From Microbacterium wangchenii (GTDB lineage Bacteria; Actinomycetota; Actinomycetes; Actinomycetales; Microbacteriaceae), in contig NZ_CP038266.1 in NCBI RefSeq assembly GCF_004564355.1, positions 3,286,001 to 3,350,000 on the forward strand: a stretch of 64,000 bases of DNA, given 5' to 3'. Both the position numbers and the translations under genes were made by a program. This document shows positions 1 through 64,000 of this stretch, in pieces. The first letter of the stretch is position 1, and every line of letters starts with the position of its first letter. The notes beneath the pieces were generated by a model. That model was not told where the DNA came from, did no database searches, and was given only the letters and a program-made list of their open reading frames with translations.

Positions 1-1520
<1,520 letters not shown>

Positions 1521-1588
1521 CAACACGAAACGGTGGCCTATTTTTCGCCCGTCGTTTTGGCCGGGTTCTCAACCGTCGCCGACACCGC

Positions 1589-1902
1589 TCACGCGGTGAC
1601 TTCGCCGACGCTCAATAGTGCAGCGAATAGCGTCAGCAGTAGAGCCAAAGAGAACAGGACCCACCGGCGACCGAGCACGGCGAGAACCGCAGGACTGCGG
1701 AGGCAACAGCAGCCGAGGCCGCTCCGGTCTTCCACGCAGTGACACTTGCTGGTCCCATGCCCGAGCCCGAGAGTGCGAGGCCGACAGCACTAGCAAGCAG
1801 GCTCCAGACGAGCGCCACCGTAGCCATCGCCGTGAGAATCCATAGGCACCAGCCTCCTATCCCACAGACACTTCGCCAGCGGGGCTCTGCTCGTCGCGTC
1901 AC
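1589..1902 (-). pseudogene. small two-helix membrane protein, frameshifted
   Basis: From GTG at 1902 the minus strand encodes a hydrophobic segment (MATVALVWSLLASAVGLAL) running into an Ala-rich stretch, but the frame ends at 1633 with a Cys-rich tail that looks out of frame. In a neighbouring frame the next bases read AVLAVLGRRWVLFSLALLL and go on to SVGEVTA and a stop at 1589. Joining the two gives one coherent protein of about 100 residues with two membrane helices, so a one-base shift near 1675-1695 is likely. It is either a real mutation or a sequence error. The function is unknown. The IS21 end abuts its stop codon. Confidence 0.5.
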
Positions 1903-2167
1903 ACTCGACCCCGACAGGCTGAGAAGTCAGTTCGGTGCAGGTAGCACCTGGCGCAGGTGTGCGTTGACCGTTCGCGTGCCGACATCGTTTGATCTTGCCC
2001 CATAACGTTTGTGGAGGCCTACAAAGACTGAGTAGTCACCGTGCGCGTCCCGATGCGGAGTTCCAGTTTTGCTCGCGACAGTCGCGAACGCGCGGGGTGT
2101 GGGGTCGGGATGGCACCCCCGCACCGCGAATCCCGTCGGCTCAGCGGACGAACGGCAGCCGCGGTTC

Positions 2168-2845
2168 TCATTCCAGCAGTCCGGACCGGTAGGCCAGAAC
2201 GGCGGCCTGGACACGGTTGTCGATGCCGAGGTGCGCGAAGAGGGCCGAGAGATACTGTTTGACGGTGCCTTCGGAAAGGCTCATCTGAGAGCCGATCTGA
2301 GCGTTCGACAGCCCTCGGCCGACGAGGGCGAGCAACTCCAGTTGTCGCTCAGTGAGCAGGTCGCGAATCCGCTGGTTCTCCTGATCCGAACGCATCGCGG
2401 TGCGTTCCCGTGTCGCGAGCCAGCGCGCGACACGAGGGGAGAACACGCCACCGCCGTGGGCAAGCGCTCGGACGCCGCCGATCAACTGTTGCGGATCGTC
2501 GGATTTGAGCAGGAACCCGAGCGCCCCCGCGCTCAACGCATCGCTGATGAGCAGATCGTCGGAGAACGTGGTGAGCATCGCGACAGGAAGGAGAGGCTGA
2601 CGCCGCTTGATGTCACGCAGCGCTTGGATCCCGTCGAGACGCGGCATCTGAATATCGAGGAGGACCACGTCCACGCGGTGCGCGGCGGCAGCTTCGGTGG
2701 CCTCGACCCCGTCCCCCGCCTCGGCCACGACCTGGATGTCATCAGCGGTCGACAAGATGCCGACGATGCCGGCGCGGACGAGTCGGTCGTCGTCCGCGAT
2801 GAGCACGCGGGCGGGCTGCACGGACGGCGCGGAGATACCGGTCAT
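2168..2845 (-). CDS. NarL/LuxR-family response regulator
   Basis: This 225-residue DNA-binding response regulator is partner of the kinase just upstream. The receiver domain (about 12-130) has the acidic pocket ADDD, the phosphoacceptor Asp64 in LLDIQMP, a Thr in LTTF and a Lys in LLKSDD. The C-terminal LuxR-type HTH (about 160-222) reads LTERQLELLALVGRGLSNAQI with the usual SEGTVKQYLS recognition helix. Its ATG overlaps the kinase stop by 4 bases, so the two are translationally coupled. Targets cannot be read from sequence. Confidence 0.93.
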   Translation of the reverse strand: MTGISAPSVQPARVLIADDDRLVRAGIVGILSTADDIQVVAEAGDGVEATEAAAAHRVDVVLLDIQMPRLDGIQALRDIKRRQPLLPVAMLTTFSDDLLISDALSAGALGFLLKSDDPQQLIGGVRALAHGGGVFSPRVARWLATRERTAMRSDQENQRIRDLLTERQLELLALVGRGLSNAQIGSQMSLSEGTVKQYLSALFAHLGIDNRVQAAVLAYRSGLLE

Positions 2846-4272
2846 GACGCGGGTATGACTCCCATACGCGTGACGGCATCGTCATCAAAGCAGACCACGT
2901 GAACGTCGCTGCGTTCGAAGAAGCTGACGTCGGATTCGTAGTAGCGACATTGCTCGCCGCTTTTCGGGGGGAACTGATCGCGTGGCGCGTCGAGGACTTC
3001 GAAGATCGGCAGCGAGAGCTCGACCTCCGCGCGTGGATCGCCGGGCTGTATCTCGGCGAACTGGGGCGCACTCACCACCGACAGCACGGTCGCCGCCGTC
3101 AGGTAGGCGAAGGTGACCGCCAGCACGGCGCCGAGGATCGCTGCCGGCAGCACGATGGCGACCCTGGTCGCCATCGTGCGACTTTGCGCCGCTTCATTCT
3201 CCGCGGCAACGATGTCCTCCGCCGCCGTGACGCGATCGGACGGGGAAGGTTTGGCGTCGGTGGGGAGGGTGAGCTTCAGAGCGAAGACGTCCGGCGAACG
3301 CCCCACCTCCAGAGTCCCGCCCAGCATCCCTGCGCGGTGCCGGATTCCGACGAGTCCGAACCCGCTCGACGGGGGCCGGTCGGCGCCATCCTGTGCAGGC
3401 ATCGCATTGGAGACCTCGGCCACCATCGTCGAACCGGTGACATGGATGGCGATGCCGACCTGTTCGCCCGGCGCGTGCTTCGCGGCGTTCGTGAGGGATT
3501 CCTGAACCAGTCGTGCGACCGCAGTCTGCGCTTCTGCGCTCAGGATCTCCGTCAATCCCTCCGGAACATCGGTTGTCACGGGGATACCTGCTGAGCGTGC
3601 GCTCTCCACGGCGTCCATGATCGTGGGGACCCCCGTGCCCGTGGCGATCGCGCCGGGATCGCGGAGCAGACGTACGGCGTTCCCCAGCTCCTCCGCTGCC
3701 TCCGCTGAAGCCTGCCGCAGCTCAGTGACCGCGGCGCGGTCAGCCGGCGCCAGTGTCGAGGTGAGCGAGAGCTGCCCCAGCCGCACAGCGATCAGGGTGA
3801 GGCTATGGCCGAGCCCGTCGTGCATCTCTGCGGCCAGAGACATCCGTTCGCGCTGAAGCGCGGTCTGAATATCGTTCGACCGTCTTTCGGCTTCCATCGC
3901 GGCCAGCCTCCAGCCGCGGTGGAGATACTCGCGCCGGTGCCGCAGCACCGCAGCGACCGCCATTGGCCCGGTCAGGCACAGGGAAGTGAGAAGACCTGCG
4001 ACCGTCCCGAGAGCGAGGTTCTCGATGGTCAAGCCCGGGAACTGCACGACGATCGCTGACACCATCACCCAGGTGACGATGGTGAGCAGCGGAACCTTCG
4101 GAGCCGCGAGAACCAGCACAACAGAACACACGATGATGATCGCCAGAGCGAGCAACGGTGCATCCACAAGCAGCCAACGCGATGAGAGCCCGGCCACCAC
4201 GGCAACGACCGCGCCGACCGCGACACGGGTACGGGCACCCGGGGAACGCCGATCCCGCGATTCGGTGGACAT
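2842..4272 (-). CDS. HisKA_3 sensor histidine kinase with C-terminal extracytoplasmic domain
   Basis: This 476-residue kinase is the first gene of a two-component operon. Several membrane helices fill residues about 15-110, followed by a HisKA_3 dimerisation domain with His151 (AAEMHDGLGHSLTLI) and an HATPase domain (QESLTNAAKHA; GFGLVGIRHRAG). Unusually, another membrane helix follows the ATPase domain (AIVLPAAILGAVLAVTFAYL, about 373-393), and the last ~80 residues, with two Cys, would lie outside the cell. Most kinases of this family end with the ATPase domain, so the C-terminal segment may be the sensor (inference). The ligand is unknown. Confidence 0.9.
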   Translation of the reverse strand: MSTESRDRRSPGARTRVAVGAVVAVVAGLSSRWLLVDAPLLALAIIIVCSVVLVLAAPKVPLLTIVTWVMVSAIVVQFPGLTIENLALGTVAGLLTSLCLTGPMAVAAVLRHRREYLHRGWRLAAMEAERRSNDIQTALQRERMSLAAEMHDGLGHSLTLIAVRLGQLSLTSTLAPADRAAVTELRQASAEAAEELGNAVRLLRDPGAIATGTGVPTIMDAVESARSAGIPVTTDVPEGLTEILSAEAQTAVARLVQESLTNAAKHAPGEQVGIAIHVTGSTMVAEVSNAMPAQDGADRPPSSGFGLVGIRHRAGMLGGTLEVGRSPDVFALKLTLPTDAKPSPSDRVTAAEDIVAAENEAAQSRTMATRVAIVLPAAILGAVLAVTFAYLTAATVLSVVSAPQFAEIQPGDPRAEVELSLPIFEVLDAPRDQFPPKSGEQCRYYESDVSFFERSDVHVVCFDDDAVTRMGVIPAS

Positions 4273-4380
4273 TCCACCAATCTAGGAGGCGCCGCACACC
4301 TGCGAAGCTAACCATCGTCAGTGCAGACGTGCCCGATCGTCGGTTCTGCCGCACCTTCTGGCCCTCATAGCGTCGCAGTC

Positions 4381-4992
4381 ATGATCGATCTCATCTGGAC
4401 GTTGCTGGACCGAGCGGGAGAACACGCGACTCTTGTGCTCGTCTGCATCTTCCTCTTCGCCGCCATCGACGCAGCGCTCGGCGTAGGCGCCATCCTCCCC
4501 GGCGAGACAGGGATCGTACTTGCGGCGATGGCCCTCGCAGACAGCCCCTTGCATGTCGCACTGGCCGTCGTGGCCGCAGCAACCGGAGCCTTCCTGGGCG
4601 ACCACATCGGCTTCGCCGTCGGCCGGAAACTGGGCCCACGCCTAGGCGAGACGAGACTGATCAATCGCCTCGGACAGGACAGGTGGATGACAGCGCGCGA
4701 CTTCGTCGCCCGCCAGTTCTGGGTCGTCATAGTGGCTCGGCTCATGCCCGGCATACGAACCCTCGTCGCTGCAGCCGCTGGAGCATCCACCATCCGCTAT
4801 CGGCGTTTCGCCGCGATCTGCGCAGTAGCCGCAGTCATCTGGGCCACGCTCTGGGTCATCGGCGGAGCGACGATCGGTCCGGTGCTGCTTCAGATCGTGG
4901 ACCGCTACACGATTCCGTCGCTCCTCGTCGCGGGCGCGGCAGTTCTCGCCGCCATCATCGTGCAACGCCGTCGCGCGCGGGTCCGCTCGTGA
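4381..4992 (+). CDS. DedA-family membrane protein
   Basis: This 203-residue SNARE-associated/DedA protein belongs to a family of small integral membrane proteins linked to lipid flipping and envelope homeostasis. Seen are the N-terminal helix with GAILPGETG, the conserved glycine-rich GAFLGDHIGFAVGRKLG, the RFMPG-like motif ARLMPGIRTLVAAAAG, and C-terminal helices. The start is ATG 4381; an in-frame GTG at 4321 would add 20 hydrophilic residues that do not look like DedA. It is divergent from the kinase gene. A positively charged tail (QRRRARVRS) ends the protein. Confidence 0.9.
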   Translation: MIDLIWTLLDRAGEHATLVLVCIFLFAAIDAALGVGAILPGETGIVLAAMALADSPLHVALAVVAAATGAFLGDHIGFAVGRKLGPRLGETRLINRLGQDRWMTARDFVARQFWVVIVARLMPGIRTLVAAAAGASTIRYRRFAAICAVAAVIWATLWVIGGATIGPVLLQIVDRYTIPSLLVAGAAVLAAIIVQRRRARVRS

Positions 4993-5011
4993 ACCGTCCA
5001 TCACCGCCCCC

Positions 5012-5351
5012 ATGCGGTCAGTCCGAGTGGCGATCTTGCACGCCGGCATCGCGACGATCGAGCTGGCCACGCCGACGCACGCAACGAACATCGACGACGT
5101 CAAGGGCGCACCGCACACCCAGGGAGCGCTGCGGATCGCGCTGGAGGTCGAGAACACCGAGCAGGCTGTCGCGGCGGCGCGTGGCAGCGGCGCCGAGCTC
5201 ATCGCTCCGCCGGTACAGACGCCATTCCAGAGCCTCAACGCCCGAGTTCAGGGAACCGCCGGCTGGCATGTGACGTTCTTCCAGCAGCTGGAGACCCTCG
5301 AGCAGCGCGCGAAACGCGAGGGCATCGCGACCGACGACGTCCGTGGGGGTG
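5012..5351 (+). pseudogene. truncated VOC-family (glyoxalase-like) protein
   Basis: The frame from 5012 matches the C-terminal half of VOC-fold proteins: GIATIELATP, GALRIALEVEN, APPVQTPFQSLNARV and WHVTFFQQLETL are typical. The N-terminal half of the fold is absent, and after about residue 112 (ATDDV) the frame runs on into unrelated low-quality sequence, with a TGA in another frame at 5349-5351. It is read as a remnant. The open frame continues to 5653, but that part crosses the tRNA-like repeat and is not believed to be coding. Confidence 0.6.
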
Positions 5352-5583
5352 AGGCGGCGGCCCGCCTCGCCGATCGCCCGGGCGGTGGTCGGGCGCGCAC
5401 CAGGCCCGGACTCGGTCGCGGCGACAGACCTATTCTTCGCGAGCGATCCGCGCACCGGCGCCGACGCGCGGTCACTGTCGTCATGCCCGAAGCCCGGAAG
5501 CGACGGTCAGCAGTTGTCGCGTTACACTCGGCACGAACGAGACACAGAGGCTGCACAAAATGCCAACTGATCCGGCCTTTTTG

Positions 5584-5607
5584 GCGGAGACGGAGGGATT
5601 CGAACCC
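5584..5607 (-). repeat. left attachment site candidate, tRNA-Ser 3'-end copy
   Basis: The 17 bases GCGGAGACGGAGGGATT, then one mismatch, then GAACCC repeat the 3' end and T-arm of the tRNA-Ser(GCU) gene at 51305-51328, in the same orientation. The rest of a tRNA does not follow. This is the pattern left by integration into a tRNA 3' end. The mismatch (C here, T in the tRNA) falls in the T-loop, and both versions are valid T-loops. Confidence 0.7.
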
Positions 5608-6113
5608 GGCCTGCACGCGTGCGTGCGGGGGCGTTCATGGGCGCTCCCCTTGATCTGCCGCGGTTTGCGGGCGCGTTCGCGCGCGTTGAGTAGTGTCTGC
5701 GGATGTTCAGTTGTTCGCATTTCTTTCCCACGCCGGCAGATCGCAACGGGCCCACTTCGAAAGGGTGTCGGTCTCGGTCTGGATGCGCAGATACTCTCCC
5801 GGCGCGAGGGTCGTGTCAATCACTTGATGGCCACCCTCGCTCCGCTCTCTAGCACGGCTACTGCGGCCGGGTCGAGATGCGCAGGGGGAAGACGTTGACC
5901 GCGACGACGGTCGCAGCGACGCCGCCCACGATCGCGCCGCATCACCGGCGGCCACTAAAAACGCGCGATGGCCCATTCGATACAAGGCACTAACGGCACC
6001 CGTTTTCGGGACGGCGTGTCACGGAGGTTGCGGCAGGGTCGACCCCGCGTGCCGAAATCGATCGTTTTCGACAGGGCCGACCGTTGGGAAGCCCGGTACC
6101 GATTCGCGCAGCG
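5608..6113. other. gene-poor left end of the element
   Basis: No intact gene is seen. Bases 5610-5640 contain a GC-rich inverted stretch (CTGCACGCGTGCGTGCGGG). On the minus strand a short hydrophobic tail reading AIVGGVAATVVAVNVFPLR ends at 5858-5860; it has an in-frame stop just before it and looks like the debris of a membrane-protein gene. The rest shows no clear coding signal. Confidence 0.4.
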
Positions 6114-6950
6114 TCACTCCTTCTTCCGACGCCTTCCGGGGAATCGGCGATCGAACGCCTCTTCGTAGCGCGCCAAGTCTTCTTCTGTCTGTCCAAGCTC
6201 AACCGGACGAAGACGGGGTATGTCAGCGCCGATGTGCATCGGGTCCGTATAGAAGCGCAGGTACCCGGACAAGTCCTCGCGAGAAGCGATCCAATAGATG
6301 AACCCGATCAAGACGAAGGAGATGCCCGTCGTGATCAACACAGCAGCCCACACCGGCCAGGAGATCGCTTGAGTAATTTCTTCGACGTTGAGAAGCACGC
6401 CGGCCGCGAGCGCCAAGAAGAAGACGACCGGCACAAGGTTGGACGGGAACGCAAGTACTCGGACAAGCGCACGCGCCTCATCGTCGCCAAGTCGCTTGTA
6501 GACGTAGACGACCCGTGCAGCCGCCCGACCGGACCACGAACGCACCAGAGCGGCGTACGTCACGAAGGCGATCATGAGTGTGATCAATTGCCCTGGACCC
6601 AACAATATGGGTTCGACTGCGTCTTGCTCAGCCAGTGCGTGCAGTTCACCGGGCGCGCTGAGCAGCAGCCAAAACACCGGAGTCAGCAAGAGAGCGAGCG
6701 CAGCCTCGTACCACGTCAGACTCGGATAGCGGGTAGCTGCGACGAGGCGGTAGGAACGATCGGTGACGCTCTCTTGAAGGTCATGTTTTACATCGCCATC
6801 GAGCTCGGCCACAAGCTTGACGTCTGTGGTGAGATCGCTACGGAGGCGTCGCGCGGTTGAACCAAACGCTGTGTAGAAGGTCGCGATTAGGCCGAGCAGG
6901 GAGACGGCGACGGCTACGAGGGCTTGCCAATCAGACGCGAAGAGATTCAC
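6114..6950 (-). CDS. unknown multi-pass membrane protein
   Basis: About 278 residues from GTG 6950; the open frame extends to 7049, but the extra N-terminal part overlaps an arsC-like fragment and is not hydrophobic. One N-terminal helix (WQALVAVAVSLLGLIATFYT) is followed by a basic cytoplasmic segment, then four or five helices (LALLLTPVFWLLLSA; LITLMIAFVTYAALV; LVPVVFFLALAAGVLL; WAAVLITTGISFVLIGFIYW), and a charged tail ending RRRKKE. I do not recognise the family. No strong ribosome site is visible for either start. Confidence 0.6.
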   Translation of the reverse strand: MNLFASDWQALVAVAVSLLGLIATFYTAFGSTARRLRSDLTTDVKLVAELDGDVKHDLQESVTDRSYRLVAATRYPSLTWYEAALALLLTPVFWLLLSAPGELHALAEQDAVEPILLGPGQLITLMIAFVTYAALVRSWSGRAAARVVYVYKRLGDDEARALVRVLAFPSNLVPVVFFLALAAGVLLNVEEITQAISWPVWAAVLITTGISFVLIGFIYWIASREDLSGYLRFYTDPMHIGADIPRLRPVELGQTEEDLARYEEAFDRRFPGRRRKKE

Positions 6951-7050
6951 AGAGCAAGAATCTCGAAGGGGCGTCAAGACGCGCAAGCAGCTGATGACTG
7001 AACCCTCGGGTGGCAGCCGGTCGCAGACGATCGTTTGCGGGACGGTCAAG

Positions 7051-7116
7051 ACGAGCGGCGCCGAGCTGGGAGCGGCCGGCGTTGTGCTGACAGATGAAAA
7101 GATCGGTCGGTTTCAT
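7051..7116 (-). pseudogene. arsenate reductase (arsC) N-terminal remnant
   Basis: From ATG 7116 the minus strand encodes [16 protein letters not shown], the catalytic P-loop of low-molecular-weight phosphatase-type arsenate reductases (CX5R: Cys, then HNAG, then Arg). Homology stops after about 22 residues, and none of the three frames continues into the expected arsenate reductase sequence. It points away from the intact arsenic operon. It is probably left over from rearrangement of an earlier arsenic cluster. Confidence 0.6.
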
Positions 7117-7166
7117 GCGGCTCTCCTCGGTATGTGCGGCTTCTGATGATCAGGATTGCGCGCTGT

Positions 7167-7198
7167 ATCGACCTCTGTCAATATAGACATATGTCGAT
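7167..7198 (+). promoter_or_regulatory. two abutting ArsR-type operators at the trxB start
   Basis: Two 16-bp dyads lie side by side: ATCGACCTCTGTCAAT (7167-7182) and ATAGACATATGTCGAT (7183-7198), both fitting ATNGAC-N4-GTCNAT. The second contains the trxB initiation codon (7191-7193). Binding there would block both transcription start and, for a leaderless message, the start codon itself. The likely ligand is the ArsR domain encoded downstream (inference). Confidence 0.7.
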
Positions 7199-8159
7199 TC
7201 AAGAGGTTGAGCTGGTCATCGTCGGGTCGGGCCCTTCGGGGTACACGGCAGCGGTGTACGCGGCGCGGGCGGGGCTCGCCTCCGTTGTCATCGCGGGTTC
7301 TGTCACCGCGGGCGGTGCGCTCATGACGACTACGGAGGTGGAGAATTTCCCCGGTTTCGTCGATGGCATCCAGGGACCAGAGCTGATGGACACGATGCGC
7401 CGGCAGGCCGAACGTTTCGGCGCCCGCATCCTCCTCGACGATGCGATTCGCGTTGACCTCGAATCGGACACGAAAGTCATCGAGACGGGTGCCGGGCAGA
7501 CGTTCCATGCCCGCGCGGTCATCCTCACCATGGGGTCGGCATACCGGAAGCTGGGGCTTCCCGACGAGGAGCGCCTCTCGGGTCATGGCGTGTCGTGGTG
7601 TGCGACGTGCGATGGGTTCTTCTTCCGAGACCAGGACATCGTCGTGGTCGGTGGCGGCGACTCGGCCATGGAGGAAGCACTGTTCTTGACGCGGTTCGCG
7701 CGGAAGGTGACCGTTGTTCACCGCCGGGACTCGTTCCGAGCGTCGAAGATCATGGCCGAGCGAGTGCTCGAGCACCCGAAGATCGACGTCGCGTGGAACA
7801 GCGAGATCGCAGCCCTGCAGGGAGAAGAGAAGGTGCAGGGAGTTCGCCTCCGCGACACCGTCACCGGAGCCGAGCGCAACCTCCCTGTGACGGGCGTGTT
7901 CGTCGCGATCGGCCACGACCCCCGCTCTGAGCTGGTCGCTGGACAGATCACCACGGATGCCGATGGTTACGTGCTGGTCGACCATCCCTCCACGCGCACC
8001 TCACTCACCGGGGTGTTCGCCGCCGGCGACCTCGTAGACCACACCTATCGGCAGGCGATCACGGCCGCTGGAACCGGATGCGCGGCAGCACAAGACGCGC
8101 AGCACTACCTCGCCGCGCTCGATCTTCCCACCCTCACCGCGGCGGGGGCTTTCGCGTGA
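7191..8159 (+). CDS. trxB: thioredoxin reductase-like flavoprotein of the arsenic operon
   Basis: This 322-residue FAD/NADPH disulfide reductase has the FAD-binding GSGPSG (12-17), the redox pair CATC (137-140), the NADPH-binding GGGDSA (154-159) and the C-terminal FAD motif [21 protein letters not shown]. Length and motif order match bacterial TrxB. ATG 7191 is chosen because homology begins directly after it; there is no ribosome site, so a leaderless message is plausible. It heads the operon with acr3 and overlaps it by 4 bases, and probably feeds reducing power to arsenate reduction (inference). No thioredoxin gene is in the cluster. Confidence 0.92.
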
Positions 8160-9250
8160 GCAACGCAGCGCCCGCAACTCGCCGCCTCTCGACCCTCGAT
8201 CGGTGGCTGCCGCTGTGGATCGGCTTGGCGATGGCCGGCGGCATCCTCCTGGGCCGGTTCATCCCGGGCCTGTCCGAACTGCTCGCCCACCTCGAAGTCG
8301 GCGGAATCTCTGTTCCGATCGCGCTCGGTTTGCTGATCATGATGTACCCGGTGCTCGCAAAGGTCCGCTACGACAAGGTCGCCGCCGTCACCGGCGACAA
8401 GAAGCTCCTCATCTCTTCGCTAGCCCTGAACTGGATCGCCGGCCCGGCACTGATGTTCGCCCTCGCGTGGGTGTTCCTGCCGGACCTGCCCGAGTATAGG
8501 ACGGGCCTGATCATCGTCGGCCTCGCCCGTTGCATCGCCATGGTCGTCATCTGGAACGACCTTGCCTGCGGCGACCGGGAAGCGGCCGCCGTGCTCGTCG
8601 CGATCAACTCGGTGTTCCAGGTCATCGCGTTCTCGATCCTCGGCTGGTTCTACCTCACCGTCCTCCCCGGCTGGCTAGGCCTCGACAGCCAAGGCCTAGA
8701 CGTCTCCGTGTGGCAGATCGCACTCAACGTGCTCATCTTCCTCGGCGTCCCCCTGGTCGCCGGGCTCGCTTCCCGTCTCATCGGGGAACGCCGGAAGGGA
8801 CGCGCCTGGTACGAGACGTCATTCCTCCCCAAGATCGGACCGTGGGCACTCTACGGGCTGCTGTTCACGATCGTGCTGCTGTTCGCCCTCCAGGGAGAAC
8901 AGGTCACCTCACGGCCGTTGGACGTCGTCCGGATTGCACTACCGCTGCTGGTCTACTTCGCCGTCATGTGGTTCGCCGGCCTCATCACCGGCAAGACCCT
9001 CGGCCTGGGCTACGCACGCTCGTCAACGCTCGCATTCACCGCGGCGGGCAACAACTTCGAACTCGCCATCGCCGTCGCGATCGGCACCTTCGGCGCCACC
9101 TCAGGGCAGGCCCTCGCCGGTGTCGTCGGGCCACTGATCGAAGTTCCCGTTCTGGTCGGCCTGGTCTACGTCTCTCTGTGGGCTGCGCGAGCATGGTTCC
9201 ACACCGACCCGTACGCGATTCCCGCACCCGCCCTGGAAAGGACTCGATGA
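8156..9250 (+). CDS. acr3: Acr3-family arsenite efflux permease
   Basis: This 364-residue membrane carrier exports arsenite using the proton gradient. About ten helices are visible. The conserved Cys126 ([18 protein letters not shown]) is the residue needed for arsenite transport in Acr3 proteins, and the [19 protein letters not shown] motif is the family signature in the penultimate helices. GTG 8156 overlaps the trxB stop in GTGA, and its own stop overlaps the following gene, so the four arsenic genes form one translationally coupled operon. Confidence 0.95.
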
Positions 9251-10239
9251 TGAGCGCCGCTACCACCACCGCAGACGACATCTGCGCCCCGTCTCCAACG
9301 CACGCAATCGGAGATGACGCGGCCGCGGCGATCGCCACCACGTTGAAGGCGCTCTCAGACCCGCTCCGGCTGCGGATGCTGTCCGCGATCGCGACGGACG
9401 CGCGCGGAGAATCGTGCGTGTGCGACCTCGCGGAACTCGCCGAGGTGTCACAGCCCACCGTGTCGCACCACCTGAAGGTGCTCCGCGACACCGGCGTACT
9501 CACCTCCGAGCGGCGCGGCACCTGGGTCTGGTACCGGATCGCCCCGGCCCTCCGCCCGGCGGTGGCAACCCTGCTCGACTCGTTCGCCCCCGCCGCCATC
9601 GCTCCCATCCGTGCCGAGCATGCTGGCCTCACAAACGTCGACAACGCCCTCACCCACCTGGCCGAAGCGCTCAGTCAGGACTACCCACAGCTCGACGGCA
9701 GCCTGGTGGCGACAATCGTCCGCGAGTCGTACACGTCCCTGGCCAAGAGCGCTCGGGTGAAGAACCACCTCCTGGCGCTCACCGAACGGTTCGCCCGCCA
9801 ACGACTCGCTGACATCACCCGTGACCGCACGCAAGGACAGCCGCAGGTGCTGTTCGTCTGCGTCGCGAACGCAGGTAGATCGCAGCTCGCCGCGGCACTG
9901 GTGAATCAGCGCTCGGCCGGCGCCGTCGTGGCACGCTCGGCCGGATCGACCCCGGCCGCCGAGATCCACCCCCACGTGCGGCCCCTCATCGACGAGCTGA
10001 CCCCAGACAGTGACGAACCGCGGTTCCCTAAACCGCTGACCGATGACGCAGTCCGCGCAGCTGACGTCGTCATCACCATGGGCTGCGGCGACGTCTGCCC
10101 CATTATCCCCGGCGTCCGCTACGAAGACTGGACCGTCGGCGACCCCGCCCTCGCCTCCGCCGAAGGCGTCGCCGCGATCCGCGACGACATCGCCCGACGC
10201 GTCGACGCTCTCCTTGCCACCCTCACCCCCGCACAATGA
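9247..10239 (+). CDS. ArsR repressor fused to arsenate reductase
   Basis: This 330-residue protein has three parts. Residues about 20-110 are an ArsR winged helix with a Cys pair (Cys57 and Cys59 in ESCVCDLAEL) suited to arsenite binding and the recognition helix SQPTVSHHLKVLR. Residues about 130-192 form a three-helix segment often found in front of actinobacterial phosphatase-like reductases. Residues 200-330 are an arsenate reductase with the P-loop Cys205-X5-Arg211 (FVCVANAGRSQ) and VVITMGCGDVCP. Repressor and enzyme of the same substrate are thus one chain. Such fusions have been reported in Microbacterium arsenic clusters (from memory). ATG 9247 or ATG 9250 may start it. Confidence 0.93.
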   Translation: MMSAATTTADDICAPSPTHAIGDDAAAAIATTLKALSDPLRLRMLSAIATDARGESCVCDLAELAEVSQPTVSHHLKVLRDTGVLTSERRGTWVWYRIAPALRPAVATLLDSFAPAAIAPIRAEHAGLTNVDNALTHLAEALSQDYPQLDGSLVATIVRESYTSLAKSARVKNHLLALTERFARQRLADITRDRTQGQPQVLFVCVANAGRSQLAAALVNQRSAGAVVARSAGSTPAAEIHPHVRPLIDELTPDSDEPRFPKPLTDDAVRAADVVITMGCGDVCPIIPGVRYEDWTVGDPALASAEGVAAIRDDIARRVDALLATLTPAQ

Positions 10240-10250
10240 CCGGAGCCACC

Positions 10251-10652
10251 ATGACCGACACCAAGCCCTCCGTCCTCTTCGTCTGCGTCCACAACGCCGG
10301 CCGCTCACAAATGGCCGCCGGCTTCCTCCGCGACATCGCCGGCGACCGCATCGAGGTCCGCTCCGCCGGGTCCATGCCCGCGGACCAGATCAATCCCACC
10401 GCGGTCGAGGCGATGGCAGAGCTCGGTATCGACATCACCGCGGAGCAGCCGAAGATCCTCACCACCGAAGCCGTGCAGGCATCCGATGTCGTCATCACCA
10501 TGGGGTGTGGAGACGCCTGCCCGTTCTTCCCCGGCAAGCGCTACGAGGACTGGAAACTCGACGACCCCGCCGGGCAGGGCATCGACGCAGTCCGCCCGAT
10601 CCGCGACGACATCCGAGAGCGCATCCAGCAGCTCGTCAGCGAGCTCGTCTGA
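10251..10652 (+). CDS. arsC: arsenate reductase ArsC, LMW-phosphatase type
   Basis: A 133-residue reductase of arsenate to arsenite. The P-loop is Cys12-X5-Arg18 in FVCVHNAGRSQ; VVITMGCGDACPFFPGKRYEDW carries the conserved acid and further Cys residues. The sequence resembles the mycothiol-coupled ArsC of Corynebacterium more than the thioredoxin-coupled enzyme of Staphylococcus (family knowledge; not tested). GGAG at 10241-10244 supports ATG 10251 over ATG 10236, which overlaps the previous stop. It is the last gene of the operon. Confidence 0.94.
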   Translation: MTDTKPSVLFVCVHNAGRSQMAAGFLRDIAGDRIEVRSAGSMPADQINPTAVEAMAELGIDITAEQPKILTTEAVQASDVVITMGCGDACPFFPGKRYEDWKLDDPAGQGIDAVRPIRDDIRERIQQLVSELV

Positions 10653-10675
10653 CGTGGCAGCACCCCACGCATGAC

Positions 10676-10705
10676 GGAGGCCCACGCCTGAGCGTGCGGG
10701 CCTCC
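10676..10705 (+). terminator. hairpin after the arsenic operon
   Basis: A near-perfect inverted repeat, GGAGGCCCACGC with GCGTGCGGGCCTCC around a CTGA loop, follows the arsC stop by 23 bases. There is no T-run. It could be a factor-dependent or weak intrinsic terminator. Confidence 0.55.
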
Positions 10706-10758
10706 GAGGGCGATGCCGAGCTGGAGGTCCGAGGAGCGGGCGCTTCGGTGGATGACGA

Positions 10759-10787
10759 AGAAGGGGCGGCTTGAGGCCGCCCCTTCT
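10759..10787. terminator. bidirectional terminator between arsC and sulP
   Basis: A 12-bp stem (AAGGGGCGGC paired with GCCGCCCCTT, extended by two outer pairs) closes a TTGAG loop and is followed by TCTCT on the plus strand. It lies between two convergent genes and can serve both. Confidence 0.75.
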
Positions 10788-10804
10788 CTCTGCGTGATCG
10801 TGGG

Positions 10805-12319
10805 TCAGTGGCCGCTGCCAAGGTTGCCGGTGAGGCGGCCATGGAACGCTGCCGCGGTGTCATTCAGGCCTTCGATGGTGACGGTCTTGCCATGATTCTC
10901 GTACTTGGTGACGATGGCGTCGAGGGCCGCCACTGTGGAGGCGTCCCAGACGTGGGAGTGGCTCATGTCGATCACTACCGTGTGGGGGTCGTCGGCGTAC
11001 TCGAACTGCGTGGTGAGGTCGTTGCTGGAGGCGAAGAAGAGTTCTCCATTGACGGCATAGTGCGCTGTAGCCGTGTAAGCGTTGACGGTGCGGGTGACGC
11101 TGACAAAGTGCGCGACCCGTCGGGCGAACATGATCATCGCGGCGATGACCCCGAGGATGACGCCGATCGCAAGATTGTGCGTCCAGACGGTCGCGATCAC
11201 GGTGATGAGCATGACGGCGGTCTCGCTCTTCGGCATGCGCTTGAGCGTGCCCCAGCGGATGCTGTGCCAGTCGAAGGTCGCGATCGAGACGAGGATCATG
11301 ACCGCGACGAGCGCGGCCATCGGGATGATCGCCACCACGTCGCCGAGCGCGAGAACGAGGACCAGCAGGAAGACACCGGCGAGGAAGGTGGAGATCCGCG
11401 TGCGTGCGCCGGAGGCCTTGACGTTGATCATCGTCTGGCCGATCATCGCGCACCCGCCCATGCCGCCGAACGCGCCGGAGAGGATGTTCGCCGCTCCCTG
11501 GCCCAGCGCCTCGCGGGTCTTGCGTGAGTGGGTGTCGGTGATGTCGTCGACGAGCTTCGCGGTCATGAGCGACTCGAGCAGGCCGACGACGGCCATCGCG
11601 AGAGCGTAGGGGGCGATGATCTGCAGCGTCTCGAAGGTGAGAGGCACGTTGGGGATGAACAGCTCGGGAAGACTGTGCGGGAGCTCTCCCTGGTCGCCGA
11701 CGTTCGGGACGTTCCAGGCGAAGACGACGACTGCCGCGGTGAGCAGCACGATCGCGACGAGCGGTGCCGGGATGACCTTCGTGATCCGCGGCATGAGGTA
11801 CATCACGAGCAGGCCGACCGCGACGAGTGGGTAGACCAACCAGGGCACATCGATGAGCTGCGGGAACTGCGAGGTGAAGATGAGGATCGCCAGGGCGTTC
11901 ACGAAGCCGACCATCACCGAGCGCGGGATGAATCGCATGAGCTTCGCGACACCCAGCAGGGCCAGCACGATCTGGACGAGCCCGCCCAGGAGCACGGTGG
12001 CGATGAAGTAATCCATGCCATACTCGCGAGCCACCGGTGCGATGACGAGCGCGATCGCGCCGGTCGCCGCGGTGATCATCGCGGGGCGGCCGCCGAGGAA
12101 CGCGATCGCGACGGCCATGATGAACGACGAGAACAGACCGACGCGTGGGTCAACGCCCGCGATGATCGAGAACGCGATCGCCTCCGGGATCAGGGCAAGT
12201 GCGACGACGAGGCCCGCGAGGACTTCACGGGTGAGCAGGCGCGGGCTGCGCAGCGCCTGCATGACGGTGGGTTCGATGCGGTAACGCGCGGAGTCACGAG
12301 TGGGGGTGACGGCAGTCAT
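10805..12319 (-). CDS. SulP-family anion transporter with STAS domain
   Basis: This 504-residue permease of the SulP/SLC26 family has about 11 membrane helices, the family motif [23 protein letters not shown] near the N-terminus, [15 protein letters not shown] in the middle, and a C-terminal STAS domain (about 395-504; [20 protein letters not shown]). SulP members carry sulfate, bicarbonate or other anions; the substrate is not deducible here. GGAGGG six bases before ATG 12319 fits. It is divergent from a MerR regulator, which probably controls it, and convergent with the arsenic operon. Confidence 0.92.
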
Positions 12320-12450
12320 GTGCCCTCCGGGTGTGGGCTCTCTCGTGAGAGCGCGGGAAACGAATGGGAGCGCAAGCGGTGCGCAGGCGTCGGTCAGCCC
12401 GACACGGGAGGATAAAGGGGAGCGGACGGAGAGCCGCGCCGATCTAGACT

Positions 12451-12465
12451 CTAACGTAACGTTAG
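12451..12465. promoter_or_regulatory. MerR-type dyad operator
   Basis: CTAACGTAACGTTAG is a perfect 7+1+7 dyad lying directly before the MerR gene and in the divergent sulP promoter region. MerR regulators bind such dyads within over-long promoter spacers. Confidence 0.7.
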
Positions 12466-12469
12466 TGTT

Positions 12470-12865
12470 GTGGGGAAATCAGTGGAAGACGAACACGAAA
12501 CCGTCGAGACAATGCGGATCGGCGAGGTGGCCGAGCGCACGGCGCTCTCATTCCGATCGCTCCGACACTGGGACGACGTGGGGCTCGTGCAGCCGTCCGC
12601 ACGCACTGAGGGCGGGTTCCGGCTCTACACCGAGAAAGACGTCGAACGCATCCTCATCATCCGCAGAATGAAACCGTTGGGATACACCCTCGACGAGATG
12701 CGGGAACTCCTCGACGTCGTCGATGCCCTCACCATCCACCCGAGCGACATCGCATTGCGAGCCCGAATCGACGAAATCCGTGACGGCGCCGACCAGCGCC
12801 GTCAGAAGCTCACGGAACAGCTCGCCATGGCCGACGAGTTCGTGCAGCTGCTCGGCCAGCTCTAA
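12470..12865 (+). CDS. MerR-family regulator
   Basis: About 131 residues. The N-terminal winged helix reads MRIGEVAERTALSFRSLRHWD with the DDVGLVQPSARTEGGFRLY wing, followed by the second HTH (ERILIIRRMKPLGYTLDEM) and a dimerising helix at the C-terminus. No Cys-based metal site is present, so metal sensing is unlikely. GTG 12470 begins the open frame, but GTG 12482 has GGGGA at a better distance. The close operator and divergent sulP suggest joint control of itself and sulP. Confidence 0.9.
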   Translation: MGKSVEDEHETVETMRIGEVAERTALSFRSLRHWDDVGLVQPSARTEGGFRLYTEKDVERILIIRRMKPLGYTLDEMRELLDVVDALTIHPSDIALRARIDEIRDGADQRRQKLTEQLAMADEFVQLLGQL

Positions 12866-13159
12866 AGCGACGGATAGGCCCGGTCCGAGGCCTCGGACCC
12901 ATAGCCGATCGGCCTGCCGGAAACGATCGTGTTCGGTGAGCAAGTAGTCGAGTCCCGGCGCCCGCCTTCGAGAACAGCCCCGCGAGACGCAGTCGTTGCC
13001 GCTCGGGCAGCGGCGAAGGCCTTTGCGGGTCATTTGCGTCCGAACTGCCCGCAGATCTCGATCGCTCCTCCGGTAGTCGGTCCGAGCTATAGGCTGACGC
13101 CGGCGGTGCCCTATCGGAGCGACTGAGCACGTCTTCATCGGGTGACTACGGGGGAAACA

Positions 13160-13651
13160 GTGCCGACAAGAACGAAAAGGTCGTTACTCGCTGCGTGGTC
13201 GATCATCGTGTTGACCTGCACGGGATGCAGCACCTCTGCTCCCAGCGACGTCAACACCCCGCCGGCAAGTGAACCTGACCTCGAGGTGGCATCGCCGCAA
13301 GAAACTGTTGGTCCGGACCTTTGCGACACTTCGACTGCAGAGTCGCTTGAGCTTCTTAACGCCGCGATGGATCGGATGGATAGAGCCTCGTCATCGGCTG
13401 AGATCGAGGAGGCTTCAGCTCCGATGAATGACTTGTTCACTCAGACGGGCGAGAACTTGGGCCAGCATTGCGGACGTGACCGGGCGGGCGCAGCCGTCTC
13501 AGAATTGATTGTCTGGGCATCCTCGGCCGCAAGCAGTCGCCCGCCCTTCAGTGCGAGCTTCGCGGAGGGTTTCCTAGAGTCCGTCTGTGGCCTTGATGCG
13601 GAGCTTGGCATTGAGTTCACCCCGCCCGCTCAGATTGCGTGCGCCGGCTGA
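13160..13651 (+). CDS. small secreted protein, possible lipoprotein
   Basis: About 163 residues of unknown function. A signal-like start (basic RTKRS, then LLAAWSIIVLTCTGC) ends in a Cys that may be lipidated, although Cys at position -3 is unusual for a lipobox. The rest is acidic and Ser/Ala rich, with several Cys (CDTST, GQHCGRD, SVCGLD, QIACAG). GTG 13160 has GGGGGAAA upstream; GTG 13142 is the longer option. It stands alone. Confidence 0.6.
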   Translation: MPTRTKRSLLAAWSIIVLTCTGCSTSAPSDVNTPPASEPDLEVASPQETVGPDLCDTSTAESLELLNAAMDRMDRASSSAEIEEASAPMNDLFTQTGENLGQHCGRDRAGAAVSELIVWASSAASSRPPFSASFAEGFLESVCGLDAELGIEFTPPAQIACAG

Positions 13652-13708
13652 CATGCGCTGAGCCGATCGCAGAAAGCGGCTGCGCTGCTGCCTGTCTACT
13701 CAGACAAG

Positions 13709-14185
13709 CTAGCGCCAGTCCTCTTCGTCAAAGTCCGAGCAGGCGGGCCGATCCGTGTTGTCGAAGCAGAATCCGACAACGAAGCCCTCTCGCGCTTCGT
13801 CACGGCTGACGTACTCGTTCTCCTGTAGACCCCAGTCGACGTCGTCCTTATGCGCGAAGGCCCCCGCGTAGAGGTCTTCCCACCCACTGCAAGTGTCAAA
13901 GATCGGATCGATCGCTGCGGCATACTGCGCCTCTTCGTCAGCCATCAGAGCATCCAGTTCGACTTGCTCCTCAGCTGTGATCTCACCGTCCGCATAGAGG
14001 TCGTCGTAGGCGGAGCCAAAGAACGGATGCGTGTCGTAGTGCTGATTCATGTTCTCGGACGCGACGTCGAACGCCTCGGCACATGGATCGCTCGCGCTCG
14101 GGACAGGCTCGCCTCCGACGCACCCGGACAACAAAAGTGCCGCGAGACCCAGAAGGACACCTGAAACGAGACCACGTCGACTCAT
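13709..14185 (-). CDS. lipoprotein of unknown function
   Basis: 158 residues with a clear lipoprotein signal: MSRRGLVSGVLLGLAALLLSGC, lipobox LSGC. The mature part is strongly acidic, with Cys in DPCAEAF, DTCSGW, GFCFDN and PACSDF that may form two disulfides. It resembles many short actinobacterial lipoproteins, but no named family is recognised. Confidence 0.75.
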   Translation of the reverse strand: MSRRGLVSGVLLGLAALLLSGCVGGEPVPSASDPCAEAFDVASENMNQHYDTHPFFGSAYDDLYADGEITAEEQVELDALMADEEAQYAAAIDPIFDTCSGWEDLYAGAFAHKDDVDWGLQENEYVSRDEAREGFVVGFCFDNTDRPACSDFDEEDWR

Positions 14186-14351
14186 AAAGCGACCCTAGCG
14201 AGCGCTGCCGAAGTAGTGAATCGAGCGCTACACCTCGTCGAGATCGGAACCATCGACCCACCGGGCCTGGTCTGTCGATCGCCCGATCACACCCAGTTCA
14301 TGTGAGCAGGCGAGGTCCCGGGGCCACCCCTGCGACCCATTGTTCGCATTC

Positions 14352-14612
14352 TCACCCGTACGCGCGGTGAACGCGCCAACCGTCTTCTGCCCGGTACACG
14401 TCGAACACTAGGGACCGCTCCTCGGTGTCGGTTGCTTGGAACCTCCAGCCGTAGAGGCCGCGGTGCTCCTCAAGCGGAGCCGCCCACACCGACTCGCGCA
14501 GCCGTGTCGGCGTGTCTGTGACCAGCCACCGACGACCGGCATAGACCATGCGCGCCGGTACTTCGTTGACCATCCAAAGGGTGGTTTCGCGCTGGTTCAT
14601 CGTTGTGGTCAT
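14352..14612 (-). CDS. DUF6504-like small protein
   Basis: This 86-residue protein with Trp- and Arg-rich strands (RRWLVTDTPTRLRE; YGWRFQATD; SLVFDVYRAEDGWRVHRAYG) matches what I know of DUF6504, which in actinobacteria usually sits next to the mutagenesis genes imuB and dnaE2. Those genes are absent here. An SOS box lies just upstream, shared with the divergent gene. It may bind nucleic acid (inference only). Confidence 0.65.
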   Translation of the reverse strand: MTTTMNQRETTLWMVNEVPARMVYAGRRWLVTDTPTRLRESVWAAPLEEHRGLYGWRFQATDTEERSLVFDVYRAEDGWRVHRAYG

Positions 14613-14624
14613 GACACCTGATAA

Positions 14625-14640
14625 TAGAACAAGTGTTCGA
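14625..14640. promoter_or_regulatory. LexA (SOS) box
   Basis: The complement reads TCGAACACTTGTTCTA, matching the actinobacterial LexA box TCGAAC-N4-GTTCGA at 11 of 12 fixed positions. It lies 13 bases before the DUF6504-like gene and 40 before the divergent gene, so both may be DNA-damage inducible. Confidence 0.75.
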
Positions 14641-14679
14641 ACCTAACTAGTGTCAAACCAACTAACGAGGGAGGCGGCC

Positions 14680-15006
14680 GTGGGCACCAACCGACGGTAC
14701 GCCGCGCACTTCGATCGCCTCATGGATGAGCGCATCATTCAACGCGTGGCCGACACGGCGGGCCCCCTGCAGACCCTCTCTTCCGAGGAGCTCGAGCTGG
14801 AGCGTGAGCCGTTCACGCGTGATCCCCAACCCAAACCGGTCCGCGCGTGGGTGCGCTTCGGTGACACACCCGTACTCGTTGATGCCGAGGCGTGCAGCTG
14901 GACGAGACACGCCGCCGCGATCCGCTTCACGGTCGCCGGCCGTGAGTACAAGACGTGGGTGTGGGCCTCTGCCGTGCGCGAGGCTCCGCAACGGCCTTCG
15001 CCCTAG
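14680..15006 (+). CDS. unknown 108-residue protein in SOS-box locus
   Basis: GTG 14680 is chosen because GAGGGAGG lies 6 bases upstream; an earlier GTG at 14650 has no ribosome site. The protein begins with a basic helix (TNRRYAAHFDRLMDERI) and ends with a beta-rich part that includes WVRFGDTPVLVDAEACSWT and KTWVWASAV. No family is recognised. It is divergent from the DUF6504-like gene over a LexA box. Its stop overlaps that of the minus-strand zinc-ribbon gene. Confidence 0.6.
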   Translation: MGTNRRYAAHFDRLMDERIIQRVADTAGPLQTLSSEELELEREPFTRDPQPKPVRAWVRFGDTPVLVDAEACSWTRHAAAIRFTVAGREYKTWVWASAVREAPQRPSP

Positions 15007-15131
15007 ATCCCGATGAGAACGACCTGACAAGTGGCGCACCAGTAGGCGTGGCCAGCATGTCTGAGCACGGTTCCGCACTCTGGACACCGCGGCTGGGCGG
15101 CCACCTCGAAACCGTCCTCCTCGATCGACAT
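15003..15131 (-). CDS. 42-residue zinc-ribbon protein
   Basis: From ATG 15131 the minus strand encodes a tiny protein with two knuckles, CPECG and CATC, separated by 13 residues (RCPECGTVLRHAGHAYWCATC). That spacing is a standard zinc ribbon. It ends VVLIGI at a stop overlapping the convergent gene's stop. Such orphan ribbons occur widely in actinobacteria; the role is unknown. No strong ribosome site, so the start is moderate. Confidence 0.6.
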   Translation of the reverse strand: MSIEEDGFEVAAQPRCPECGTVLRHAGHAYWCATCQVVLIGI

Positions 15132-15260
15132 GCGTCCGGAGCGTAGCCGAAGGGCGACCGTCGCTCCAGTGGCTCTCGCTCGCGAGAAGCGCCCAGAACG
15201 CCTCGTTGCGACGCAGGTCGTCAGCGAAGCGGCCCCGCGAGCCTCGAGGGGGCGATCGCC

Positions 15261-16457
15261 TCAGCCAGCAGGAGACTTGGATGCATCGACCTCTAAGTGT
15301 GCGTCAGGCTCGGCGAGCCACTCGCGAACGCGGCGCTTCCATCGCTCCGGATCCGAGTTCCAACACAGGGTGTGATCCGCGGAGAACATCTCGAGTTCGA
15401 CCGTCTCGGGCTGCTTTCCGACGAGCTGACGGGCAGCGGCTGGCGGAGACGAGCTGTCATGGGTTCCATGAAGGATCAGCGTCGGAAGCGGAACCGGTCC
15501 CGACGCGGACCGAGAGACCCAATCGAAGCGCCTTAGCCGTATCGGTGCGCGCAACCCTACGGCTCGCGCCAACGGCTTGCATTCCAACCATGGACGCGCG
15601 AGCGCGCCAGTCTCAGAAGGCAAGCCAACTCGGGAGCAGTTGGCGGCGATGGTCGTGTACCAGTCCAGGACCGGTGAGTCGAGGATGAGCCGGTCCAGGA
15701 CGCCTGTGAATTCATGGTCCATGGCGATTTGCAGCGCGATCGCCGCACCCATGGACCATCCGAAGAGCACGATCCGTTCGGCACCGTGCGCGACGGCGTA
15801 CCTCACCGCAGCGCGAACGTCCTCCGCCTCACTATCTCCGAGAGTCGAGCGACCCGCTCCTACGGTCGGGCCCTCGCCGTCGTTGCGGTAGGTGACGACG
15901 AGCGAAACGAAGCCGACTTCGGTAGCGACCTGCACACCCCGGAGTGTGCCCGCTCGAGGGCTGGCGAGTCCGTGGACGTGGATCGCCCAGTCGCTCCCCC
16001 GGGTTTCCGGCGGGCGGACGAGCCATGCCGGCGCAGGCCCGGCGGGCGTCTCTATGACCACTCCCTCCACGTCGAGACCCGCGTCCGCCGGGTCGCGATA
16101 GTAGATGCCACTCCACGATGCGCGCCGCCCCACACCCAGTGCGCCCATGGGATCGACCGAACCCACCAGGCGCGTCACGGTTCGAGAATCCCGGGCGACG
16201 ACAGGGCCGAGCCGGACCCATCCGCCGCCCTCGAGCCAGAGGTTATAGACGCCGGGCGTCGCCGTCGCGGAGGTGCGGTCGAGGACGACTGCATCGTGGT
16301 CACCGTGCCGAACGATCCCCCATATTGAGAGGTTGTAGACCCTCCCGGCCGCAGGCGCCGTGAGTCGTCGGGCGATCACGAAACCGAGACTCACGGTCCC
16401 GGCGAGGATGGCTGCGGCAAGCCCGCTCACGGCCGCGGCAGCCGCGCGGAGTCTCAA
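15261..16457 (-). CDS. membrane-anchored alpha/beta hydrolase
   Basis: 398 residues from TTG 16457, which overlaps the preceding stop (TTGA). An N-terminal helix (VSGLAAAILAGTVSLGFVIA) suggests membrane anchoring, with the enzyme outside or held at the membrane. The catalytic triad is readable: Ser235 in GWSMGA, Asp334 in HGTHDSSSP, His362 in ADHTLCW. HVHG around residue 160 is the oxyanion region. The N-terminal ~130 residues before the hydrolase fold are beta-rich and of unknown role. It is the last gene of an operon with a membrane protein, an ImmA/IrrE protease and an Xre regulator. The substrate is unknown. Confidence 0.85.
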   Translation of the reverse strand: MRLRAAAAAVSGLAAAILAGTVSLGFVIARRLTAPAAGRVYNLSIWGIVRHGDHDAVVLDRTSATATPGVYNLWLEGGGWVRLGPVVARDSRTVTRLVGSVDPMGALGVGRRASWSGIYYRDPADAGLDVEGVVIETPAGPAPAWLVRPPETRGSDWAIHVHGLASPRAGTLRGVQVATEVGFVSLVVTYRNDGEGPTVGAGRSTLGDSEAEDVRAAVRYAVAHGAERIVLFGWSMGAAIALQIAMDHEFTGVLDRLILDSPVLDWYTTIAANCSRVGLPSETGALARPWLECKPLARAVGLRAPIRLRRFDWVSRSASGPVPLPTLILHGTHDSSSPPAAARQLVGKQPETVELEMFSADHTLCWNSDPERWKRRVREWLAEPDAHLEVDASKSPAG

Positions 16458-17461
16458 CGTATGACTCTCGCCGGCACACCCTGACTCGGCGCGTATACGC
16501 CTGAGCCGCTTCCGAGCAGGTGCGCCTCAGCTGCCTCAACAAGCAATCGCTCCGCTTCGCTCAGCGCAAACGAGACGCGCGGATCAACCGCGGCATCCCG
16601 GATCTCGACGAGCTGCCGGTGAAGCCGCGTCTCAGCGTCCGCGGCACTGAAGCCCGCCGCGTTCTGCTGGCTCATCCCAGGCCGGACGCGGTTCGCTCTC
16701 TGCCAGATCGGCGCTGTCTGAGAGACGAGCTCGCTCGTCGCACGTGCCCGGGAACGAGCACGCAGCCAGCGAATCGCCGGCTGACTGGCCAAACCGACGC
16801 AGAGAAAGACGAACGTCGACAGCACAAGCGGACTGTACGCAGCGCCCAGCCTGAGCATCAACGAGACGTTGCCCGAGAGGTGCGCGATATCCATCGCGAC
16901 GACCACTGCCACCAGACCGAGGCCCAGCGCACTACCGATCAAGAGGGAGACCGCCGGCAACCGATCGACTCCTTCGCTGAGCCGGACCTGCCGCGTCGCG
17001 ACCGCGGCCATCGCCGTCAGAACGATTCCGTCGTACGCAAACTGGATCACCGAATACGCGGCCGCGGCCGGCTGGGCGCCATAGTCCAGCATGAACGTCG
17101 TTGTCGTCACGCCTCGGTCGATGAGGGCGAACGCGACAACGGCTGACACGAGCGCAACCACGAGCACCGTTCGCCCTAGTGCAAGACGCACGATGCGCGG
17201 GCGGTACTCCGTGGCCTTGGCAATTGCCCGCCCCAAGAAGAAGATGCCGACCATGAGCGCGAGGTCCGCCGCCAACGTCACGAGGTTCCCGCCACCGAGC
17301 AGAAGATCAACGGGGCGGTACACGCTGTCGGTGCTCAGCGTCATCGCCACGGCGATGGTCAACGCCGACCACAGGATGCTGCGGTCGGTGCGGCCACGTC
17401 GCAAGATGAGCAGGCTTGCGACGAGCACCCACAGCAACGCGGAGACGATGAGCTGCGTCAT
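16454..17461 (-). CDS. seven-helix membrane protein, MAB_1171c/DUF6545-like
   Basis: 335 residues: about seven membrane helices in residues 1-230, then a soluble tail of ~100 residues (QTAPIWQRANRVRP; LHRQLVEIRDAAVDPR; ALSEAERLLVEAAEAH). This layout and the tail match the DUF6545 proteins annotated as MAB_1171c-like transporters, known to sit beside Xre regulators and ImmA/IrrE proteases in actinobacteria (family knowledge). ATG overlaps the protease stop, and its stop overlaps the hydrolase start. Transport has not been shown for the family, to my knowledge. Confidence 0.8.
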   Translation of the reverse strand: MTQLIVSALLWVLVASLLILRRGRTDRSILWSALTIAVAMTLSTDSVYRPVDLLLGGGNLVTLAADLALMVGIFFLGRAIAKATEYRPRIVRLALGRTVLVVALVSAVVAFALIDRGVTTTTFMLDYGAQPAAAAYSVIQFAYDGIVLTAMAAVATRQVRLSEGVDRLPAVSLLIGSALGLGLVAVVVAMDIAHLSGNVSLMLRLGAAYSPLVLSTFVFLCVGLASQPAIRWLRARSRARATSELVSQTAPIWQRANRVRPGMSQQNAAGFSAADAETRLHRQLVEIRDAAVDPRVSFALSEAERLLVEAAEAHLLGSGSGVYAPSQGVPARVIR

Positions 17462-17922
17462 CCGAAGATCTCCAAGAACTTCGACTCGTGCATCACCGAC
17501 CCCCGGATGGCAGCAGCGAGGTGATCAGCCAGAGTCTCGGCGGCGATCTCATCCGCGGTGACGAGATCCTGCCGTCCCAGCAGACGCCGTCGAGTGGACG
17601 GCGCGATGTCTGGAAGCAAAGCGTCGCGGGCATCAGCTTCGTCGTCGGCGCCGTGGTCGAGAATGATGTGGGCTAGCTCGTGCAAGACGAACTGCTGCCG
17701 ATGCAGAGTCGACTCAGTGCGCGCGTGGAGCACGATGTCCTCAGCGTCGGTCATCAGCCACATCGCGCAGATACCTTCTCGGTCGCTGAGTTCGGCGAGC
17801 TCGACAATCCGCAGCGGTCGGCCGCGCCGACGCTCCACTGCGCCCACGAGCTGACCGAGGGAGAAATGATCTCCGAGCCCCAGCTCCTTTAGCGCCACTG
17901 GCGGGTGAGTTGCGGCCTTCAT
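17458..17922 (-). CDS. ImmA/IrrE-family zinc protease
   Basis: 154 residues with the zinc-protease motif HELAH (81-85) in RQQFVLHELAHIILDH, followed by a later acidic helix (ADEIAAETLADHLAAAIR) that can give the third ligand. ImmA of ICEBs1 and IrrE of Deinococcus cleave partner Xre-type repressors to induce their regulons. The gene follows its Xre partner by 6 bases, with GAAGGGAAG in the end of that gene as ribosome site. Cleavage of the upstream regulator is the expected job (inference). Confidence 0.88.
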   Translation of the reverse strand: MKAATHPPVALKELGLGDHFSLGQLVGAVERRRGRPLRIVELAELSDREGICAMWLMTDAEDIVLHARTESTLHRQQFVLHELAHIILDHGADDEADARDALLPDIAPSTRRRLLGRQDLVTADEIAAETLADHLAAAIRGSVMHESKFLEIFG

Positions 17923-17928
17923 AGTCCG

Positions 17929-18405
17929 TCACTTCCCTTCGTGGCCATCGGACGTGACCACCTTCCGCGGGCCGCGCGCCGCCGGCTCATCGCTAGATTC
18001 GTTCTCGAGGAATCGCGTGATTGCCCGGAGCGCCTCAGGAGAGATGTCGCCTAGGGTGCGCGCTGCATATGACTTGACCTTCGCGACACGCATGGACCGC
18101 ACGAGATCGAGTTGCGCGGCGATCTTGGCGGGCATCGACGCTTCGGGGCTGCCCGCGAGGAAGGCGGCATCGACCTCGAAGAACTCTGCCAACGCTTCAT
18201 ACAGCGCCTGATCCTGCACGTAACGATGACCGTTCACCATGTACGTCCACCGGGACCGGGAGAGATTGACACCGCGCGCTCGCAGGAACGCGGCGATCTG
18301 GGAGTACGTGGGTTCCTCGCCGGTCTGGGCGATCACGACATCCATCAACAGGCGAATGCGTTTAGCTAAATCGTCCGCGGCGGCTTTGCTATCGTCCTCT
18401 GTCAC
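17929..18405 (-). CDS. Xre-family regulator paired with ImmA/IrrE protease
   Basis: About 158 residues from GTG 18405 (AAGGAC upstream); the frame is open to 18468, with ATG 18444 as another choice. An HTH lies in residues ~30-62 (TYSQIAAFLRARGVNLSRSRW, then YMVNGHRY), followed by an alpha-helical C-terminal part that probably dimerises and is the likely protease target. It leads the operon Xre - protease - membrane protein - hydrolase. Three related operators upstream fit self-repression. Confidence 0.85.
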   Translation of the reverse strand: MTEDDSKAAADDLAKRIRLLMDVVIAQTGEEPTYSQIAAFLRARGVNLSRSRWTYMVNGHRYVQDQALYEALAEFFEVDAAFLAGSPEASMPAKIAAQLDLVRSMRVAKVKSYAARTLGDISPEALRAITRFLENESSDEPAARGPRKVVTSDGHEGK

Positions 18406-18468
18406 GCGCTTAACCGTCCTTCGCCTCGGGCTGGGAACGCACATCGTCGGGCCTGCCCGGAGACCCAC

Positions 18469-18572
18469 TCGAGGGTGCTCAAGCTACGCGTTGGGCATGC
18501 TCAAATCAACCATTGCGCCGAGGTGCCTACGAGTGTCAGCATGAACGCCTGACATGTTTGAGCATGCTCAAA
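18469..18572. promoter_or_regulatory. three TTGAGCATGCTCAA operators before the Xre operon
   Basis: A perfect 16-bp palindrome TTTGAGCATGCTCAAA lies at 18557-18572; TTGGGCATGCTCAA at 18491-18504 differs at one base of the 14-bp core; TCGAGGGTGCTCAA at 18469-18482 matches 11 of 14. The first and second sites in this order from the gene are 22 bp apart (two helical turns), the third 67 bp further. They are the probable binding sites of the adjacent Xre regulator. Confidence 0.78.
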
Positions 18573-18644
18573 CCGGTGATCCCCGCGACGCCACGGAGGC
18601 GAAAAGAGGTCGAGATGTCGAACTCCGCGATCACCCCACCATGC

Positions 18645-18667
18645 GTGACCGGACACCCCGCGGTCAC
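18645..18667. terminator. short hairpin after the winged-helix gene
   Basis: GTGACCG and CGGTCAC form a 7-bp stem around GACACCCCG, five bases beyond the stop of the minus-strand winged-helix gene. There is no T-run, so this is a weak terminator candidate. Confidence 0.4.
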
Positions 18668-18671
18668 TCGA

Positions 18672-18989
18672 CTAGAACTCCCCGAGCACCTGCTCCAGCC
18701 GCATGACCATCTCGGTCACCTGTGCGTCGTCGACGGTGTAGCGCACGCGTTGACCCCGCAAAGCGACGTCGCGAGGCGGGTCGGCAATGATCAGCCCAGC
18801 ATCGAGCAGCTTCTCGAGCCCATTCGCGATGGTCATCTTGGGAAGGTCGAGGGCTTCGGCAATCTCAGAACGAGTGAGCCCAGGCTCCTTCCGCAGGAGA
18901 CCAATGATCGTCGCCTGCATGACGTTCCCGAGCGCGTTGATGGGATCCTCCGCGTAATCACTGTTCGCGGGCCGGGCGTAACGAGGCAC
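18672..18989 (-). CDS. winged-helix regulator (ArsR/MarR-like)
   Basis: 105 residues. The HTH reads LLRKEPGLTRSEIAEALDLPKMTIANGLEKLLDAGLI, with a beta wing (DPPRDVALRGQRVRYTVD) and a C-terminal helix. It lacks Cys, so metal sensing is unlikely. It is divergent from the transfer operon; an AACCG-N7-CGGTT dyad lies in between. It is a good candidate for the switch of conjugative transfer genes (inference). Confidence 0.82.
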   Translation of the reverse strand: MPRYARPANSDYAEDPINALGNVMQATIIGLLRKEPGLTRSEIAEALDLPKMTIANGLEKLLDAGLIIADPPRDVALRGQRVRYTVDDAQVTEMVMRLEQVLGEF

Positions 18990-19050
18990 GAGCCCAGTCT
19001 GGCGGATCGCCCCATCCCGGTCCAGGCGAGGGATTGAAAAAATGCTTCAC

Positions 19051-19067
19051 AACCGCAGTGTACGGTT
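19051..19067. promoter_or_regulatory. dyad operator over the transfer-operon promoter
   Basis: AACCGCAGTGTACGGTT is a dyad (5+7+5). It overlaps a plausible promoter for the plus-strand transfer genes (CTTCAC, about 16 bases, TATATG). It lies between the divergent winged-helix gene and the transfer operon. Confidence 0.5.
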
Positions 19068-19166
19068 ATATGCTTCCCTCATGTCAAGCGAAGCGACTCG
19101 ATGCGATGTGGCCCACGCGGGCGCGTCGTCGCGTGCGGGCAGCTTCACCCGTGCCGCCGGACCAGG

Positions 19167-19919
19167 ATGGGCAAGCTGATGACCACGGCGCGGCACACTC
19201 AGCGGAGTCGAGGGCTTGTATGGGCCATCGTGGGCGGAGCAGTGCTCCTCGTCGCCATTCTGGCTATCGTCCTTGCCGCCCTCTTCTCCCGCGGCACAGC
19301 ACCAGCTCCTGTCGAGACGACCGCCGCGAATTCGGCGCCCACCGCCGACCCCACCACCCCCGTGAGGGGAGACGTCGTTGACACATCCGTCGTCGACAAG
19401 GGCTGGGTTCCCGAGCCGATCACGACGGATGCCGAGACCTACGTGCGCGCCGCGCTGGAGGCGGCATCCACCTTCGACACGCAACTGAGCACGCGCGCCG
19501 AGTGGCTCACGTATCTCGACACATGGTTCACGCCCGACACTCGCTACACCTCCGAGGACGATCGCGCCTCCGATATGCAGACGTCGCAACTCGAGCTGCG
19601 GCAGGGTGTGGTGCTCCCCGAGGCGGAGTGGGACTCGCTGGCGAACGAGGACGGCCGCGTCACCGCGGTCGCCGGCGAGGTCGAATTCACTGACGTGCCG
19701 AATGACGCTTCCGGGGGCATGAGCATCGGCGCAGCCGACGTGGTGCTGACGTACACCCGCTCCGATGGAAGTGGTGGCGACGCGACGTCGTATGACGAAA
19801 CGGTGCGGGTGAGTGTCCAGGTCCTGTGTGGCGCCGGTTCCGTCCCGGCACCAGGCACGGCACAGCAGGAAGGTGACTGCAAGGTCGTCCGCTACTTCTC
19901 GGGGTCATTGGAGCCCTGA
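19167..19919 (+). CDS. bitopic transfer-apparatus protein, first gene of the transfer operon
   Basis: About 250 residues: a short cytoplasmic N-terminus, one membrane helix (GLVWAIVGGAVLLVAILAIVLAALF), then a Thr/Pro/Ala linker and a soluble outside domain of ~190 residues. Topology and position in front of the other transfer genes recall VirB8/TcpC-type scaffold proteins, but no family motif is seen. ATG 19167 and ATG 19179 are both possible. Two Cys near the end (VLCGAGS, GDCKVV) may form a disulfide. The next gene follows after one base. Confidence 0.65.
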   Translation: MGKLMTTARHTQRSRGLVWAIVGGAVLLVAILAIVLAALFSRGTAPAPVETTAANSAPTADPTTPVRGDVVDTSVVDKGWVPEPITTDAETYVRAALEAASTFDTQLSTRAEWLTYLDTWFTPDTRYTSEDDRASDMQTSQLELRQGVVLPEAEWDSLANEDGRVTAVAGEVEFTDVPNDASGGMSIGAADVVLTYTRSDGSGGDATSYDETVRVSVQVLCGAGSVPAPGTAQQEGDCKVVRYFSGSLEP

Positions 19920-19920
19920 C

Positions 19921-20532
19921 ATGGGAGCCCCGGTCGCCGCGGCAGCAGCACTCGCGAATACGAGGGCCGGGCGCAGGATCGCGATCGGGGTTCTTCTCTT
20001 CTTCACGCTCGTCGGCGGAATGCTGCTGACGCCGCTGATCGCAATCCCGTTCGCGATAAGTGGCGAGCAGGTTGCAACCGAAACCAAGGCCCCGGCCGAT
20101 CCGGTTGCTAACGGGGACTGGGGTTACCCACTCGCCGGCGGCTACTCGAAGGGCCGTGGCTTCGGATACAACCCCGTAGTCGGCTGCAGCTACTGCTCGA
20201 CCAACCACAAGGGTTACGACATGGCGCAGGGTTGCGGCGCCGCGATCCACGCCGCGGGGCCCGGTCGCATCATCACCGCAGGTTCTTTCTACGGCTGGGG
20301 AAACACCGTGCGCGTCGACCACGGTGGCGGACTGGTGACGCTCTACGGGCACATGCAGTGGGGATCGCTCCGCGTCTCCGTCGGTGACGCCGTCGCTGCT
20401 GGGACTGCGCTCGGCGCCGAAGGAAACACGGGCCGCTCCTTCGGGTGCCACCTGCACTACGAGGTGCAACGGGACGGCGTTCCTATCGACCCTCAACCGT
20501 TCATGGCCGCGTTCGGCCTTCCGCTCAGGTGA
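19921..20532 (+). CDS. M23-family (LytM) cell-wall peptidase of the transfer system
   Basis: 203 residues: an N-terminal membrane helix (IAIGVLLFFTLVGGMLLTPLIAI), then an M23 peptidase domain with zinc ligands in HKGYDMA and HLHYEV plus LYGHM. Such enzymes cleave peptidoglycan cross-links and locally open the wall for a Gram-positive type IV secretion channel. Between helix and domain the conserved-looking GYNPVVGCSYC supplies Cys residues. ATG 19921 lies one base after the preceding stop. Confidence 0.9.
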   Translation: MGAPVAAAAALANTRAGRRIAIGVLLFFTLVGGMLLTPLIAIPFAISGEQVATETKAPADPVANGDWGYPLAGGYSKGRGFGYNPVVGCSYCSTNHKGYDMAQGCGAAIHAAGPGRIITAGSFYGWGNTVRVDHGGGLVTLYGHMQWGSLRVSVGDAVAAGTALGAEGNTGRSFGCHLHYEVQRDGVPIDPQPFMAAFGLPLR

Positions 20533-20551
20533 TGCACCGAAGGAGAAAACT

Positions 20552-20851
20552 ATGCGATACGTACTCATAGCGCCGAGCGACGTCGACATCCCCAACGTCG
20601 AGCCGGACTTCTCGGCGCCCTTCTTCGCTGGATTTCAAGTCATCGCCTCATACATCCTTGCGGGCGCGATGATCGTGGTTCTGATCATGCTGATCATCGC
20701 CGGGGCATCGCTGGCATTCCGCGGCCTCGCCTCGGACCGCATGCGTACCTGGGCGGGCGAGAACATCCTCTGGATCTTCATCGCCGCCGCCGTGCTCGGC
20801 GCCGCGAGCGGTCTGTTCCAATGGTTCGTCAACTTCGACTTCGGGTTCTGA
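20552..20851 (+). CDS. small two-helix transfer protein, VirB2-like position
   Basis: 99 residues with two helices (AGFQVIASYILAGAMIVVLIMLIIAGASLAF and ENILWIFIAAAVLGAASGLFQW in outline) separated by a short basic loop. AAGGAG lies 6 bases before ATG. Small two-helix proteins just before the VirB6-like gene commonly hold the VirB2/VirB3 place in actinobacterial systems; no motif proves it here. No signal peptide cleavage site is evident. Confidence 0.65.
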   Translation: MRYVLIAPSDVDIPNVEPDFSAPFFAGFQVIASYILAGAMIVVLIMLIIAGASLAFRGLASDRMRTWAGENILWIFIAAAVLGAASGLFQWFVNFDFGF

Positions 20852-22365
20852 TGGGAACCCTGCGGTCGCTGCTGGTGGGCGCGGCGGTCGGGCTCGGCCT
20901 GGTCCTCGCCGCGCTGACCCCGGCGAGCGCCGCCGGGTCGTCCGTCGATGTCGCGCCCGCCGCAGCGAACGCGGCATCTGTCAGTGGCGAGCCATGGTCC
21001 TCCCCCGCGTATCCCGTCGACTGCTCCCGCGTCGACTCGCAAGTCACGTGCACGCCGCAGAACACGGCCGACGTCAAGCCGCAGCAGTGCTTCATTAACG
21101 TCCTTGTCGGCGGAGCGAAGGCGACCGTGTGCACGACCGACGAGTCGCACATATCGGCCATCAAGACGAGCGGCGGCAAGCCCCTCCTGGTCGAGTACGG
21201 ATGTTCCCTTGGCGACGTCGTCTGCGTCACGTTCGAGAATGCGGGCCGCGGCTTGGCGCTCTCGGCAACCTCGATGATGTTCGCCGTGGCACAGAACATG
21301 CGCTTCGACACCTCGTCACTTCTGTGGACCGCCGCGACGGACGAGTGGTCGTTCTGGCAGTGGGCGATCCTCGCTGTCCTCTTCGGCGCCATGGTGTGGG
21401 CGCTCGCTGCCGCGATCGTCTCGGGGGATCGCGCCGAGCTCGTCGGCGCCCTGGTGCGCAGCTTCATCGCGGTGCCGGCCACGGCGATCACGCTGTGGGC
21501 CACGGGGCACCTGCTCAACGCCGTCGATGACCTCACCTGGTATGTCTTGAACCGCGACGGCGCCGGCGGCCTCTTTGCGACCCTGCAATCGGTGATGTGG
21601 GCTGGCGGACAAGCGAACTACTTCTTCGCATTCGTCATCCACGGCTTGTTGATGCTCGGCATGCTCCTGCTCATGCTGGTGTTCGCTTTCCGCAACATCG
21701 TCCTGGCGGCGCTGATCGCGGTGGCCCCGATCGCATGGATGCTGTACCCCGCCCGCGCCGTCGGCCCACAGTGGGTCGTTCGGTATGTTTCCGCGGTCGT
21801 TGTGTTGTTGCTCACCGGCCCCCTGACGGTCGGGTTCGTCACCCTCATCATCAACGGCCTCGCCGGCATAAAGACGATCTGGGATCCGCAGTCGTGGCCC
21901 TTGCTGATCGGGCTGGCACTCGTCGCCTTCGCACCGTTCGCAGTGTTCGGGCTCTTCAGCTTTGTGGGCGCTGTCGCCGCGGACGCGGTCGGCTCGAGCG
22001 TCGGGTCCCATGCGGGGCGTGCCGCCTCGGGTGCAGCTCGAGCGGCGTCGCGCATCCCCAGCCGGATCACCGCTTCGCCGGCTGGCGCTGCCTCACGTGC
22101 ACCCCGTCCGGGATCATCCAGCGCGACCGCCAGCAGCGCGAAAGGCGGAGCATCACGCCGCCCCGCAGGACCCGCCCGTTCTGCGGCGACCCCCTCACGT
22201 GCGCCCAGTTCGCCTGCTCCCGCTCCTGCCGGGTCCTCGTCGTCGCCTCCGCCCTCGTCACAGCCGCCAAGCTCCAGCTCACCGGCGACGTCCCCGCGCG
22301 ACGCGCGGGGCGCGCAACCGAGTGCCGGCGGCCCACCCCGATCCCGCACCGAGAGGACAGCATGA
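20851..22365 (+). CDS. VirB6/TrbL-like polytopic transfer protein
   Basis: 504 residues. A signal peptide (LLVGAAVGLGLVLAALTPASA) is followed by a Cys-containing outside domain (to ~145), about six membrane helices (165-385) and a long low-complexity cytoplasmic tail rich in Ser, Pro and Ala. This shape is that of VirB6/TrbL proteins of the inner-membrane channel. ATG 20851 shares its A with the preceding TGA, and the stop overlaps the next gene, so translation is coupled. Confidence 0.82.
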   Translation: MGTLRSLLVGAAVGLGLVLAALTPASAAGSSVDVAPAAANAASVSGEPWSSPAYPVDCSRVDSQVTCTPQNTADVKPQQCFINVLVGGAKATVCTTDESHISAIKTSGGKPLLVEYGCSLGDVVCVTFENAGRGLALSATSMMFAVAQNMRFDTSSLLWTAATDEWSFWQWAILAVLFGAMVWALAAAIVSGDRAELVGALVRSFIAVPATAITLWATGHLLNAVDDLTWYVLNRDGAGGLFATLQSVMWAGGQANYFFAFVIHGLLMLGMLLLMLVFAFRNIVLAALIAVAPIAWMLYPARAVGPQWVVRYVSAVVVLLLTGPLTVGFVTLIINGLAGIKTIWDPQSWPLLIGLALVAFAPFAVFGLFSFVGAVAADAVGSSVGSHAGRAASGAARAASRIPSRITASPAGAASRAPRPGSSSATASSAKGGASRRPAGPARSAATPSRAPSSPAPAPAGSSSSPPPSSQPPSSSSPATSPRDARGAQPSAGGPPRSRTERTA

Positions 22366-23855
22366 TGACGACTCCGGACCTGGCCCGCCCCGTGCGACTA
22401 CCCCGCCGGTCACAGCAAGGCGTTGTGATGGGCATGGATGCGTGGCAATTGACGTGCCTCACCGCGGCAGGAATCGTCGTGCTCATCAGCGTCAACCGCT
22501 TCGGTCCGCCGGGGCTTCTCTACGGCGCGCCGATCTATCTCCCGGTTGGCGTGTTCGCTTTCGTCACCGTGCACGGTGAGTCCGCACCCCGCCAGGCCGC
22601 GCTTTGGTTCATGAAGCAGGTACGCCACGCCAGCGGAGCGACCAAGCAGATCTTCCGACCGGAACATGTGCAGCTCGCCGGAACGCTCAACCTCCCCGGA
22701 ATCCGGGCATCGGTCCAGATCTGGCAGGTCGAGGACGTCGCGTGCGTCTACAACCCCCACGATCGTTCGGCATCTCTCACGGCAGAGGTGGAAGTGCAGG
22801 GGTTCCTGATGAAGGACGTCCCCGAGCGCTACGACCTCGCACAGCAGTGGTCACCCGTTCTCGCATCCTTCACGCAGCGCCCGGGCATCAAACGAGCCGT
22901 GCTTCAAGAACGCACCATCCCCACCACCATCCGGGCGGCCCGCGACCACTACGAATCTGTCGCCCGTCGCCGCGGGCTGGACACCGATTCGCCGCTTGCA
23001 AGGAACTACGACGAGGTCATGGACAAGTCCGAACCGTTCGCCGTGTCGCACCGCAACTACCTCACCTTCACGCTGGACCTCATCGCGCTCGGTCCGCAAC
23101 TGAAGGCGCTCGGCGGTGGGGCGGATGCCGTGAAGGCCCTCGCTTACCTGGAGGCACGCAACCTCGCGGATGCGCTGAGCGCGGCGCGAATCAGCGTGCG
23201 ACGGTGGCTCACAGCTCGCGACGTCGCGGCGCTTTCGCGCGTGGGGTTTGATCCCGAGTCCGCCGCCAACGTGCAGAACCGCGACGCGACCCGCATCGGC
23301 GTCGACCCCATCGCAATCGGCCCCATGTACATGGAAGAGCCCCGCGGCAAGAACGGCATCGTCTACACCGACTCCGGTGTGCACACCACCATGTGGATCC
23401 ACGAGTGGCCGCGCTCAGACACCGCGGTCGGCTTCGTCGAGCCGATCGTGTTCGCGCGGATGCCGTCTACGGGCGAGGCGATCACCCACATCCTGTCGAT
23501 AGTCCTCACCCCCGTCTCCGTGAAGAAGGCGATGCGCCGCATTGAGGACGACAAGAAGGTGTGGCGTGGCAACGAACGTCTACGCGCGAAGCGGGGCGTT
23601 GACGGCTCGGCAGCAGATGCCGCCGATTGGGATGCACTCGAACGCCAGGAGGAGGAGATCGTCGCCGGGCACGGGGAGTTCCGCTACGGCGCGTACCTCA
23701 CCGTCAGTGCACCCGACGAGGAGAAGCTCGACGAGGCGATCGCCGGCATGCGCAACGCCCTCGCGCGGGCAGGTATGGAGCCGCAGATCCTCTATTGCCA
23801 GCAGGCCGAGGCCCTCATGGTCAATGTCCTCCCCATCGGGCTGGGGATGAAGTGA
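22362..23855 (+). CDS. SCO6880-family transfer protein
   Basis: 497 residues. Two N-terminal helices (LTCLTAAGIVVLISV; YGAPIYLPVGVFAFVTVHG) resemble PrgI/VirB3, followed by a soluble part like the N-terminal domain of VirB4 (VEVQGFLMKDVPERYDLAQ; NYLTFTLDLIAL; GEAITHILSIVLTPVSVKKA). This is the architecture of the SCO6880 family, which pairs with a separate ATPase gene in actinobacterial elements. ATG 22362 with GAGAGGAC upstream overlaps the preceding stop. Confidence 0.85.
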   Translation: MMTTPDLARPVRLPRRSQQGVVMGMDAWQLTCLTAAGIVVLISVNRFGPPGLLYGAPIYLPVGVFAFVTVHGESAPRQAALWFMKQVRHASGATKQIFRPEHVQLAGTLNLPGIRASVQIWQVEDVACVYNPHDRSASLTAEVEVQGFLMKDVPERYDLAQQWSPVLASFTQRPGIKRAVLQERTIPTTIRAARDHYESVARRRGLDTDSPLARNYDEVMDKSEPFAVSHRNYLTFTLDLIALGPQLKALGGGADAVKALAYLEARNLADALSAARISVRRWLTARDVAALSRVGFDPESAANVQNRDATRIGVDPIAIGPMYMEEPRGKNGIVYTDSGVHTTMWIHEWPRSDTAVGFVEPIVFARMPSTGEAITHILSIVLTPVSVKKAMRRIEDDKKVWRGNERLRAKRGVDGSAADAADWDALERQEEEIVAGHGEFRYGAYLTVSAPDEEKLDEAIAGMRNALARAGMEPQILYCQQAEALMVNVLPIGLGMK

Positions 23856-25456
23856 TGGTCCGCCGTGTCGCCATCTTCGAGGCCGGTACTCTCACCAAGC
23901 GCGAGAAGCGACAATTGCGCCAGGAGGTCGCACGGGCCGAACGCGACGAGCGTCCGAGGAAGACCCGTCGGCGAGACCGCGCGCTCCCTGAAGCCGCCGT
24001 TCCCGGCCCGTTCGGCCCCGGGCTCACCGAGCACGGCTACTGGAACCTTGCCCGCCCCAACGTCCCGGCCCACCAGGCGACCTCAAGACAGATTGCAGGG
24101 ATCTACCCCTTCGTCGCGGATGCCGGCCTCGGGCATCGCGGTCCGATCCTGGGAGTCGATCTCAACGCCGACGCACTCTGGCACTTCTCACCGTGGGAGG
24201 CGTACGCCGATCAGACCGACCGCGGCACGTTCTCAACCAACGTGCTCGTGCTCGGCTCATACCGTGCCGGCAAGTCCGCCACGGTCAAGACGCTCGTCAC
24301 GCGCTCGCTGGCCTTCGGCCACCAGGCCGTCGTTCCTTCCGATCCGAAAGGCGAGTGGGTGACGGTTGCTGAGGCGGTTCCGGGTGGCGTCGTCATCCGC
24401 ATCGGCGGCGGTAACACCGCGCGCCTGAACCCTCTGGACCGCGGACCTCGTCGCGGAGATGCGGACGACGAGCAGCACGAGAAGATGGTCCGCCAGCGCC
24501 GGATTACGACGCTCGTGTCGCTGGTGGAGATGGCGCTCGGCGCCACTCGGCTCACCGCCGTGGAGCACGCCGCGATTCATGAAGCGCTTGAGCGCAGCAT
24601 CCGCCTCACTTCCGACCGTCCGACGCTACGCAGCGTCTACGAGCAGCTCGGCGCGATCATCGAGGACGCCGGAACCGACTTCCGCCTGGCCGACGGCGCA
24701 GTGCAGCCGCGCTTCGTCCTGCACCGATTCGTAGAGGGCGACCTGTCTGGGCTCTTCGAGGAGGAGTCGACGGTCGCATTCGACGCGGATGCGTCGATCG
24801 TCGTCGTAGACACGAGCGAGCTCTTCTCACGCAGCGAGCTCGTCGCCCAGCTCACCCAGGTGTGCACGACCGCGTGGATCCAGGCGGTCGTCTCCGACCG
24901 GTCAGCCAAGCGCACGCGCTATCTGATCCGCGAAGAGGGATGGCGGGACATGACGTCGCTCGCCGCGCTGCAGATGTTCCAGCAGTGGCTCAAACTGTCG
25001 CGGCACTACGGCATCAGCAACATCGTGATCCTGCACAAGATGGGCGACCTGGATGCCGTGGGCGACGCCGACTCGAAGGAACGCAACCTCGCGTACTCGA
25101 TCGTGGGCGACATCGAGAACAAGTTCATCTTCCGCACCAACCACCAAGAGGCAGCGGCCCTCCGCGAGCGCCTGAACCTCCCGGCGAGCCACGTCGAAGA
25201 CGCGCGCAGGCTGCGCATGGGCGTCTTCCTGGCCTACGTCGGGCAGTACGCATACGCCGTGGACTGCTTCGCGACGTCCACCGCGTGGGAGTACGACCTC
25301 TTCGCAACTGACAGCGCTCTCCAAGCCGCTGTAGACGACCGCACACTCCAACTCGTCGACGCGGGAGAGCTCGACCGGTTGTGGCCAGACCGCTACCCGA
25401 CCGACGACAGTCTGGACGGCTGGTTGTCACCGACATCGAAGGAGACACCGCTATGA
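23855..25456 (+). CDS. VirB4-like conjugation ATPase
   Basis: 533 residues. A basic N-terminal part is followed by the ATPase with Walker A GSYRAGKS (134-141) and VVVDTSELFSRSELVAQLTQ. In the expected Walker B area the sequence reads YLIREEGWRDM where VirB4 proteins usually have DEAW, so an Asp is replaced by Glu. HYGISNIVILHKMGDL and FIFRTNHQEA are further conserved blocks. It powers substrate movement and pilus or channel assembly at the membrane. It overlaps both neighbours. Confidence 0.86.
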   Translation: MVRRVAIFEAGTLTKREKRQLRQEVARAERDERPRKTRRRDRALPEAAVPGPFGPGLTEHGYWNLARPNVPAHQATSRQIAGIYPFVADAGLGHRGPILGVDLNADALWHFSPWEAYADQTDRGTFSTNVLVLGSYRAGKSATVKTLVTRSLAFGHQAVVPSDPKGEWVTVAEAVPGGVVIRIGGGNTARLNPLDRGPRRGDADDEQHEKMVRQRRITTLVSLVEMALGATRLTAVEHAAIHEALERSIRLTSDRPTLRSVYEQLGAIIEDAGTDFRLADGAVQPRFVLHRFVEGDLSGLFEEESTVAFDADASIVVVDTSELFSRSELVAQLTQVCTTAWIQAVVSDRSAKRTRYLIREEGWRDMTSLAALQMFQQWLKLSRHYGISNIVILHKMGDLDAVGDADSKERNLAYSIVGDIENKFIFRTNHQEAAALRERLNLPASHVEDARRLRMGVFLAYVGQYAYAVDCFATSTAWEYDLFATDSALQAAVDDRTLQLVDAGELDRLWPDRYPTDDSLDGWLSPTSKETPL

Positions 25457-26718
25457 GTGTCGAAACCACGCCGCGCGCGCACGCCACGGTCGCCGGCGCC
25501 ACTGCTGTGTTCACAACGCCGGACGGACTGGTCGAGCCGCTCGCGGCATCGCCGAACGACGACATCCGGCAGACGATCGTGCAACGCGCAGCGACTGAAG
25601 CCCGGCGAGCTGGCGTCCCCGTCCAGCTCATCACGACCGGTGACCGTGGAGAGCATCACCTCCTGATCGCCGCGGACGGCACGATCGCGGCCGCTGCGGC
25701 GCCGGCGTCTACCGAAGACCTGGCCGACCCGGGCTCATCGCAAGAGGGAAGGGAGGTGAGCACCGAAGCTCCGGGGCACGAGCCGCTTCGCAATCGCCGC
25801 GCTCCGGAGCCTCTCTCTCGCCCGTCGTTCATCGGCACCGACTCGGCGACCGGAGCGAAAGCGATGGGATGGCGAGGACTCTTCGCGCGGCTCGGACTTG
25901 GACCTTCCCCCACCGCGCTCGAGCGACGCGCGAACGAACGCGAGGTCTCGCAACAGTGGCCAGGATGTCGCGCGATCGCCGTCGCGAACGGCAAGGGCGG
26001 CGTCGGTAAGACGATGAGCACGGCCATGCTCGCCGCAGTGTTCGGCCGCTATGGCGGCGGGAACGTGCTCGCGTGGGACAACAATGACACGCGCGGCACA
26101 CTCGGCTGGCGCACCGAGGCAGGCAGATACGACACGACGATCAAAGACCTGCTGTCTGCCGCGCCCGATCTCCTTGCACCCAGCGCGGGCATCTCGGACA
26201 TCGCCCGATTCGTGCACCACCAGTCCGTCGATCGATACGACGTGCTGCGCTCGAACCCCGAACTCCTCGCCGTGCACCAACGCATCCTGACGGCCGAGTT
26301 CGATCTATTGATGCGGGTCGCCGCCCGGTATTACCGCGTCGTTATCTTCGACTCCGGCAACGACGAGTCGGCGGAGCGATGGCTTCGAATGGTCGACTCT
26401 GCGGACCAGCTCGTCCTGCCCACTCTCGCGATCCCAGAATCGGCAGAGTCGGCCGCGCTCCTGCTGGATGCTCTCCGCGAGCGAGACGAGCGGTCGCGAG
26501 GGCTCGCTGAAAACGCGGTCGTCGTGATCACGGAGGCCGAACCGAACCCGCGGGACGCGGCCCGCATCGCCGACGGGTTCTCAGGCCACGTGCGCGCCGT
26601 GGAGCGCATCCCGTTCGACCCGGCACTCAAGTCAGGCCCGCTTCGCCTGGACAACCTGCGCGGCCCCACGCGCGACGCCTGGATCCGTGTCGCGGCAGCA
26701 GCGGCGCGGGGGCTGTGA
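25453..26718 (+). CDS. ParA/MinD-like ATPase in the transfer operon
   Basis: 421 residues: an N-terminal region of ~170 residues of unknown fold, then a deviant Walker A motif NGKGGVGKT (179-187), WDNNDTRG, and VVIFDSGNDES as switch II. ParA/MinD ATPases dimerise on DNA or membrane to position cargo. Similar ATPases are frequent in transfer operons, where they may recruit the relaxosome to the channel (inference). Position between VirB4-like and VirD4-like genes supports that role rather than plasmid partition; no ParB gene is seen. Confidence 0.85.
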   Translation: MSVETTPRAHATVAGATAVFTTPDGLVEPLAASPNDDIRQTIVQRAATEARRAGVPVQLITTGDRGEHHLLIAADGTIAAAAAPASTEDLADPGSSQEGREVSTEAPGHEPLRNRRAPEPLSRPSFIGTDSATGAKAMGWRGLFARLGLGPSPTALERRANEREVSQQWPGCRAIAVANGKGGVGKTMSTAMLAAVFGRYGGGNVLAWDNNDTRGTLGWRTEAGRYDTTIKDLLSAAPDLLAPSAGISDIARFVHHQSVDRYDVLRSNPELLAVHQRILTAEFDLLMRVAARYYRVVIFDSGNDESAERWLRMVDSADQLVLPTLAIPESAESAALLLDALRERDERSRGLAENAVVVITEAEPNPRDAARIADGFSGHVRAVERIPFDPALKSGPLRLDNLRGPTRDAWIRVAAAAARGL

Positions 26719-26728
26719 GAGGTCGACC

Positions 26729-28561
26729 ATGGGTGCGGCGTTCGGCCGGATCACTGCAATCGTCGTCGCTATCGCCGTGGTTCTGAGTCTCGCGTTCGGG
26801 TTCCTGGCGGAGTCGATCACCATACTCGCCTGCGGTGCACGGCCGCAGGCAGACAGCATGTTCTCCGGGCTTTGGCTGGCGCTCGCGGGTGACGCGGCCG
26901 CCTATTCAGCGCCGGACGGATGCGCGTTGCCGGTGGCGGGTATCCGGATCGTCGACGCGGTTGCCGCGATCCTCGTCCTCGCCCTCATGCTCACCGGACT
27001 CGTCGCCTATCGGCGTTACAAGCACTCGGACAAGGCGTTCGTCGCCGATCTCCGCTCTCGCGCAGGGTTCGCCGAAGCATCCGAGATCCGCCGGCACCTC
27101 TCGGGCAGGGCTGTCCTGCGGCGTGCGCGTCAACTCCGGCCCGACATCGCGCACCCAAGGCCGACCGACGTGGGGTGGCGCGTCGGCCGGTCGCGAGCTA
27201 CCGACGTCTTCGTCTCTATCGAGGACTCGGTGGCGCTCGAGGGACCTCCACGGTCGGGCAAGGGATACCGCGTGTTGATCTCCGCGATCCTCGACTGGTC
27301 TGGGCCGTTGATCACAACATCGACGACCAACGACAACCTCACCGCGACGTTGCGGATGCGCGAACGACGCGGAAAGGTGCACGTCTTCGACCCGCAAGGG
27401 CTCTCCGGCGTGCGGCATCCGCTCCGCGTCTCCCCCATCGCGGGCTGCGAGGACCCGCTGGTTGCCATGCAACGTGGTAACGCGATCATCACCGGCACCG
27501 CCCTCGGATCGTCGGCCACGAACGGTGAGTGGGCTCAAGCCTCTGGCGTCGTGCTCGGTCGGCTCCTGCACGCGGCTGCCGTGGGCGGTCGCCCGATTGA
27601 CGACCTCTACAACTGGGGAACGAGTCCCGTGCTCGCACGGAAGTCCGCGGTGTCGATCCTGCGAGCCGATGGCGCACCGGGCTGGGGCGACAACCTCGAG
27701 GCCACGCTCGCGGGCGATGACAAGCTGGTGTCGTCGATCTGGTTCGGCGTCCAGGGGGCGGTCGCTCCGCTCGCTGTGCCGAAGATCCGCGAAGCGCTGA
27801 CGCCGCGGCCAGGAGCGCCGGCCTTCGACCCGCTGGAGTTCCTCGCGGATGCAAACACGCTCTACCTCGTGGGGTCGGCGTCGGGGGCGTCAGCCATGGG
27901 CGGTTTCCTCGGCGCACTCCTCGACGACATCGTGGAGGTTGCTCGTATGCAGGCTCTCGCCTCCCCGGGCTCGAGACTCCAGCATCCGCTAGGGCTGATC
28001 CTCGACGAGATCGCGAACATGTTCCGGTGGGCGAACATGCCCCGAATCATGGCCGACGGCGGCGGGCGGGGCATCTGCACGTTCGTGGTGCTCCAGGCGC
28101 TGTCCCAGGCCGAGACCTCGTGGTCGCGCGCCGAGGCCGACACCATCTGGGCAGCCGCGACTGCGAAGGTTCTCCTGGGCGGCGCGTCGCACGTGAATCA
28201 CCTGCGCGACGTCGAGGCTCTGCTCGGATCGCGTCAGACCAAGCGGACCCAGCGTTCGTGGTCCACGCGCGAATCCGGTCACTCGACGAGCGAGCAGCAC
28301 GAGCGGTTGCCTCTGATGTCAGTGGACGAGATCCGCCGCATGCCGCAGAACCTCGGCCTGCTCGCTTACCGGAATCGTCGCGGCGTTCTGCTCGACCTTG
28401 CTGGTTGGGATGCGCGACGCGACGCGCACGAGATTCAGGCCGGCAAACGCGCGACAGAACGGGACCAGCAAATCGTGTTCACCGAGGCCCGTCGACCGAC
28501 CCAAGCTCCCGTCGCCCCGCCGCGGTCGGAGTCAGAGTCCGAGGCGGTGAAGGAGGAATGA
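26729..28561 (+). CDS. VirD4/TraG-type coupling protein
   Basis: 610 residues. Two membrane helices (ITAIVVAIAVVLSLAFGFLA and DAVAAILVLALMLTGLVAY) bracket a short outside loop. The ATPase has Walker A GPPRSGKG (172-179) and Walker B LGLILDEIANM, plus the TraG-type block GICTFVVLQALSQAETSW. Coupling proteins bring the relaxase-DNA complex to the channel. GAGAGGTC precedes ATG 26729. The tail is acidic and ends EEE-like, just before the HNH gene. Confidence 0.92.
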   Translation: MGAAFGRITAIVVAIAVVLSLAFGFLAESITILACGARPQADSMFSGLWLALAGDAAAYSAPDGCALPVAGIRIVDAVAAILVLALMLTGLVAYRRYKHSDKAFVADLRSRAGFAEASEIRRHLSGRAVLRRARQLRPDIAHPRPTDVGWRVGRSRATDVFVSIEDSVALEGPPRSGKGYRVLISAILDWSGPLITTSTTNDNLTATLRMRERRGKVHVFDPQGLSGVRHPLRVSPIAGCEDPLVAMQRGNAIITGTALGSSATNGEWAQASGVVLGRLLHAAAVGGRPIDDLYNWGTSPVLARKSAVSILRADGAPGWGDNLEATLAGDDKLVSSIWFGVQGAVAPLAVPKIREALTPRPGAPAFDPLEFLADANTLYLVGSASGASAMGGFLGALLDDIVEVARMQALASPGSRLQHPLGLILDEIANMFRWANMPRIMADGGGRGICTFVVLQALSQAETSWSRAEADTIWAAATAKVLLGGASHVNHLRDVEALLGSRQTKRTQRSWSTRESGHSTSEQHERLPLMSVDEIRRMPQNLGLLAYRNRRGVLLDLAGWDARRDAHEIQAGKRATERDQQIVFTEARRPTQAPVAPPRSESESEAVKEE

Positions 28562-28950
28562 GCAACCGCCGCAAGCCAGGAGCGCTGAACACCTACCGAT
28601 CGGAGTTCCTGTCGTCGCCCGCGTGGTTCGCCCGACGCGCGAGGTGGTTCCGCAAGCAGGAACGGCTGAGCCGCTCACTCGCGTGCGCCGGATGCGGGTG
28701 GCCGGCCGCGCGCGAACAGCTCGAGCTGCACCACCTCGACTACAGCGGGGTGCGGTTCGTCCACGGCTCATGGCGCGCCTTCGAACGCCACGACGACCTC
28801 GTGCCGCTCCATCCGTATTGCCACGGTATGCTCCACCAGCTCATCGACCGCGACCGAGTGCTCTCCCACCATCGCGGTCGCAGGATCGCGTCGGCAATTG
28901 CACTGAGCATTCTTCGGAAATGTTTCGCAGAACCTCGGGACACGACATGA
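28558..28950 (+). CDS. HNH-like zinc protein of the transfer operon
   Basis: 130 residues. Cys43 and Cys46 (ACAGCGW), the His pair with Asp (LELHHLDY, 58-61) and HPYCHGML (Cys88, His89) follow the order of HNH nucleases with a zinc knuckle. The final Asn of classical HNH is a His here (CHGMLH), so activity is not certain. It overlaps both neighbours. Small HNH-like genes recur in actinobacterial transfer operons; a role in processing DNA is only a guess. Confidence 0.75.
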   Translation: MSNRRKPGALNTYRSEFLSSPAWFARRARWFRKQERLSRSLACAGCGWPAAREQLELHHLDYSGVRFVHGSWRAFERHDDLVPLHPYCHGMLHQLIDRDRVLSHHRGRRIASAIALSILRKCFAEPRDTT

Positions 28951-29423
28951 ACGAGCGAGAACGAACCCCGGAAGAAATCGGCGCCCTGATGGCGGCACAA
29001 CTGTCTGGGCCACCAATCCTCACTCGTCCGACCGAGCCGACAGGGGTGCCGCCCGTCGATTGGCGGAGCCTCTCGGCGGACGAGGCGCGCGCCGCGTGGA
29101 CCGCGCTCCGGAGATGGGTCGAGTGGTTCACGGTGCGCTACGGCGTGCCCGTGAGCGTCGTGCCGTCGTGTTGGTGGAAGCACGGCGCGCTCGTCGAGGA
29201 GCTCTCCGCGCTGCACGTCTTCCATCAGGCGTCGTTCGACAAGAACGACTCCGGCTATGGGCCGCTGGAATGGCACGAACGCCTCACGCACGCACAGTCT
29301 CGCCTTCAACATGCCGGCTCTGGGTGCACCAGCGGTCACTACGAACTGAAGCCGCGATCGTGGGCCGGCGAGACCGACGAGGCGGAATGGGACGCGTGGA
29401 TCGACCAGACCCACGCTGACTGA
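28947..29423 (+). CDS. unknown protein, DUF4913-like
   Basis: 158 residues, no membrane helix. A Trp-rich core (AWTALRRWVEWFTVRYGVP; PSCWWKHGALVEELSALHVFH; EWHERLTHAQSRL) and a short Cys/His end region match what I remember of DUF4913, a family of small proteins encoded in actinobacterial plasmids and ICEs (tentative). It overlaps the HNH gene by 4 bases and ends at a palindrome before ssb. Confidence 0.6.
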   Translation: MNERERTPEEIGALMAAQLSGPPILTRPTEPTGVPPVDWRSLSADEARAAWTALRRWVEWFTVRYGVPVSVVPSCWWKHGALVEELSALHVFHQASFDKNDSGYGPLEWHERLTHAQSRLQHAGSGCTSGHYELKPRSWAGETDEAEWDAWIDQTHAD

Positions 29424-29439
29424 GGCACCCGGTGCCTCA
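29421..29439. repeat. 19-bp palindrome before ssb
   Basis: TGAGGCACCCGGTGCCTCA is a perfect 9+1+9 palindrome that includes the preceding stop codon and ends 19 bases before the ssb start. The loop is too short for a good RNA hairpin; it may be an operator or a weak terminator that tunes ssb expression. Confidence 0.5.
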
Positions 29440-29458
29440 TCAATGGAAGGAAGAGAGA

Positions 29459-29911
29459 ATGACAACCAGAATCCCGGTCACCATCGAGGGCAACCTCACC
29501 GGCGACCCCGAGTACGGCGCGAGCGAGTCGGGCAACGAGTACGCCCGATTCAGTGTCGCCGTCAACGACCGCCGCCTCAACGACACGACAGGACGCTGGG
29601 AGGACGCCGGCACGGTGTTCCACCGCGTGGTCGTGTTCAACCAGCAGGCCCGCAACGTGGCGTCGTCGCTCCGCAAGGGCGACACGGTCATCGTCGCCGG
29701 CGACCTCCGCTTCGGCACCTATACCGACAAGGACACTGGGCAGAGCCGCGAGACCCGTGACATCGTTGCGGACAATGTCGGCGCGTCTCTTCGGTACGCC
29801 TCTGTCGCCGTCGAGCGCACCCCAAAAGCTAACGGCCCCGCCGCGCGCAGAGCGCCGTCGGGGCCGGCAGCCGAGCCGGTCTCGTCCACCGGCGTCGGGA
29901 TCGCTCACTGA
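29459..29911 (+). CDS. ssb: single-stranded DNA-binding protein
   Basis: 150 residues with one OB fold (ITVTIEGNLTGDP-type start, GNEYARFSVAVNDR, VFHRVVVFNQQARNVASSLRKGD, IVAGDLRFGTYTDKDTG). The C-terminal tail is short and ends VGIAH, not the acidic DDDIPF tip of housekeeping SSB, so it lacks the usual protein-interaction tip. Mobile-element SSBs coat the transferred strand. GGAAGGAAGAGAG lies before ATG 29459. Confidence 0.9.
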   Translation: MTTRIPVTIEGNLTGDPEYGASESGNEYARFSVAVNDRRLNDTTGRWEDAGTVFHRVVVFNQQARNVASSLRKGDTVIVAGDLRFGTYTDKDTGQSRETRDIVADNVGASLRYASVAVERTPKANGPAARRAPSGPAAEPVSSTGVGIAH

Positions 29912-29925
29912 CCCATCGCAACAGG

Positions 29926-29966
29926 AGAGCGGCGTGGGAGTGATGGTACTCCCACGCCGCTCTTTT
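29926..29966. terminator. strong intrinsic terminator, ssb/relaxase
   Basis: A perfect 16-bp stem (AGAGCGGCGTGGGAGT with ACTCCCACGCCGCTCT) closes a GATGGT loop and is followed by TTTT. It separates the plus-strand transfer operon from the convergent relaxase gene. Confidence 0.92.
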
Positions 29967-29981
29967 CGCGCTGTCCGACGA

Positions 29982-32900
29982 TCAGCGCCCGAGTGCGCTC
30001 TCGGAATCCGCGCGGCTGACGACCCGCACGTCACGAACCCCACTGCGGCGGCCCAGTCGCGTGCCCCTTGCTGCTTCCCCTGTGCTCCCGATGGCCGCTT
30101 CGTATTCACGCGTGACTAAGTCGTAGCGAATCAGGAGACGCGCCCTCACGTCGCCGAGTTCACTCGGGGAGTCCACTGCGATCGCACGCGCGTGCGCGTT
30201 GGCGCTCGAGTCAGCCAACCGCTGGTCGATATCCGCCAGCGCTCGCTCTGCGTTCTCGAGCCACTGACGCTGCGGCTCAAGCGGAGATGCGGGAGGAACA
30301 ACCTCACGGGCAGCTCGGGCCGATTCGGCTCTGGCCGCGCGCGCTGAGTCGTCGATGCTCACCTCCGGAGTTCCCCGCATCATGCTCGCCGCGACCTGAT
30401 CCCGCGCCACGGCGGGCGTTCTCGCGATCGCGATCGCCTTGTTGTGGGTGCGACCTCGCGTCATTCCGACGTACAAGCCAGACGCATCCACCCCCGGCCC
30501 GACGACCGACGCATCCGTCGTCTCTCCTTGGATTCCGTGGACCGTCGACGCGTAGGCGAGGTGCATATGGGCGGCCGCGTACTCGAGCGACACCCGCCGA
30601 TGGTCTCCGCTGTCTCCCAGAGCGCTTAGCTCGATGTCCGATGGCGTGATCCGCCGGATGATCCACAAAGCGCGGTTCTCGACGTTCGCGTCCCGGTCGT
30701 TGCGTCGGGTCTGCACCACGTCACCTTCGAGCAGTCGCTGTTCCCCCTGGCCGATTGCCAGGCGTTCCGCGTTGAGCTGGCGCATCTCCACTCGACGCTC
30801 CTGGATGGCCTCGTTGATCGCGTCCGCTTCCTCGTTCGTGCCGGTGACGAGAGCGATTCGTCCGCGAGCCGCCCAGCGAAAGTAGGCCTCGACCATCACC
30901 TCACGCGCTTGCTCAGCATCCGTCACTCGGTGGATCGACCCTCGTTCGTCGAGTTGTGCGGCGACCCCGAGTGCCTCGTCGTGGGTGCTCGGCTCGCGCA
31001 TACGCAGCGTCAGCTCGGCGTAGCCCGCGTCGCGGAACCGATGCACGGCAGTCAACTCGACGACGGCGGTCGCCCTGCGCGTCAGACACGCCATGGCACC
31101 CGCATGCCCAACCGGCATGGCCTGCAGAGGGTCGCCCACCATTGCGATCCCCGCTCCCGTCTCAGCCGCGACCGCAGCGAGCGCCCTGGCCGTGTGCAGG
31201 TCCACCATGCCGGCTTCGTCGACCACGACTCGATCACCGGGGCGCAACACGAATCGGCGCGGACCTTCGAACACGACGCCGGTGCGGCGGTCTCGCTCGC
31301 CGACCCGCAGTCGTGTCCACACCTCGCCGCCCGCTTCGTCGCGCCCCCACCGCCAGCCGTGGTCCGCGAGCAGGGCGTGCAGACTCAGCGCGGTCGCGCC
31401 GATCTCACGCGCCGCGACCGACGCCGCCTTCTTCGTCGGCGCGACGACGACGAGCTGGCGCCCCTGGTTCTCCAGAGCGCTGCGCACGACGCGCAGCATC
31501 GTCGTCTTCCCGGCGCCCGCCGGCCCGATCACCGACACAAGTCTGTCTGTGCCGGCGATCGAGGCCGCAGCATTCGCCTGTCCTGGGTCGAGAACGACGT
31601 CCCTAGGCAGGGTCTCTCGTGAGACCTCAACGATGACCTCGTGACCGATCGCCTCACCGGCATACGTGAGCAGGTCGAACCGTTGGGCGAGCTCGAGCTT
31701 CAGTCCCGCCGTGGCGGAAGCCATGTAGCCCTTGATGTGACCAGGACGATCGCCTTCCTGATCGAGCAAGTCGACAGTGTGAGCGAGGCTTCGCGCAACG
31801 ACGTCCTCAATAAGTTCCTGCAGATTTTCGCGATCGGCCACGATTCCAGTTCCCGCCACAGCCCGAGTCACGCCAGCTCGCAGGTCGAAGCTGCTGAATC
31901 TCCCGCCGCAACCGGTGGAGCGAGAGTCGGCATCGACGATGGCCCGAGCCGCGAGGATGTCACGATCAACGCTCCCGATCGCCGTCGCCCTCACTCGTGC
32001 CAGCGGCCGTCTGGCCAGCAGACTGGGGTCGATCTCGCGCAGTTCATCGCGAATGAGCTCTTCCCACTCCTTTTCATCGACGACACCAGGCTTGTTCGGG
32101 CGATTCTTCGCCCACGCCAGCCGGTCGATGTGCTGAAGCACGTCATGGTCTGGCTCCTGACCTGGATGCCCCGATCGCCAAACGAGCAGCAGCTTCGCGC
32201 GGTTCGCTTCGATCTGATTCGAGCGCCGCGACATTGGCCGCACCGCCGATGCGAGCTCCCCGATCTCCCCGTCGCTGTCGAGCGTGTACCCGTTGCGCGC
32301 GAGGGCCTGAACCCAAGACGGGTCCGATCGCGCAGCCAGTTCGCCCTCCGCGTTGATCAACGTGTGAAGTCTCATCGCGACCCGGGAGTCGACGTTCGAC
32401 CATTTGCCGTCCTCGCCGAGCACCTTGACGTTCAGCCATAGGTGTCTATGGATGTGCGGATCGAGTGCCCGCGACCTGCGGTGCTGCAGCTCGACGACCT
32501 CGATGCGATGCAAGCCCTCGCGGATGCTGCCGCCGGCGCCACGTCTTGCGTTGAGCTCGCGTTGCCACGTCGTGATGATTCGGTTGCGAAGGCGGTCCTG
32601 AAGAGCCTCGAACTCCGCCGCGAGATCATCGTTGATCAGCGCAGCGATGCTGTAGGTCTTCGGGGCATTAATCGTTCCGTCGAGGATGAGGTCCGCCCGC
32701 GGGGACCTCAGTTCACGACCGCGCGGAGCATCCGTGTGCGGGTCGTGACCGTCCACCCACCGCCGGAGTTCTTCCGCGCCCAGCCCATCTGTCGCGATCA
32801 GACCGCACTCAACGGTGTAGCGCGTGACTTGCGCCGTGTCGCCGTCTGCGTACTTCGCCAGCGCCTCGACTCCGGTCACGCTCCGAAGGTGCGAGTCGCA

Positions 32901-32984
32901 GTTTCCCTTGAAGGCGTACGCCATCGCCTGTCGAACCCCGGCCGATTCGACCCCCCGCTTCCAGCGTTCGAGGCCTCCACGCAT
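29982..32984 (-). CDS. MobF-family relaxase-helicase (TraA/TrwC type)
   Basis: 1000 residues. The N-terminal TrwC relaxase domain has the three-His metal site in QHRRSRALDPHIHRH (His168, His179, His181). Candidate nicking tyrosines are Tyr45 and Tyr56; they lie further in than the usual first ~30 residues, because the protein has an N-terminal extension. A RecD-like helicase follows, with Walker A GPAGAGKT (487-494), VVVDEAGMVDL, and the late motifs YASTVHGIQGET and YVGMTRGRTHN. It nicks oriT and unwinds the strand for transfer. It is alone on the minus strand, convergent to the transfer operon. Confidence 0.95.
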   Translation of the reverse strand: MRGGLERWKRGVESAGVRQAMAYAFKGNCDSHLRSVTGVEALAKYADGDTAQVTRYTVECGLIATDGLGAEELRRWVDGHDPHTDAPRGRELRSPRADLILDGTINAPKTYSIAALINDDLAAEFEALQDRLRNRIITTWQRELNARRGAGGSIREGLHRIEVVELQHRRSRALDPHIHRHLWLNVKVLGEDGKWSNVDSRVAMRLHTLINAEGELAARSDPSWVQALARNGYTLDSDGEIGELASAVRPMSRRSNQIEANRAKLLLVWRSGHPGQEPDHDVLQHIDRLAWAKNRPNKPGVVDEKEWEELIRDELREIDPSLLARRPLARVRATAIGSVDRDILAARAIVDADSRSTGCGGRFSSFDLRAGVTRAVAGTGIVADRENLQELIEDVVARSLAHTVDLLDQEGDRPGHIKGYMASATAGLKLELAQRFDLLTYAGEAIGHEVIVEVSRETLPRDVVLDPGQANAAASIAGTDRLVSVIGPAGAGKTTMLRVVRSALENQGRQLVVVAPTKKAASVAAREIGATALSLHALLADHGWRWGRDEAGGEVWTRLRVGERDRRTGVVFEGPRRFVLRPGDRVVVDEAGMVDLHTARALAAVAAETGAGIAMVGDPLQAMPVGHAGAMACLTRRATAVVELTAVHRFRDAGYAELTLRMREPSTHDEALGVAAQLDERGSIHRVTDAEQAREVMVEAYFRWAARGRIALVTGTNEEADAINEAIQERRVEMRQLNAERLAIGQGEQRLLEGDVVQTRRNDRDANVENRALWIIRRITPSDIELSALGDSGDHRRVSLEYAAAHMHLAYASTVHGIQGETTDASVVGPGVDASGLYVGMTRGRTHNKAIAIARTPAVARDQVAASMMRGTPEVSIDDSARAARAESARAAREVVPPASPLEPQRQWLENAERALADIDQRLADSSANAHARAIAVDSPSELGDVRARLLIRYDLVTREYEAAIGSTGEAARGTRLGRRSGVRDVRVVSRADSESALGR

Positions 32985-33318
32985 AGGCTCAGCGTACGCC
33001 GCGTCTGTCTAACTTACGAGTGCTTACACAGAAAGTGCCTGCGTGCATCGTTGTTGGTTTGCTCAGCTGGCAGGCTGTTGGGATTGCCTGGGCGTGGGCG
33101 TGAGCCGACGTCGTGGGTCGTAGTTGGCGCTCGTTCATCGGGCATTCGTGCGCGCGGGTCATACGTGCGCTGGCCGTGCGGCGTTGAGGGCGATCTCCCC
33201 GCCAGGGGGACTGCACGCGCGAGGACCCTCAAACGGTAACAGTAAGGATTAGCGCGCGACGGACGCCTGCCGATCACTGAGGCAACGACGTACGGTGGAA
33301 GCGTCGTTGGGAGTGCAG
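32985..33318. other. intergenic region upstream of the relaxase
   Basis: About 330 bases with no convincing gene. It contains the relaxase promoter and, by position, could hold oriT. Short direct repeats (AGTGC in GAGTGCTTACACAGAAAGTGCC, split here as GAGTGCTTAC and AGAAAGTGCC) and GC-rich inverted pieces near 33195-33215 are visible, but I cannot identify a nick site. Confidence 0.35.
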
Positions 33319-33957
33319 ATGCTCGATGTTGCCGGTGCGGCTGATGCGCCAGACGGAGTGATCGAGGTCGTTCGTGAAGCTATCGCTCGTGATCTGCTGT
33401 CGAATGTCGACTCGCTGGCTGCGGGTTTAGAGACCGCGGGCTGGGTTCGCTCGACGGAGGCTGGTTTGTGGCGACTCAAAGCTCATCCCGAGTGGGTTGT
33501 TGTCTCCTCTGGCCACGCACCAAACGTGTCGATTTTCGTGAACGGTTCAGACGAGGCGGTGGTGGGCACTGCAGAGCGGGTGCGCGATGAGCTCGATGCT
33601 GGAGCCGCGGGCACCCTTGAACGTTCCGCGGTGGACCCGGACTGGACTATGTGGTCAGGGGGCAGCGTAGTCGTCTCGCTCAACGCCACGACGGCTCGTC
33701 GTCGCGGCGACGTCATGGTGTCGGCGGTTATGCAGCTGGCGATCGAGCGGAGCGATGCTCCTTCGGAAGGCTTGGCGCCGGATCCGGAGCTGGCGCGTCG
33801 GATAGCTCGGACGGGGTCGCCGCTGCAACGGTGGTACCTCGCCGCGGAGCGTGAACTTCCAAGTGACGTCGTGTCGCTGCTGAACAGCGATGAGGATCCC
33901 GATGTATCGGCGGCGATGGAAGTCAGGGTTGCCTCGCCTGCTGAACCTCTCGAATAG
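33319..33957 (+). CDS. unknown cytoplasmic protein
   Basis: About 212 residues from ATG 33319, which has GGAG at the proper distance; GTG 33295 would add eight residues. It has no membrane helix. A mid part (GLETAGWVRSTEAGLWRLK; EWVVVSSGHAPNVSIFVNG) is followed by a C-terminal block LARRIARTGSPLQRWYLAAER and ELPSDVVSLLNSDEDPDVSA, which resembles repeats that describe one unit lost per residue step in leucine-rich variant proteins (tentative). Unknown role. Confidence 0.6.
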   Translation: MLDVAGAADAPDGVIEVVREAIARDLLSNVDSLAAGLETAGWVRSTEAGLWRLKAHPEWVVVSSGHAPNVSIFVNGSDEAVVGTAERVRDELDAGAAGTLERSAVDPDWTMWSGGSVVVSLNATTARRRGDVMVSAVMQLAIERSDAPSEGLAPDPELARRIARTGSPLQRWYLAAERELPSDVVSLLNSDEDPDVSAAMEVRVASPAEPLE

Positions 33958-34006
33958 CGACGGGCTTAGGGACGAGTTCGCAAGGCCGTCCGGATAGTGT
34001 CGAGCC

Positions 34007-34609
34007 GTGTCTGACGTGGTGAGCGCCTACTCGCGTAGAGCAGCCGAGTACAGCGAGCTACTCGGTTCGATGGCGGCGATGCACCACGCGGACGTGCATC
34101 TGATCACCTCCTGGGCGAGGCAATGCGACGGGATCGTGCTCGACGCCGGCTGCGGGCCCGGACACTGGACAGGGCATCTCGCAGCGGCAGGGGTCGACGC
34201 TCGCGGCATCGACCAGGTCCCATCCTTCATCGATCACGCCCGCAGGGTTCATCCCGGGACGCCGTTCGAGGTCGGCGACATCGACGCGATGCCGTACCCG
34301 AACGCCGAGTTTGGAGGAGTGCTCGCCTGGTATTCACTCATCCACCACGATCCCGACAACATCGCCCGGCCGTTGGCGGAGTTCGCGCGAGCCCTTCGCC
34401 CCGGCGGCAGCTTGCTGGTCGGATTCTTCCTCGGTGGGACGATCGAAGAGTTCGATCATGCCGTCGTCAGGGCATTCCGCTGGCCCTCCGAAGCCCTACG
34501 CGGCCGCCTCGTCGACGCGGGCTTCGAGATCCTCGAGACCCACACGCGAACTGGATCGCTTGCGTCGTCGCCGAAGCCGCACGCTGCGATCATCGCGCGC
34601 CGGCTTTAG
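34007..34609 (+). CDS. class I SAM-dependent methyltransferase
   Basis: 200 residues. Motif I VLDAGCGPGHWTGHL (44-58), an acidic loop (ARGIDQVPSF), the post-II block DAMPYPNAEFGGVLAWYSLIHH and FARALRPGGSLLVGFF define the Methyltransf_11/25 fold. The substrate is not deducible. GTG 34007 begins a helix YSRRAAEYSELLGSM that is repeated, diverged and cut off, at 36425-36540. Likely a stand-alone gene. Confidence 0.9.
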   Translation: MSDVVSAYSRRAAEYSELLGSMAAMHHADVHLITSWARQCDGIVLDAGCGPGHWTGHLAAAGVDARGIDQVPSFIDHARRVHPGTPFEVGDIDAMPYPNAEFGGVLAWYSLIHHDPDNIARPLAEFARALRPGGSLLVGFFLGGTIEEFDHAVVRAFRWPSEALRGRLVDAGFEILETHTRTGSLASSPKPHAAIIARRL

Positions 34610-34662
34610 TACCGATCAAGGACCCTTGAATGATCGGCTGCCCGGCGGCGAGAGCTCGAGTG

Positions 34663-35235
34663 TCATCCGTCGAACTCCCATGGCTCTCGGTACTGGGCGC
34701 CGCTGCCCAGAGCGTCCACCAGCTCCTGCGGGCAAACGAGTCTGTCCTCTCCAGAGTCACGGGAGCGAGAGTGATTCCACACGGTGTCAGCCACGAAAGT
34801 TACCGATAGTCGGTAGCAGGTGTAGACGGACGACGGCGACGGCGAAAACCATCCGCTCGAGCCGGAGCTGCCGTCCGGGCGGTGCCCGGACGTCACCAAC
34901 ACGTCAAACTCCAAGACCGGGTCGCTGAACTCATCGGGACGTTCCGACACGTTGTAGAACACCGTCGCGCCGACGGCAGGGTCGATGAAGTCGGGGCTCG
35001 ATGCGCCGTCCCAGTAGACCGCGACACTGCCGAGCGAGTCCATGAAGCTCTTCGGACCGGAGGGAGCGAGAACCGGATCGCCGATGACTTCGTAGACCAC
35101 GTTCTCCTGGCGATCGAGCTGCAACCATAGCGAGGAATCGATTGGTGAGGGAGCGCATCCCGCGCACGCCATCAGCGCGCCGACGAGCACAGCGCCCGCG
35201 ACCGCCCGCCTCGCTTCAAGGAACATCGGCCCCAT
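34663..35235 (-). CDS. putative lipoprotein
   Basis: 190 residues. The N-terminal stretch ARRAVAGAVLVGALMACAGC has a lipobox-like ACAGC, then an acidic, Ser/Gly-rich outside part with two Cys (YTCYRLS, LVCPQEL). No family is recognised. ATG 35226 may be the true start, giving a shorter signal. It lies between a methyltransferase and a zinc-finger protein with no operon signs. Confidence 0.65.
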   Translation of the reverse strand: MGPMFLEARRAVAGAVLVGALMACAGCAPSPIDSSLWLQLDRQENVVYEVIGDPVLAPSGPKSFMDSLGSVAVYWDGASSPDFIDPAVGATVFYNVSERPDEFSDPVLEFDVLVTSGHRPDGSSGSSGWFSPSPSSVYTCYRLSVTFVADTVWNHSRSRDSGEDRLVCPQELVDALGSGAQYREPWEFDG

Positions 35236-35292
35236 TATCTGCGAACCGGGTCGAACTCCGAGCGTTGCTGGACCGGCATGTGGGCCGCTGAG

Positions 35293-35739
35293 CTATTCGT
35301 TGACCAACTCCCCACAGACGGCACACTCCGTGCCGACCGGCGCCAATGTGAAGCAACTACTGCAGAGGGCTTCGCGGTGAGGCGCCCTCGAGCGCGCGCC
35401 CGATGATCCCCACTGGTTGGGTGAAGAGTGCTCAGGGCAGTAGAAGTTCCAAGCGCCGGCGGTCGTCTGCGCGGATCGATGGCGAATCGCGATCATCTCC
35501 GATGCCGGCCGCTCCACCGAACCCCGGCCGCATTCGGAGCAGTAAGTCCGATCGAGGTCGATGACATCCTCGAGTCGATACCGCTTCTCGTACTCCATCT
35601 CGCCAAGCGCCGTGTCCCGAACGTCCGTGAACTCCAGCTCGCCGTACTGCTTCCTTAACGTGGCCGCAACCGCGCGCGCGTCGTTCTCTGTCGCTCGCCT
35701 CAGCGGCTTGCCTGTGGACTTCTGGAAGATGATCTGCAT
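35293..35739 (-). CDS. zinc-binding protein of unknown function
   Basis: 148 residues. The first half is charged and helical (MQIIFQKSTGKPLRRATEND; AATLRKQYGELEF). The second half has Cys pairs: YCSECGRGS with FYCPEHSS, and CSSCFTL with CAVCGEL, suggesting two zinc sites. No catalytic motif is seen. It could bind nucleic acid or protein. No operon partner. Confidence 0.65.
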   Translation of the reverse strand: MQIIFQKSTGKPLRRATENDARAVAATLRKQYGELEFTDVRDTALGEMEYEKRYRLEDVIDLDRTYCSECGRGSVERPASEMIAIRHRSAQTTAGAWNFYCPEHSSPNQWGSSGARSRAPHREALCSSCFTLAPVGTECAVCGELVNE

Positions 35740-35939
35740 GTCGCCTCCCCCGGTGGATGTGCAAGCAGACTATCGGCGTCGGCCGCCTGAGACCGGTCGG
35801 GCAGCCCTGCGGTTGAGTGACAGCGCATGGCGAACCTTGAGCACGTCTTCGCACCGCTCTGAGTGCGGCAAGGGACCGGCTTGAGGCCGAACGTCGGTGC
35901 TTCTGCATAGGTCACCTATCGGGAGACTAGGTTCGGGTC

Positions 35940-36365
35940 ATGGAGTCGGACTGCATCTTCTGCCACCTCATCCGAGAAGACTCCGCGAACTGGGTTGCGA
36001 TCGAGGAGCACGCCGTCGCATTCGAACCCCTTCGGGAGGACCTCCTTGCACCAGGTCACACCCTCGTCATCCCCCGGAATCATCGTGAAGGGCTGTTCGG
36101 TCCAAGCGAGTCCGAACTCGCCGCCGTCATGCACCTGGTTCGACGGGTCGCGGCGGCCATGCGAACCGAGCTCCGCAGCACGGGAACGTTCCTAATACAG
36201 GCGAGCGGTCCGGACTCCGGCGGGACTGTCCCGCACCTGCACTTCCACGTCGTACCGTGTTGGGCCGACGACAACGCTGACTTCTGGCCAAAGGAGAGGT
36301 CAGCCCATCCCTCGGTCGACCGCCCGCACACCGTGATCCGTTCCGCGCTCCGAGCCGTACGCTGA
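35940..36365 (+). CDS. HIT-family nucleotide hydrolase
   Basis: 141 residues. The histidine triad HLHFHVVP is intact, with the upstream CIFCHLI zinc-like start and HTLVIPRNH. HIT proteins hydrolyse or transfer nucleotides from dinucleoside polyphosphates or adenylylated substrates. Length and motif order match the bacterial HIT family. It precedes the CBASS operon on the same strand, but a pseudogene fragment lies between, so it is probably independent. Confidence 0.9.
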   Translation: MESDCIFCHLIREDSANWVAIEEHAVAFEPLREDLLAPGHTLVIPRNHREGLFGPSESELAAVMHLVRRVAAAMRTELRSTGTFLIQASGPDSGGTVPHLHFHVVPCWADDNADFWPKERSAHPSVDRPHTVIRSALRAVR

Positions 36366-36424
36366 GCGACCGGGCTTGCGGCGACGCTTCAGTAAGCCGA
36401 CGTGGCATTTTCTCGGCTTCCCTC

Positions 36425-36540
36425 ATGACATCGGGCGTGGGAGCCGCGTACTCGACTCGAGCAGCGGAGTATGTGGAGAAGATCGGCTCGATCGCGACGA
36501 TGCACCCGCCGGACCTCGCGCTGATCACATCGTGGGCCGC
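36425..36540 (+). pseudogene. methyltransferase N-terminal fragment
   Basis: The first ~38 residues (GVGAAYSTRAAEYVEKIGS, then IATMHPPDLALITSWA) align clearly with the start of the methyltransferase at 34007 (VVSAYSRRAAEYSELLGS; MAAMHHADVHLITSWA). The match stops before the SAM-binding motif, and the frame runs to 36607 without resemblance. It is a diverged paralogue truncated about 130 bases before the CBASS operon, and may mark the point where that operon was inserted. Confidence 0.7.
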
Positions 36541-36670
36541 TCCTCGCCGGCAGGCGGACGGACGACACCGACTGGCGACTCTGGTGCAGCGCGCCCGCAC
36601 GCACTGATGTCCGGCACAGGTCGTACATTGAGCCTTCATAGCTTTACTCCGACCCGAGGAGACCAGCCGC

Positions 36671-37717
36671 ATGGAAACACTTCCGGCGCAGTTCAGCACT
36701 GCCGTTAGCAACGTCACCATCAGTGACGACAAGGAACAGCGCGCCATCGCTGCTCATACCGAGGTCCGCGAGCTACTCGAAGCCGACGCGACGCTGAAGA
36801 GCTGGGGCATCACCCCGCTTCTCATCGGGTCCTATGGTCGCCAGACCGCTCGATACCCAGGCAAGGACGTCGATATCTTCCTTCGGTTTCTCAACCTCGG
36901 TGTCACCTCCGACCCTGCAGTGCTCTACGACGCGGTGTCGAGGGTTCTCATCGACGCGTACGGACTCGTCGACGAGGGCGGTCGGGTGACCCCGCAGCCT
37001 CGCAGCCTGAAGGTCGATTTCGCCGCTCCCAGCGCGCAGGCCGACCTAGCGTTCAGTGTGGACGCGGTGCCGGCTGTTCCGTGGGGCAAGGACTGGGCTA
37101 TCCCCAATCGGGACCGCTCAACGTGGCAGAACGAATCCGACCGCTGGGTGAAGACGAACCCTGTTGCTTTCGGCGATGCCTCGCAGGCGCTTTCCACGAG
37201 CGAAAAGAGCCCGGTCGTCAACGGGCGCAACGCCTACAAGCCGGTCGTGCGCCTGTTGCGACAGGTTCGCCACGTGCACCTTGGGGAAGCCAAGCCAGGC
37301 GGCCTGTACGTCGAGGTCGCTGCGTACGAGGCCTGGCAGAACGGACGTGTGACCGGCGATTCGTGGGCCGAGCTGTTTGCTTCCTCGCTATACGAGGTGT
37401 CCCGCATCTTTCGGACGGCGGCGAGCGACGGGCTCCTCGATCCGATTCTCCGCACGCCGCTCAAGCCTGCGCTCGAGACTTCTGACTGGCTGCATGCCAG
37501 CCGAACGTTCGGTGCGCTCGCGGCGGACGCGCAGGAGGCGCTTCGAGCGACGCCGTGCGCGGCGGCGAAGACCTGGCGCACAATCCTCGGCACGAACGAC
37601 CGCGGGCAAGTGTTCCCGCTTCCTGACGGCTGCAGCGGGGCAGGCGTGCCCTTGCCGGCCGCGGCGGCCGTGAGCGCCACCGGGCCGACCCGCGCTCGCG
37701 GTTTCGCGCGGCGATGA
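36671..37717 (+). CDS. CBASS CD-NTase (cyclic oligonucleotide synthase)
   Basis: 348 residues. The nucleotidyltransferase signature is LIGSYGRQTARYPGKDVDIF: Gly53-Ser54, then Asp66 and Asp68, with a third acidic residue likely Asp131 in FSVDAVPAV. CD-NTases make cyclic di- or trinucleotides on phage infection. GAGGAGA before ATG 36671 is a strong ribosome site. It is first in an operon with Cap2, Cap3 and TIR-SAVED genes, all overlapping by 4 bases. The related M. ketosireducens system makes cyclic triadenylate, so the same product is likely (inference). The chain ends ARGFARR, not in Gly or Ala. Confidence 0.93.
   Translation: METLPAQFSTAVSNVTISDDKEQRAIAAHTEVRELLEADATLKSWGITPLLIGSYGRQTARYPGKDVDIFLRFLNLGVTSDPAVLYDAVSRVLIDAYGLVDEGGRVTPQPRSLKVDFAAPSAQADLAFSVDAVPAVPWGKDWAIPNRDRSTWQNESDRWVKTNPVAFGDASQALSTSEKSPVVNGRNAYKPVVRLLRQVRHVHLGEAKPGGLYVEVAAYEAWQNGRVTGDSWAELFASSLYEVSRIFRTAASDGLLDPILRTPLKPALETSDWLHASRTFGALAADAQEALRATPCAAAKTWRTILGTNDRGQVFPLPDGCSGAGVPLPAAAAVSATGPTRARGFARR
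37227..37244 (+). repeat. 18-bp direct repeat, copy 1 (inside CD-NTase gene)
   Basis: GCAACGCCTACAAGCCGG occurs here and again, exactly, at 41157-41174 just after the CBASS operon. Here it encodes NAYKP of the synthase. The flanking bases differ at both ends. Confidence 0.8.
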
Positions 37718-39261
37718 GACCGCCGTACGTCTACAACCAGCCCGCGTTTGAGGCCTTCTGCGCGGAACTGGTTGTGGCCGGATTCAGCCCGGTACCTGAG
37801 ACGCAACAGGCGGGGTGGGTTGGCCCGTTGCCGGAGGCGCTGCGACCGCTCACTGACATCACTGAGATGCGGCTGTCCTTCCCCGACGGGTGGCCAGCGT
37901 TGGCGGTGCGGGGCTATGTGCCAGGACTCGTATCCGATCACGTCATGCCGGATACGGGATACATCTGTCTGTGGGCCGACGATGACCCGGCACAGGTCGT
38001 TGCGCAGACCTGGGCCGCGTACTTGGAGCGACTGGAAGCCTGGGCAGACAGCGCCGGCGACGGCTTTCGACCGGAGGACCGCGCTCTCGATGCGTGGGTG
38101 ATGTTCCCTGGGCGCGCTGCCCTCACTGCGGAACTGGACATCCCGGCATTGTTCGACACACCACGCAACGGGAAGACCCATGTCGTGCATGGGCGTGCCG
38201 ACGGGGTGCTGAGACTCAGCAGGCGACCTGCCGAGAACTACCTGCTCTCGGGGCCGGTCTTTTTCCGAGACGCCGCGCTCGAGACCCCGCGCTCGCTCGA
38301 CGACTTCCGAGCCGCATTGACACCCCGGCAGCGCAACAACCTCGACAACGGTCTCCAGGGGCGACGTGACGCGAAAGAGAACCACCCGAGCGGCGGTTAC
38401 GACTTCGCGGTCCTGGCGTGGCCCAAGTACGACCAGTACGAGGCGCTGGTGCTCACCTTTGCCGGTGCGGAGGGGACGTTGGCTGCGTTCGCGAATGTTA
38501 CCTCGCCGTCGGACACCGAGAGCCGCCTCCGTCGTGCGGGCCCCGATGCCCCTCAGTTGCGCGGCAAGCGGATCCTCGTCGCCGGTGTCGGAGCGGTTGG
38601 CAGCCAGGTCGCGCGCACGTTGGCCGCCAGTGGCGTTGGACGTCTCCGTCTCCATGACAACGACAGCATGCGTTCAACCAACTTGGTGCGCCACATCCTG
38701 CTTTCGCACTCCGTCGGGTACACGAAGGCGGGTTTTACGAAGCTCTACATCGAGGACATCGCGCCCTGGTGCAAGCCGACGGTGCACGAGGACGTTCCGC
38801 TGCGGCCCGACGACATTCTTCCTTTGTTGCGCACCATCGACCTCGTCGTCGACTGCACCGGGGTCTTCGCGGCCACGCTGGCTGTCGCCGCAGCATGTGC
38901 AGACGCCAGTGTGCCGCTTATCAGCGTGGCTCTCGCTCGCGGCGGCGACGCCTTCCGCATTCAACGCCAAACGGATGTCGATGTTCCGCTCATGCAGCGG
39001 GCTGCATCTGAGTTCCCCCCCATTCCGCCGGGCGACGAAGCCGAATCCTTCGGGTTCCTCGAGCTCGGCTGCACGGCACCCGTGCACAACGCGCCTCCGG
39101 CAAGCGTCTTGCGTGCTGCATCTGAAACGACGCTCGCCGCTATTGACCTCCTGCTCGGCAGGGATGGACGCGCTGCGGATACGGTGACAATCCTTCGCGC
39201 CCTCGACGAGGCACCTTTCGATGTCGTCGGCGAACACCGGTTCCCGGCGGCAGCGTCATGA
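37714..39261 (+). CDS. cap2: CBASS Cap2, E2-E1 conjugation enzyme
   Basis: 515 residues. The N-terminal ~180 residues fit an E2-like domain with candidate Cys85 (HVMPDTGYICLW). A linker follows, then an E1/ThiF adenylation domain from ~283 (RGKRILVAGVGAVGSQVART; LHDNDSMRSTNLVRH; IDLVVDCTG). Cys453 in LELGCTAPVHNAPPAS is the candidate E1 thioester Cys. In type II CBASS, Cap2 links the C-terminus of the CD-NTase to targets and so primes its activity. It overlaps both neighbours by ATGA. Confidence 0.92.
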   Translation: MRPPYVYNQPAFEAFCAELVVAGFSPVPETQQAGWVGPLPEALRPLTDITEMRLSFPDGWPALAVRGYVPGLVSDHVMPDTGYICLWADDDPAQVVAQTWAAYLERLEAWADSAGDGFRPEDRALDAWVMFPGRAALTAELDIPALFDTPRNGKTHVVHGRADGVLRLSRRPAENYLLSGPVFFRDAALETPRSLDDFRAALTPRQRNNLDNGLQGRRDAKENHPSGGYDFAVLAWPKYDQYEALVLTFAGAEGTLAAFANVTSPSDTESRLRRAGPDAPQLRGKRILVAGVGAVGSQVARTLAASGVGRLRLHDNDSMRSTNLVRHILLSHSVGYTKAGFTKLYIEDIAPWCKPTVHEDVPLRPDDILPLLRTIDLVVDCTGVFAATLAVAAACADASVPLISVALARGGDAFRIQRQTDVDVPLMQRAASEFPPIPPGDEAESFGFLELGCTAPVHNAPPASVLRAASETTLAAIDLLLGRDGRAADTVTILRALDEAPFDVVGEHRFPAAAS

Positions 39262-39758
39262 CCGATGAGTCCGTCGTGTATATGTCTGAATCGGTTCTGG
39301 AGCGGCTGCGGGTCAGCGCGGCCCGGTCACACCCCCTCGAAACCGGCGGCATCCTGATTGGCGTGACAGCAGGCGACTACCCATGGGTGACCGATGTGAG
39401 AGAGTTCGATTCGCCAGGACGGGGCCCGGCCAGGTTCATCCTCCCCCGCGGCGTCACTCAGCGCGCGGTTCGCGACGCTCGTCGACTCGATGCGCGACTC
39501 GGCTATCTCGGCGACTGGCACTCCCATCCCGCCGACGTTCCGGCGAGCCGCACCGACCTCCTCACCACTCACAAGACCGCTCTGGTGTTACGCCGCCAAG
39601 TCCTGTTGCTCGTTGCTCGGCGTCGGGGCAAGGCGTATGCGCTGGACCTGTCGATGGCGCGCGGCACCCGCATCGAGCGCTGTCGCATCATTCCGACCGG
39701 TGGCCTTCCTCCGCTTGCACATCAGACCGACACAATCTCTCAAGGCGAGGCATCATGA
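39258..39758 (+). CDS. cap3: CBASS Cap3, JAMM isopeptidase
   Basis: 166 residues. The JAMM zinc site is readable: Glu28 (HPLETGGILIG), His88 and His90 (GDWHSHP), Ser97 and Asp100 (ASRTD). Cap3 removes the CD-NTase from Cap2-made conjugates and can limit or reset the system. Length is usual for Cap3. ATG overlaps the Cap2 stop. Confidence 0.93.
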   Translation: MTDESVVYMSESVLERLRVSAARSHPLETGGILIGVTAGDYPWVTDVREFDSPGRGPARFILPRGVTQRAVRDARRLDARLGYLGDWHSHPADVPASRTDLLTTHKTALVLRRQVLLLVARRRGKAYALDLSMARGTRIERCRIIPTGGLPPLAHQTDTISQGEAS

Positions 39759-41092
39759 ACACACCTGTCAGCCAGGATGACATCGACGTCCGAGGCCCCC
39801 TGTTCCTTTCGTACAGACAGTCAGACGGAACGAACACCGTCTCCGCGCTCGGATGGTTGCTACGCGCGGCGGGAATCCCCGTGTGGCGCGACGTCGACGA
39901 CCTCCCGCCCGGCGATACGGCGGACCGTCTAGAGCAAGCGCTGGCCGACGGGTTGTCCGGCGGCGTACTGATCATCACGCCCGACATCGCGAACAGCCCC
40001 ATTGTGAAGTCTATCGAGGCGCCCGCACTCATCAGGCTTTATCGCGGCGACGACCGATTCCAGCTGCTGGTCGCAAACGCCATTGAGCGCTCACCGGGCA
40101 AGGTCGACTACGGCGCACCAGACAAGCTCCTCGAGCGCGTGCGTCGCGAACTGGAGGGGGTCAGCCAGAACCCTGTAACCGATGACGGACTCTTCAAGAT
40201 TGTCCGAGCGGCCGTCGCGCACCGCATGGCACAGCACCGCGCAATCGTGGAGGCGAACGGGTTTTTCGAGCTCACGGTCCAGACGCGGAACATCGGGCAG
40301 GTCTACGACCGCACGGGCGCGCAGCTCGACGTGCGGGTCCGGCGCTCATCCCACGAGCGGCTCCCCAGCGCAGAGGGCCTCGACGACCTGCGGCGAGCCC
40401 TCACGCTTCTACCGGACGCAGTCGTCACGACCGGGGCGCGGAATGTTCGCATCTCCGGCGGCGGGCACTTCTCGGTCGGGTTCGCGCTCGGAGCCGCTCT
40501 GCCGTCATCACGCGTAGGCGGCATCACGGTCGTCGACCAGCGCGACGCCGAATGGGCCAGCACGACCGAGGCCGCCGCGCCCGCAGTGCCTCAGCTCACT
40601 TTCGACGCGGTGGATGCTGAGTCCACGGTCATTGGCCGTCCGCGAGTCGTCGCTTACGTCGACCTCCTCCCTACCCCAAGCGATGCCGCGCCGCTACGAT
40701 TCCTCTCCGACCATGAGGGCGAGTACGTCGCGAGCGCCACAATCGCATATGGAGATGGAGGCCTCATCGACCCGGCCGATGCAGGCAGCATCGCCGCAGA
40801 GGCAATGGCACGCGTACGCCAGCTTTCCGCTCAGCATGGAAACGCGGCGGTCGACCTTCTGCTGAGATGCCCTTTTCCGCTATCCGTGCTGATGGGCAGA
40901 CTCTCGAACACCCTGCGCGTGCGGCTATTTGAGTGGGATGACAGCGACTCGGATGGCGATTACACTCCGCGGTACGTTGCCGCGCTCGATGTGCACGCCA
41001 GCGCTCCAGAAGGGCCAATCACCTCTGCGCTGCTCCCTATTGGAGGGGACAAAGATGAGGACACGGCTGAGGGCGGCGCCGACGACGCCTGA
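39755..41092 (+). CDS. CBASS effector, TIR-SAVED fusion
   Basis: 445 residues. TIR domain ~12-150: PLFLSYRQSDG, then GIPVWRDVDDLPPGDTADRL; Glu88 in SPIVKSIEAPAL is the candidate catalytic Glu. The SAVED domain fills ~220-440 (RNVRISGGGHFSVGFALGAAL; VVAYVDLLP; NAAVDLLLRCPFPLSVLMG), which binds cyclic oligonucleotides. In the studied homologue cyclic triadenylate makes TIR-SAVED form helical filaments that destroy NAD+, killing the infected cell. Last gene of the operon. Confidence 0.93.
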   Translation: MNTPVSQDDIDVRGPLFLSYRQSDGTNTVSALGWLLRAAGIPVWRDVDDLPPGDTADRLEQALADGLSGGVLIITPDIANSPIVKSIEAPALIRLYRGDDRFQLLVANAIERSPGKVDYGAPDKLLERVRRELEGVSQNPVTDDGLFKIVRAAVAHRMAQHRAIVEANGFFELTVQTRNIGQVYDRTGAQLDVRVRRSSHERLPSAEGLDDLRRALTLLPDAVVTTGARNVRISGGGHFSVGFALGAALPSSRVGGITVVDQRDAEWASTTEAAAPAVPQLTFDAVDAESTVIGRPRVVAYVDLLPTPSDAAPLRFLSDHEGEYVASATIAYGDGGLIDPADAGSIAAEAMARVRQLSAQHGNAAVDLLLRCPFPLSVLMGRLSNTLRVRLFEWDDSDSDGDYTPRYVAALDVHASAPEGPITSALLPIGGDKDEDTAEGGADDA

Positions 41093-41448
41093 ATGAACGT
41101 CGTCCTGCGGCGCAGAGAGAATCCTCTGGCGGCCCGACGGGCCGGCGCAGTGACCTGCAACGCCTACAAGCCGGCTGAGGCTCCAGCTACCCTGCGACCA
41201 TCACCCGTTCGCTCACTCACTGACTGGTCGAGTTGACTTGCGCCCGATTGCCCTGCTTGCGCGCACCGCCCGCAACAGGATAGTGACGCTGCCGGGCCTA
41301 CGAGAACGATCGCGCAGGGGCGTTATCGAGATGCCGGCGTTTGCCCGCCGTGCGGGCGGAACTGTCCACACCGACGCCCGCGCGTATGTCATCGGTGCCC
41401 GATAGCCTCAGAACGTCGCCGGGACGCATCCAGGGGGAGGTAGCCGAC
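41093..41448. other. gap between CBASS operon and next gene pair
   Basis: No gene is seen. GGCCCGACGGGCC at 41131-41143 is a small hairpin that may end the CBASS message. Bases 41157-41174 repeat 18 bases of the CD-NTase gene. GGGGAGG near 41433 is the ribosome site for the next gene. Confidence 0.5.
41157..41174 (+). repeat. 18-bp direct repeat, copy 2 (after CBASS operon)
   Basis: Identical to 37227-37244. In one frame it would read CNAYKP, the same residues as in the synthase, but homology does not extend. Confidence 0.8.
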
Positions 41449-41928
41449 ATGGCCGCGACCGAGAGTACAGGCAGCACGGATAACACAGCCAGTACAGCCA
41501 GCACCGGGACGGAAGATCCGGAGACCGTGGTCGCGGAGCTGCAGAGGGACATCACCGAGACGCGGCGTAAGCGCATGGCGGCGCAGAAGGTCCTCGCCAC
41601 GCAGCCGGTGCTCGAGACGGCGCTGGAGCGCGCCTCGCGCGATCGTTCGACGGGTGCGACGAACGAGACGGACGCGCTGCGCGCGGAGATCCAGGAGCTT
41701 CGCGACAGCATCGTCCACGAGGTACGCCAGATCGATCGCACGCGGATGCTGTTTCCGCTGGCGGATGCGGCGTATCCGGGGCTCCCGCAGCGTCCGCGCC
41801 TGATCAGCGAGCTCAACGCTGAAGCGAGTTGGCGTCGCGGCGTGATCGCCGGTCAGGACACCGCGGATCTTCTGGCCAGTGCGTCCGACGTGCGCATCGT
41901 GCTCCCCACCCTGGAGGATCTCGTCTGA
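41449..41928 (+). CDS. coiled-coil protein of unknown function
   Basis: 159 residues from ATG 41449, which has GGGGAGG upstream; the open frame to 41341 is less likely coding. A low-complexity Ser/Thr start (STGSTDNTASTASTG) precedes a long helix (ETVVAELQRDITETRRKRMA; LRAEIQELRDSIVHEVRQID). The C-terminal part (RPRLISELNAEASWRRGVIA; VRIVLPTLEDLV) may bind the next protein. It overlaps that gene by one base (TGATG). Unknown family. Confidence 0.7.
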   Translation: MAATESTGSTDNTASTASTGTEDPETVVAELQRDITETRRKRMAAQKVLATQPVLETALERASRDRSTGATNETDALRAEIQELRDSIVHEVRQIDRTRMLFPLADAAYPGLPQRPRLISELNAEASWRRGVIAGQDTADLLASASDVRIVLPTLEDLV

Positions 41929-44090
41929 TGGCCAGGGGCAAGCACAAGTCGAGCGCCTCTGCTCGTCGACACGGACAGCTCGAGTCGACGATCCAGTCTC
42001 TGCGCGCGGAGCTGGCGATGGAGCAGACGGCGCTCTTGGACGCTGAGTCCGCGCTGGAGAACGTCGCGCGGCTGCGTGCGGCGCTGGAGGCGGAGAACTC
42101 GAGCATCGCCGAGGAAGTCACGCCGCTCGCCGACGCACTTCGAAGTGAGCGCGACTACCTCCGACGGCTTCACGCAAAGGCGAGCGGACACCACACACGC
42201 GTGAAGGAGGCGTGGGACCACTACTCGGCTGCGTGCATGGACGCGACCCCCCGCGCGACGAGGCTCGAGAGCACCGAGGCGTTCATGGCGGTGATGGGCC
42301 TGTCGGGATATCTGAGATCCGGCGACATCGTCGACAGCAAAGTACGCGGCGTCGATCGAGTCACGCGTCTCCAGCGGGCTCGTGGGGAGCGCCGCACGGT
42401 CTCGGACACGACCCACCAGCAGGGCAGGGAGGGCAGGGTCACCCTTGTGCTGGATCTGTCCGTGCTGGCTCCTGGCATTGTGCGGCCGGCGTACCGTAAG
42501 CGCCTGATCGACCACGGTGTGGTCGCCCTCAAGGCCAACGGCACCCACGTCCTTCGGGATGCAGCCGAGCTCACAGCCCAGCAGAACGCGATCCGTGACG
42601 AAGCCATCGAGCGGTCCGAGCGCATCTGGCGTTCACGCGCCGACGACCTCGACGCGGACAGCGTCCATGTCTGGGGCCAGGGGAATCTGGTGTCGACAAC
42701 CGGCGACAAAGGTGAAGTGCGCCGCGCATTCGGCTACGTCCGCACATACGACGCAGTCAAGCTGAAGCCGGGCGATCGTTCGTCCGCAGAGCGCAGCTTC
42801 GGTCACGCCGCGCCTCCGCCGATCGCCAGCCTGCCTGCCTCGGAGCGCGCTGCGCTCGCGCAGCGGCCAGCCGAAGACATGCTTCGAGCCTGGCGTGACG
42901 TGCTCGCGACGAGGCGCGCTGTGTCCCAGCGCCTGGGGCTTCCGGTGCACCCGTTTGCACCGCTCGCGCACCATCCTCATCCAGCGCAGGGCCTCGCGGT
43001 ACAGGCGATGTACGCGCGGGCTGCGTTCTCGGGATGGCTCCACGAGACGAGCACGCCGGATCTCGCAGACCCGGGCCCAAGCGCCCAGGCTGAATCCGCG
43101 ATCGGCCTCACGGCCGCAGCGACGTACTGGCTTCCTGCCGGCCAGTCGGCGGCGTTCGCAGACTCGGAGCCGATGACCGAGACTGACCGCGCGGAGATGA
43201 CGCTGCCGTTCCCGCAGGTGTTCCTCGCTTTCGCGGAGCCGCTCGTACTGGACCCCGAGACGTTCTCCGTGTCTCAGGATCCAGGGCAGCCTCGTGGCGC
43301 TGCCGGCCATGGCGCCGCCGATCGCGGGGGCGCCTTAGAGTCGTGGCGGTCGTTGTCCCAGATCGCGCACGACGCCTACGGCCAGGATGAGACCGCTGGC
43401 GCTGTGTGCGAGGCCCTGTCGCGAAGCTTCCGCGACGATTCCTGGCAACTTGAGTCGATCGACGACCTGATCCGCCAACACGGAGCGCACGTCGAAGGCA
43501 TGCTGCTCTTCGGCGATCAGCTCGGCCGCCCCGCTGATCTGTTCGCGTGGTGCCTAACGATCCCTGGCGCGTACGGGTCGACCCTCGGACGGTTCGTCAT
43601 TCCCGCGCTGCGGTCCAAAACCCAGTACCGGGACGTCGTTGATAACCTCACGGCGGTCGTCGCGTGGGCGCAGTGGCACGAGCCGGACCAGAGCACCGCG
43701 CTTCCTGTGGGCATGACCCCCGCTGAGGTCGAAGACCTGCTCTTGGGCCAGGACTTCCAGCGCAATGCCAAGCGCGCCGGCCCCGGCATCCGTGTCGTCG
43801 ACGTCGGGAGCACCCACCGCGCACGGAGTTCCACCCAGCGCGACGACGGCGGGCACGGCGATGGACTAGGAACTGCCGTCGCACCGCACATCCGCCGCGG
43901 GCACTGGCGTCGTCAGCGGTTCGGCACAGGACGTGAACAGGTCAAGCGCATCCGCATCGCCCCCGTGCTGGTGAACGCTCATCGCGGCGACATTGCACCG
44001 CGTGTGTACCGGCTGCGACGGGGCGCGGTCACGGCAGCACTGGAGAAGGTCGCCGCGGCTGCTGCGAGCGAGAACGCAGCCGACCAATGA
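41928..44090 (+). CDS. large unknown protein of the element
   Basis: 720 residues, soluble. An N-terminal coiled coil (LESTIQSLRAELAMEQTALL, on to ~75) is followed by a charged middle and an Ala-rich domain. The C-terminus contains RRGHWRRQRFGTGREQVKRI and IAPVLVNAH, which recalls a recurring motif (RGHWRRQ...G...R....I.P) at the ends of plasmid and ICE proteins of unknown role, some grouped with AcrVA2-like proteins (from memory, weak). It is coupled to the preceding coiled-coil gene and may act with it. No catalytic motif is evident. Confidence 0.75.
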   Translation: MARGKHKSSASARRHGQLESTIQSLRAELAMEQTALLDAESALENVARLRAALEAENSSIAEEVTPLADALRSERDYLRRLHAKASGHHTRVKEAWDHYSAACMDATPRATRLESTEAFMAVMGLSGYLRSGDIVDSKVRGVDRVTRLQRARGERRTVSDTTHQQGREGRVTLVLDLSVLAPGIVRPAYRKRLIDHGVVALKANGTHVLRDAAELTAQQNAIRDEAIERSERIWRSRADDLDADSVHVWGQGNLVSTTGDKGEVRRAFGYVRTYDAVKLKPGDRSSAERSFGHAAPPPIASLPASERAALAQRPAEDMLRAWRDVLATRRAVSQRLGLPVHPFAPLAHHPHPAQGLAVQAMYARAAFSGWLHETSTPDLADPGPSAQAESAIGLTAAATYWLPAGQSAAFADSEPMTETDRAEMTLPFPQVFLAFAEPLVLDPETFSVSQDPGQPRGAAGHGAADRGGALESWRSLSQIAHDAYGQDETAGAVCEALSRSFRDDSWQLESIDDLIRQHGAHVEGMLLFGDQLGRPADLFAWCLTIPGAYGSTLGRFVIPALRSKTQYRDVVDNLTAVVAWAQWHEPDQSTALPVGMTPAEVEDLLLGQDFQRNAKRAGPGIRVVDVGSTHRARSSTQRDDGGHGDGLGTAVAPHIRRGHWRRQRFGTGREQVKRIRIAPVLVNAHRGDIAPRVYRLRRGAVTAALEKVAAAAASENAADQ

Positions 44091-44264
44091 CGCACCGAGC
44101 GCTGACAGCAATTCAGCACTCGGTGCTGCCTGTTCCGAACGGCTGGCACTGCGAGAACACCCCGAACGACTCAGCGCGGTTCGTGCTGGTCATCGAGGGC
44201 GTGAACCCTCCCGATTCGCGTGGGTGTGATCGCCCACTGAGCTGTACAGATTCACACTCAAGAG

Positions 44265-44298
44265 GAGAGACCCGCAGCCTTGTGGCTTCGGGTCTCTC
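44265..44298. terminator. intrinsic terminator after the large unknown gene
   Basis: GAGAGACCCGCAGCC and GGCTTCGGGTCTCTC form a 15-bp stem with one mismatch around TTGT, followed by TGTCTGTC. It lies 175 bases after the stop at 44090 and cuts through an open frame (44087-44389) that I do not regard as a gene. Confidence 0.75.
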
Positions 44299-44478
44299 TG
44301 TCTGTCGGGAGTGTCAACGTTCCCGGCTGGGGGTCTTGGGCGGGGCCAGCTCAGCATCGTCACGACCGTTGAGACCGCTGAATGAGTAGGTGGCAACCGA
44401 TCGCGCTTGTACGAAGCGGTCCGCTCAACGAGCACCGCCCGTATACGGGTGCAATGGCGGCGCTGCCCTAAGCCAGTA

Positions 44479-44715
44479 TCAGGTCCTCTCCACGGGAACG
44501 CCGCCACGGCCGATCGTCAACCACGCGGCAGGACCAAGGAATGGTATGAAAAGGACGACGACCGTCCAGATCAGTGCTTGCGTTGCCGTGAGCCGACGGG
44601 CTGAACGAGCGAGCGTCACGAGCGCAACGATGGTGAGCGCGATGATGAGCACGGTGACGATCGACCAGACGATGTCGTAGCTGGCGGGGATCAACGGACT
44701 GTGTTCGTCGCTCAC
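44479..44715 (-). CDS. PLDc_N-domain small membrane protein
   Basis: 78 residues with two helices (DIVWSIVTVLIIALTIVALVTLA and ALIWTVVVLFIPFLGPAAWLTIG); the second carries the PFLGPAAWL motif of the PLDc_N domain. Such stand-alone domains are common actinobacterial membrane proteins of unknown role. ATG 44715 precedes MSDEHSP. It is a single gene. Confidence 0.82.
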   Translation of the reverse strand: MSDEHSPLIPASYDIVWSIVTVLIIALTIVALVTLARSARRLTATQALIWTVVVLFIPFLGPAAWLTIGRGGVPVERT

Positions 44716-44920
44716 ACCGCCACCTTACGGGTCGGTGTCCAAGGCGGCGGTCCGCGCAGTGTTAAATCGGTTTCGAGAATGCACTCCTACGGCCCGTCAA
44801 CGCGCGCCGCCCGTTTATGGATCCGTACTAGTGCGTCGCGGAGACCTGCAAGTCGCTCTCCGCGTGTTGCAGCCCAGCACAAATCGACGGCTGTCGGTCG
44901 CCACCTCGTAGCCTGGGTCG

Positions 44921-45352
44921 ATGCGGCTGATGAAGACGTTGCCCCTACTTCTGCTTTCGCTCGTGCTGCTCACCGGGTGCGTATCCCCGTTCGTCGCGTG
45001 CACGACGATCGGCTACAGCAGTGTGGTCAACATCGAACTTCTGGAGCCCCGCCCTGGTCTCGAACTGTCGTTGTGTGAAGGAGAGGATTGCACCCCCGGT
45101 CCCGTGGAGCTGCCGACCGAGGTGGGCTCGACCCAATCGCCCATACCCACCGGAGTGTTCGAACTCACCGGTGAAAGTTCGAACGGCTGGTCCGCTTCGC
45201 TAAGCAGTGGGCAACCGCTGCTCGGCTATCAGCTGACGGATGAAAATGGGTCCGTAGTCGCACAGGGCGTCACAGAGGCCAACTGGGTGCGAATCGACGG
45301 CACGGAGCAATGCGGAGGGAACAGGCTCGCCGAGGTTCGGCTATCCCTCTGA
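44921..45352 (+). CDS. lipoprotein of unknown function
   Basis: 143 residues with a clear lipoprotein signal: MKTLPLLLLSLVLLTGC (lipobox LTGC). The outside part has two further Cys pairs (ACTT, LCEGEDC, EQCGG) and a beta-rich sequence (GYQLTDENGSVVAQGV). ATG 44930 is an alternative start. No family recognised. Confidence 0.75.
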   Translation: MRLMKTLPLLLLSLVLLTGCVSPFVACTTIGYSSVVNIELLEPRPGLELSLCEGEDCTPGPVELPTEVGSTQSPIPTGVFELTGESSNGWSASLSSGQPLLGYQLTDENGSVVAQGVTEANWVRIDGTEQCGGNRLAEVRLSL

Positions 45353-45640
45353 CCTTCAGCGTGCACGCAATCACCTGACACACTGAGCGATCCGTAAGCC
45401 GGAGTTGCGCCTACAGGAGCAACCGAGCGCGGGCCGACGATTTATGCACCGCGGTGTGGCTAGTGATAGACGTCCATCGGCGAAACCCGCATCTGACTGA
45501 CGAACTGCTGCCCGGCTTGCGTTCGCCATATAGGGCGACTTCAGCCGTAGCCGCCACCTCGGGAGGGCCTAAGCGGTCGCCCCGTTGCCAAGCGCCTCGA
45601 TCGCCCCCGGCGGCTCGGTAGACTCCCCGCAGGAGGCTCG

Positions 45641-45895
45641 ATGACGATCGAACCGTCGGCGTGGCGAACGAACGACTCTGAGGTATTCGATCTCGCCCGC
45701 GATGCAGTGGGGCATCTCGTCGCGCTGCTGCTCGGTCTCGCCCGCAGCGGTGCGCTAGATACAAAGGCCGCCACAGACGAGAGCAGGCGCTTCCGGAGCG
45801 ACTTACTCGAGGCCGGCTTTGACCGCGCGCGAATCAACCAGCTTCTCGCGAAGGTCGAAGCCAGAGCGGCCGAGCTCGAGGGGCCGCGGCAGTGA
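45641..45895 (+). CDS. putative antitoxin-like partner of the zeta-type protein
   Basis: 84 residues, all helical (VFDLARDAVGHLVALLLGLAR; SRRFRSDLLEAGFDRARINQ). It overlaps the zeta-like gene by 4 bases, as antitoxin genes do. It does not show a DNA-binding motif. The antitoxin role is inferred from position. Confidence 0.6.
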   Translation: MTIEPSAWRTNDSEVFDLARDAVGHLVALLLGLARSGALDTKAATDESRRFRSDLLEAGFDRARINQLLAKVEARAAELEGPRQ

Positions 45896-46893
45896 GCGAC
45901 CGAACTCTCTCCGAAGACGCCGCGCAGCAGGTCTTTGAGGATCAGATCGTCCCGGTTTTCTTTCCCGACCAGCCGGACGGCGACACACCGAGGATGACGC
46001 TCGTCGTTGGCCAGCCGGGAGCTGCCGCCATTCGCGTTGCTCGCCAACTTTCCGGCCCCGCGGCGGCCGTCCTGAGTGCGACGGATTTGCGCGCATTTCA
46101 CCCGCGCTTTCTCGAGCTGTCGCGCACTTTCTCTCCGGAGGCCGCCCGCATCCTGCAGGACTCCGCTTCGGGGTGGCTGCGGAATGCTCTTCAGCACGCG
46201 AGGAACACCAAACGCTCGATCCTGCTAGATGGCACGCTCAGCTCGCACGATGTCGCACTCGCCACAACGAGTCTGTTTGGCACGAGCGGCTTCGAAACCG
46301 CGGTCGCCGCCGTCGCTGTGCCGCAGCCTGAGAGCCTGCTGGCCTCGGCGTCCAAGTACCTGCTTGACGCTCGCGCGGGCCGGGCGGCTCAATTCACGAC
46401 TCTCGCAGCTCACGACGAAGGGCTTCGCAACACGCGCGCGCTGGTGGACACGCTTGAGACGACGCCGAGTGTCGACCATCTCACCATCATCGGTCGCGAC
46501 GGAGTTGTGCTGTTCGACACCTCGAGGGCCGACCCAAGTGGCTTCGCTGGCGCGTTGGCCGAGTTCGATCGCGCGCACGCGACGGCACCGTCGGCAGCGT
46601 CGGCGATGCGATGGCTTTCGGAGCTTCGCGCGGCTACGGACTACGCGCTCTCGCTCCGGCAGGTTCCTGCTCCGCTCGCTGAGGTTCTGATCGAACTCCA
46701 TGAAATCGGTCGCCATGAGGTCCTGCCGCGGCTGCAGCTTCCTCAGGCTTCGCAGGCCCGCCCGAACGCCGACGCCGCGCTCGAGAGACGGCTGACCGCT
46801 CTCCGGCAGGCGACGCAAGTCGTAAATCGCCCGGATCGTCGACCCGGTCCGTCCGTATCGACCCCGGACCTCGACCGCGGCATCTCCATCTGA
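45892..46893 (+). CDS. zeta-toxin-family protein with altered P-loop
   Basis: 333 residues. The order of blocks follows zeta toxins: a P-loop place (TLVVGQPGAAAIRVARQL), SATDLRAFHPRFLEL, SILLDGTLSSHDVAL and VPQPESLLASASKYLLDAR. But the P-loop reads GQPGAAAIR where active zeta kinases have GxxGxGK[ST], so the Lys and Ser/Thr that bind phosphate are missing. Zeta toxins phosphorylate UDP-N-acetylglucosamine; this copy may be inactive or changed in function. It is coupled to the small gene before it. Confidence 0.75.
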   Translation: MSDRTLSEDAAQQVFEDQIVPVFFPDQPDGDTPRMTLVVGQPGAAAIRVARQLSGPAAAVLSATDLRAFHPRFLELSRTFSPEAARILQDSASGWLRNALQHARNTKRSILLDGTLSSHDVALATTSLFGTSGFETAVAAVAVPQPESLLASASKYLLDARAGRAAQFTTLAAHDEGLRNTRALVDTLETTPSVDHLTIIGRDGVVLFDTSRADPSGFAGALAEFDRAHATAPSAASAMRWLSELRAATDYALSLRQVPAPLAEVLIELHEIGRHEVLPRLQLPQASQARPNADAALERRLTALRQATQVVNRPDRRPGPSVSTPDLDRGISI

Positions 46894-46934
46894 CGACGCA
46901 GAGCGAACCACCGCAGGAGATCCACCCGGGACGT

Positions 46935-47153
46935 TCATGTCAGAAGCAAGTGGGCCGCCGGTGTCGCGCCGAGCATCGCAGCCAAAGCGAGCGCGATTGC
47001 AGCCAGTGCAGCCATCGCGGCAGAGGCGCGGGCAACCGTCGTCGGCCGAAGACGCCAGAACGAAAACGCGAGCGCCGGGAGCATCAGTGCGAATGCGGCG
47101 CTCGCGGCGCAGATCACCCCCAGCGCCGACGTGATCATGAGCTGTTCGTTCAT
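46935..47153 (-). CDS. small two-helix membrane protein
   Basis: 72 residues from ATG 47153 (GGAG 5 bases upstream). Two or three hydrophobic segments: ITSALGVICAASAAFALMLPALAFSFW and ASAAMAALAAIALALAAMLGA. Function unknown. It follows a zeta-type gene on the opposite strand. Confidence 0.55.
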   Translation of the reverse strand: MNEQLMITSALGVICAASAAFALMLPALAFSFWRLRPTTVARASAAMAALAAIALALAAMLGATPAAHLLLT

Positions 47154-47434
47154 GGGGTCTCCAGCTGCGGTCAAACTCCGTCTTCGGGGTCAGTCTGACG
47201 CCCGCGTCCGACATCGCCGCGACGGGGGGCCACTCCGCGAACGAAGGATGGCGACGGAGCCTTAAACCCATACGCCACCATCCCTCCGACAAATGGCGCA
47301 TAAGCGGTCGGGGCCGGCGGAGTACCGGGACCGTGAAGTAGCGGAGCGAGCGCAGCGAGTGAGCATACGTCGCGAAAGCCCGGTGCGGAGCCGGCGTCGA
47401 CTGCTACTCTCTCCGGCTTCGGAGGGTTGCTCTG

Positions 47435-47716
47435 TCACTGCTCTGCGAGCCTCATGAGTTCCGTGATGAAGGCTCGACGATTCGCCGCGGGGTCGGCGAT
47501 GACTGCGGTGAAACGCTGCCACCAGTCGGCGCGGTCTTCGGTATTCAGCTGAAGCAGCGGCTCCATCGCCCACTGGACGTCTTCTTCCACGGCGTACCCT
47601 GGCTCCTCACTCCCCTTCTCCGGGTAGTAGGTGAACGCGGCGACGGCGACTCGGGCCAGCGCGGCCTCAACATCCGATCGATCGAGCACTGCAGCTCCCT
47701 TCGGCTGGGTGTTCAT
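47435..47716 (-). CDS. unknown 93-residue protein
   Basis: 93 residues, soluble, acidic helices with aromatic residues (VAVAAFTYYPEKGSEEPGYA; EDRADWWQRFTAVIADPAANR). Overlaps the preceding gene by 4 bases and is last in the operon with the excisionase-like, redoxin and charged-repeat genes. Unknown family. Between it and the next gene (47154-47434) bases 47336-47365 carry a repetitive GCGGAGCGAGCGCAGCGAGTGAG-like stretch (split: GCGGAGCGAGCG, CAGCGAGTGAG), otherwise nothing clear. Confidence 0.6.
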   Translation of the reverse strand: MNTQPKGAAVLDRSDVEAALARVAVAAFTYYPEKGSEEPGYAVEEDVQWAMEPLLQLNTEDRADWWQRFTAVIADPAANRRAFITELMRLAEQ

Positions 47717-48768
47717 AGTGATAGTCCTCCAGGTGCCGAGGGCGGGCTAGCCCTTCGCCCCTCTGCGTCTCGGACGGCGTGCGCACGCCGCGGTCCATGT
47801 CGGAGTCGGGTGTTGATCTCGCGTGCGATGTCATCCATCCGCTTGGCTTCGCCGTCCTCTGCTGCTCGCTTGCGTCGCGCGGCGGCTTCGCGTTCCGATT
47901 CGCGGAGTCGGCTCATGGCCAGTGGACGAGCCCGGTCCATGTCGGCGGCGACGGCGGCGGCGAGGCGAGCGCGTACACTGGATCGCTCCCACTCGGCGAT
48001 CTCTTGGGCGGAGGGTTTCGGTTCCCGGCGAATCCGCTCCAATTCTTCGGGCGTGCGCGCACGGGTGAAGAACTCGTGGGCGGCAGCGGTGTTCGCCGTC
48101 CGCTCGGTGGCCGTGACGCGATGAAGACGACGCGCTGGCAACCCCAGCCCGCGACGACGCTGTTGGCGGGCCCGCCACTGGTGCTGCTTATGGAGTTGCA
48201 TCTCGCGATTGGCCCAGTAGTACGTACGTCGGCGCTCGCGCACCTCGTCGCCGTGCTGGTCGTAGTAGCGCTGAGCACCAGCCCGCTTGATCTCCGGATG
48301 GTCATGGTGCTTCGCGCGCAGCTTCGCGTTCTGTTCCTCGCGGTGGCTGTCGCGCCAGCGCTTGTTGCGCTGTCTCTTCGCTTCCCGGTAGCCCTCGGGG
48401 TTCGCTGCGCGCTGCGCGCGGCGACGTTCACGCTGATAGTCGCGGTTGCTCTCGGGATCGGCCGCGTATTGCTCGCGACTCTTCGCGCGTCGTCGCTCGG
48501 CCGCCGCAGCGGCCTTCCGAGCCTTCGCCGCGCGGCCGCGCTCACGCTCACGGTTCTCACTGCGGATCTGTTCACGGTGCGCAGCCCGGGACCGCTCGCT
48601 GTACTCCTTCACCTTCTCGGGATGATCCGCCTTCCAGCGCCGCGTGCTCTCGCGCACCTGGTCGGCATGCGTCTCGCGGTAGCGTCGCCGGCGTTCCCGT
48701 CCGCGCTCGCGGCGCTCGTCGTCAGTGAGGCGCCGCGCCCGGTCAGAGCCTGCAGTGTCGTCGGACAT
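47713..48768 (-). CDS. highly charged Arg/Glu repeat protein
   Basis: 351 residues, mostly Arg, Glu, Lys, Ala. A degenerate unit of about 18-20 residues (RRRYRETHADQVRESTRRW; KADHPEKVKEYSERSRA; RRAQRAANPEGYREAKRQR; RRTYYWANREMQLHKQ) recurs through residues 20-210, of a type seen in phage and plasmid proteins that may bind nucleic acid. The second half is helical without clear repeats. Function unknown. In the operon it follows the redoxin gene after three bases. Confidence 0.7.
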   Translation of the reverse strand: MSDDTAGSDRARRLTDDERRERGRERRRRYRETHADQVRESTRRWKADHPEKVKEYSERSRAAHREQIRSENRERERGRAAKARKAAAAAERRRAKSREQYAADPESNRDYQRERRRAQRAANPEGYREAKRQRNKRWRDSHREEQNAKLRAKHHDHPEIKRAGAQRYYDQHGDEVRERRRTYYWANREMQLHKQHQWRARQQRRRGLGLPARRLHRVTATERTANTAAAHEFFTRARTPEELERIRREPKPSAQEIAEWERSSVRARLAAAVAADMDRARPLAMSRLRESEREAAARRKRAAEDGEAKRMDDIAREINTRLRHGPRRAHAVRDAEGRRASPPSAPGGLSL

Positions 48769-48771
48769 GCC

Positions 48772-49038
48772 TCAGCACCCCTGTGCAGTCACCAGGCGTG
48801 ATAGCAGGTTCTGGATGCGATCGGGGCGGAAGCCTGCCCAGTGGTCTCGGTCATCGACGACCACCACCGGCGCGGACGAATATCCGAGGTCGTCCGTGAC
48901 GTACTCCCGCGCCGAGTCGTTGACCGGATCCGTGAGGTCGATGTCGCGATACGCCAGCCCGAGGTCATCCATCAACCGCTTGGTCAGGCGACACTGCATG
49001 CAACCATCTCCCGTTGTGTAGACGACGATCCCGGTCAC
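48772..49038 (-). CDS. NrdH/mycoredoxin-like glutaredoxin
   Basis: 88 residues with the thioredoxin-fold pattern of NrdH-type redoxins: IVVYTTGDGCMQCRLTKRLM (CMQC active site), YRDIDLTD, SSAPVVVVDDRDHWAGFRPDRI. NrdH usually reduces ribonucleotide reductase, but no such gene is near. Its position in the excision operon of an ICE is conserved-looking and unexplained. Overlaps the excisionase-like gene by 4 bases. Confidence 0.88.
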   Translation of the reverse strand: MTGIVVYTTGDGCMQCRLTKRLMDDLGLAYRDIDLTDPVNDSAREYVTDDLGYSSAPVVVVDDRDHWAGFRPDRIQNLLSRLVTAQGC

Positions 49039-49289
49039 CGTGGGCTCCGCATCGTGCGGGCGGGGCGATCACCGATCCGCTCGTGGGTGTGCTCGTCGAT
49101 CCACACGTTCACCTCGGCGACCTTGTACGCGACGGTCCGGCCGAACTTGGTGAATCTCGGGCCGCCGCCGTGTTTGCGCCATCCGACGAGTCGGCTGAGC
49201 GGGAACCGGAGATTCTCAGCGAGCTCCCGCTCGGTGAGGAACGTGTGCTCGGGGTCGTCGCACTCGAGCTGAAGGACTTTGAACACCAT
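49035..49289 (-). CDS. excisionase-like DNA-binding protein (AlpA/Xis type)
   Basis: 84 residues. The HTH with wing reads FLTERELAENLRFPLSRLVGW, then RKHGGGPRFTKFGRTVAYKV and VNVWIDEH, the MerR-like fold of AlpA/Xis proteins. Such proteins help integrases excise the element. It is divergent from the regulator at 49364 over a 74-base gap containing AGTGAAGCACT, and first in a four-gene minus-strand operon. Confidence 0.85.
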   Translation of the reverse strand: MVFKVLQLECDDPEHTFLTERELAENLRFPLSRLVGWRKHGGGPRFTKFGRTVAYKVAEVNVWIDEHTHERIGDRPARTMRSPR

Positions 49290-49363
49290 CCACCTCCACT
49301 TGCGTATGTCCTGGTTGGTTTAACGCGAGTGAAGCACTTTCTGATACCCTGCACAAGAGTCAG

Positions 49364-50002
49364 ATGCGAAAGCGCCGTGCGGTTAGACAAACTGGGGAGG
49401 TGAAGGTCGACGTGAAGACACTCGAAGGCGGCAAAGTGACGTGGCGTGTTGCCACCCAGCCAGTCGGGTCCGCACTGCGCATTGCGCCCGGATTCGTCGC
49501 GACGACGACGGACGACGCGCTTGGCGTGCAGACGTCCGTCACCACGCACTACGAGCAGGCGGAAGGCCGCTACGTCATCAAGAGCGTGACGAACACTGCA
49601 ACCCGCGACGACGTGGAGCTCAACTACCCCACCGTCGCGAAGGTCGGGATGCAGGCGATCGTGCAGGCTGCAGCTCCGCGGTGCATCTTCGTGACGCTGG
49701 ACGACGAGAACGATCCGAAAGCCAAATGGCTGAGCGTAGACCAACTCACGACGGCAGCCGGGCGCATCCTGCCTCCCTTAGTCGCGGCGGAGGTTGTGAA
49801 GCGTGGCGGCGGCGACGCCCGGATGGAAGCGGTCGAACTGCTCTACGGCAGCGCGGCGCTTGCAGGGCTTCCGCCGGCGAAGTTGCTACAGCAGGAACTC
49901 GGGATCCCCCACCGCACGGCGTCGCAGTGGATCATCGACGCGCGCAAGGCGGGACGCCTTGAGGGCATGAACTACAACGCCGGTCGACCGGCGGGTGGGT
50001 AG
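49364..50002 (+). CDS. unknown protein with C-terminal helix-turn-helix
   Basis: Up to 212 residues; GTG 49400 or GTG 49412 may be the true start, as GGGGAGG lies at 49391-49397. The N-terminal half is beta-rich (LEGGKVTWRVATQPVGSALR; YEQAEGRYVIKSVTN). The C-terminus (LLQQELGIPHRTASQWIIDA, RKAGRLEG) looks like an HTH. It overlaps the integrase start by 8 bases. A regulator or cofactor of integration is likely from position. Confidence 0.7.
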   Translation: MRKRRAVRQTGEVKVDVKTLEGGKVTWRVATQPVGSALRIAPGFVATTTDDALGVQTSVTTHYEQAEGRYVIKSVTNTATRDDVELNYPTVAKVGMQAIVQAAAPRCIFVTLDDENDPKAKWLSVDQLTTAAGRILPPLVAAEVVKRGGGDARMEAVELLYGSAALAGLPPAKLLQQELGIPHRTASQWIIDARKAGRLEGMNYNAGRPAGG

Positions 50003-51119
50003 CGTTCACGCGTACAGCACAAAGTCCGGCAAGCGTTACCTCGTCCGATACAAGAAGCCGGACGGAACGCATGGCGCGAAACGTGGCTTCGTTCGCAAGC
50101 GGGAAGCAGAAGCCTGGCTCGTGGAGACTGAGGCATCGCGTGCGCGGGGAGCGTTTATCGACCCCCAGGCGGCTCGCATCAAGGTCGAAGAACTCGGCGC
50201 CGTCTGGCTGGAGGCGAAGCGGCACTCGATGAAACCGTCGTCGTTCGCGCCCGTGGAAACCGCGTGGCGGTTGCGCGTGCAACCCGCCTGGGGCGGATGG
50301 TCGGTGTCGGATATCCGCCACAGCGACGTGCGCGCGTGGGTCTCGACCCTGAGCCAGGAAGGGGGCGCAACGGTCACGATCCGGACGTACGGAGTCCTCG
50401 CGAGCATCCTCGACGACGCCGTCCATGACGGGCGGATCAGCATCAACCCAGCGAGAAAGGGACGCATCGCACTGCCGCGGAAGACGAAGCGGCGGCACGG
50501 CTACCTCACGCACGAGCAGGTCTTCCGCCTCGCGGAGGCGTCAGGCGATCACCGCCTCCTGATCCTGGTCCTCGCCTACACGGGGATCCGATGGGGCGAG
50601 GTGGCGGCGCTGCGTGTGGAAGACATCGACTTTGCCAGGCGCCGCCTTCACATATCCCGCAACGCCGTGGAGGTGCACGGGCAGATACACGTCGGAACGC
50701 CGAAGTCTCATAGCTCCCGCGCCGTCCCTGTCCCCCAATTCATCATCGACGAGCTGACCCGAGCCGTCGCTGGGCGCCGTCGTGACGCGCTTGTCTTCCC
50801 CGGACCGGACGGCTCGTACATGCGACGGATCCGCACGAGCAGCGAGTCGAAGTCCTGGTTCAAGACGGCTCTCCGAACTGCCGAGCTCCCGCAGATGACG
50901 ATGCATGATCTTCGTCACACCGCAGCTTCCCTCGCGGTGCAGTCCGGCGCGAACGTCAAGACGATTCAGCGGATGCTAGGGCACACGTCTGCTGCGATGA
51001 CCCTTGATGTGTACTCGGACCTCTTCGACGACGATCTTGACAATGTTGCGTCCGCGCTCGACCACGCCGCGCATCGTGTCGCACCGACGAAATGGCCCCC
51101 AGGAGCGGCATCCGACTGA
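49995..51119 (+). CDS. int: tyrosine recombinase (integrase) of the element
   Basis: 374 residues. An arm-binding N-terminal part (SVHAYSTKSGKRYLVRYKKP), a SAM-like core-binding domain (~65-155) and the catalytic domain with Arg199 (YTGIRWGE), His304 and Arg307 (HDLRH), His330 (LGHTS) and Tyr340 (LDVYSDLF). All catalytic residues are present. GTG 49995. The gene ends 186 bases before tRNA-Ser(GCU), the usual place for an integrase using a tRNA 3' end as attachment site. Confidence 0.95.
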   Translation: MGSVHAYSTKSGKRYLVRYKKPDGTHGAKRGFVRKREAEAWLVETEASRARGAFIDPQAARIKVEELGAVWLEAKRHSMKPSSFAPVETAWRLRVQPAWGGWSVSDIRHSDVRAWVSTLSQEGGATVTIRTYGVLASILDDAVHDGRISINPARKGRIALPRKTKRRHGYLTHEQVFRLAEASGDHRLLILVLAYTGIRWGEVAALRVEDIDFARRRLHISRNAVEVHGQIHVGTPKSHSSRAVPVPQFIIDELTRAVAGRRRDALVFPGPDGSYMRRIRTSSESKSWFKTALRTAELPQMTMHDLRHTAASLAVQSGANVKTIQRMLGHTSAAMTLDVYSDLFDDDLDNVASALDHAAHRVAPTKWPPGAASD

Positions 51120-51257
51120 CATTGACGGGCGGGCGAGGACCGCGAGCTGACGCCGAGCGGCGGCCCGCCCTCACCCGCCTGTGCGCGCGCCGCGATCACG
51201 AAAGTCGGACGACTTTTCTCGAATCTTTCTCACGCCGCTGTTCTATGAACCAGCTAT

Positions 51258-51294
51258 GGCCCGCGATCCCAGTGTTTACAAGGGATCTCGGGCC
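51258..51294. terminator. long hairpin between integrase and tRNA-Ser
   Basis: GGCCCGCGATCCC and GGGATCTCGGGCC form a stem with one or two mismatches around AGTGTTTACAA. It lies 11 bases beyond the tRNA 3' end, so it can terminate the tRNA transcript. Because it is inside the element, integration seems to supply the tRNA with a new terminator. It may also be a recombination arm site. Confidence 0.55.
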
Positions 51295-51304
51295 AAGAAG
51301 CTGC

Positions 51305-51328
51305 GCGGAGACGGAGGGATTTGAACCC
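51305..51328 (-). repeat. right attachment site candidate (tRNA-Ser 3' end)
   Basis: Matches 5584-5607 at 23 of 24 positions. It covers the discriminator base, acceptor strand and T-arm of the intact tRNA gene, plus one base beyond. Confidence 0.72.
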
Positions 51329-51394
51329 TCGGTCCCCGTAAGGGGACTCCACCTTAGCAGGGTGGTGCACTAGGCCTGACTATGCGACGTCTCC
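51306..51394 (-). tRNA. tRNA-Ser(GCU)
   Basis: 89 nt. Acceptor GGAGACG pairs with CGTCTCC, discriminator G. Anticodon stem CCACC/GGTGG closes the loop CTGCTAA (anticodon GCU). A long variable arm (GTCCCC/GGGGAC) marks a class II serine tRNA. T-arm GAGGG-TTCAAAT-CCCTC is intact. CCA is not encoded. Its 3' end is the proposed ICE target. Confidence 0.97.
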
Positions 51395-51472
51395 AGGCAT
51401 CCGACGCTGAAACGGCGGACACACCCGTCCATACTAACCGGCGCGGCACGCGTCGCTGAACGCAGGATGCGT

Positions 51473-52759
51473 CTACCGGAGATTTCCGTTGGAACAGGTG
51501 TTCTGCGCAGCCGTCTGCCCGGCGATCGTCGAGGGCAGCGCGACGGCGCTCTCCTGCGGGTCCGGCGTCTCGGCCGCACCCTCGGTGGGCTCGACCGGCT
51601 CGACGGGATCCGTCGGCTCGGCCGGAGTCTCACCCTCCGGCCCGCCCGCCTCGATGACGCCCTCGCCGCCGCTGATCTCGCCCGTCAGCTGCAGCGGCTG
51701 GTTCGCCTCCAGGGCGGCCCACAGCTGCTCGGCGGCGTCGTAGTCGGGCACGACGCGATTGGCGTCGTAGGGGTCGGTGAGGGTGGGGTACTGGACGAAG
51801 ACGATCTCCTCGAACGGCACGTTCTTCACCGCGAGGGCGATCTGCACCAGAAGCAGCGGGTTGGTCAGGCTGGTCGAGGGATCGACGTTCTCGAGCGCGG
51901 TGGATGCCAGCTTGTAGAGGGTGCCCGGATCGGAGAGCACGTCCTCGCTCACGAGCTTGCGCGCGAGCTTGGACATGTACTGCTGCTGATTGCTGATGCG
52001 GCCGAGGTCACCACCGTCGCCCACGCCGTGGCGCGTGCGGAGGAACTGCAGGGCCTCGATGCCCTGGATGTTGCGGTTGCCGGCGGGCCAATCGATGCCG
52101 GTGTGGCGGTCGCGGATGCCGTTGGCGATGCAGACATCCACCCCGCCGATCGCGTCGGTGATGTTGATGACGCCGCCGAAGCTCACCTTCGCGGCGAAGG
52201 GGATGTTCTGCCCGCTCAGCTCAGACACCGTCTTCACGACGCACGACAGCCCTCCGTAGGAGAACGCGCTGTTGATCTGCTGCTTGCTCATCGCCGACGT
52301 CGTGCGGCCGTCCTGATCCGTGCACGAGGGGATCGGGAGCATCAGGTCTCGGGGGAACGACACCACCGTGACCCGGCGCGGGTTGTCGGAGATGTGCACG
52401 AGCATGTTGACGTCGTTGAGGGTGCCCTCGGAGTCCGGGCCCTTGCAGCGATCGCCGAAGTAGGCCGCGAACTCCGGCTCGCACTCGTCGGTGCCGGCGA
52501 GGAACAGGTTGACCCCGCCCTCGATGGCCCCGATGTCGGGGGGCACCGGCCCCTGGCCCTCGAGCTCGACGGCGTCGGCGGTGAAGCTGGAGGAGAGGTC
52601 GTAGGCGACGTACGCGGCGACGCCGGCGCCGGCCACGAGCACGACGGCGAGGGCCACCGCGATGATCCGCATGACCTGCGCGAACGGGTGGGGCGTGGTC
52701 AGCCGACCGTGACGGGCCACCGTACGGCGGCCGCGCTTCACGGGCTTGATCGAGCTCAC
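51473..52759 (-). CDS. LCP-family (LytR-CpsA-Psr) glycopolymer transferase
   Basis: 428 residues. A basic N-terminus and one membrane helix (MRIIAVALAVVLVAGAGVAAYVAY) are followed by the LCP domain outside the cell: NDVNMLVHISDNPRRVTVVSFPRDLMLPI, INSAFSYGG, GGVDVCI and the Arg pair in LQFLRTRHG with DLGRISNQQQ. LCP proteins attach wall polymers to peptidoglycan. The tail is a Pro/Glu/Thr-rich linker (ETPAEPTDPVEPVEPTEG). It follows the tRNA gene on the same strand and is chromosomal. Confidence 0.93.
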   Translation of the reverse strand: MSSIKPVKRGRRTVARHGRLTTPHPFAQVMRIIAVALAVVLVAGAGVAAYVAYDLSSSFTADAVELEGQGPVPPDIGAIEGGVNLFLAGTDECEPEFAAYFGDRCKGPDSEGTLNDVNMLVHISDNPRRVTVVSFPRDLMLPIPSCTDQDGRTTSAMSKQQINSAFSYGGLSCVVKTVSELSGQNIPFAAKVSFGGVINITDAIGGVDVCIANGIRDRHTGIDWPAGNRNIQGIEALQFLRTRHGVGDGGDLGRISNQQQYMSKLARKLVSEDVLSDPGTLYKLASTALENVDPSTSLTNPLLLVQIALAVKNVPFEEIVFVQYPTLTDPYDANRVVPDYDAAEQLWAALEANQPLQLTGEISGGEGVIEAGGPEGETPAEPTDPVEPVEPTEGAAETPDPQESAVALPSTIAGQTAAQNTCSNGNLR

Positions 52760-52792
52760 GGTGTCCTTCCGGGCGGTCTCGCGGCGCCCATC

Positions 52793-54445
52793 TTATGGGC
52801 GCGCACCTGAGAACCCCGTGAGGACGGGCTGAACAAGCTCGTTCTCGGCGATCAGTGCGAGGGAGAGCTGACGGTACCCATGGCTTTCGAAGAAGACGGT
52901 GATGCGGTCATCCTCCACCGCCATGACGGTGCCCTCGCCCCACTGCTCATGGACGACGCGCTCGTCGACCGCGTACTCCCCCGCGGCCGCATCCGCCTGT
53001 GCCCCCGGCTCCTCGTACGCCGAACCGTCGGCGCACGTGTCGCAATTCCCGCACGGCTCGTCCAGGCTCTGCCCGAAGTAGCCGAGCAGCACGTGCCGCC
53101 GGCAGCGGCGCGTCTCGGCGTACCCGCGCATCATCTCGATGCGCGAGCGGTCGATGCGTTCGCGATCCTCGGTGCGCTCCATCGCGGCCGCCACGATCTG
53201 CTCCACGTCCAGGCCGGGGCGCAGGGCGGCGCCGTCGCGGGTGAGCCGCACCGACGCGGTGTCGGCCATGAGGGTCAGCAGCGCCGTCACCCGGCGCGGA
53301 CTCATCCCGGCCGCCTCGGCGAGGTCGCTGCGCTTGGCAACCCCACCCTGGAGGGCCCGGACGAGCGCCCTCAACTCCCCTGCATCCGGATGCTTCGTGG
53401 CAAAGTAGCGTCGCAGGGCGAGGTCTTCCGGCCGGTAGTGCAGCGTCGCGTGGGCCGGTTCGCCGTCGCGTCCGGCGCGACCCATCTCCTGCGCATACGC
53501 GTCGACGGACTCCGGCGCGTCGGCGTGCAGGACGAAGCGCACATTGGGCTTGTCGATGCCCATGCCGAACGCGGAGGTCGCCACGACCACGTCGAGGTCG
53601 TCCGCGTGGAAGCGGGTGTGCACGTCCGCCCGCTCCCGTGCGGGAAGGCCGGCGTGGTACGCGACGGCGCGCAGGCCACGGTCGGACAGCTCGGCGGCGT
53701 ACTCCTCCGCGCCGCGCCGCGTGGCCGCATACAGCAGTCCGGGCGTGGGGAGCGCGGCGATCTCGTCGAGCACCGCCGCACGCTTGTCGGCGTCGGTGGC
53801 GTGCCGACGGACGGCGAGGGCGATGTTCGGGCGGTCGACGTCGCCGGCGAGCACGAGCGGATCGCGCATGCCCAGGCGCTCCACGATCTCCTCACGGACG
53901 GGGGTGGATGCGGTGGCCGTGAGGGCGAGCACGGGCGGGCGCCCGAGACGCTCGGCCACCGCATCCAGGAGCAGGTAATCGGGGCGAAAGTCGTGCCCCC
54001 ACGACGCGATGCAGTGCGCTTCATCCACGACCAGGAGCGACACCTGCTGCTCCGCGAGCCGGTCGACGACGTCGGGCTTGGCGAGCTGCTCAGGCGCCAG
54101 CAGGACGTATTCCACCTCGCCCGCCGCGACCCGCTCCCACGCCTTGCGCTGCGCCGCCGCGCCGCGGGCCGAGTTCATCGCGACGCCGACCGGGGCATCC
54201 GGCGCCTCCTCCAGGCGCGCGAGCTGATCCTCCTGCAGCGCGATGAGGGGCGAGACGATCGCGGCGAGGCCGGGCCGCAGCGCCGCGGCGATCTGGTACA
54301 CCGCCGACTTGCCGGAGCCAGTGGCCCACACCACCAGCACGTCGCGGCCGGCGACGGCGGCTTCGATGGCCTCCCGCTGCTCGGGTCGGAGCCTGTCGAG
54401 GCCGAAATAGTCGCGCGCGACGCGCGCGATGTCGTCAGAGCTCAT
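52793..54445 (-). CDS. recQ: RecQ-family ATP-dependent DNA helicase
   Basis: 550 residues. Motif 0 (FGLDRLRPEQREAIEAAVAG), Walker A (WATGSGKSAVYQ), the DEAH box (LLVVDEAHCIASWGHDFRPDY), motif IV-VI (AYHAGLPARERADVHTRF; ATSAFGMGIDKPNVRFVLH; QEMGRAGRDGEPA) and a zinc-type Cys set (RRHVLLGYFGQ, then CGNCDTC). No HRDC domain; the C-terminal part is a short beta domain (DERVVHEQWGEGTVMAVEDD). ATG 54445 is chosen because the open frame upstream crosses a tRNA gene; GGAG lies 8 bases before it. Confidence 0.94.
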   Translation of the reverse strand: MSSDDIARVARDYFGLDRLRPEQREAIEAAVAGRDVLVVWATGSGKSAVYQIAAALRPGLAAIVSPLIALQEDQLARLEEAPDAPVGVAMNSARGAAAQRKAWERVAAGEVEYVLLAPEQLAKPDVVDRLAEQQVSLLVVDEAHCIASWGHDFRPDYLLLDAVAERLGRPPVLALTATASTPVREEIVERLGMRDPLVLAGDVDRPNIALAVRRHATDADKRAAVLDEIAALPTPGLLYAATRRGAEEYAAELSDRGLRAVAYHAGLPARERADVHTRFHADDLDVVVATSAFGMGIDKPNVRFVLHADAPESVDAYAQEMGRAGRDGEPAHATLHYRPEDLALRRYFATKHPDAGELRALVRALQGGVAKRSDLAEAAGMSPRRVTALLTLMADTASVRLTRDGAALRPGLDVEQIVAAAMERTEDRERIDRSRIEMMRGYAETRRCRRHVLLGYFGQSLDEPCGNCDTCADGSAYEEPGAQADAAAGEYAVDERVVHEQWGEGTVMAVEDDRITVFFESHGYRQLSLALIAENELVQPVLTGFSGARP

Positions 54446-54491
54446 GGGAGTCACTCCATGCGATGCCGCGGCTGCGGGCGCGGGGGTTGTG

Positions 54492-54576
54492 CGGAGGGTG
54501 TGGGATTCGAACCCACGGGACATTGCTGCCCACTGGTTTTCAAGACCAGGTCCATCGGCCGCTCGGACAACCCTCC
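54492..54576 (-). tRNA. tRNA-Ser(UGA)
   Basis: 85 nt. Acceptor GGAGGGT/ACCCTCC with discriminator G, anticodon stem CTGGT/ACCAG around CTTGAAA (anticodon UGA), long variable arm, T-arm GTGGG-TTCGAAT-CCCAC. CCA is not encoded. It lies between recQ and the HAD gene, close to serS. Confidence 0.97.
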
Positions 54577-54640
54577 CGACGACGCCTTGCGGCATCCGTC
54601 GACGGCCGAGTCTAGTCGAGCGGCGCGGGGCGACGCGGAG

Positions 54641-55597
54641 TCACAGGGCGCGGAGGATGGCGGCGACCCCGCCCTCGGTGACCGAGAGCCCGATCTCACC
54701 GGCGGCCGTGCGCACCTCTTCGGGACCTTGCCCCATCGCGACTGCGCGACCGCCGTTGCGCAGCGCCCACTCGAACATCTCGAGGTCGTTGCGCCCGTCG
54801 CCCATCACGAGCACGTTGGCGGGGTCGATGCCGAGCCATCCGCGCACGAGTTCGAGGCCCGTCGCCTTGTTGACGCCCTGCGGGGCGATGTCGAGCCACG
54901 CCGTCCAGCCGATCGCGTACGACACCTGGGTCAGGCCGATGCGGGAGACGAGCTCGAGGAAATCGGTATCGGTCTGGCCGGGCGAGACGACCACGACACG
55001 GCAGACCGGCTGGTGTGAGAGGGCCTCGAACTCGACGCGGTCGGCGCCGCGGAGGTTCCAGTCCTCCAGGTACTCGGTGTACAGGCGCGTGCCGTCGGGC
55101 AGCTCCACGAGGTAGCGGGCGTCGGAGAGGTGCTCCTGCAGCAGGGTCAGGACCTCGGCGGGGTCGAAGGTCTCCACATGCACGCGCTCGTACTCCGCGG
55201 CCAGCGAGCCTTCTACGGCCGGAACACCCCGAGCACCGGCATGCGCCGATCCCTGAGCCTGCCGAAGGTCGCGGCGCCCCATCACGATGGCGCCGTTGGA
55301 ACACACCGCGTATTCGGGACGGATGTCCAGCAGCTCCATGATGCGGTGCGTGCTCTCCCAGCTGCGTCCGGTCGCGAGCATCACCTCGTGACCGCGCTGG
55401 TGCGCGTGCGCGACGGCTTCGACGACGCCCGGGCTCGGGCTCTCGTCCTCGAGGATCACGGTGCCGTCGATGTCGAGCGCGATGAGCAGGCGCCCAGTGG
55501 ATGCGTCGTCGACGGCGTCGACCGCTTCCGCGGCGTCGTCCTGGTCGACGACCCGCACGCTCCCGGTGTCGGCCAGCTCCGCGTCGCCGGGCGTCAT
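54641..55597 (-). CDS. HAD-family Cof-type phosphatase
   Basis: 318 residues. HAD motifs: [12 protein letters not shown] (nucleophile Asp), LATGRSW (motif II), and [13 protein letters not shown] with Lys in [11 protein letters not shown] before it. The cap is of the Cof type. These enzymes act on sugar phosphates or similar. Residues around [17 protein letters not shown] come from a repeat-like insertion (55236-55265) and are probably not ancestral. ATG 55597 overlaps the serS stop by 4 bases, so the two are cotranscribed. Confidence 0.88.
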
Positions 55598-56859
55598 GCG
55601 ATCGGCTCCAGCACCGTGAGGCCGCCGAGGTAGGGCTGCAGGACCTCGGGCACACGCACGGATCCGTCGGCCTGCTGGTGGGTCTCCAGCAGCGCCACGA
55701 TCCACCGGGTCGTCGCCAGCGTACCGTTGAGGGTCGCCACCGGCTGGGTCTTCCCGCCGTCGGGGCGGTGGCGGATGTCCAGGCGACGCGCCTGGTAGGT
55801 CGTGCAGTTGGAGGTGCTCGTGAGCTCGCGGTACGCCTGCTGGGTGGGAACCCAGGCCTCGACGTCGTACTTGCGCGCGGCGCTGGAACCGAGGTCGCCG
55901 GCGGCGACGTCGATGACCCGGTACGCCAGGCCGAGGTCCTGCAGCATCCCCTCCTGCATGTCGACGAGGCGCAGGTGCTCCGCCTCGGCGGTGTCGGGGT
56001 CGGCGTAGACGAACATCTCGAGCTTGTTGAACTGGTGCACCCGGATGATGCCGCGGGTGTCCTTGCCGTACGACCCCGCCTCGCGCCGGTAGCACGTCGA
56101 CCACCCGGCGTAGCGTTTCGGGCCCCGCTCGAAGTCGAGGATCTCGCCCATGTGGTAGCCGGCGAGGGGCACCTCGCTCGTGCCGACGAGGTAGAGATCT
56201 TCACCGTCGAGGTGGTAGACCTCGTCGGCGTGCTCGCCGAGGAAACCGGTGCCGCGCATCACTTCGGGGCGGACGAGGGTGGGCGGGATCATGGGCGTGA
56301 ACCCGGCGGCGAGCGCGCGGTCCAGGCCCAGCGTCATGAGCGCGAGCTCGAGGCGGGCGCCGATCCCGGTGAGGAAGTAGAAGCGGCTGCCGGAGACCTT
56401 CGTGCCGCGCTCCATGTCGATCGCGCCGAGCTTCTCCCCCAGGGCCAGGTGATCCAGTGGCTCGAAGTCGAACTGCGGCACGTCGCCGTGCGTGCGGAGG
56501 GTGACGAAGTTCTCCTCGCCACCGGCGGGAACGCCGTCGAGAACGATGTTCTCGATCTTTGCGAGGGCGGCGTCGGCTGCCTCCTCGGCGGCGGTCACCG
56601 CGTGCTGGGCGGCCTTGACGCGCTCGCTGAGGTCCTTCGCCTCGGCGACCAGCGCCGCCTTGTCGTCCTTAGGCGCCTGCGCCACGCGCTTGCCGTGGGC
56701 GTTCTGGGCGGCGCGGAGTTCTTCGAACGCCGTGATGGCGGCGCGACGGTCACGGTCGGCGGCGAGCGCAGCATCCACGGTCTCCGGCGAGACGCCCCGG
56801 GCCGTCTGCGAGCGCTTCACCCGCTCGGGATCTTCGCGCAGCAGGGTCAGGTCGATCAC
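55594..56859 (-). CDS. serS: seryl-tRNA synthetase
   Basis: 421 residues, the normal length. An N-terminal coiled coil ([20 protein letters not shown], to ~105) binds tRNA-Ser; the class II catalytic core includes [20 protein letters not shown], the motif 2 block ..[22 protein letters not shown] and motif 3 [20 protein letters not shown]. It charges the two serine tRNAs encoded 1-4 kb away. ATG 56859. Confidence 0.97.
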
Positions 56860-56965
56860 GGCTCAATCCTAGGCCAGCGGTTTTCCGTTCCGGCCCGGCG
56901 TGAACCGTCGCGCCGGGTGCCACGGAAACGGGCTATGGGCCCGGTGGCGGCCCTAGTGTGTACCC

Positions 56966-58237
56966 ATGGCGCCTGATGCGGACACCCCGGAAACGGACGA
57001 GACGATTCCGCGGAAAGACGAAGCGGCGGCGTTCGAGGCCGATCCGCTGCGTGATGACGAACCGCGTCCGGCGACGGATGCTCCCGGCCCGCGCGGCGCG
57101 AACACCGACGCCCCCGACCCGGCCGAGGCGGCCGCGCCCGACGACGTCATCCGCGAGCCCGACGACGTCGCGCCCGATACGACCGACGGGGAGGTCGGCG
57201 AGGCCGTTCAGGTCACCGCCGACGGCGAGCAGACCACGATGGATGCTCCGCCCACCGACCTCAAGCGAGCGGCCCTGGTGTACAACCCCACGAAGGTCGA
57301 CCCCGCCCAGCTGCGCGACCTCGTGGCACGCCTGGCGCGGGAGGCCGAGTGGGCCGAGCCGCTGTTCTTCGAGACGACGGTCGATGATCTGGGCGACGAC
57401 GCGGCGCGCGCGGCGCTGGACGAAGGCGCCGACGCGATCCTCGTGGCCGGCGGCGACGGCACCGTGCGGGCCGTGAGCGAGGCGCTCACCGACACCGGGG
57501 TGCCGCTCACGATCGTTCCCAGCGGAACGGGGAACCTGCTCGCCCGCAACCTCAATCTCCCCCTGGCCGACCCCGAGACGATGGTGCGGGCCACCTTCGA
57601 CGGCGACGTGCTCGCGGTCGACGCCGGCGTGGCGCGCCTGCGCCGCACCGACGGCTCGACCGAGGAGCACGGGTTCGTCGTGATGGCGGGCATGGGGCTG
57701 GATGCCGCGATGATCGCCAACACGCGGCCGGAACTGAAGAAGACCGTGGGATGGGTCGCGTACGTCGACGGCGCCGCCCGCTCGCTGGTGACGGCCAAGC
57801 CGTTCCGCATCGTCTACCAGCTCGACGACCAGCGCCTGCACTCGGCGCGGGTGCAGAGCATCCTGTTCGCCAACTGCGGCTCGCTGCCGGCGGGCATCGC
57901 CCTCATCCCCGAGGCCTCGATCGCCGACGGCAAGCTCGATGTCGCCGTCATCCAGCCGGCCGGGCCGTTCGGCTGGCTGGGCGTGTGGCGCAAGATCTGG
58001 TGGGACAACTCCTTCCTGCGCCGCTTCCGCGCCGGGCGCCGGGTGCTCGAGCGGCGGGGGCGGGACGCGTCCGTGCACTTCCGCCGCGGGCATGAGATCG
58101 AGACGGCGACGAGCCCGGCGCAGCCGGTCGAGCTCGACGGCGACGAGTTCGGCGAGGCCACCCGCATCTACTGCCGTATCGTCCCGGGCGGGCTGCAGAT
58201 CGTCGTCCCCCGCGGTCACGACACCTCCTCGCTCTGA
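56966..58237 (+). CDS. diacylglycerol kinase-family lipid kinase
   Basis: 423 residues. The first ~90 are acidic, Asp/Pro/Ala-rich and likely disordered. The DAGK catalytic domain follows: AALVYNPTKVDPAQL, ILVAGGDGTVRAVSEAL (nucleotide loop) and IVPSGTGNLLARNLNLPL. The C-terminal beta domain (IYCRIVPGGLQIVVP) is also typical. Members phosphorylate diacylglycerol or related lipids at the membrane. Divergent from serS. Confidence 0.92.
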   Translation: MAPDADTPETDETIPRKDEAAAFEADPLRDDEPRPATDAPGPRGANTDAPDPAEAAAPDDVIREPDDVAPDTTDGEVGEAVQVTADGEQTTMDAPPTDLKRAALVYNPTKVDPAQLRDLVARLAREAEWAEPLFFETTVDDLGDDAARAALDEGADAILVAGGDGTVRAVSEALTDTGVPLTIVPSGTGNLLARNLNLPLADPETMVRATFDGDVLAVDAGVARLRRTDGSTEEHGFVVMAGMGLDAAMIANTRPELKKTVGWVAYVDGAARSLVTAKPFRIVYQLDDQRLHSARVQSILFANCGSLPAGIALIPEASIADGKLDVAVIQPAGPFGWLGVWRKIWWDNSFLRRFRAGRRVLERRGRDASVHFRRGHEIETATSPAQPVELDGDEFGEATRIYCRIVPGGLQIVVPRGHDTSSL

Positions 58238-58286
58238 CCCCTGTCAACCCCGCGATGGCGGGGCAGGGGCTGCGTAGCGTGACGGC

Positions 58287-59639
58287 ATGACGAGCCCGTC
58301 CCTGGTGTGGTTCCGCGACGACCTGCGCGTCGCCGACAACCCCGCACTCCACGTGGCGCTGGAGCGCGGCGGGCCGATCATGGGTCTGTACGTGCTCGAG
58401 GAGTCGGGCGGCATCCGGCCCCTCGGCGGGGCCGCGCGCTGGTGGCTGCACGGATCCCTCGCCTCTCTCGCCGACGAACTGCGCGCACGCGGGTCGACCC
58501 TCGTGCTCCGTCGCGGCGATCCCGCGACCGTCGTGCCCGCCGTTGTCGATGAGCTCGGTGCCGGCGCGGTGTTCTGGAACCGGCGGTACGGCGGCATCGA
58601 GCGCGGCATCGACGCCGGCATCAAGGCCGCGCTGCGCGCGCACGGAACCGAGGTCGCCTCGTTCTCGGCCTCGCTGCTGTTCGAGCCGTGGACGGTGCAG
58701 ACCGGCTCGGGCACCCCGTACGCGGTGTTCACGCCCTTCTGGCGCGCATGCCGGAGCCTTCCCGCTCCGCGTGCGCCGCAGCCGGCACCCGACACGATCC
58801 CGGGGCCCTCGGCGATCCCGCGCTCCGACGACCTCGCGGCGTGGGAGCTGCGCCCCGCGCATCCGGATTGGGCGGAGGGCCTGGCCGAGCTGTGGGAGCC
58901 CGGCGAACCGGCGGCCACCGCGCGCCTGGCGCAGTTCCTCGCCGACGATCTGGCGGACTACGACCGCGCGCGCGACGAGCCGGCCGCTGAGTCCACCGCG
59001 CGCCTGTCGCCGCGGCTGCGGTGGGGCGAGCTGAGTCCGCACCAGGTGTGGCATGCCGCCGTGCAGCACCGGGAAGCGGACGCATCCCGGTTCCTGTCCG
59101 AACTCGGATGGCGCGAGTTCGCGTGGCACACGCTGTTCCACTTCCCCGACCTGGCGACGAAGAACTGGCGCGCCGAGTTCGACGCCTTCCCGTGGCCGCG
59201 CCTGAACCGCGACCACCTGGCGGCGTGGCAGCGGGGTCGCACCGGTGTCGCCCTCGTGGACGCGGGGATGCGCGAGCTCTGGCGCACCGGCTTCATGCAC
59301 AACCGGGTGCGGATGGTCACGGCGTCCTTCCTCGTGAAGAACCTGCTGATCGACTGGCGGCACGGCGAGGAGTGGTTCTGGGACACGCTCGTCGACGCGG
59401 ATGCCGCCAGCAACGCGTTCAACTGGCAGTGGGTCGCCGGATCCGGCGCCGACGCCGCCCCGTACTTCCGGATCTTCAACCCCGAACGCCAGCGCGACCG
59501 GTTCGACCCGAATGCCGAGTACATCCGCCGCTGGGCGCCCGAGCACCTCGCCGCCGATCCGCCTGCCCCGATCGTCGATCTGGCCGGCACCCGCCGTCAG
59601 GCGCTCGACGCGTACGATGCGGTCACACACGCCCGCTGA
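58287..59639 (+). CDS. phr: deoxyribodipyrimidine photolyase
   Basis: 450 residues. N-terminal antenna-binding domain (SLVWFRDDLRVADNPALHVAL) and C-terminal FAD domain with LGWREFAWHTLFHFP, WQRGRTGVALVDAGMREL, GFMHNRVRMVTASFL and NAFNWQWVAGSGADAAPYFR. The Trp residues of the electron-transfer chain and the FAD Asn region are present. It repairs cyclobutane pyrimidine dimers with light. Separate gene with a 49-base upstream gap. Confidence 0.95.
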   Translation: MTSPSLVWFRDDLRVADNPALHVALERGGPIMGLYVLEESGGIRPLGGAARWWLHGSLASLADELRARGSTLVLRRGDPATVVPAVVDELGAGAVFWNRRYGGIERGIDAGIKAALRAHGTEVASFSASLLFEPWTVQTGSGTPYAVFTPFWRACRSLPAPRAPQPAPDTIPGPSAIPRSDDLAAWELRPAHPDWAEGLAELWEPGEPAATARLAQFLADDLADYDRARDEPAAESTARLSPRLRWGELSPHQVWHAAVQHREADASRFLSELGWREFAWHTLFHFPDLATKNWRAEFDAFPWPRLNRDHLAAWQRGRTGVALVDAGMRELWRTGFMHNRVRMVTASFLVKNLLIDWRHGEEWFWDTLVDADAASNAFNWQWVAGSGADAAPYFRIFNPERQRDRFDPNAEYIRRWAPEHLAADPPAPIVDLAGTRRQALDAYDAVTHAR

Positions 59640-59672
59640 GCCCCTCCACCGCCTACGCTCGGACCACCGCTC

Positions 59673-59948
59673 ATGTCAGGAGATCGCTTGTCTCAGCCGC
59701 CCTACCCCGCCCCGCAACCGTACGCCGGCATCAGCGAGAAGTCGTGGCTGGCGACCCTGCTGCTGTCGATCTTCCTCGGCGAGTTCGGGATCGACCGCTT
59801 CTACCTCGGCAAGATCGGCACCGGCATCCTCAAACTCATCACGGTGGGCGGCTTGGGCGTGTGGTGGCTGATCGACCTCATCCTCATCATCGCCGGCGCC
59901 ATGAAGGACAAGCACGGCCTCCCGGTCGAATACGTTCGCGGCCGCTGA
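59673..59948 (+). CDS. TM2-domain membrane protein
   Basis: 91 residues. The TM2 signature is clear: WLATLLLSIFLGEFGIDRFYLGKIGTGILKL, then WWLIDLILIIAGAMKD (two helices with a DRF motif between). Function of bacterial TM2 proteins is unknown. GTCAGGAGA-type sequence lies around the start ATG 59673. Confidence 0.9.
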   Translation: MSGDRLSQPPYPAPQPYAGISEKSWLATLLLSIFLGEFGIDRFYLGKIGTGILKLITVGGLGVWWLIDLILIIAGAMKDKHGLPVEYVRGR

Positions 59949-59954
59949 GCGGGA

Positions 59955-61037
59955 ATGACTGACCGGCGACGGCGGTTGCCACGAGGGATGAACGCTCCCG
60001 CCCTCTCCGTCCTCGACCTGGTGCCCGTCCGCGACGGGCAGACGAGCGCGCAAGCGGTCGCCTCCTCCCTCGACTCCGCCGTGCACGCCGACCGGCTCGG
60101 CTACCGCCGGTACTGGTTCGCCGAGCACCACAACATGCCGGCGGTCGCCTCGACGACCCCGCCGGTGCTGATCGCCGCAGCCGCATCCCGCACCGAGCGC
60201 ATCCGCGTCGGCTCGGGCGGTGTCATGCTGCCCAACCACTCCCCGCTCGTGGTGGCGGAGCAGTTCGCGGCGCTGGAAGCCATCGCCCCCGGGCGGATCG
60301 ACCTCGGCCTCGGACGGGCGCCCGGCTCCGACGCGGTCATCACGCAGCTGCTGCACCGCTCGGGCGCGACCAGCGACGTGGAACGCTTCCCCGATCACAT
60401 CACCGACATCATCGCGCTGTCCTCCCCCGAGGGCGCCACCGTCCGGTTCACCTCCGGCGGCGAATACACCGTGCACGCCACCCCGGCCGCCACCGGCGCT
60501 CCCGAGGTGTGGCTCCTCGGCTCCAGCGACTACTCCGCGCAGCTGGCCGCACGCTTCGGGCTCCCGTACGTGTTCGCCAACCACTTCTCCGGCGAAGGAC
60601 TCGAGCGGGCGCTCGACCTGTACCGCACGCAGTACCAGCCGAGCCCGCAGCATCCCGAGCCCCGCACGTTCCTGACCGTCAACGTCATCGCCGCCCCCAC
60701 GGCCGAGGAGGCGGAGGAGCGCGCCCTGCCGCAGCTGCGGATGATGGCGAGGCTCCGCACCAACCGCCCGCTCGTGCCGCTGGAGACCGTTGAGCAGGCT
60801 CAGGCCGACCCGTGGGACGGGATGGCGAACAGCCTCATGACCGCCGCCCGCTCGAAGTGGTTCGTCGGCACCGGCGACCACGTGTCGGCGGAATTGTCGG
60901 CCTTCGCCGCGCGGTTCGGCGTGGACGAGGTCATGATCTCCCCCGTCGCCGGCTCGTACGACGGTGAGCCCCTGGACACCGCCCCCGGCCGCATCCGCAC
61001 GCTCGAGCTGCTCGCCGCGCCGGCCCGCGTGGCCTGA
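59955..61037 (+). CDS. LLM-class flavin-dependent oxidoreductase
   Basis: 360 residues (ATG 59955) or 349 (ATG 59988). Luciferase-like fold: LSVLDLVPVRDGQTSAQAV, the conserved YWFAEHHNMP, RVGSGGVMLPNHSPLVVAEQ and GRIDLGLGRAPGSD. These blocks are typical of the MsnO8/YhbW-type branch. Uses FMNH2 or F420; the substrate is unknown. Six bases after the TM2 gene. Confidence 0.92.
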   Translation: MTDRRRRLPRGMNAPALSVLDLVPVRDGQTSAQAVASSLDSAVHADRLGYRRYWFAEHHNMPAVASTTPPVLIAAAASRTERIRVGSGGVMLPNHSPLVVAEQFAALEAIAPGRIDLGLGRAPGSDAVITQLLHRSGATSDVERFPDHITDIIALSSPEGATVRFTSGGEYTVHATPAATGAPEVWLLGSSDYSAQLAARFGLPYVFANHFSGEGLERALDLYRTQYQPSPQHPEPRTFLTVNVIAAPTAEEAEERALPQLRMMARLRTNRPLVPLETVEQAQADPWDGMANSLMTAARSKWFVGTGDHVSAELSAFAARFGVDEVMISPVAGSYDGEPLDTAPGRIRTLELLAAPARVA

Positions 61038-61072
61038 CCCGCCCCGGCGCACGCGGGCGTACCCTCGACCCC

Positions 61073-62443
61073 GTGAGCGAAGCCACCGCATCGGCTGGAC
61101 CGACGCGCGCGCCGGTGAGCACCGGCCGCGCCATCCTCAATACCGTGAAGGGCTCGGCGGGCAACCTCGTCGAGTGGTACGACGTCTACGTCTACACCGT
61201 CTTCGCGACGTACTTCGAGGCGCAGTTCTTCGATCAGGACGACCGTAACTCTACGTTCTACATCTATGCGATCTTCGCCGTGACCTTCATCATGCGGCCG
61301 ATCGGATCGTGGTTCTTCGGACGGTTCGCCGACCGCCGCGGCCGCCGCGCCGCCCTCACCGTCAGCATCACACTCATGTCCGCGTGCTCGTTCCTCGTGT
61401 CGGTCATGCCGACGCGGGAGGCGATCGGCATGTGGGCGGCGGTGATCCTCATCGGCGCGCGGCTCGTGCAGGGCTTCGCCACCGGCGGCGAGTACGGCAC
61501 GTCGGCCACCTATATGTCGGAGGCGGCCACCGCCCGCCGCCGCGGGTTCTTCTCCTCCTTCCAATACGTCACCCTCATCGGCGGCCACGTGCTCGCGCAG
61601 TTGACGCTGCTCATCGTGCTCGCGGTCATGCCGGTGGAAGCGGTCGAGGACTGGGGATGGCGCATCGGCTTCTTCGTCGGCGGCATCGCCGCCCTCGTGG
61701 TGATGTGGCTGCGCCGGACGATGGACGAGTCCCTCAGCGAGGAGCACCTGGAGGCGGTGCGCTCGGGCGCCGACCGCGATTCGGGGTCGCTCAAGACCCT
61801 CTTCACCTCGTACTGGCGGCAGTTGGTGTGGGTGTTCCTCGTCACGGCGGGAGGCACGATCGCCTTCTACACCTACAGCGTCAACGCCCCCACCATCGTC
61901 AAGACGGCCTTCGGCGAGGAGGGAGCGGTCGCGGCGACGTGGACCAACCTCCTCGGGCTCATCTTCCTCATGCTGCTCCAGCCCCTGGGCGGACTGCTGA
62001 GCGACCGCGTCGGGCGCAAGCCGCTGCTGGTCTTCTTCGGAATCGGCGGTGTCCTCTACACGTGGGTGCTCATCACCTTCCTCCCGCAGACGCAGTCGCC
62101 GCTGGTCGCGTTCGCCCTCACGGCGGTGGGGTACGTCATCCTCACCGGCTACACCTCGGTGAACGCGATCGTGAAGGCCGAAGTGTTCCCTGCGCGCGTG
62201 CGGGCGCTGGGCGTGGGCCTCGGCTACGCCCTCGCCAACTCGGTGTTCGGCGGCACGGCGCCCGCGGTGTACCAGGCCTCCCTCACCGGCGGCGGGGTGA
62301 CGTGGTTCATCGTCTACGTCACCGCGGTGATCGCGGTGAGCCTCACGGTCTACATCTTCTTCATGCGCAACCGGGCCGAGACGCCGCTGGACCGCGAACA
62401 GGGCAGCGCGTGGGTCACCCTGCAGGACGCCCCGCGTCCCTGA
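61073..62443 (+). CDS. MFS transporter, metabolite:H+ symporter type
   Basis: 456 residues, 12 helices. The start SAGNLVEWYDVYVYTVFATYF and the loop GRFADRRGRRAAL, with LQGFATGGEYGTSATYMSE, are signatures of the MHS family (alpha-ketoglutarate/proline/shikimate permeases). The second loop motif GLLSDRVGRKPLL is also present. The substrate is a small organic acid or osmolyte by family. GTG 61073. Confidence 0.92.
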   Translation: MSEATASAGPTRAPVSTGRAILNTVKGSAGNLVEWYDVYVYTVFATYFEAQFFDQDDRNSTFYIYAIFAVTFIMRPIGSWFFGRFADRRGRRAALTVSITLMSACSFLVSVMPTREAIGMWAAVILIGARLVQGFATGGEYGTSATYMSEAATARRRGFFSSFQYVTLIGGHVLAQLTLLIVLAVMPVEAVEDWGWRIGFFVGGIAALVVMWLRRTMDESLSEEHLEAVRSGADRDSGSLKTLFTSYWRQLVWVFLVTAGGTIAFYTYSVNAPTIVKTAFGEEGAVAATWTNLLGLIFLMLLQPLGGLLSDRVGRKPLLVFFGIGGVLYTWVLITFLPQTQSPLVAFALTAVGYVILTGYTSVNAIVKAEVFPARVRALGVGLGYALANSVFGGTAPAVYQASLTGGGVTWFIVYVTAVIAVSLTVYIFFMRNRAETPLDREQGSAWVTLQDAPRP

Positions 62444-62472
62444 CCCTCACCGCACGCGCCGCCGAGCTCGGC

Positions 62473-63588
62473 TCAGGCGGATGCGCCGTCGCGGGCGAGC
62501 ACGGGGTAGTCGGTGTATCCCTCGCGACCACCGCCGTACGCCTTGGTCAGGTCGGGCTCGGCCAGCGGAGCGCCCTCGGCGAGCCGGTCGACCAGGTCGG
62601 GGTTGGCGATGTACGCGCGGGCGAAGGAGACGAGGTCGGCCTCGCCCCGTGCGACGCGGTCCAGCCGCGCGCTGTCATCGCGTGAGTCGGGGGTGACCGC
62701 ATTGAGGATGAGCGCGCCCTTCCACGCCGCCCGGATCACCGGGGTCAATCCCGCGTCACCGGCCTCGACCAGGTGCAGATACGCCAGCTGCAGGCCGTTG
62801 AGCCGCTCGACGAGAAGCGGGTACAGCGTCGCGGCATCGTCCTCGGTGGTGTCGCCGAGGCCATTGGCGGGCGAGATGCGCAGCCCGGTCCGGTCGGCGC
62901 CGATGGCCGCGGCGACGGCCTCGACGACCTCGACGGTGAAGCGGATGCGATTGCGGGCGCTTCCGCCCCAGTCGTCCGTGCGCTGATTGGCGTTGGTGGC
63001 GAGGAACTGGTGCAGCAGGTACCCGTTGGCGCCGTGCACCTCCACCCCGTCGAATCCGGCCGCGACGGCGTTGCGTGCGGCGGCGGCGAAGTCGGCGATG
63101 GTCGCGCGGATCTCGTCCTCGTTCAGCTCGGCGGGCTGCACGTGATCCCTCGGCCCCTCGGGGGTGAAGACGGATCCGGCCGCACGGACCGCCGACGGGG
63201 CGACCGGGGTGAGCGCGCCGGAACCGACGGCGGCGGTTGTGGCGGGATGCCCGATGCGACCGGTGTGCATGAGCTGGGCGACGATCACGCCGCCTGCTTC
63301 ATGCACAGCACCGGTCACGGCCGCCCACGCCTCCACCTGCTCGTTCGTGTGCAGGCCTGGGGTGTCGGGATAGCCCTGCCCCACCGGGCTCGGCTGCGTT
63401 CCCTCCGTGATGATGAGCCCGGCACCGGCGCGCTGGGCGTAGTAGGTGGCCATGTCGGCGTTGGCACGGGTGCCGAACGCGCGGCTGCGCGTCATGGGGG
63501 CCATGACGATGCGGTTCCGGAGCCGGAGGCTGCCGATCGTGATCGGCTCGAATGCCGTCACGGGGGTGGGTGCTGAGTGATCGCTCAT
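62473..63588 (-). CDS. Old Yellow Enzyme-family alkene reductase
   Basis: 371 residues. FMN barrel: LRNRIVMAPMTRSRA, VAQLMHTGRIGH, the substrate His/Asn pair in VEVHGANGYLLHQF, and RISPANG with SFARAYIANPDL at the phosphate site. NemA/XenA-like members reduce electrophilic alkenes and nitro compounds with NADPH. Two MarR-type palindromes lie upstream, and a MarR gene is next, which suggests induction by reactive electrophiles (inference). Confidence 0.94.
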   Translation of the reverse strand: MSDHSAPTPVTAFEPITIGSLRLRNRIVMAPMTRSRAFGTRANADMATYYAQRAGAGLIITEGTQPSPVGQGYPDTPGLHTNEQVEAWAAVTGAVHEAGGVIVAQLMHTGRIGHPATTAAVGSGALTPVAPSAVRAAGSVFTPEGPRDHVQPAELNEDEIRATIADFAAAARNAVAAGFDGVEVHGANGYLLHQFLATNANQRTDDWGGSARNRIRFTVEVVEAVAAAIGADRTGLRISPANGLGDTTEDDAATLYPLLVERLNGLQLAYLHLVEAGDAGLTPVIRAAWKGALILNAVTPDSRDDSARLDRVARGEADLVSFARAYIANPDLVDRLAEGAPLAEPDLTKAYGGGREGYTDYPVLARDGASA

Positions 63589-63625
63589 GCGGATGCTCCT
63601 GTTCGAGGTGGCGGAATGCCACTAC

Positions 63626-63671
63626 TTGCTCGAACAACGAAAACCGCCCGGCGTATTCCTTGCTCGAGCAA
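63626..63671. promoter_or_regulatory. two MarR-type operators before the reductase
   Basis: TTGCTCGAGCAA (63660-63671) is a perfect palindrome and TTGCTCGAACAA (63626-63637) a one-mismatch copy; centres are 34 bp apart, about three helical turns. They lie 38-83 bases upstream of the reductase start, and fit binding by the neighbouring MarR protein. Confidence 0.72.
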
Positions 63672-63719
63672 CTTTCTTCCACGCGTCAAGGGGCGGCGGA
63701 GCAGGAGCGGATCCCGCGG

Positions 63720-64000
63720 CTAGAGCCGGTCGCCTGCCTCGCGCAGCGGGGTCTCCAGTCCGGTCAGGAGGGCCAGCAGCTGCCGACGCTCGTCCTTCCC
63801 CAGCGACCCCGCCGTCACCGCCTCCAGTTCCGCCCACGCCGCCTCGACGTCGGCCCGTAGGCGGACGCTGGCCTCCGTCGCCTCGACGACGCTCACCCGC
63901 CGGTCGACGGGGGAGGGTCCGCGACGGACGAGGCCGGCCCTCTCCAGCCGTCCGATGCTGCGCGTCATCGACGGGGCATCCGTATCCAGCGTCTGCACCA
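63720..64000 (-). CDS. MarR-family regulator, C-terminal part
   Basis: The gene runs off the window's right edge; about 93 C-terminal residues are seen. The recognition helix and wing DAPSMTRSIGRLERAGLVRR and GPSPVDRRVSVVEATE are typical MarR, followed by the dimerising helices. The start lies beyond 64000; the in-frame GTG at 63998 is inside the DNA-binding domain and not a real start. It precedes the Old Yellow Enzyme gene on the same strand and probably represses it. Confidence 0.88.
   Translation of the reverse strand, partial: VQTLDTDAPSMTRSIGRLERAGLVRRGPSPVDRRVSVVEATEASVRLRADVEAAWAELEAVTAGSLGKDERRQLLALLTGLETPLREAGDRL

Follow-up and report, generated by a model that had tools for sequence, protein, structure and literature searches.

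Four adjacent genes encoding an Xre-type regulator, an ImmA/IrrE-type protease, a DUF6545-like membrane protein and an alpha/beta hydrolase travel together on actinobacterial mobile DNA, usually beside transfer genes. They probably constitute the on/off switch of T4SS conjugative elements, both ICEs and plasmids, in the Micrococcales and related actinobacteria and are best read by analogy as an ICEBs1-like repressor/protease switch with a different sensor arm. The unit was analysed in a window of 64,000 nucleotides from Microbacterium wangchenii (contig NZ_CP038266.1, positions 3,286,001 to 3,350,000), to which all coordinates refer.

Organization of the four-gene unit

The four open reading frames, all on the minus strand, bear out an earlier note on this DNA, which described packed genes behind an operator array with a 6-base gap between the Xre and ImmA genes followed by two 4-base overlaps. 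The first gene (17929-18468) encodes an EspR-like repressor of the Xre type, with a weak HTH_31 match and phmmer matches to four EspR chain sequences at only E 1e-4 to 2e-4 over about 115 residues; its GTG start is uncertain, a point on which the length of about 150-167 aa in most relatives bears. The ImmA/IrrE-type zinc protease gene follows after the 6-base gap (17458-17922), its product matching Peptidase_M78 at E 0.002 and 18.3 bits, under the Pfam gathering score of 22, with the HExxH motif and a downstream Glu aligned in every ImmA row of the alignment of relatives. The window thereby has the ICEBs1-type arrangement in which an Xre gene is directly followed by a gene for an HExxH-type ImmA protease.

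The third gene (16454-17461), overlapping the ImmA gene by 4 bases, encodes a DUF6545/MAB_1171c-like membrane protein that is similar to NF042915 and PF20182 over most of its length, scoring below both cut-offs (19.9 bits against a gathering score of 24.4 for DUF6545, PF20182, in Pfam; 72.6 bits against 100 for MAB_1171c_fam, NF042915, named as a family of putative transporters), and many of its close relatives carry PF20182. The fourth (15261-16457), with a TTG start and a 4-base overlap with the membrane-protein gene, encodes an alpha/beta hydrolase with an N-terminal helix for which four alpha/beta hydrolase families score above Pfam gathering. The intact Ser-Asp-His claimed earlier is borne out by the fold (Abhydrolase_1, Hydrolase_4) and by the triad Ser234-Asp333-His361, numbered on the 397-residue product.

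Conservation among relatives

The comparison covered the best 80 of 141 loci when these are ranked for their resemblance to the window protein, a selection that favours close relatives and overlaps with the genus set, and presence of a gene denotes a tblastn match, an intact gene not being implied. Xre, ImmA, DUF6545 protein and hydrolase were matched in the same order on one strand in 76 of these best 80 of 141 loci, the exceptions being two without Xre and two without hydrolase, each of the latter at a contig end; partial matches are included for ImmA at L109 and L139 and for the hydrolase at L109 and L145. The earlier note had held that the unit would be chance if homologous loci rarely included the hydrolase or if the operators were not conserved. 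The hydrolase was matched in 78 of the best 80 of 141 loci, with at least one near-perfect operator ahead of Xre in 74, and the four-gene unit is not a chance assembly.

Among 149 genomes of the genus the membrane protein was found in 22, and all 19 hydrolase matches of at least 46% identity adjoin a membrane-protein gene. A hydrolase match at E 1e-50 is present in 146 of the 149, mostly as one copy away from the four-gene unit, with operon-type and chromosomal hydrolases falling on opposite sides of one tree branch (support 100/100). The membrane protein and hydrolase have the most similar divergence of any pair (rho 0.87 over 53 loci and 0.74 over 47 loci, the Xre of L062, whose row was shortened by the start-finding rule, being left out), with high correlation expected for every pair since all four genes sit together. 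In a scan of the phylum, ImmA was found at 16 of 29 short loci, the window's own genome included; distant MAB_1171c relatives often combine ImmA with the lack of a same-strand hydrolase, which was counted against the switch reading.

Operator array and predicted promoters

Three operators, one a perfect 16-bp palindrome, had been described ahead of the Xre gene. The palindrome O1 (18556-18573) is indeed perfect but extends over 18 bp, with a perfect motif copy at 18558-18571, and O3 (18491-18504) is a copy with one mismatch lying within the spacer of the predicted four-gene operon promoter, while O4 (18469-18482) is degenerate with three mismatches, making the count of three generous. At up to three mismatches the window holds five matches against 1.22 expected, and since 1 of 100 shuffles reached five, the degenerate O4 alone proves little. 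At no more than one mismatch the motif occurs in the 3.83-Mb genome only at 18558-18571 and 18491-18504, with a reversed control pattern occurring nowhere in it; as the operator is found only at the four-gene operon, the excision genes would not be direct targets via this motif, a point counted against the switch reading.

In the 74 arrays from the best 80 of 141 loci, O1 is perfect in 68, four sites spaced O1-(43..47)-O2-(22/23)-O3-(22/23)-O4 are present in 55, and O2 reads exactly TTGAGCATGCGCAA in 63. The window has lost the O2 of its relatives with TTGCGC being retained there.

From its sequence the array is predicted to cover two back-to-back promoters. The predicted promoter of the four-gene operon (18481-18509, minus strand) consists of TTGATT, a 17-bp spacer and TAGCTT, a pattern shared by 32 of the 37 arrays left after dereplication. 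The predicted divergent promoter PL (18513-18542, plus strand) consists of TTGCGC, 18 bp and an extended -10 (TGT CAGCAT), its signature being kept in 33 of the 37, the window among them. The TG at the 17/18-bp position is present in all 33 dereplicated TTGCGC arrays against 3.5 expected by shuffling, this position, like the promoter patterns, having been chosen after inspection of the aligned arrays.

Conjugation context

A conjugation operon lies across the array in 74 of the best 80 of 141 loci, 67 being type II and seven type I. The unit occurs on conjugative elements of many actinobacterial genera, including plasmids of Arthrobacter whose sources were tobacco or exposed to nicotine, and 11 plasmids carry a relative, of which nine were typed as conjugative and five were read in detail. 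On the strand opposite the 74 arrays, again from the best 80 of 141 loci, the closest conjugation gene is ArdC-like in 52 cases, a Prim-Pol gene in 14 and VirB8-like in seven, one array having none, with the ArdC-like or Prim-Pol frame limit at most about 210 bp from O1 in 65 of 66. A layout with operators over a predicted divergent promoter of transfer genes is found in the type II elements, at 66 of the 74 arrays.

The window itself is of type I, its conjugation genes (19101-28561, plus strand) encoding a VirB8-like protein, an M23 peptidase, a ParA-like ATPase, a VirD4 coupling protein and VirB6-like and VirB4-like proteins. The M23, ParA-type and VirD4 matches are above Pfam gathering and that of VirB8 (E 0.004) is below, while VirB6-like and VirB4-like, without a Pfam match, are our labels, given for gene size and position and for a similarity of 24-25% to ATPase genes of plasmids. 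The VirB8-like ORF starts 530 bp past O1, the corresponding frame limit in the seven type I relatives being 361-775 bp beyond O1. Between array and T4SS genes lies a small MarR/ArsR-like regulator gene (18672-18989, minus strand) with HTH_20, HTH_24, MarR_2, MarR and HTH_5 above Pfam gathering, which was found in 11 of 11 type I sequences searched (seven distinct loci) at 50-95% identity; its position makes direct control of the transfer genes less clear in the window. The predicted PL transcript would start with an ORF (18615-19037, plus strand) that has a Shine-Dalgarno-like sequence and runs antisense to the MarR-like gene, its frame being shared and open through the whole of that gene in all eight type I loci including the window. 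This ORF was rejected as the main gene, the MarR frame being better conserved (82-95% against 54-61% among the closer loci and, for the most distant, 50% against 32%), although the start signals of the ORF are kept.

The T4SS of the window has its own promoter-like site (19046-19074) that aligns in eight loci; this layout, with the intervening MarR-like gene, was counted against the switch reading. Likewise counted against it were three genus loci (G044, G050 and G140) in which the four genes are present but no T4SS matches or TTGAGC operators were found in the 11-20 kb read.

Predicted structure of the membrane protein and hydrolase

The AlphaFold2 model of the membrane protein has seven helices (pLDDT 88), loop charges predict an N-out/C-in orientation, and the cytoplasmic tail of this predicted topology, residues 233-315, carries a conserved LHRxxVEIRD-type motif. 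The modelled fold may be described as receptor-like, the VIA-align rows concerning arrangement only; Foldseek gave no match at E 0.001, which was counted against the switch reading. A transporter reading was rejected, the paper found under the name MAB_1171c being a knockout study in which about half the biofilm was formed and whose available text reports no transport assay (PMC8707978). The topology of the hydrolase is ambiguous, which was counted against the switch reading, and any substrate or side of the membrane assigned to it is putative.

Proposed mechanism and alternative explanations

In the proposed switch, Xre would bind the TTGAGCATGCTCAA operator array lying over the two divergent promoters and so silence two operons, its own and that of the leading region and transfer genes, with ImmA, a product of the same operon, removing Xre, presumably by cleavage. 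The seven-helix membrane protein may receive an extracellular cue and relay it via its cytoplasmic tail to ImmA, while the esterase-like hydrolase may make, alter or destroy that cue. The idea of the earlier note that repressor, protease and membrane component form a circuit is plausible. If true, one operon explains when such conjugative elements move, a DUF6545 protein and the Xre-ImmA-membrane protein trio receive their first proposed role, and a bacterial seven-helix receptor would signal through a protease. A more specific version, less likely than not, is self-contained cell-to-cell signalling in which a GPCR-like seven-helix receptor on the donor surface would respond to a small signal, an ester or an acylated compound, whose level depends on the element's own membrane esterase, and regulated proteolysis, with ImmA cutting the EspR-like repressor, would relay it to a phage-lambda-like double promoter; this would be a receptor-to-protease pathway without kinase or imported peptide.

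It is unlikely, though worth weighing, that the unit serves as a device for entry exclusion or envelope remodelling, with the membrane protein and hydrolase as outputs expressed on arrival in a new host, Xre and ImmA only setting their level and transfer being controlled separately. The restriction of the operator (one mismatch or fewer) to the four-gene operon in this genome, the separate promoter-like site and MarR-like regulator of the type I T4SS and the three genus loci without T4SS matches are in keeping with such a device, whereas the ArdC-like or Prim-Pol gene nearest on the opposite strand in 66 of 74 arrays, and the retained divergent promoter signature count against it, and the predicted seven-helix N-out/C-in layout with its conserved cytoplasmic motif is more that of a sensor than of an exclusion protein. 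The view of the hydrolase as a passenger gene with no connection to the regulator trio is hardly credible: some members of the membrane-protein family elsewhere in the phylum lack a same-strand hydrolase, but its presence in 78 of the best 80 of 141 loci, with both misses at contig ends, the fully supported tree split and the divergence matched most closely with the membrane protein all point the other way.

The earlier interpretation has stood in that the hydrolase belongs to the unit, and the operators are conserved; its stress- or phage-triggered defence role is not supported and is now quite improbable. CBASS genes do lie on the same ICE, as had been stated, and the cargo of a related element (L152) has PADLOC matches; against this, the constant neighbours are conjugation genes, none of the PADLOC models matched Xre, the membrane protein or the hydrolase, ImmA being matched weakly by three M78-type models (E 0.001 to 0.02; capP and RmrA), and the membrane protein had no match in 50,697 phage records. 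Searches with the CBASS genes of the window found nothing in the best 80 of 141 loci, weak evidence of absence as flanks of at most 10 kb could miss genes that lie 18 kb off here. Very improbable too is a toxin-antitoxin-like addiction module in which Xre would be the antitoxin and either the membrane protein or the hydrolase the toxin; Xre and COG2856 proteases are among the predicted toxin-antitoxin pairs listed in the available text of PMC2701414, which also names ImmA/ImmR and a regulatory cascade as a likely role, and a switch accounts better for the divergent layout, with the hydrolase family present in 146 of 149 genus genomes (E 1e-50) and so not toxic as such.

Comparison with known systems

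The literature searched yielded no account of how such actinobacterial conjugative elements are switched on. AICEs are defined by FtsK-like transfer. Those of the pSAM2 type, integrative elements of actinobacteria in which small XRE proteins are encoded close to pra, are under Pra/KorSA control, unlike the Xre/ImmA unit of the window, the word ImmA being absent from the available main text of that account (PMC3218068). Within the MAB_1171c/DUF6545 proteins, the window lineage, below both family cut-offs, is marked by its hydrolase partner and conjugative-element context. EspR, to which Xre is similar over about 115 residues, binds widely, whereas the compact operator array of the window unit lies at one place in the genome.

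The ImmR/ImmA(-RapI/PhrI) system of ICEBs1 in Bacillus subtilis shares with the window unit an Xre-type repressor and an ImmA-type protease, and its repressor and transfer promoters are divergent. According to the available text of the sources, RapI stimulates ImmA, which cleaves ImmR and derepresses transfer (PMC6540685, PMC9632896), the ICEBs1 repressor silencing a conjugative element, the same role as is proposed for the window Xre. Unlike ICEBs1, the window unit has an EspR-like repressor with an array, four-site in relatives, over two predicted promoters, and its operon includes as fixed members both a membrane protein with seven predicted helices and a hydrolase that carries a helix at its N terminus.

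Constancy of the four-gene unit

The genes for the Xre regulator, the ImmA protease, the DUF6545/MAB_1171c-like membrane protein and the alpha/beta hydrolase lie on the minus strand of the window (15261-18468) spaced by one 6-base gap and two 4-base overlaps, bearing out the place and packing claimed in an earlier note. The Xre protein has similarity to EspR (phmmer, E 1e-4), while the HExxH motif and downstream glutamate of ImmA aligned in all rows read. The membrane protein diverges from its MAB_1171c/DUF6545 relatives and scores under both curated cut-offs, and hydrolase residues Ser234, Asp333 and His361 were invariant in 48 aligned rows, the window's included.

The suggested linkage of the hydrolase to the other three genes held up in two surveys. 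A profile scan of genome contigs was made for membrane-protein relatives, with the best 80 of 141 kept as loci (L-numbers), and in 76 of these 80 the matches to xre, imm, duf and hyd lay in that order on one strand; in L148 and L160 the hydrolase is missing where the contig ends, and in L109 and L139 Xre is absent and ImmA only partial. Within the genus the membrane protein was present in 22 of 149 genomes (G-numbers) at 23 places, with the hydrolase adjoining a full-length membrane protein at 21 of the 23; the place in G123 ends at a contig end and that in G106 (L080) is a remnant in which the hydrolase accompanies a truncated copy of the membrane protein. This remnant lies near relatives of the chromosomal genes flanking the window's ICE.

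A hydrolase match at E 1e-50 was found in 146/149 genus genomes, mostly as a single copy apart from the unit, with M. wangchenii carrying both kinds, and in the tree one branch with 100/100 support parts operon-type from chromosomal hydrolases (18 and 12 rows). Among the gene pairs, the membrane protein and the hydrolase agreed best in pairwise divergence (rho 0.87, other pairs 0.73-0.84; 53 dereplicated loci), including when plasmids and chromosomal versions were excluded (rho 0.74, other pairs 0.44-0.67; 47 loci). As all four genes travel together, these correlations inform by their ranking alone.

The membrane-protein relative was also found in 11 plasmid records, typed as conjugative (nine), mobilizable (one) and non-mobilizable (one). 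On the five plasmids read the order was ImmA-membrane protein-hydrolase-Xre, such that Xre has moved though all four genes are kept, and the palindrome upstream of ImmA shares the CATG centre of the operator but differs in its outer bases, with one mismatch in L058. Neither T4SS matches nor TTGAGC operators were detected within the 11-20 kb read at G044 (L079), G050 (L077) and G140 (L078), which nevertheless hold all four genes. A chromosomal paralog of the hydrolase is located approximately 9-11 kb from the unit in both G050 and G140. Across the phylum, 19 of 198 genomes had a MAB_1171c match at E 0.001, and among 29 short loci, spanning at most 1.5 kb either side of the MAB_1171c relative, ImmA was matched in 16 (M. 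wangchenii included) and a same-strand hydrolase in M. wangchenii only, with weak opposite-strand hydrolase matches in L168 and L183. The hydrolase partnership therefore seems to be a trait of this lineage, found largely on conjugative elements.

Operators and predicted divergent promoters

The earlier note had described three operators including a perfect 16-bp palindrome. The perfect palindrome stands but is 18 bp long (18556-18573), the second copy stands with one mismatch, and the third proved degenerate. Allowing at most one mismatch, the operator occurred in the whole M. wangchenii genome at the first two window sites only, with zero copies of a reversed control pattern. Conservation upstream of related Xre genes was confirmed: of the 80 loci, the best 80 among 141 relatives, 74 carry an operator copy ahead of Xre with no more than one mismatch. 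The remaining six comprise L095 and L158, whose sites have two mismatches, L109 and L139, both without Xre, L113, which starts at a contig end, and L159, with no operator site upstream of Xre. O1, the first operator, was perfect in 68/74 arrays, and four sites (O1-O4) were present in 55/74 with successive offsets of 43-47, 22/23 and 22/23.

O2 reads exactly TTGAGCATGCGCAA in 63 of the 74 arrays and in 0/7 type I loci (conjugation operon like that of the window's ICE). On the opposite strand this O2 gives TTGCGC, and 17 or 18 bp further on comes an extended -10 (TGTTAGAAC, TGGTAAAAC, TGCTAGACC and similar) occupying the O2-O1 gap. TTGCGC was kept in 33 of 37 dereplicated arrays (window included), with TG at the 17/18-bp position in 33/33 of these compared with 3.5 expected from shuffles; in the window O2 is lost, with TTGCGC and TG retained. 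In the operon direction 32/37 dereplicated arrays fitted a -35/-10 pattern whose spacer contains O3. With predicted promoter signatures both ways, a single operator array therefore seems to cover two divergent promoters, the layout of lambda OR.

Genes behind the second predicted promoter

By our own classification rule, an opposite-strand conjugation operon was of type II in 67/80 loci and of type I, as in the window, in 7/80 (best 80 of 141). Flanks were short in 3/80, L095 and L109 had one or two T4SS-type matches with neither type called, and T4SS-type matches were absent from L139 in this survey. Genus loci divide into type I (L059-L062), type II (L063-L076), neither (L077-L079) and the L080 remnant. 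The type II order is ArdC-like (ArdcN and M78 domains), Prim-Pol primase and DUF2637 protein, then weak ParB_N, M23 peptidase and weak TrbL. Across the 74 arrays the nearest opposite-strand conjugation gene was ArdC-like in 52, Prim-Pol in 14, VirB8-like in seven and none in one. R388 ArdC is required in recipients, according to PMC7213743, and expression of the ArdC-like gene on entry, before the repressor accumulates, would fit such a need.

In L152, cargo 3′ of the hydrolase (14842-19221) has PADLOC matches to a type IIG restriction enzyme and HEC-05. L109, the degenerate copy, belongs to Candidatus Leucobacter sulfamidivorax, for which PMC6868719 describes a 74-kb contig bearing sadA together with conjugation genes; L109 sits on a 956-kb contig and is therefore not that region.

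In type I loci a MarR-like gene on the strand of the four-gene operon (window 18672-18989, minus) separates O1 from the T4SS genes, which have their own promoter-like site aligned in eight loci, weakest in L104. At the predicted transcript start of PL, the putative promoter pointing away from the operon, a Shine-Dalgarno-like sequence and ATG open an ORF (18615-19037, plus) whose frame is open antisense across the whole MarR-like gene in 8/8 type I loci, always the same frame, with conservation higher for the MarR frame than for the antisense frame. One idea from this arrangement is that PL might act on the T4SS through antisense transcription of the MarR-like gene.

The ICE and its probable switch

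The ICE of the window spans approximately 45.7 kb (5584-51321), flanked by 17-bp direct repeats starting at 5584 and 51305, the latter lying at the 3′ end of a tRNA-Ser (GCT) gene, with the integrase at this right end. It encodes a tyrosine integrase, TrwC-type relaxase, M23 peptidase, ParA-type ATPase and VirD4 coupling protein, with a weak VirB8 match; the proteins we labelled VirB4-like and VirB6-like had no Pfam match at E 0.001. CBASS genes for a cyclase, an E1-E2 protein and a TIR-SAVED effector (36671-41092) gave strong PADLOC matches. The ICE also carries a zeta-toxin domain protein (45892-46893). A methyltransferase-like gene (34007-34609) and a shorter ORF (36425-36607) have very similar starts, perhaps through partial duplication.

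The four-gene unit is probably a new form of ICEBs1-type switch; in ICEBs1 the ImmR repressor is paired with the ImmA protease. Literature searches found no account of such a four-gene switch. It would differ from ICEBs1 in that the membrane protein, which is receptor-like, and the esterase-like enzyme replace, or are added to, a peptide-sensing activator.
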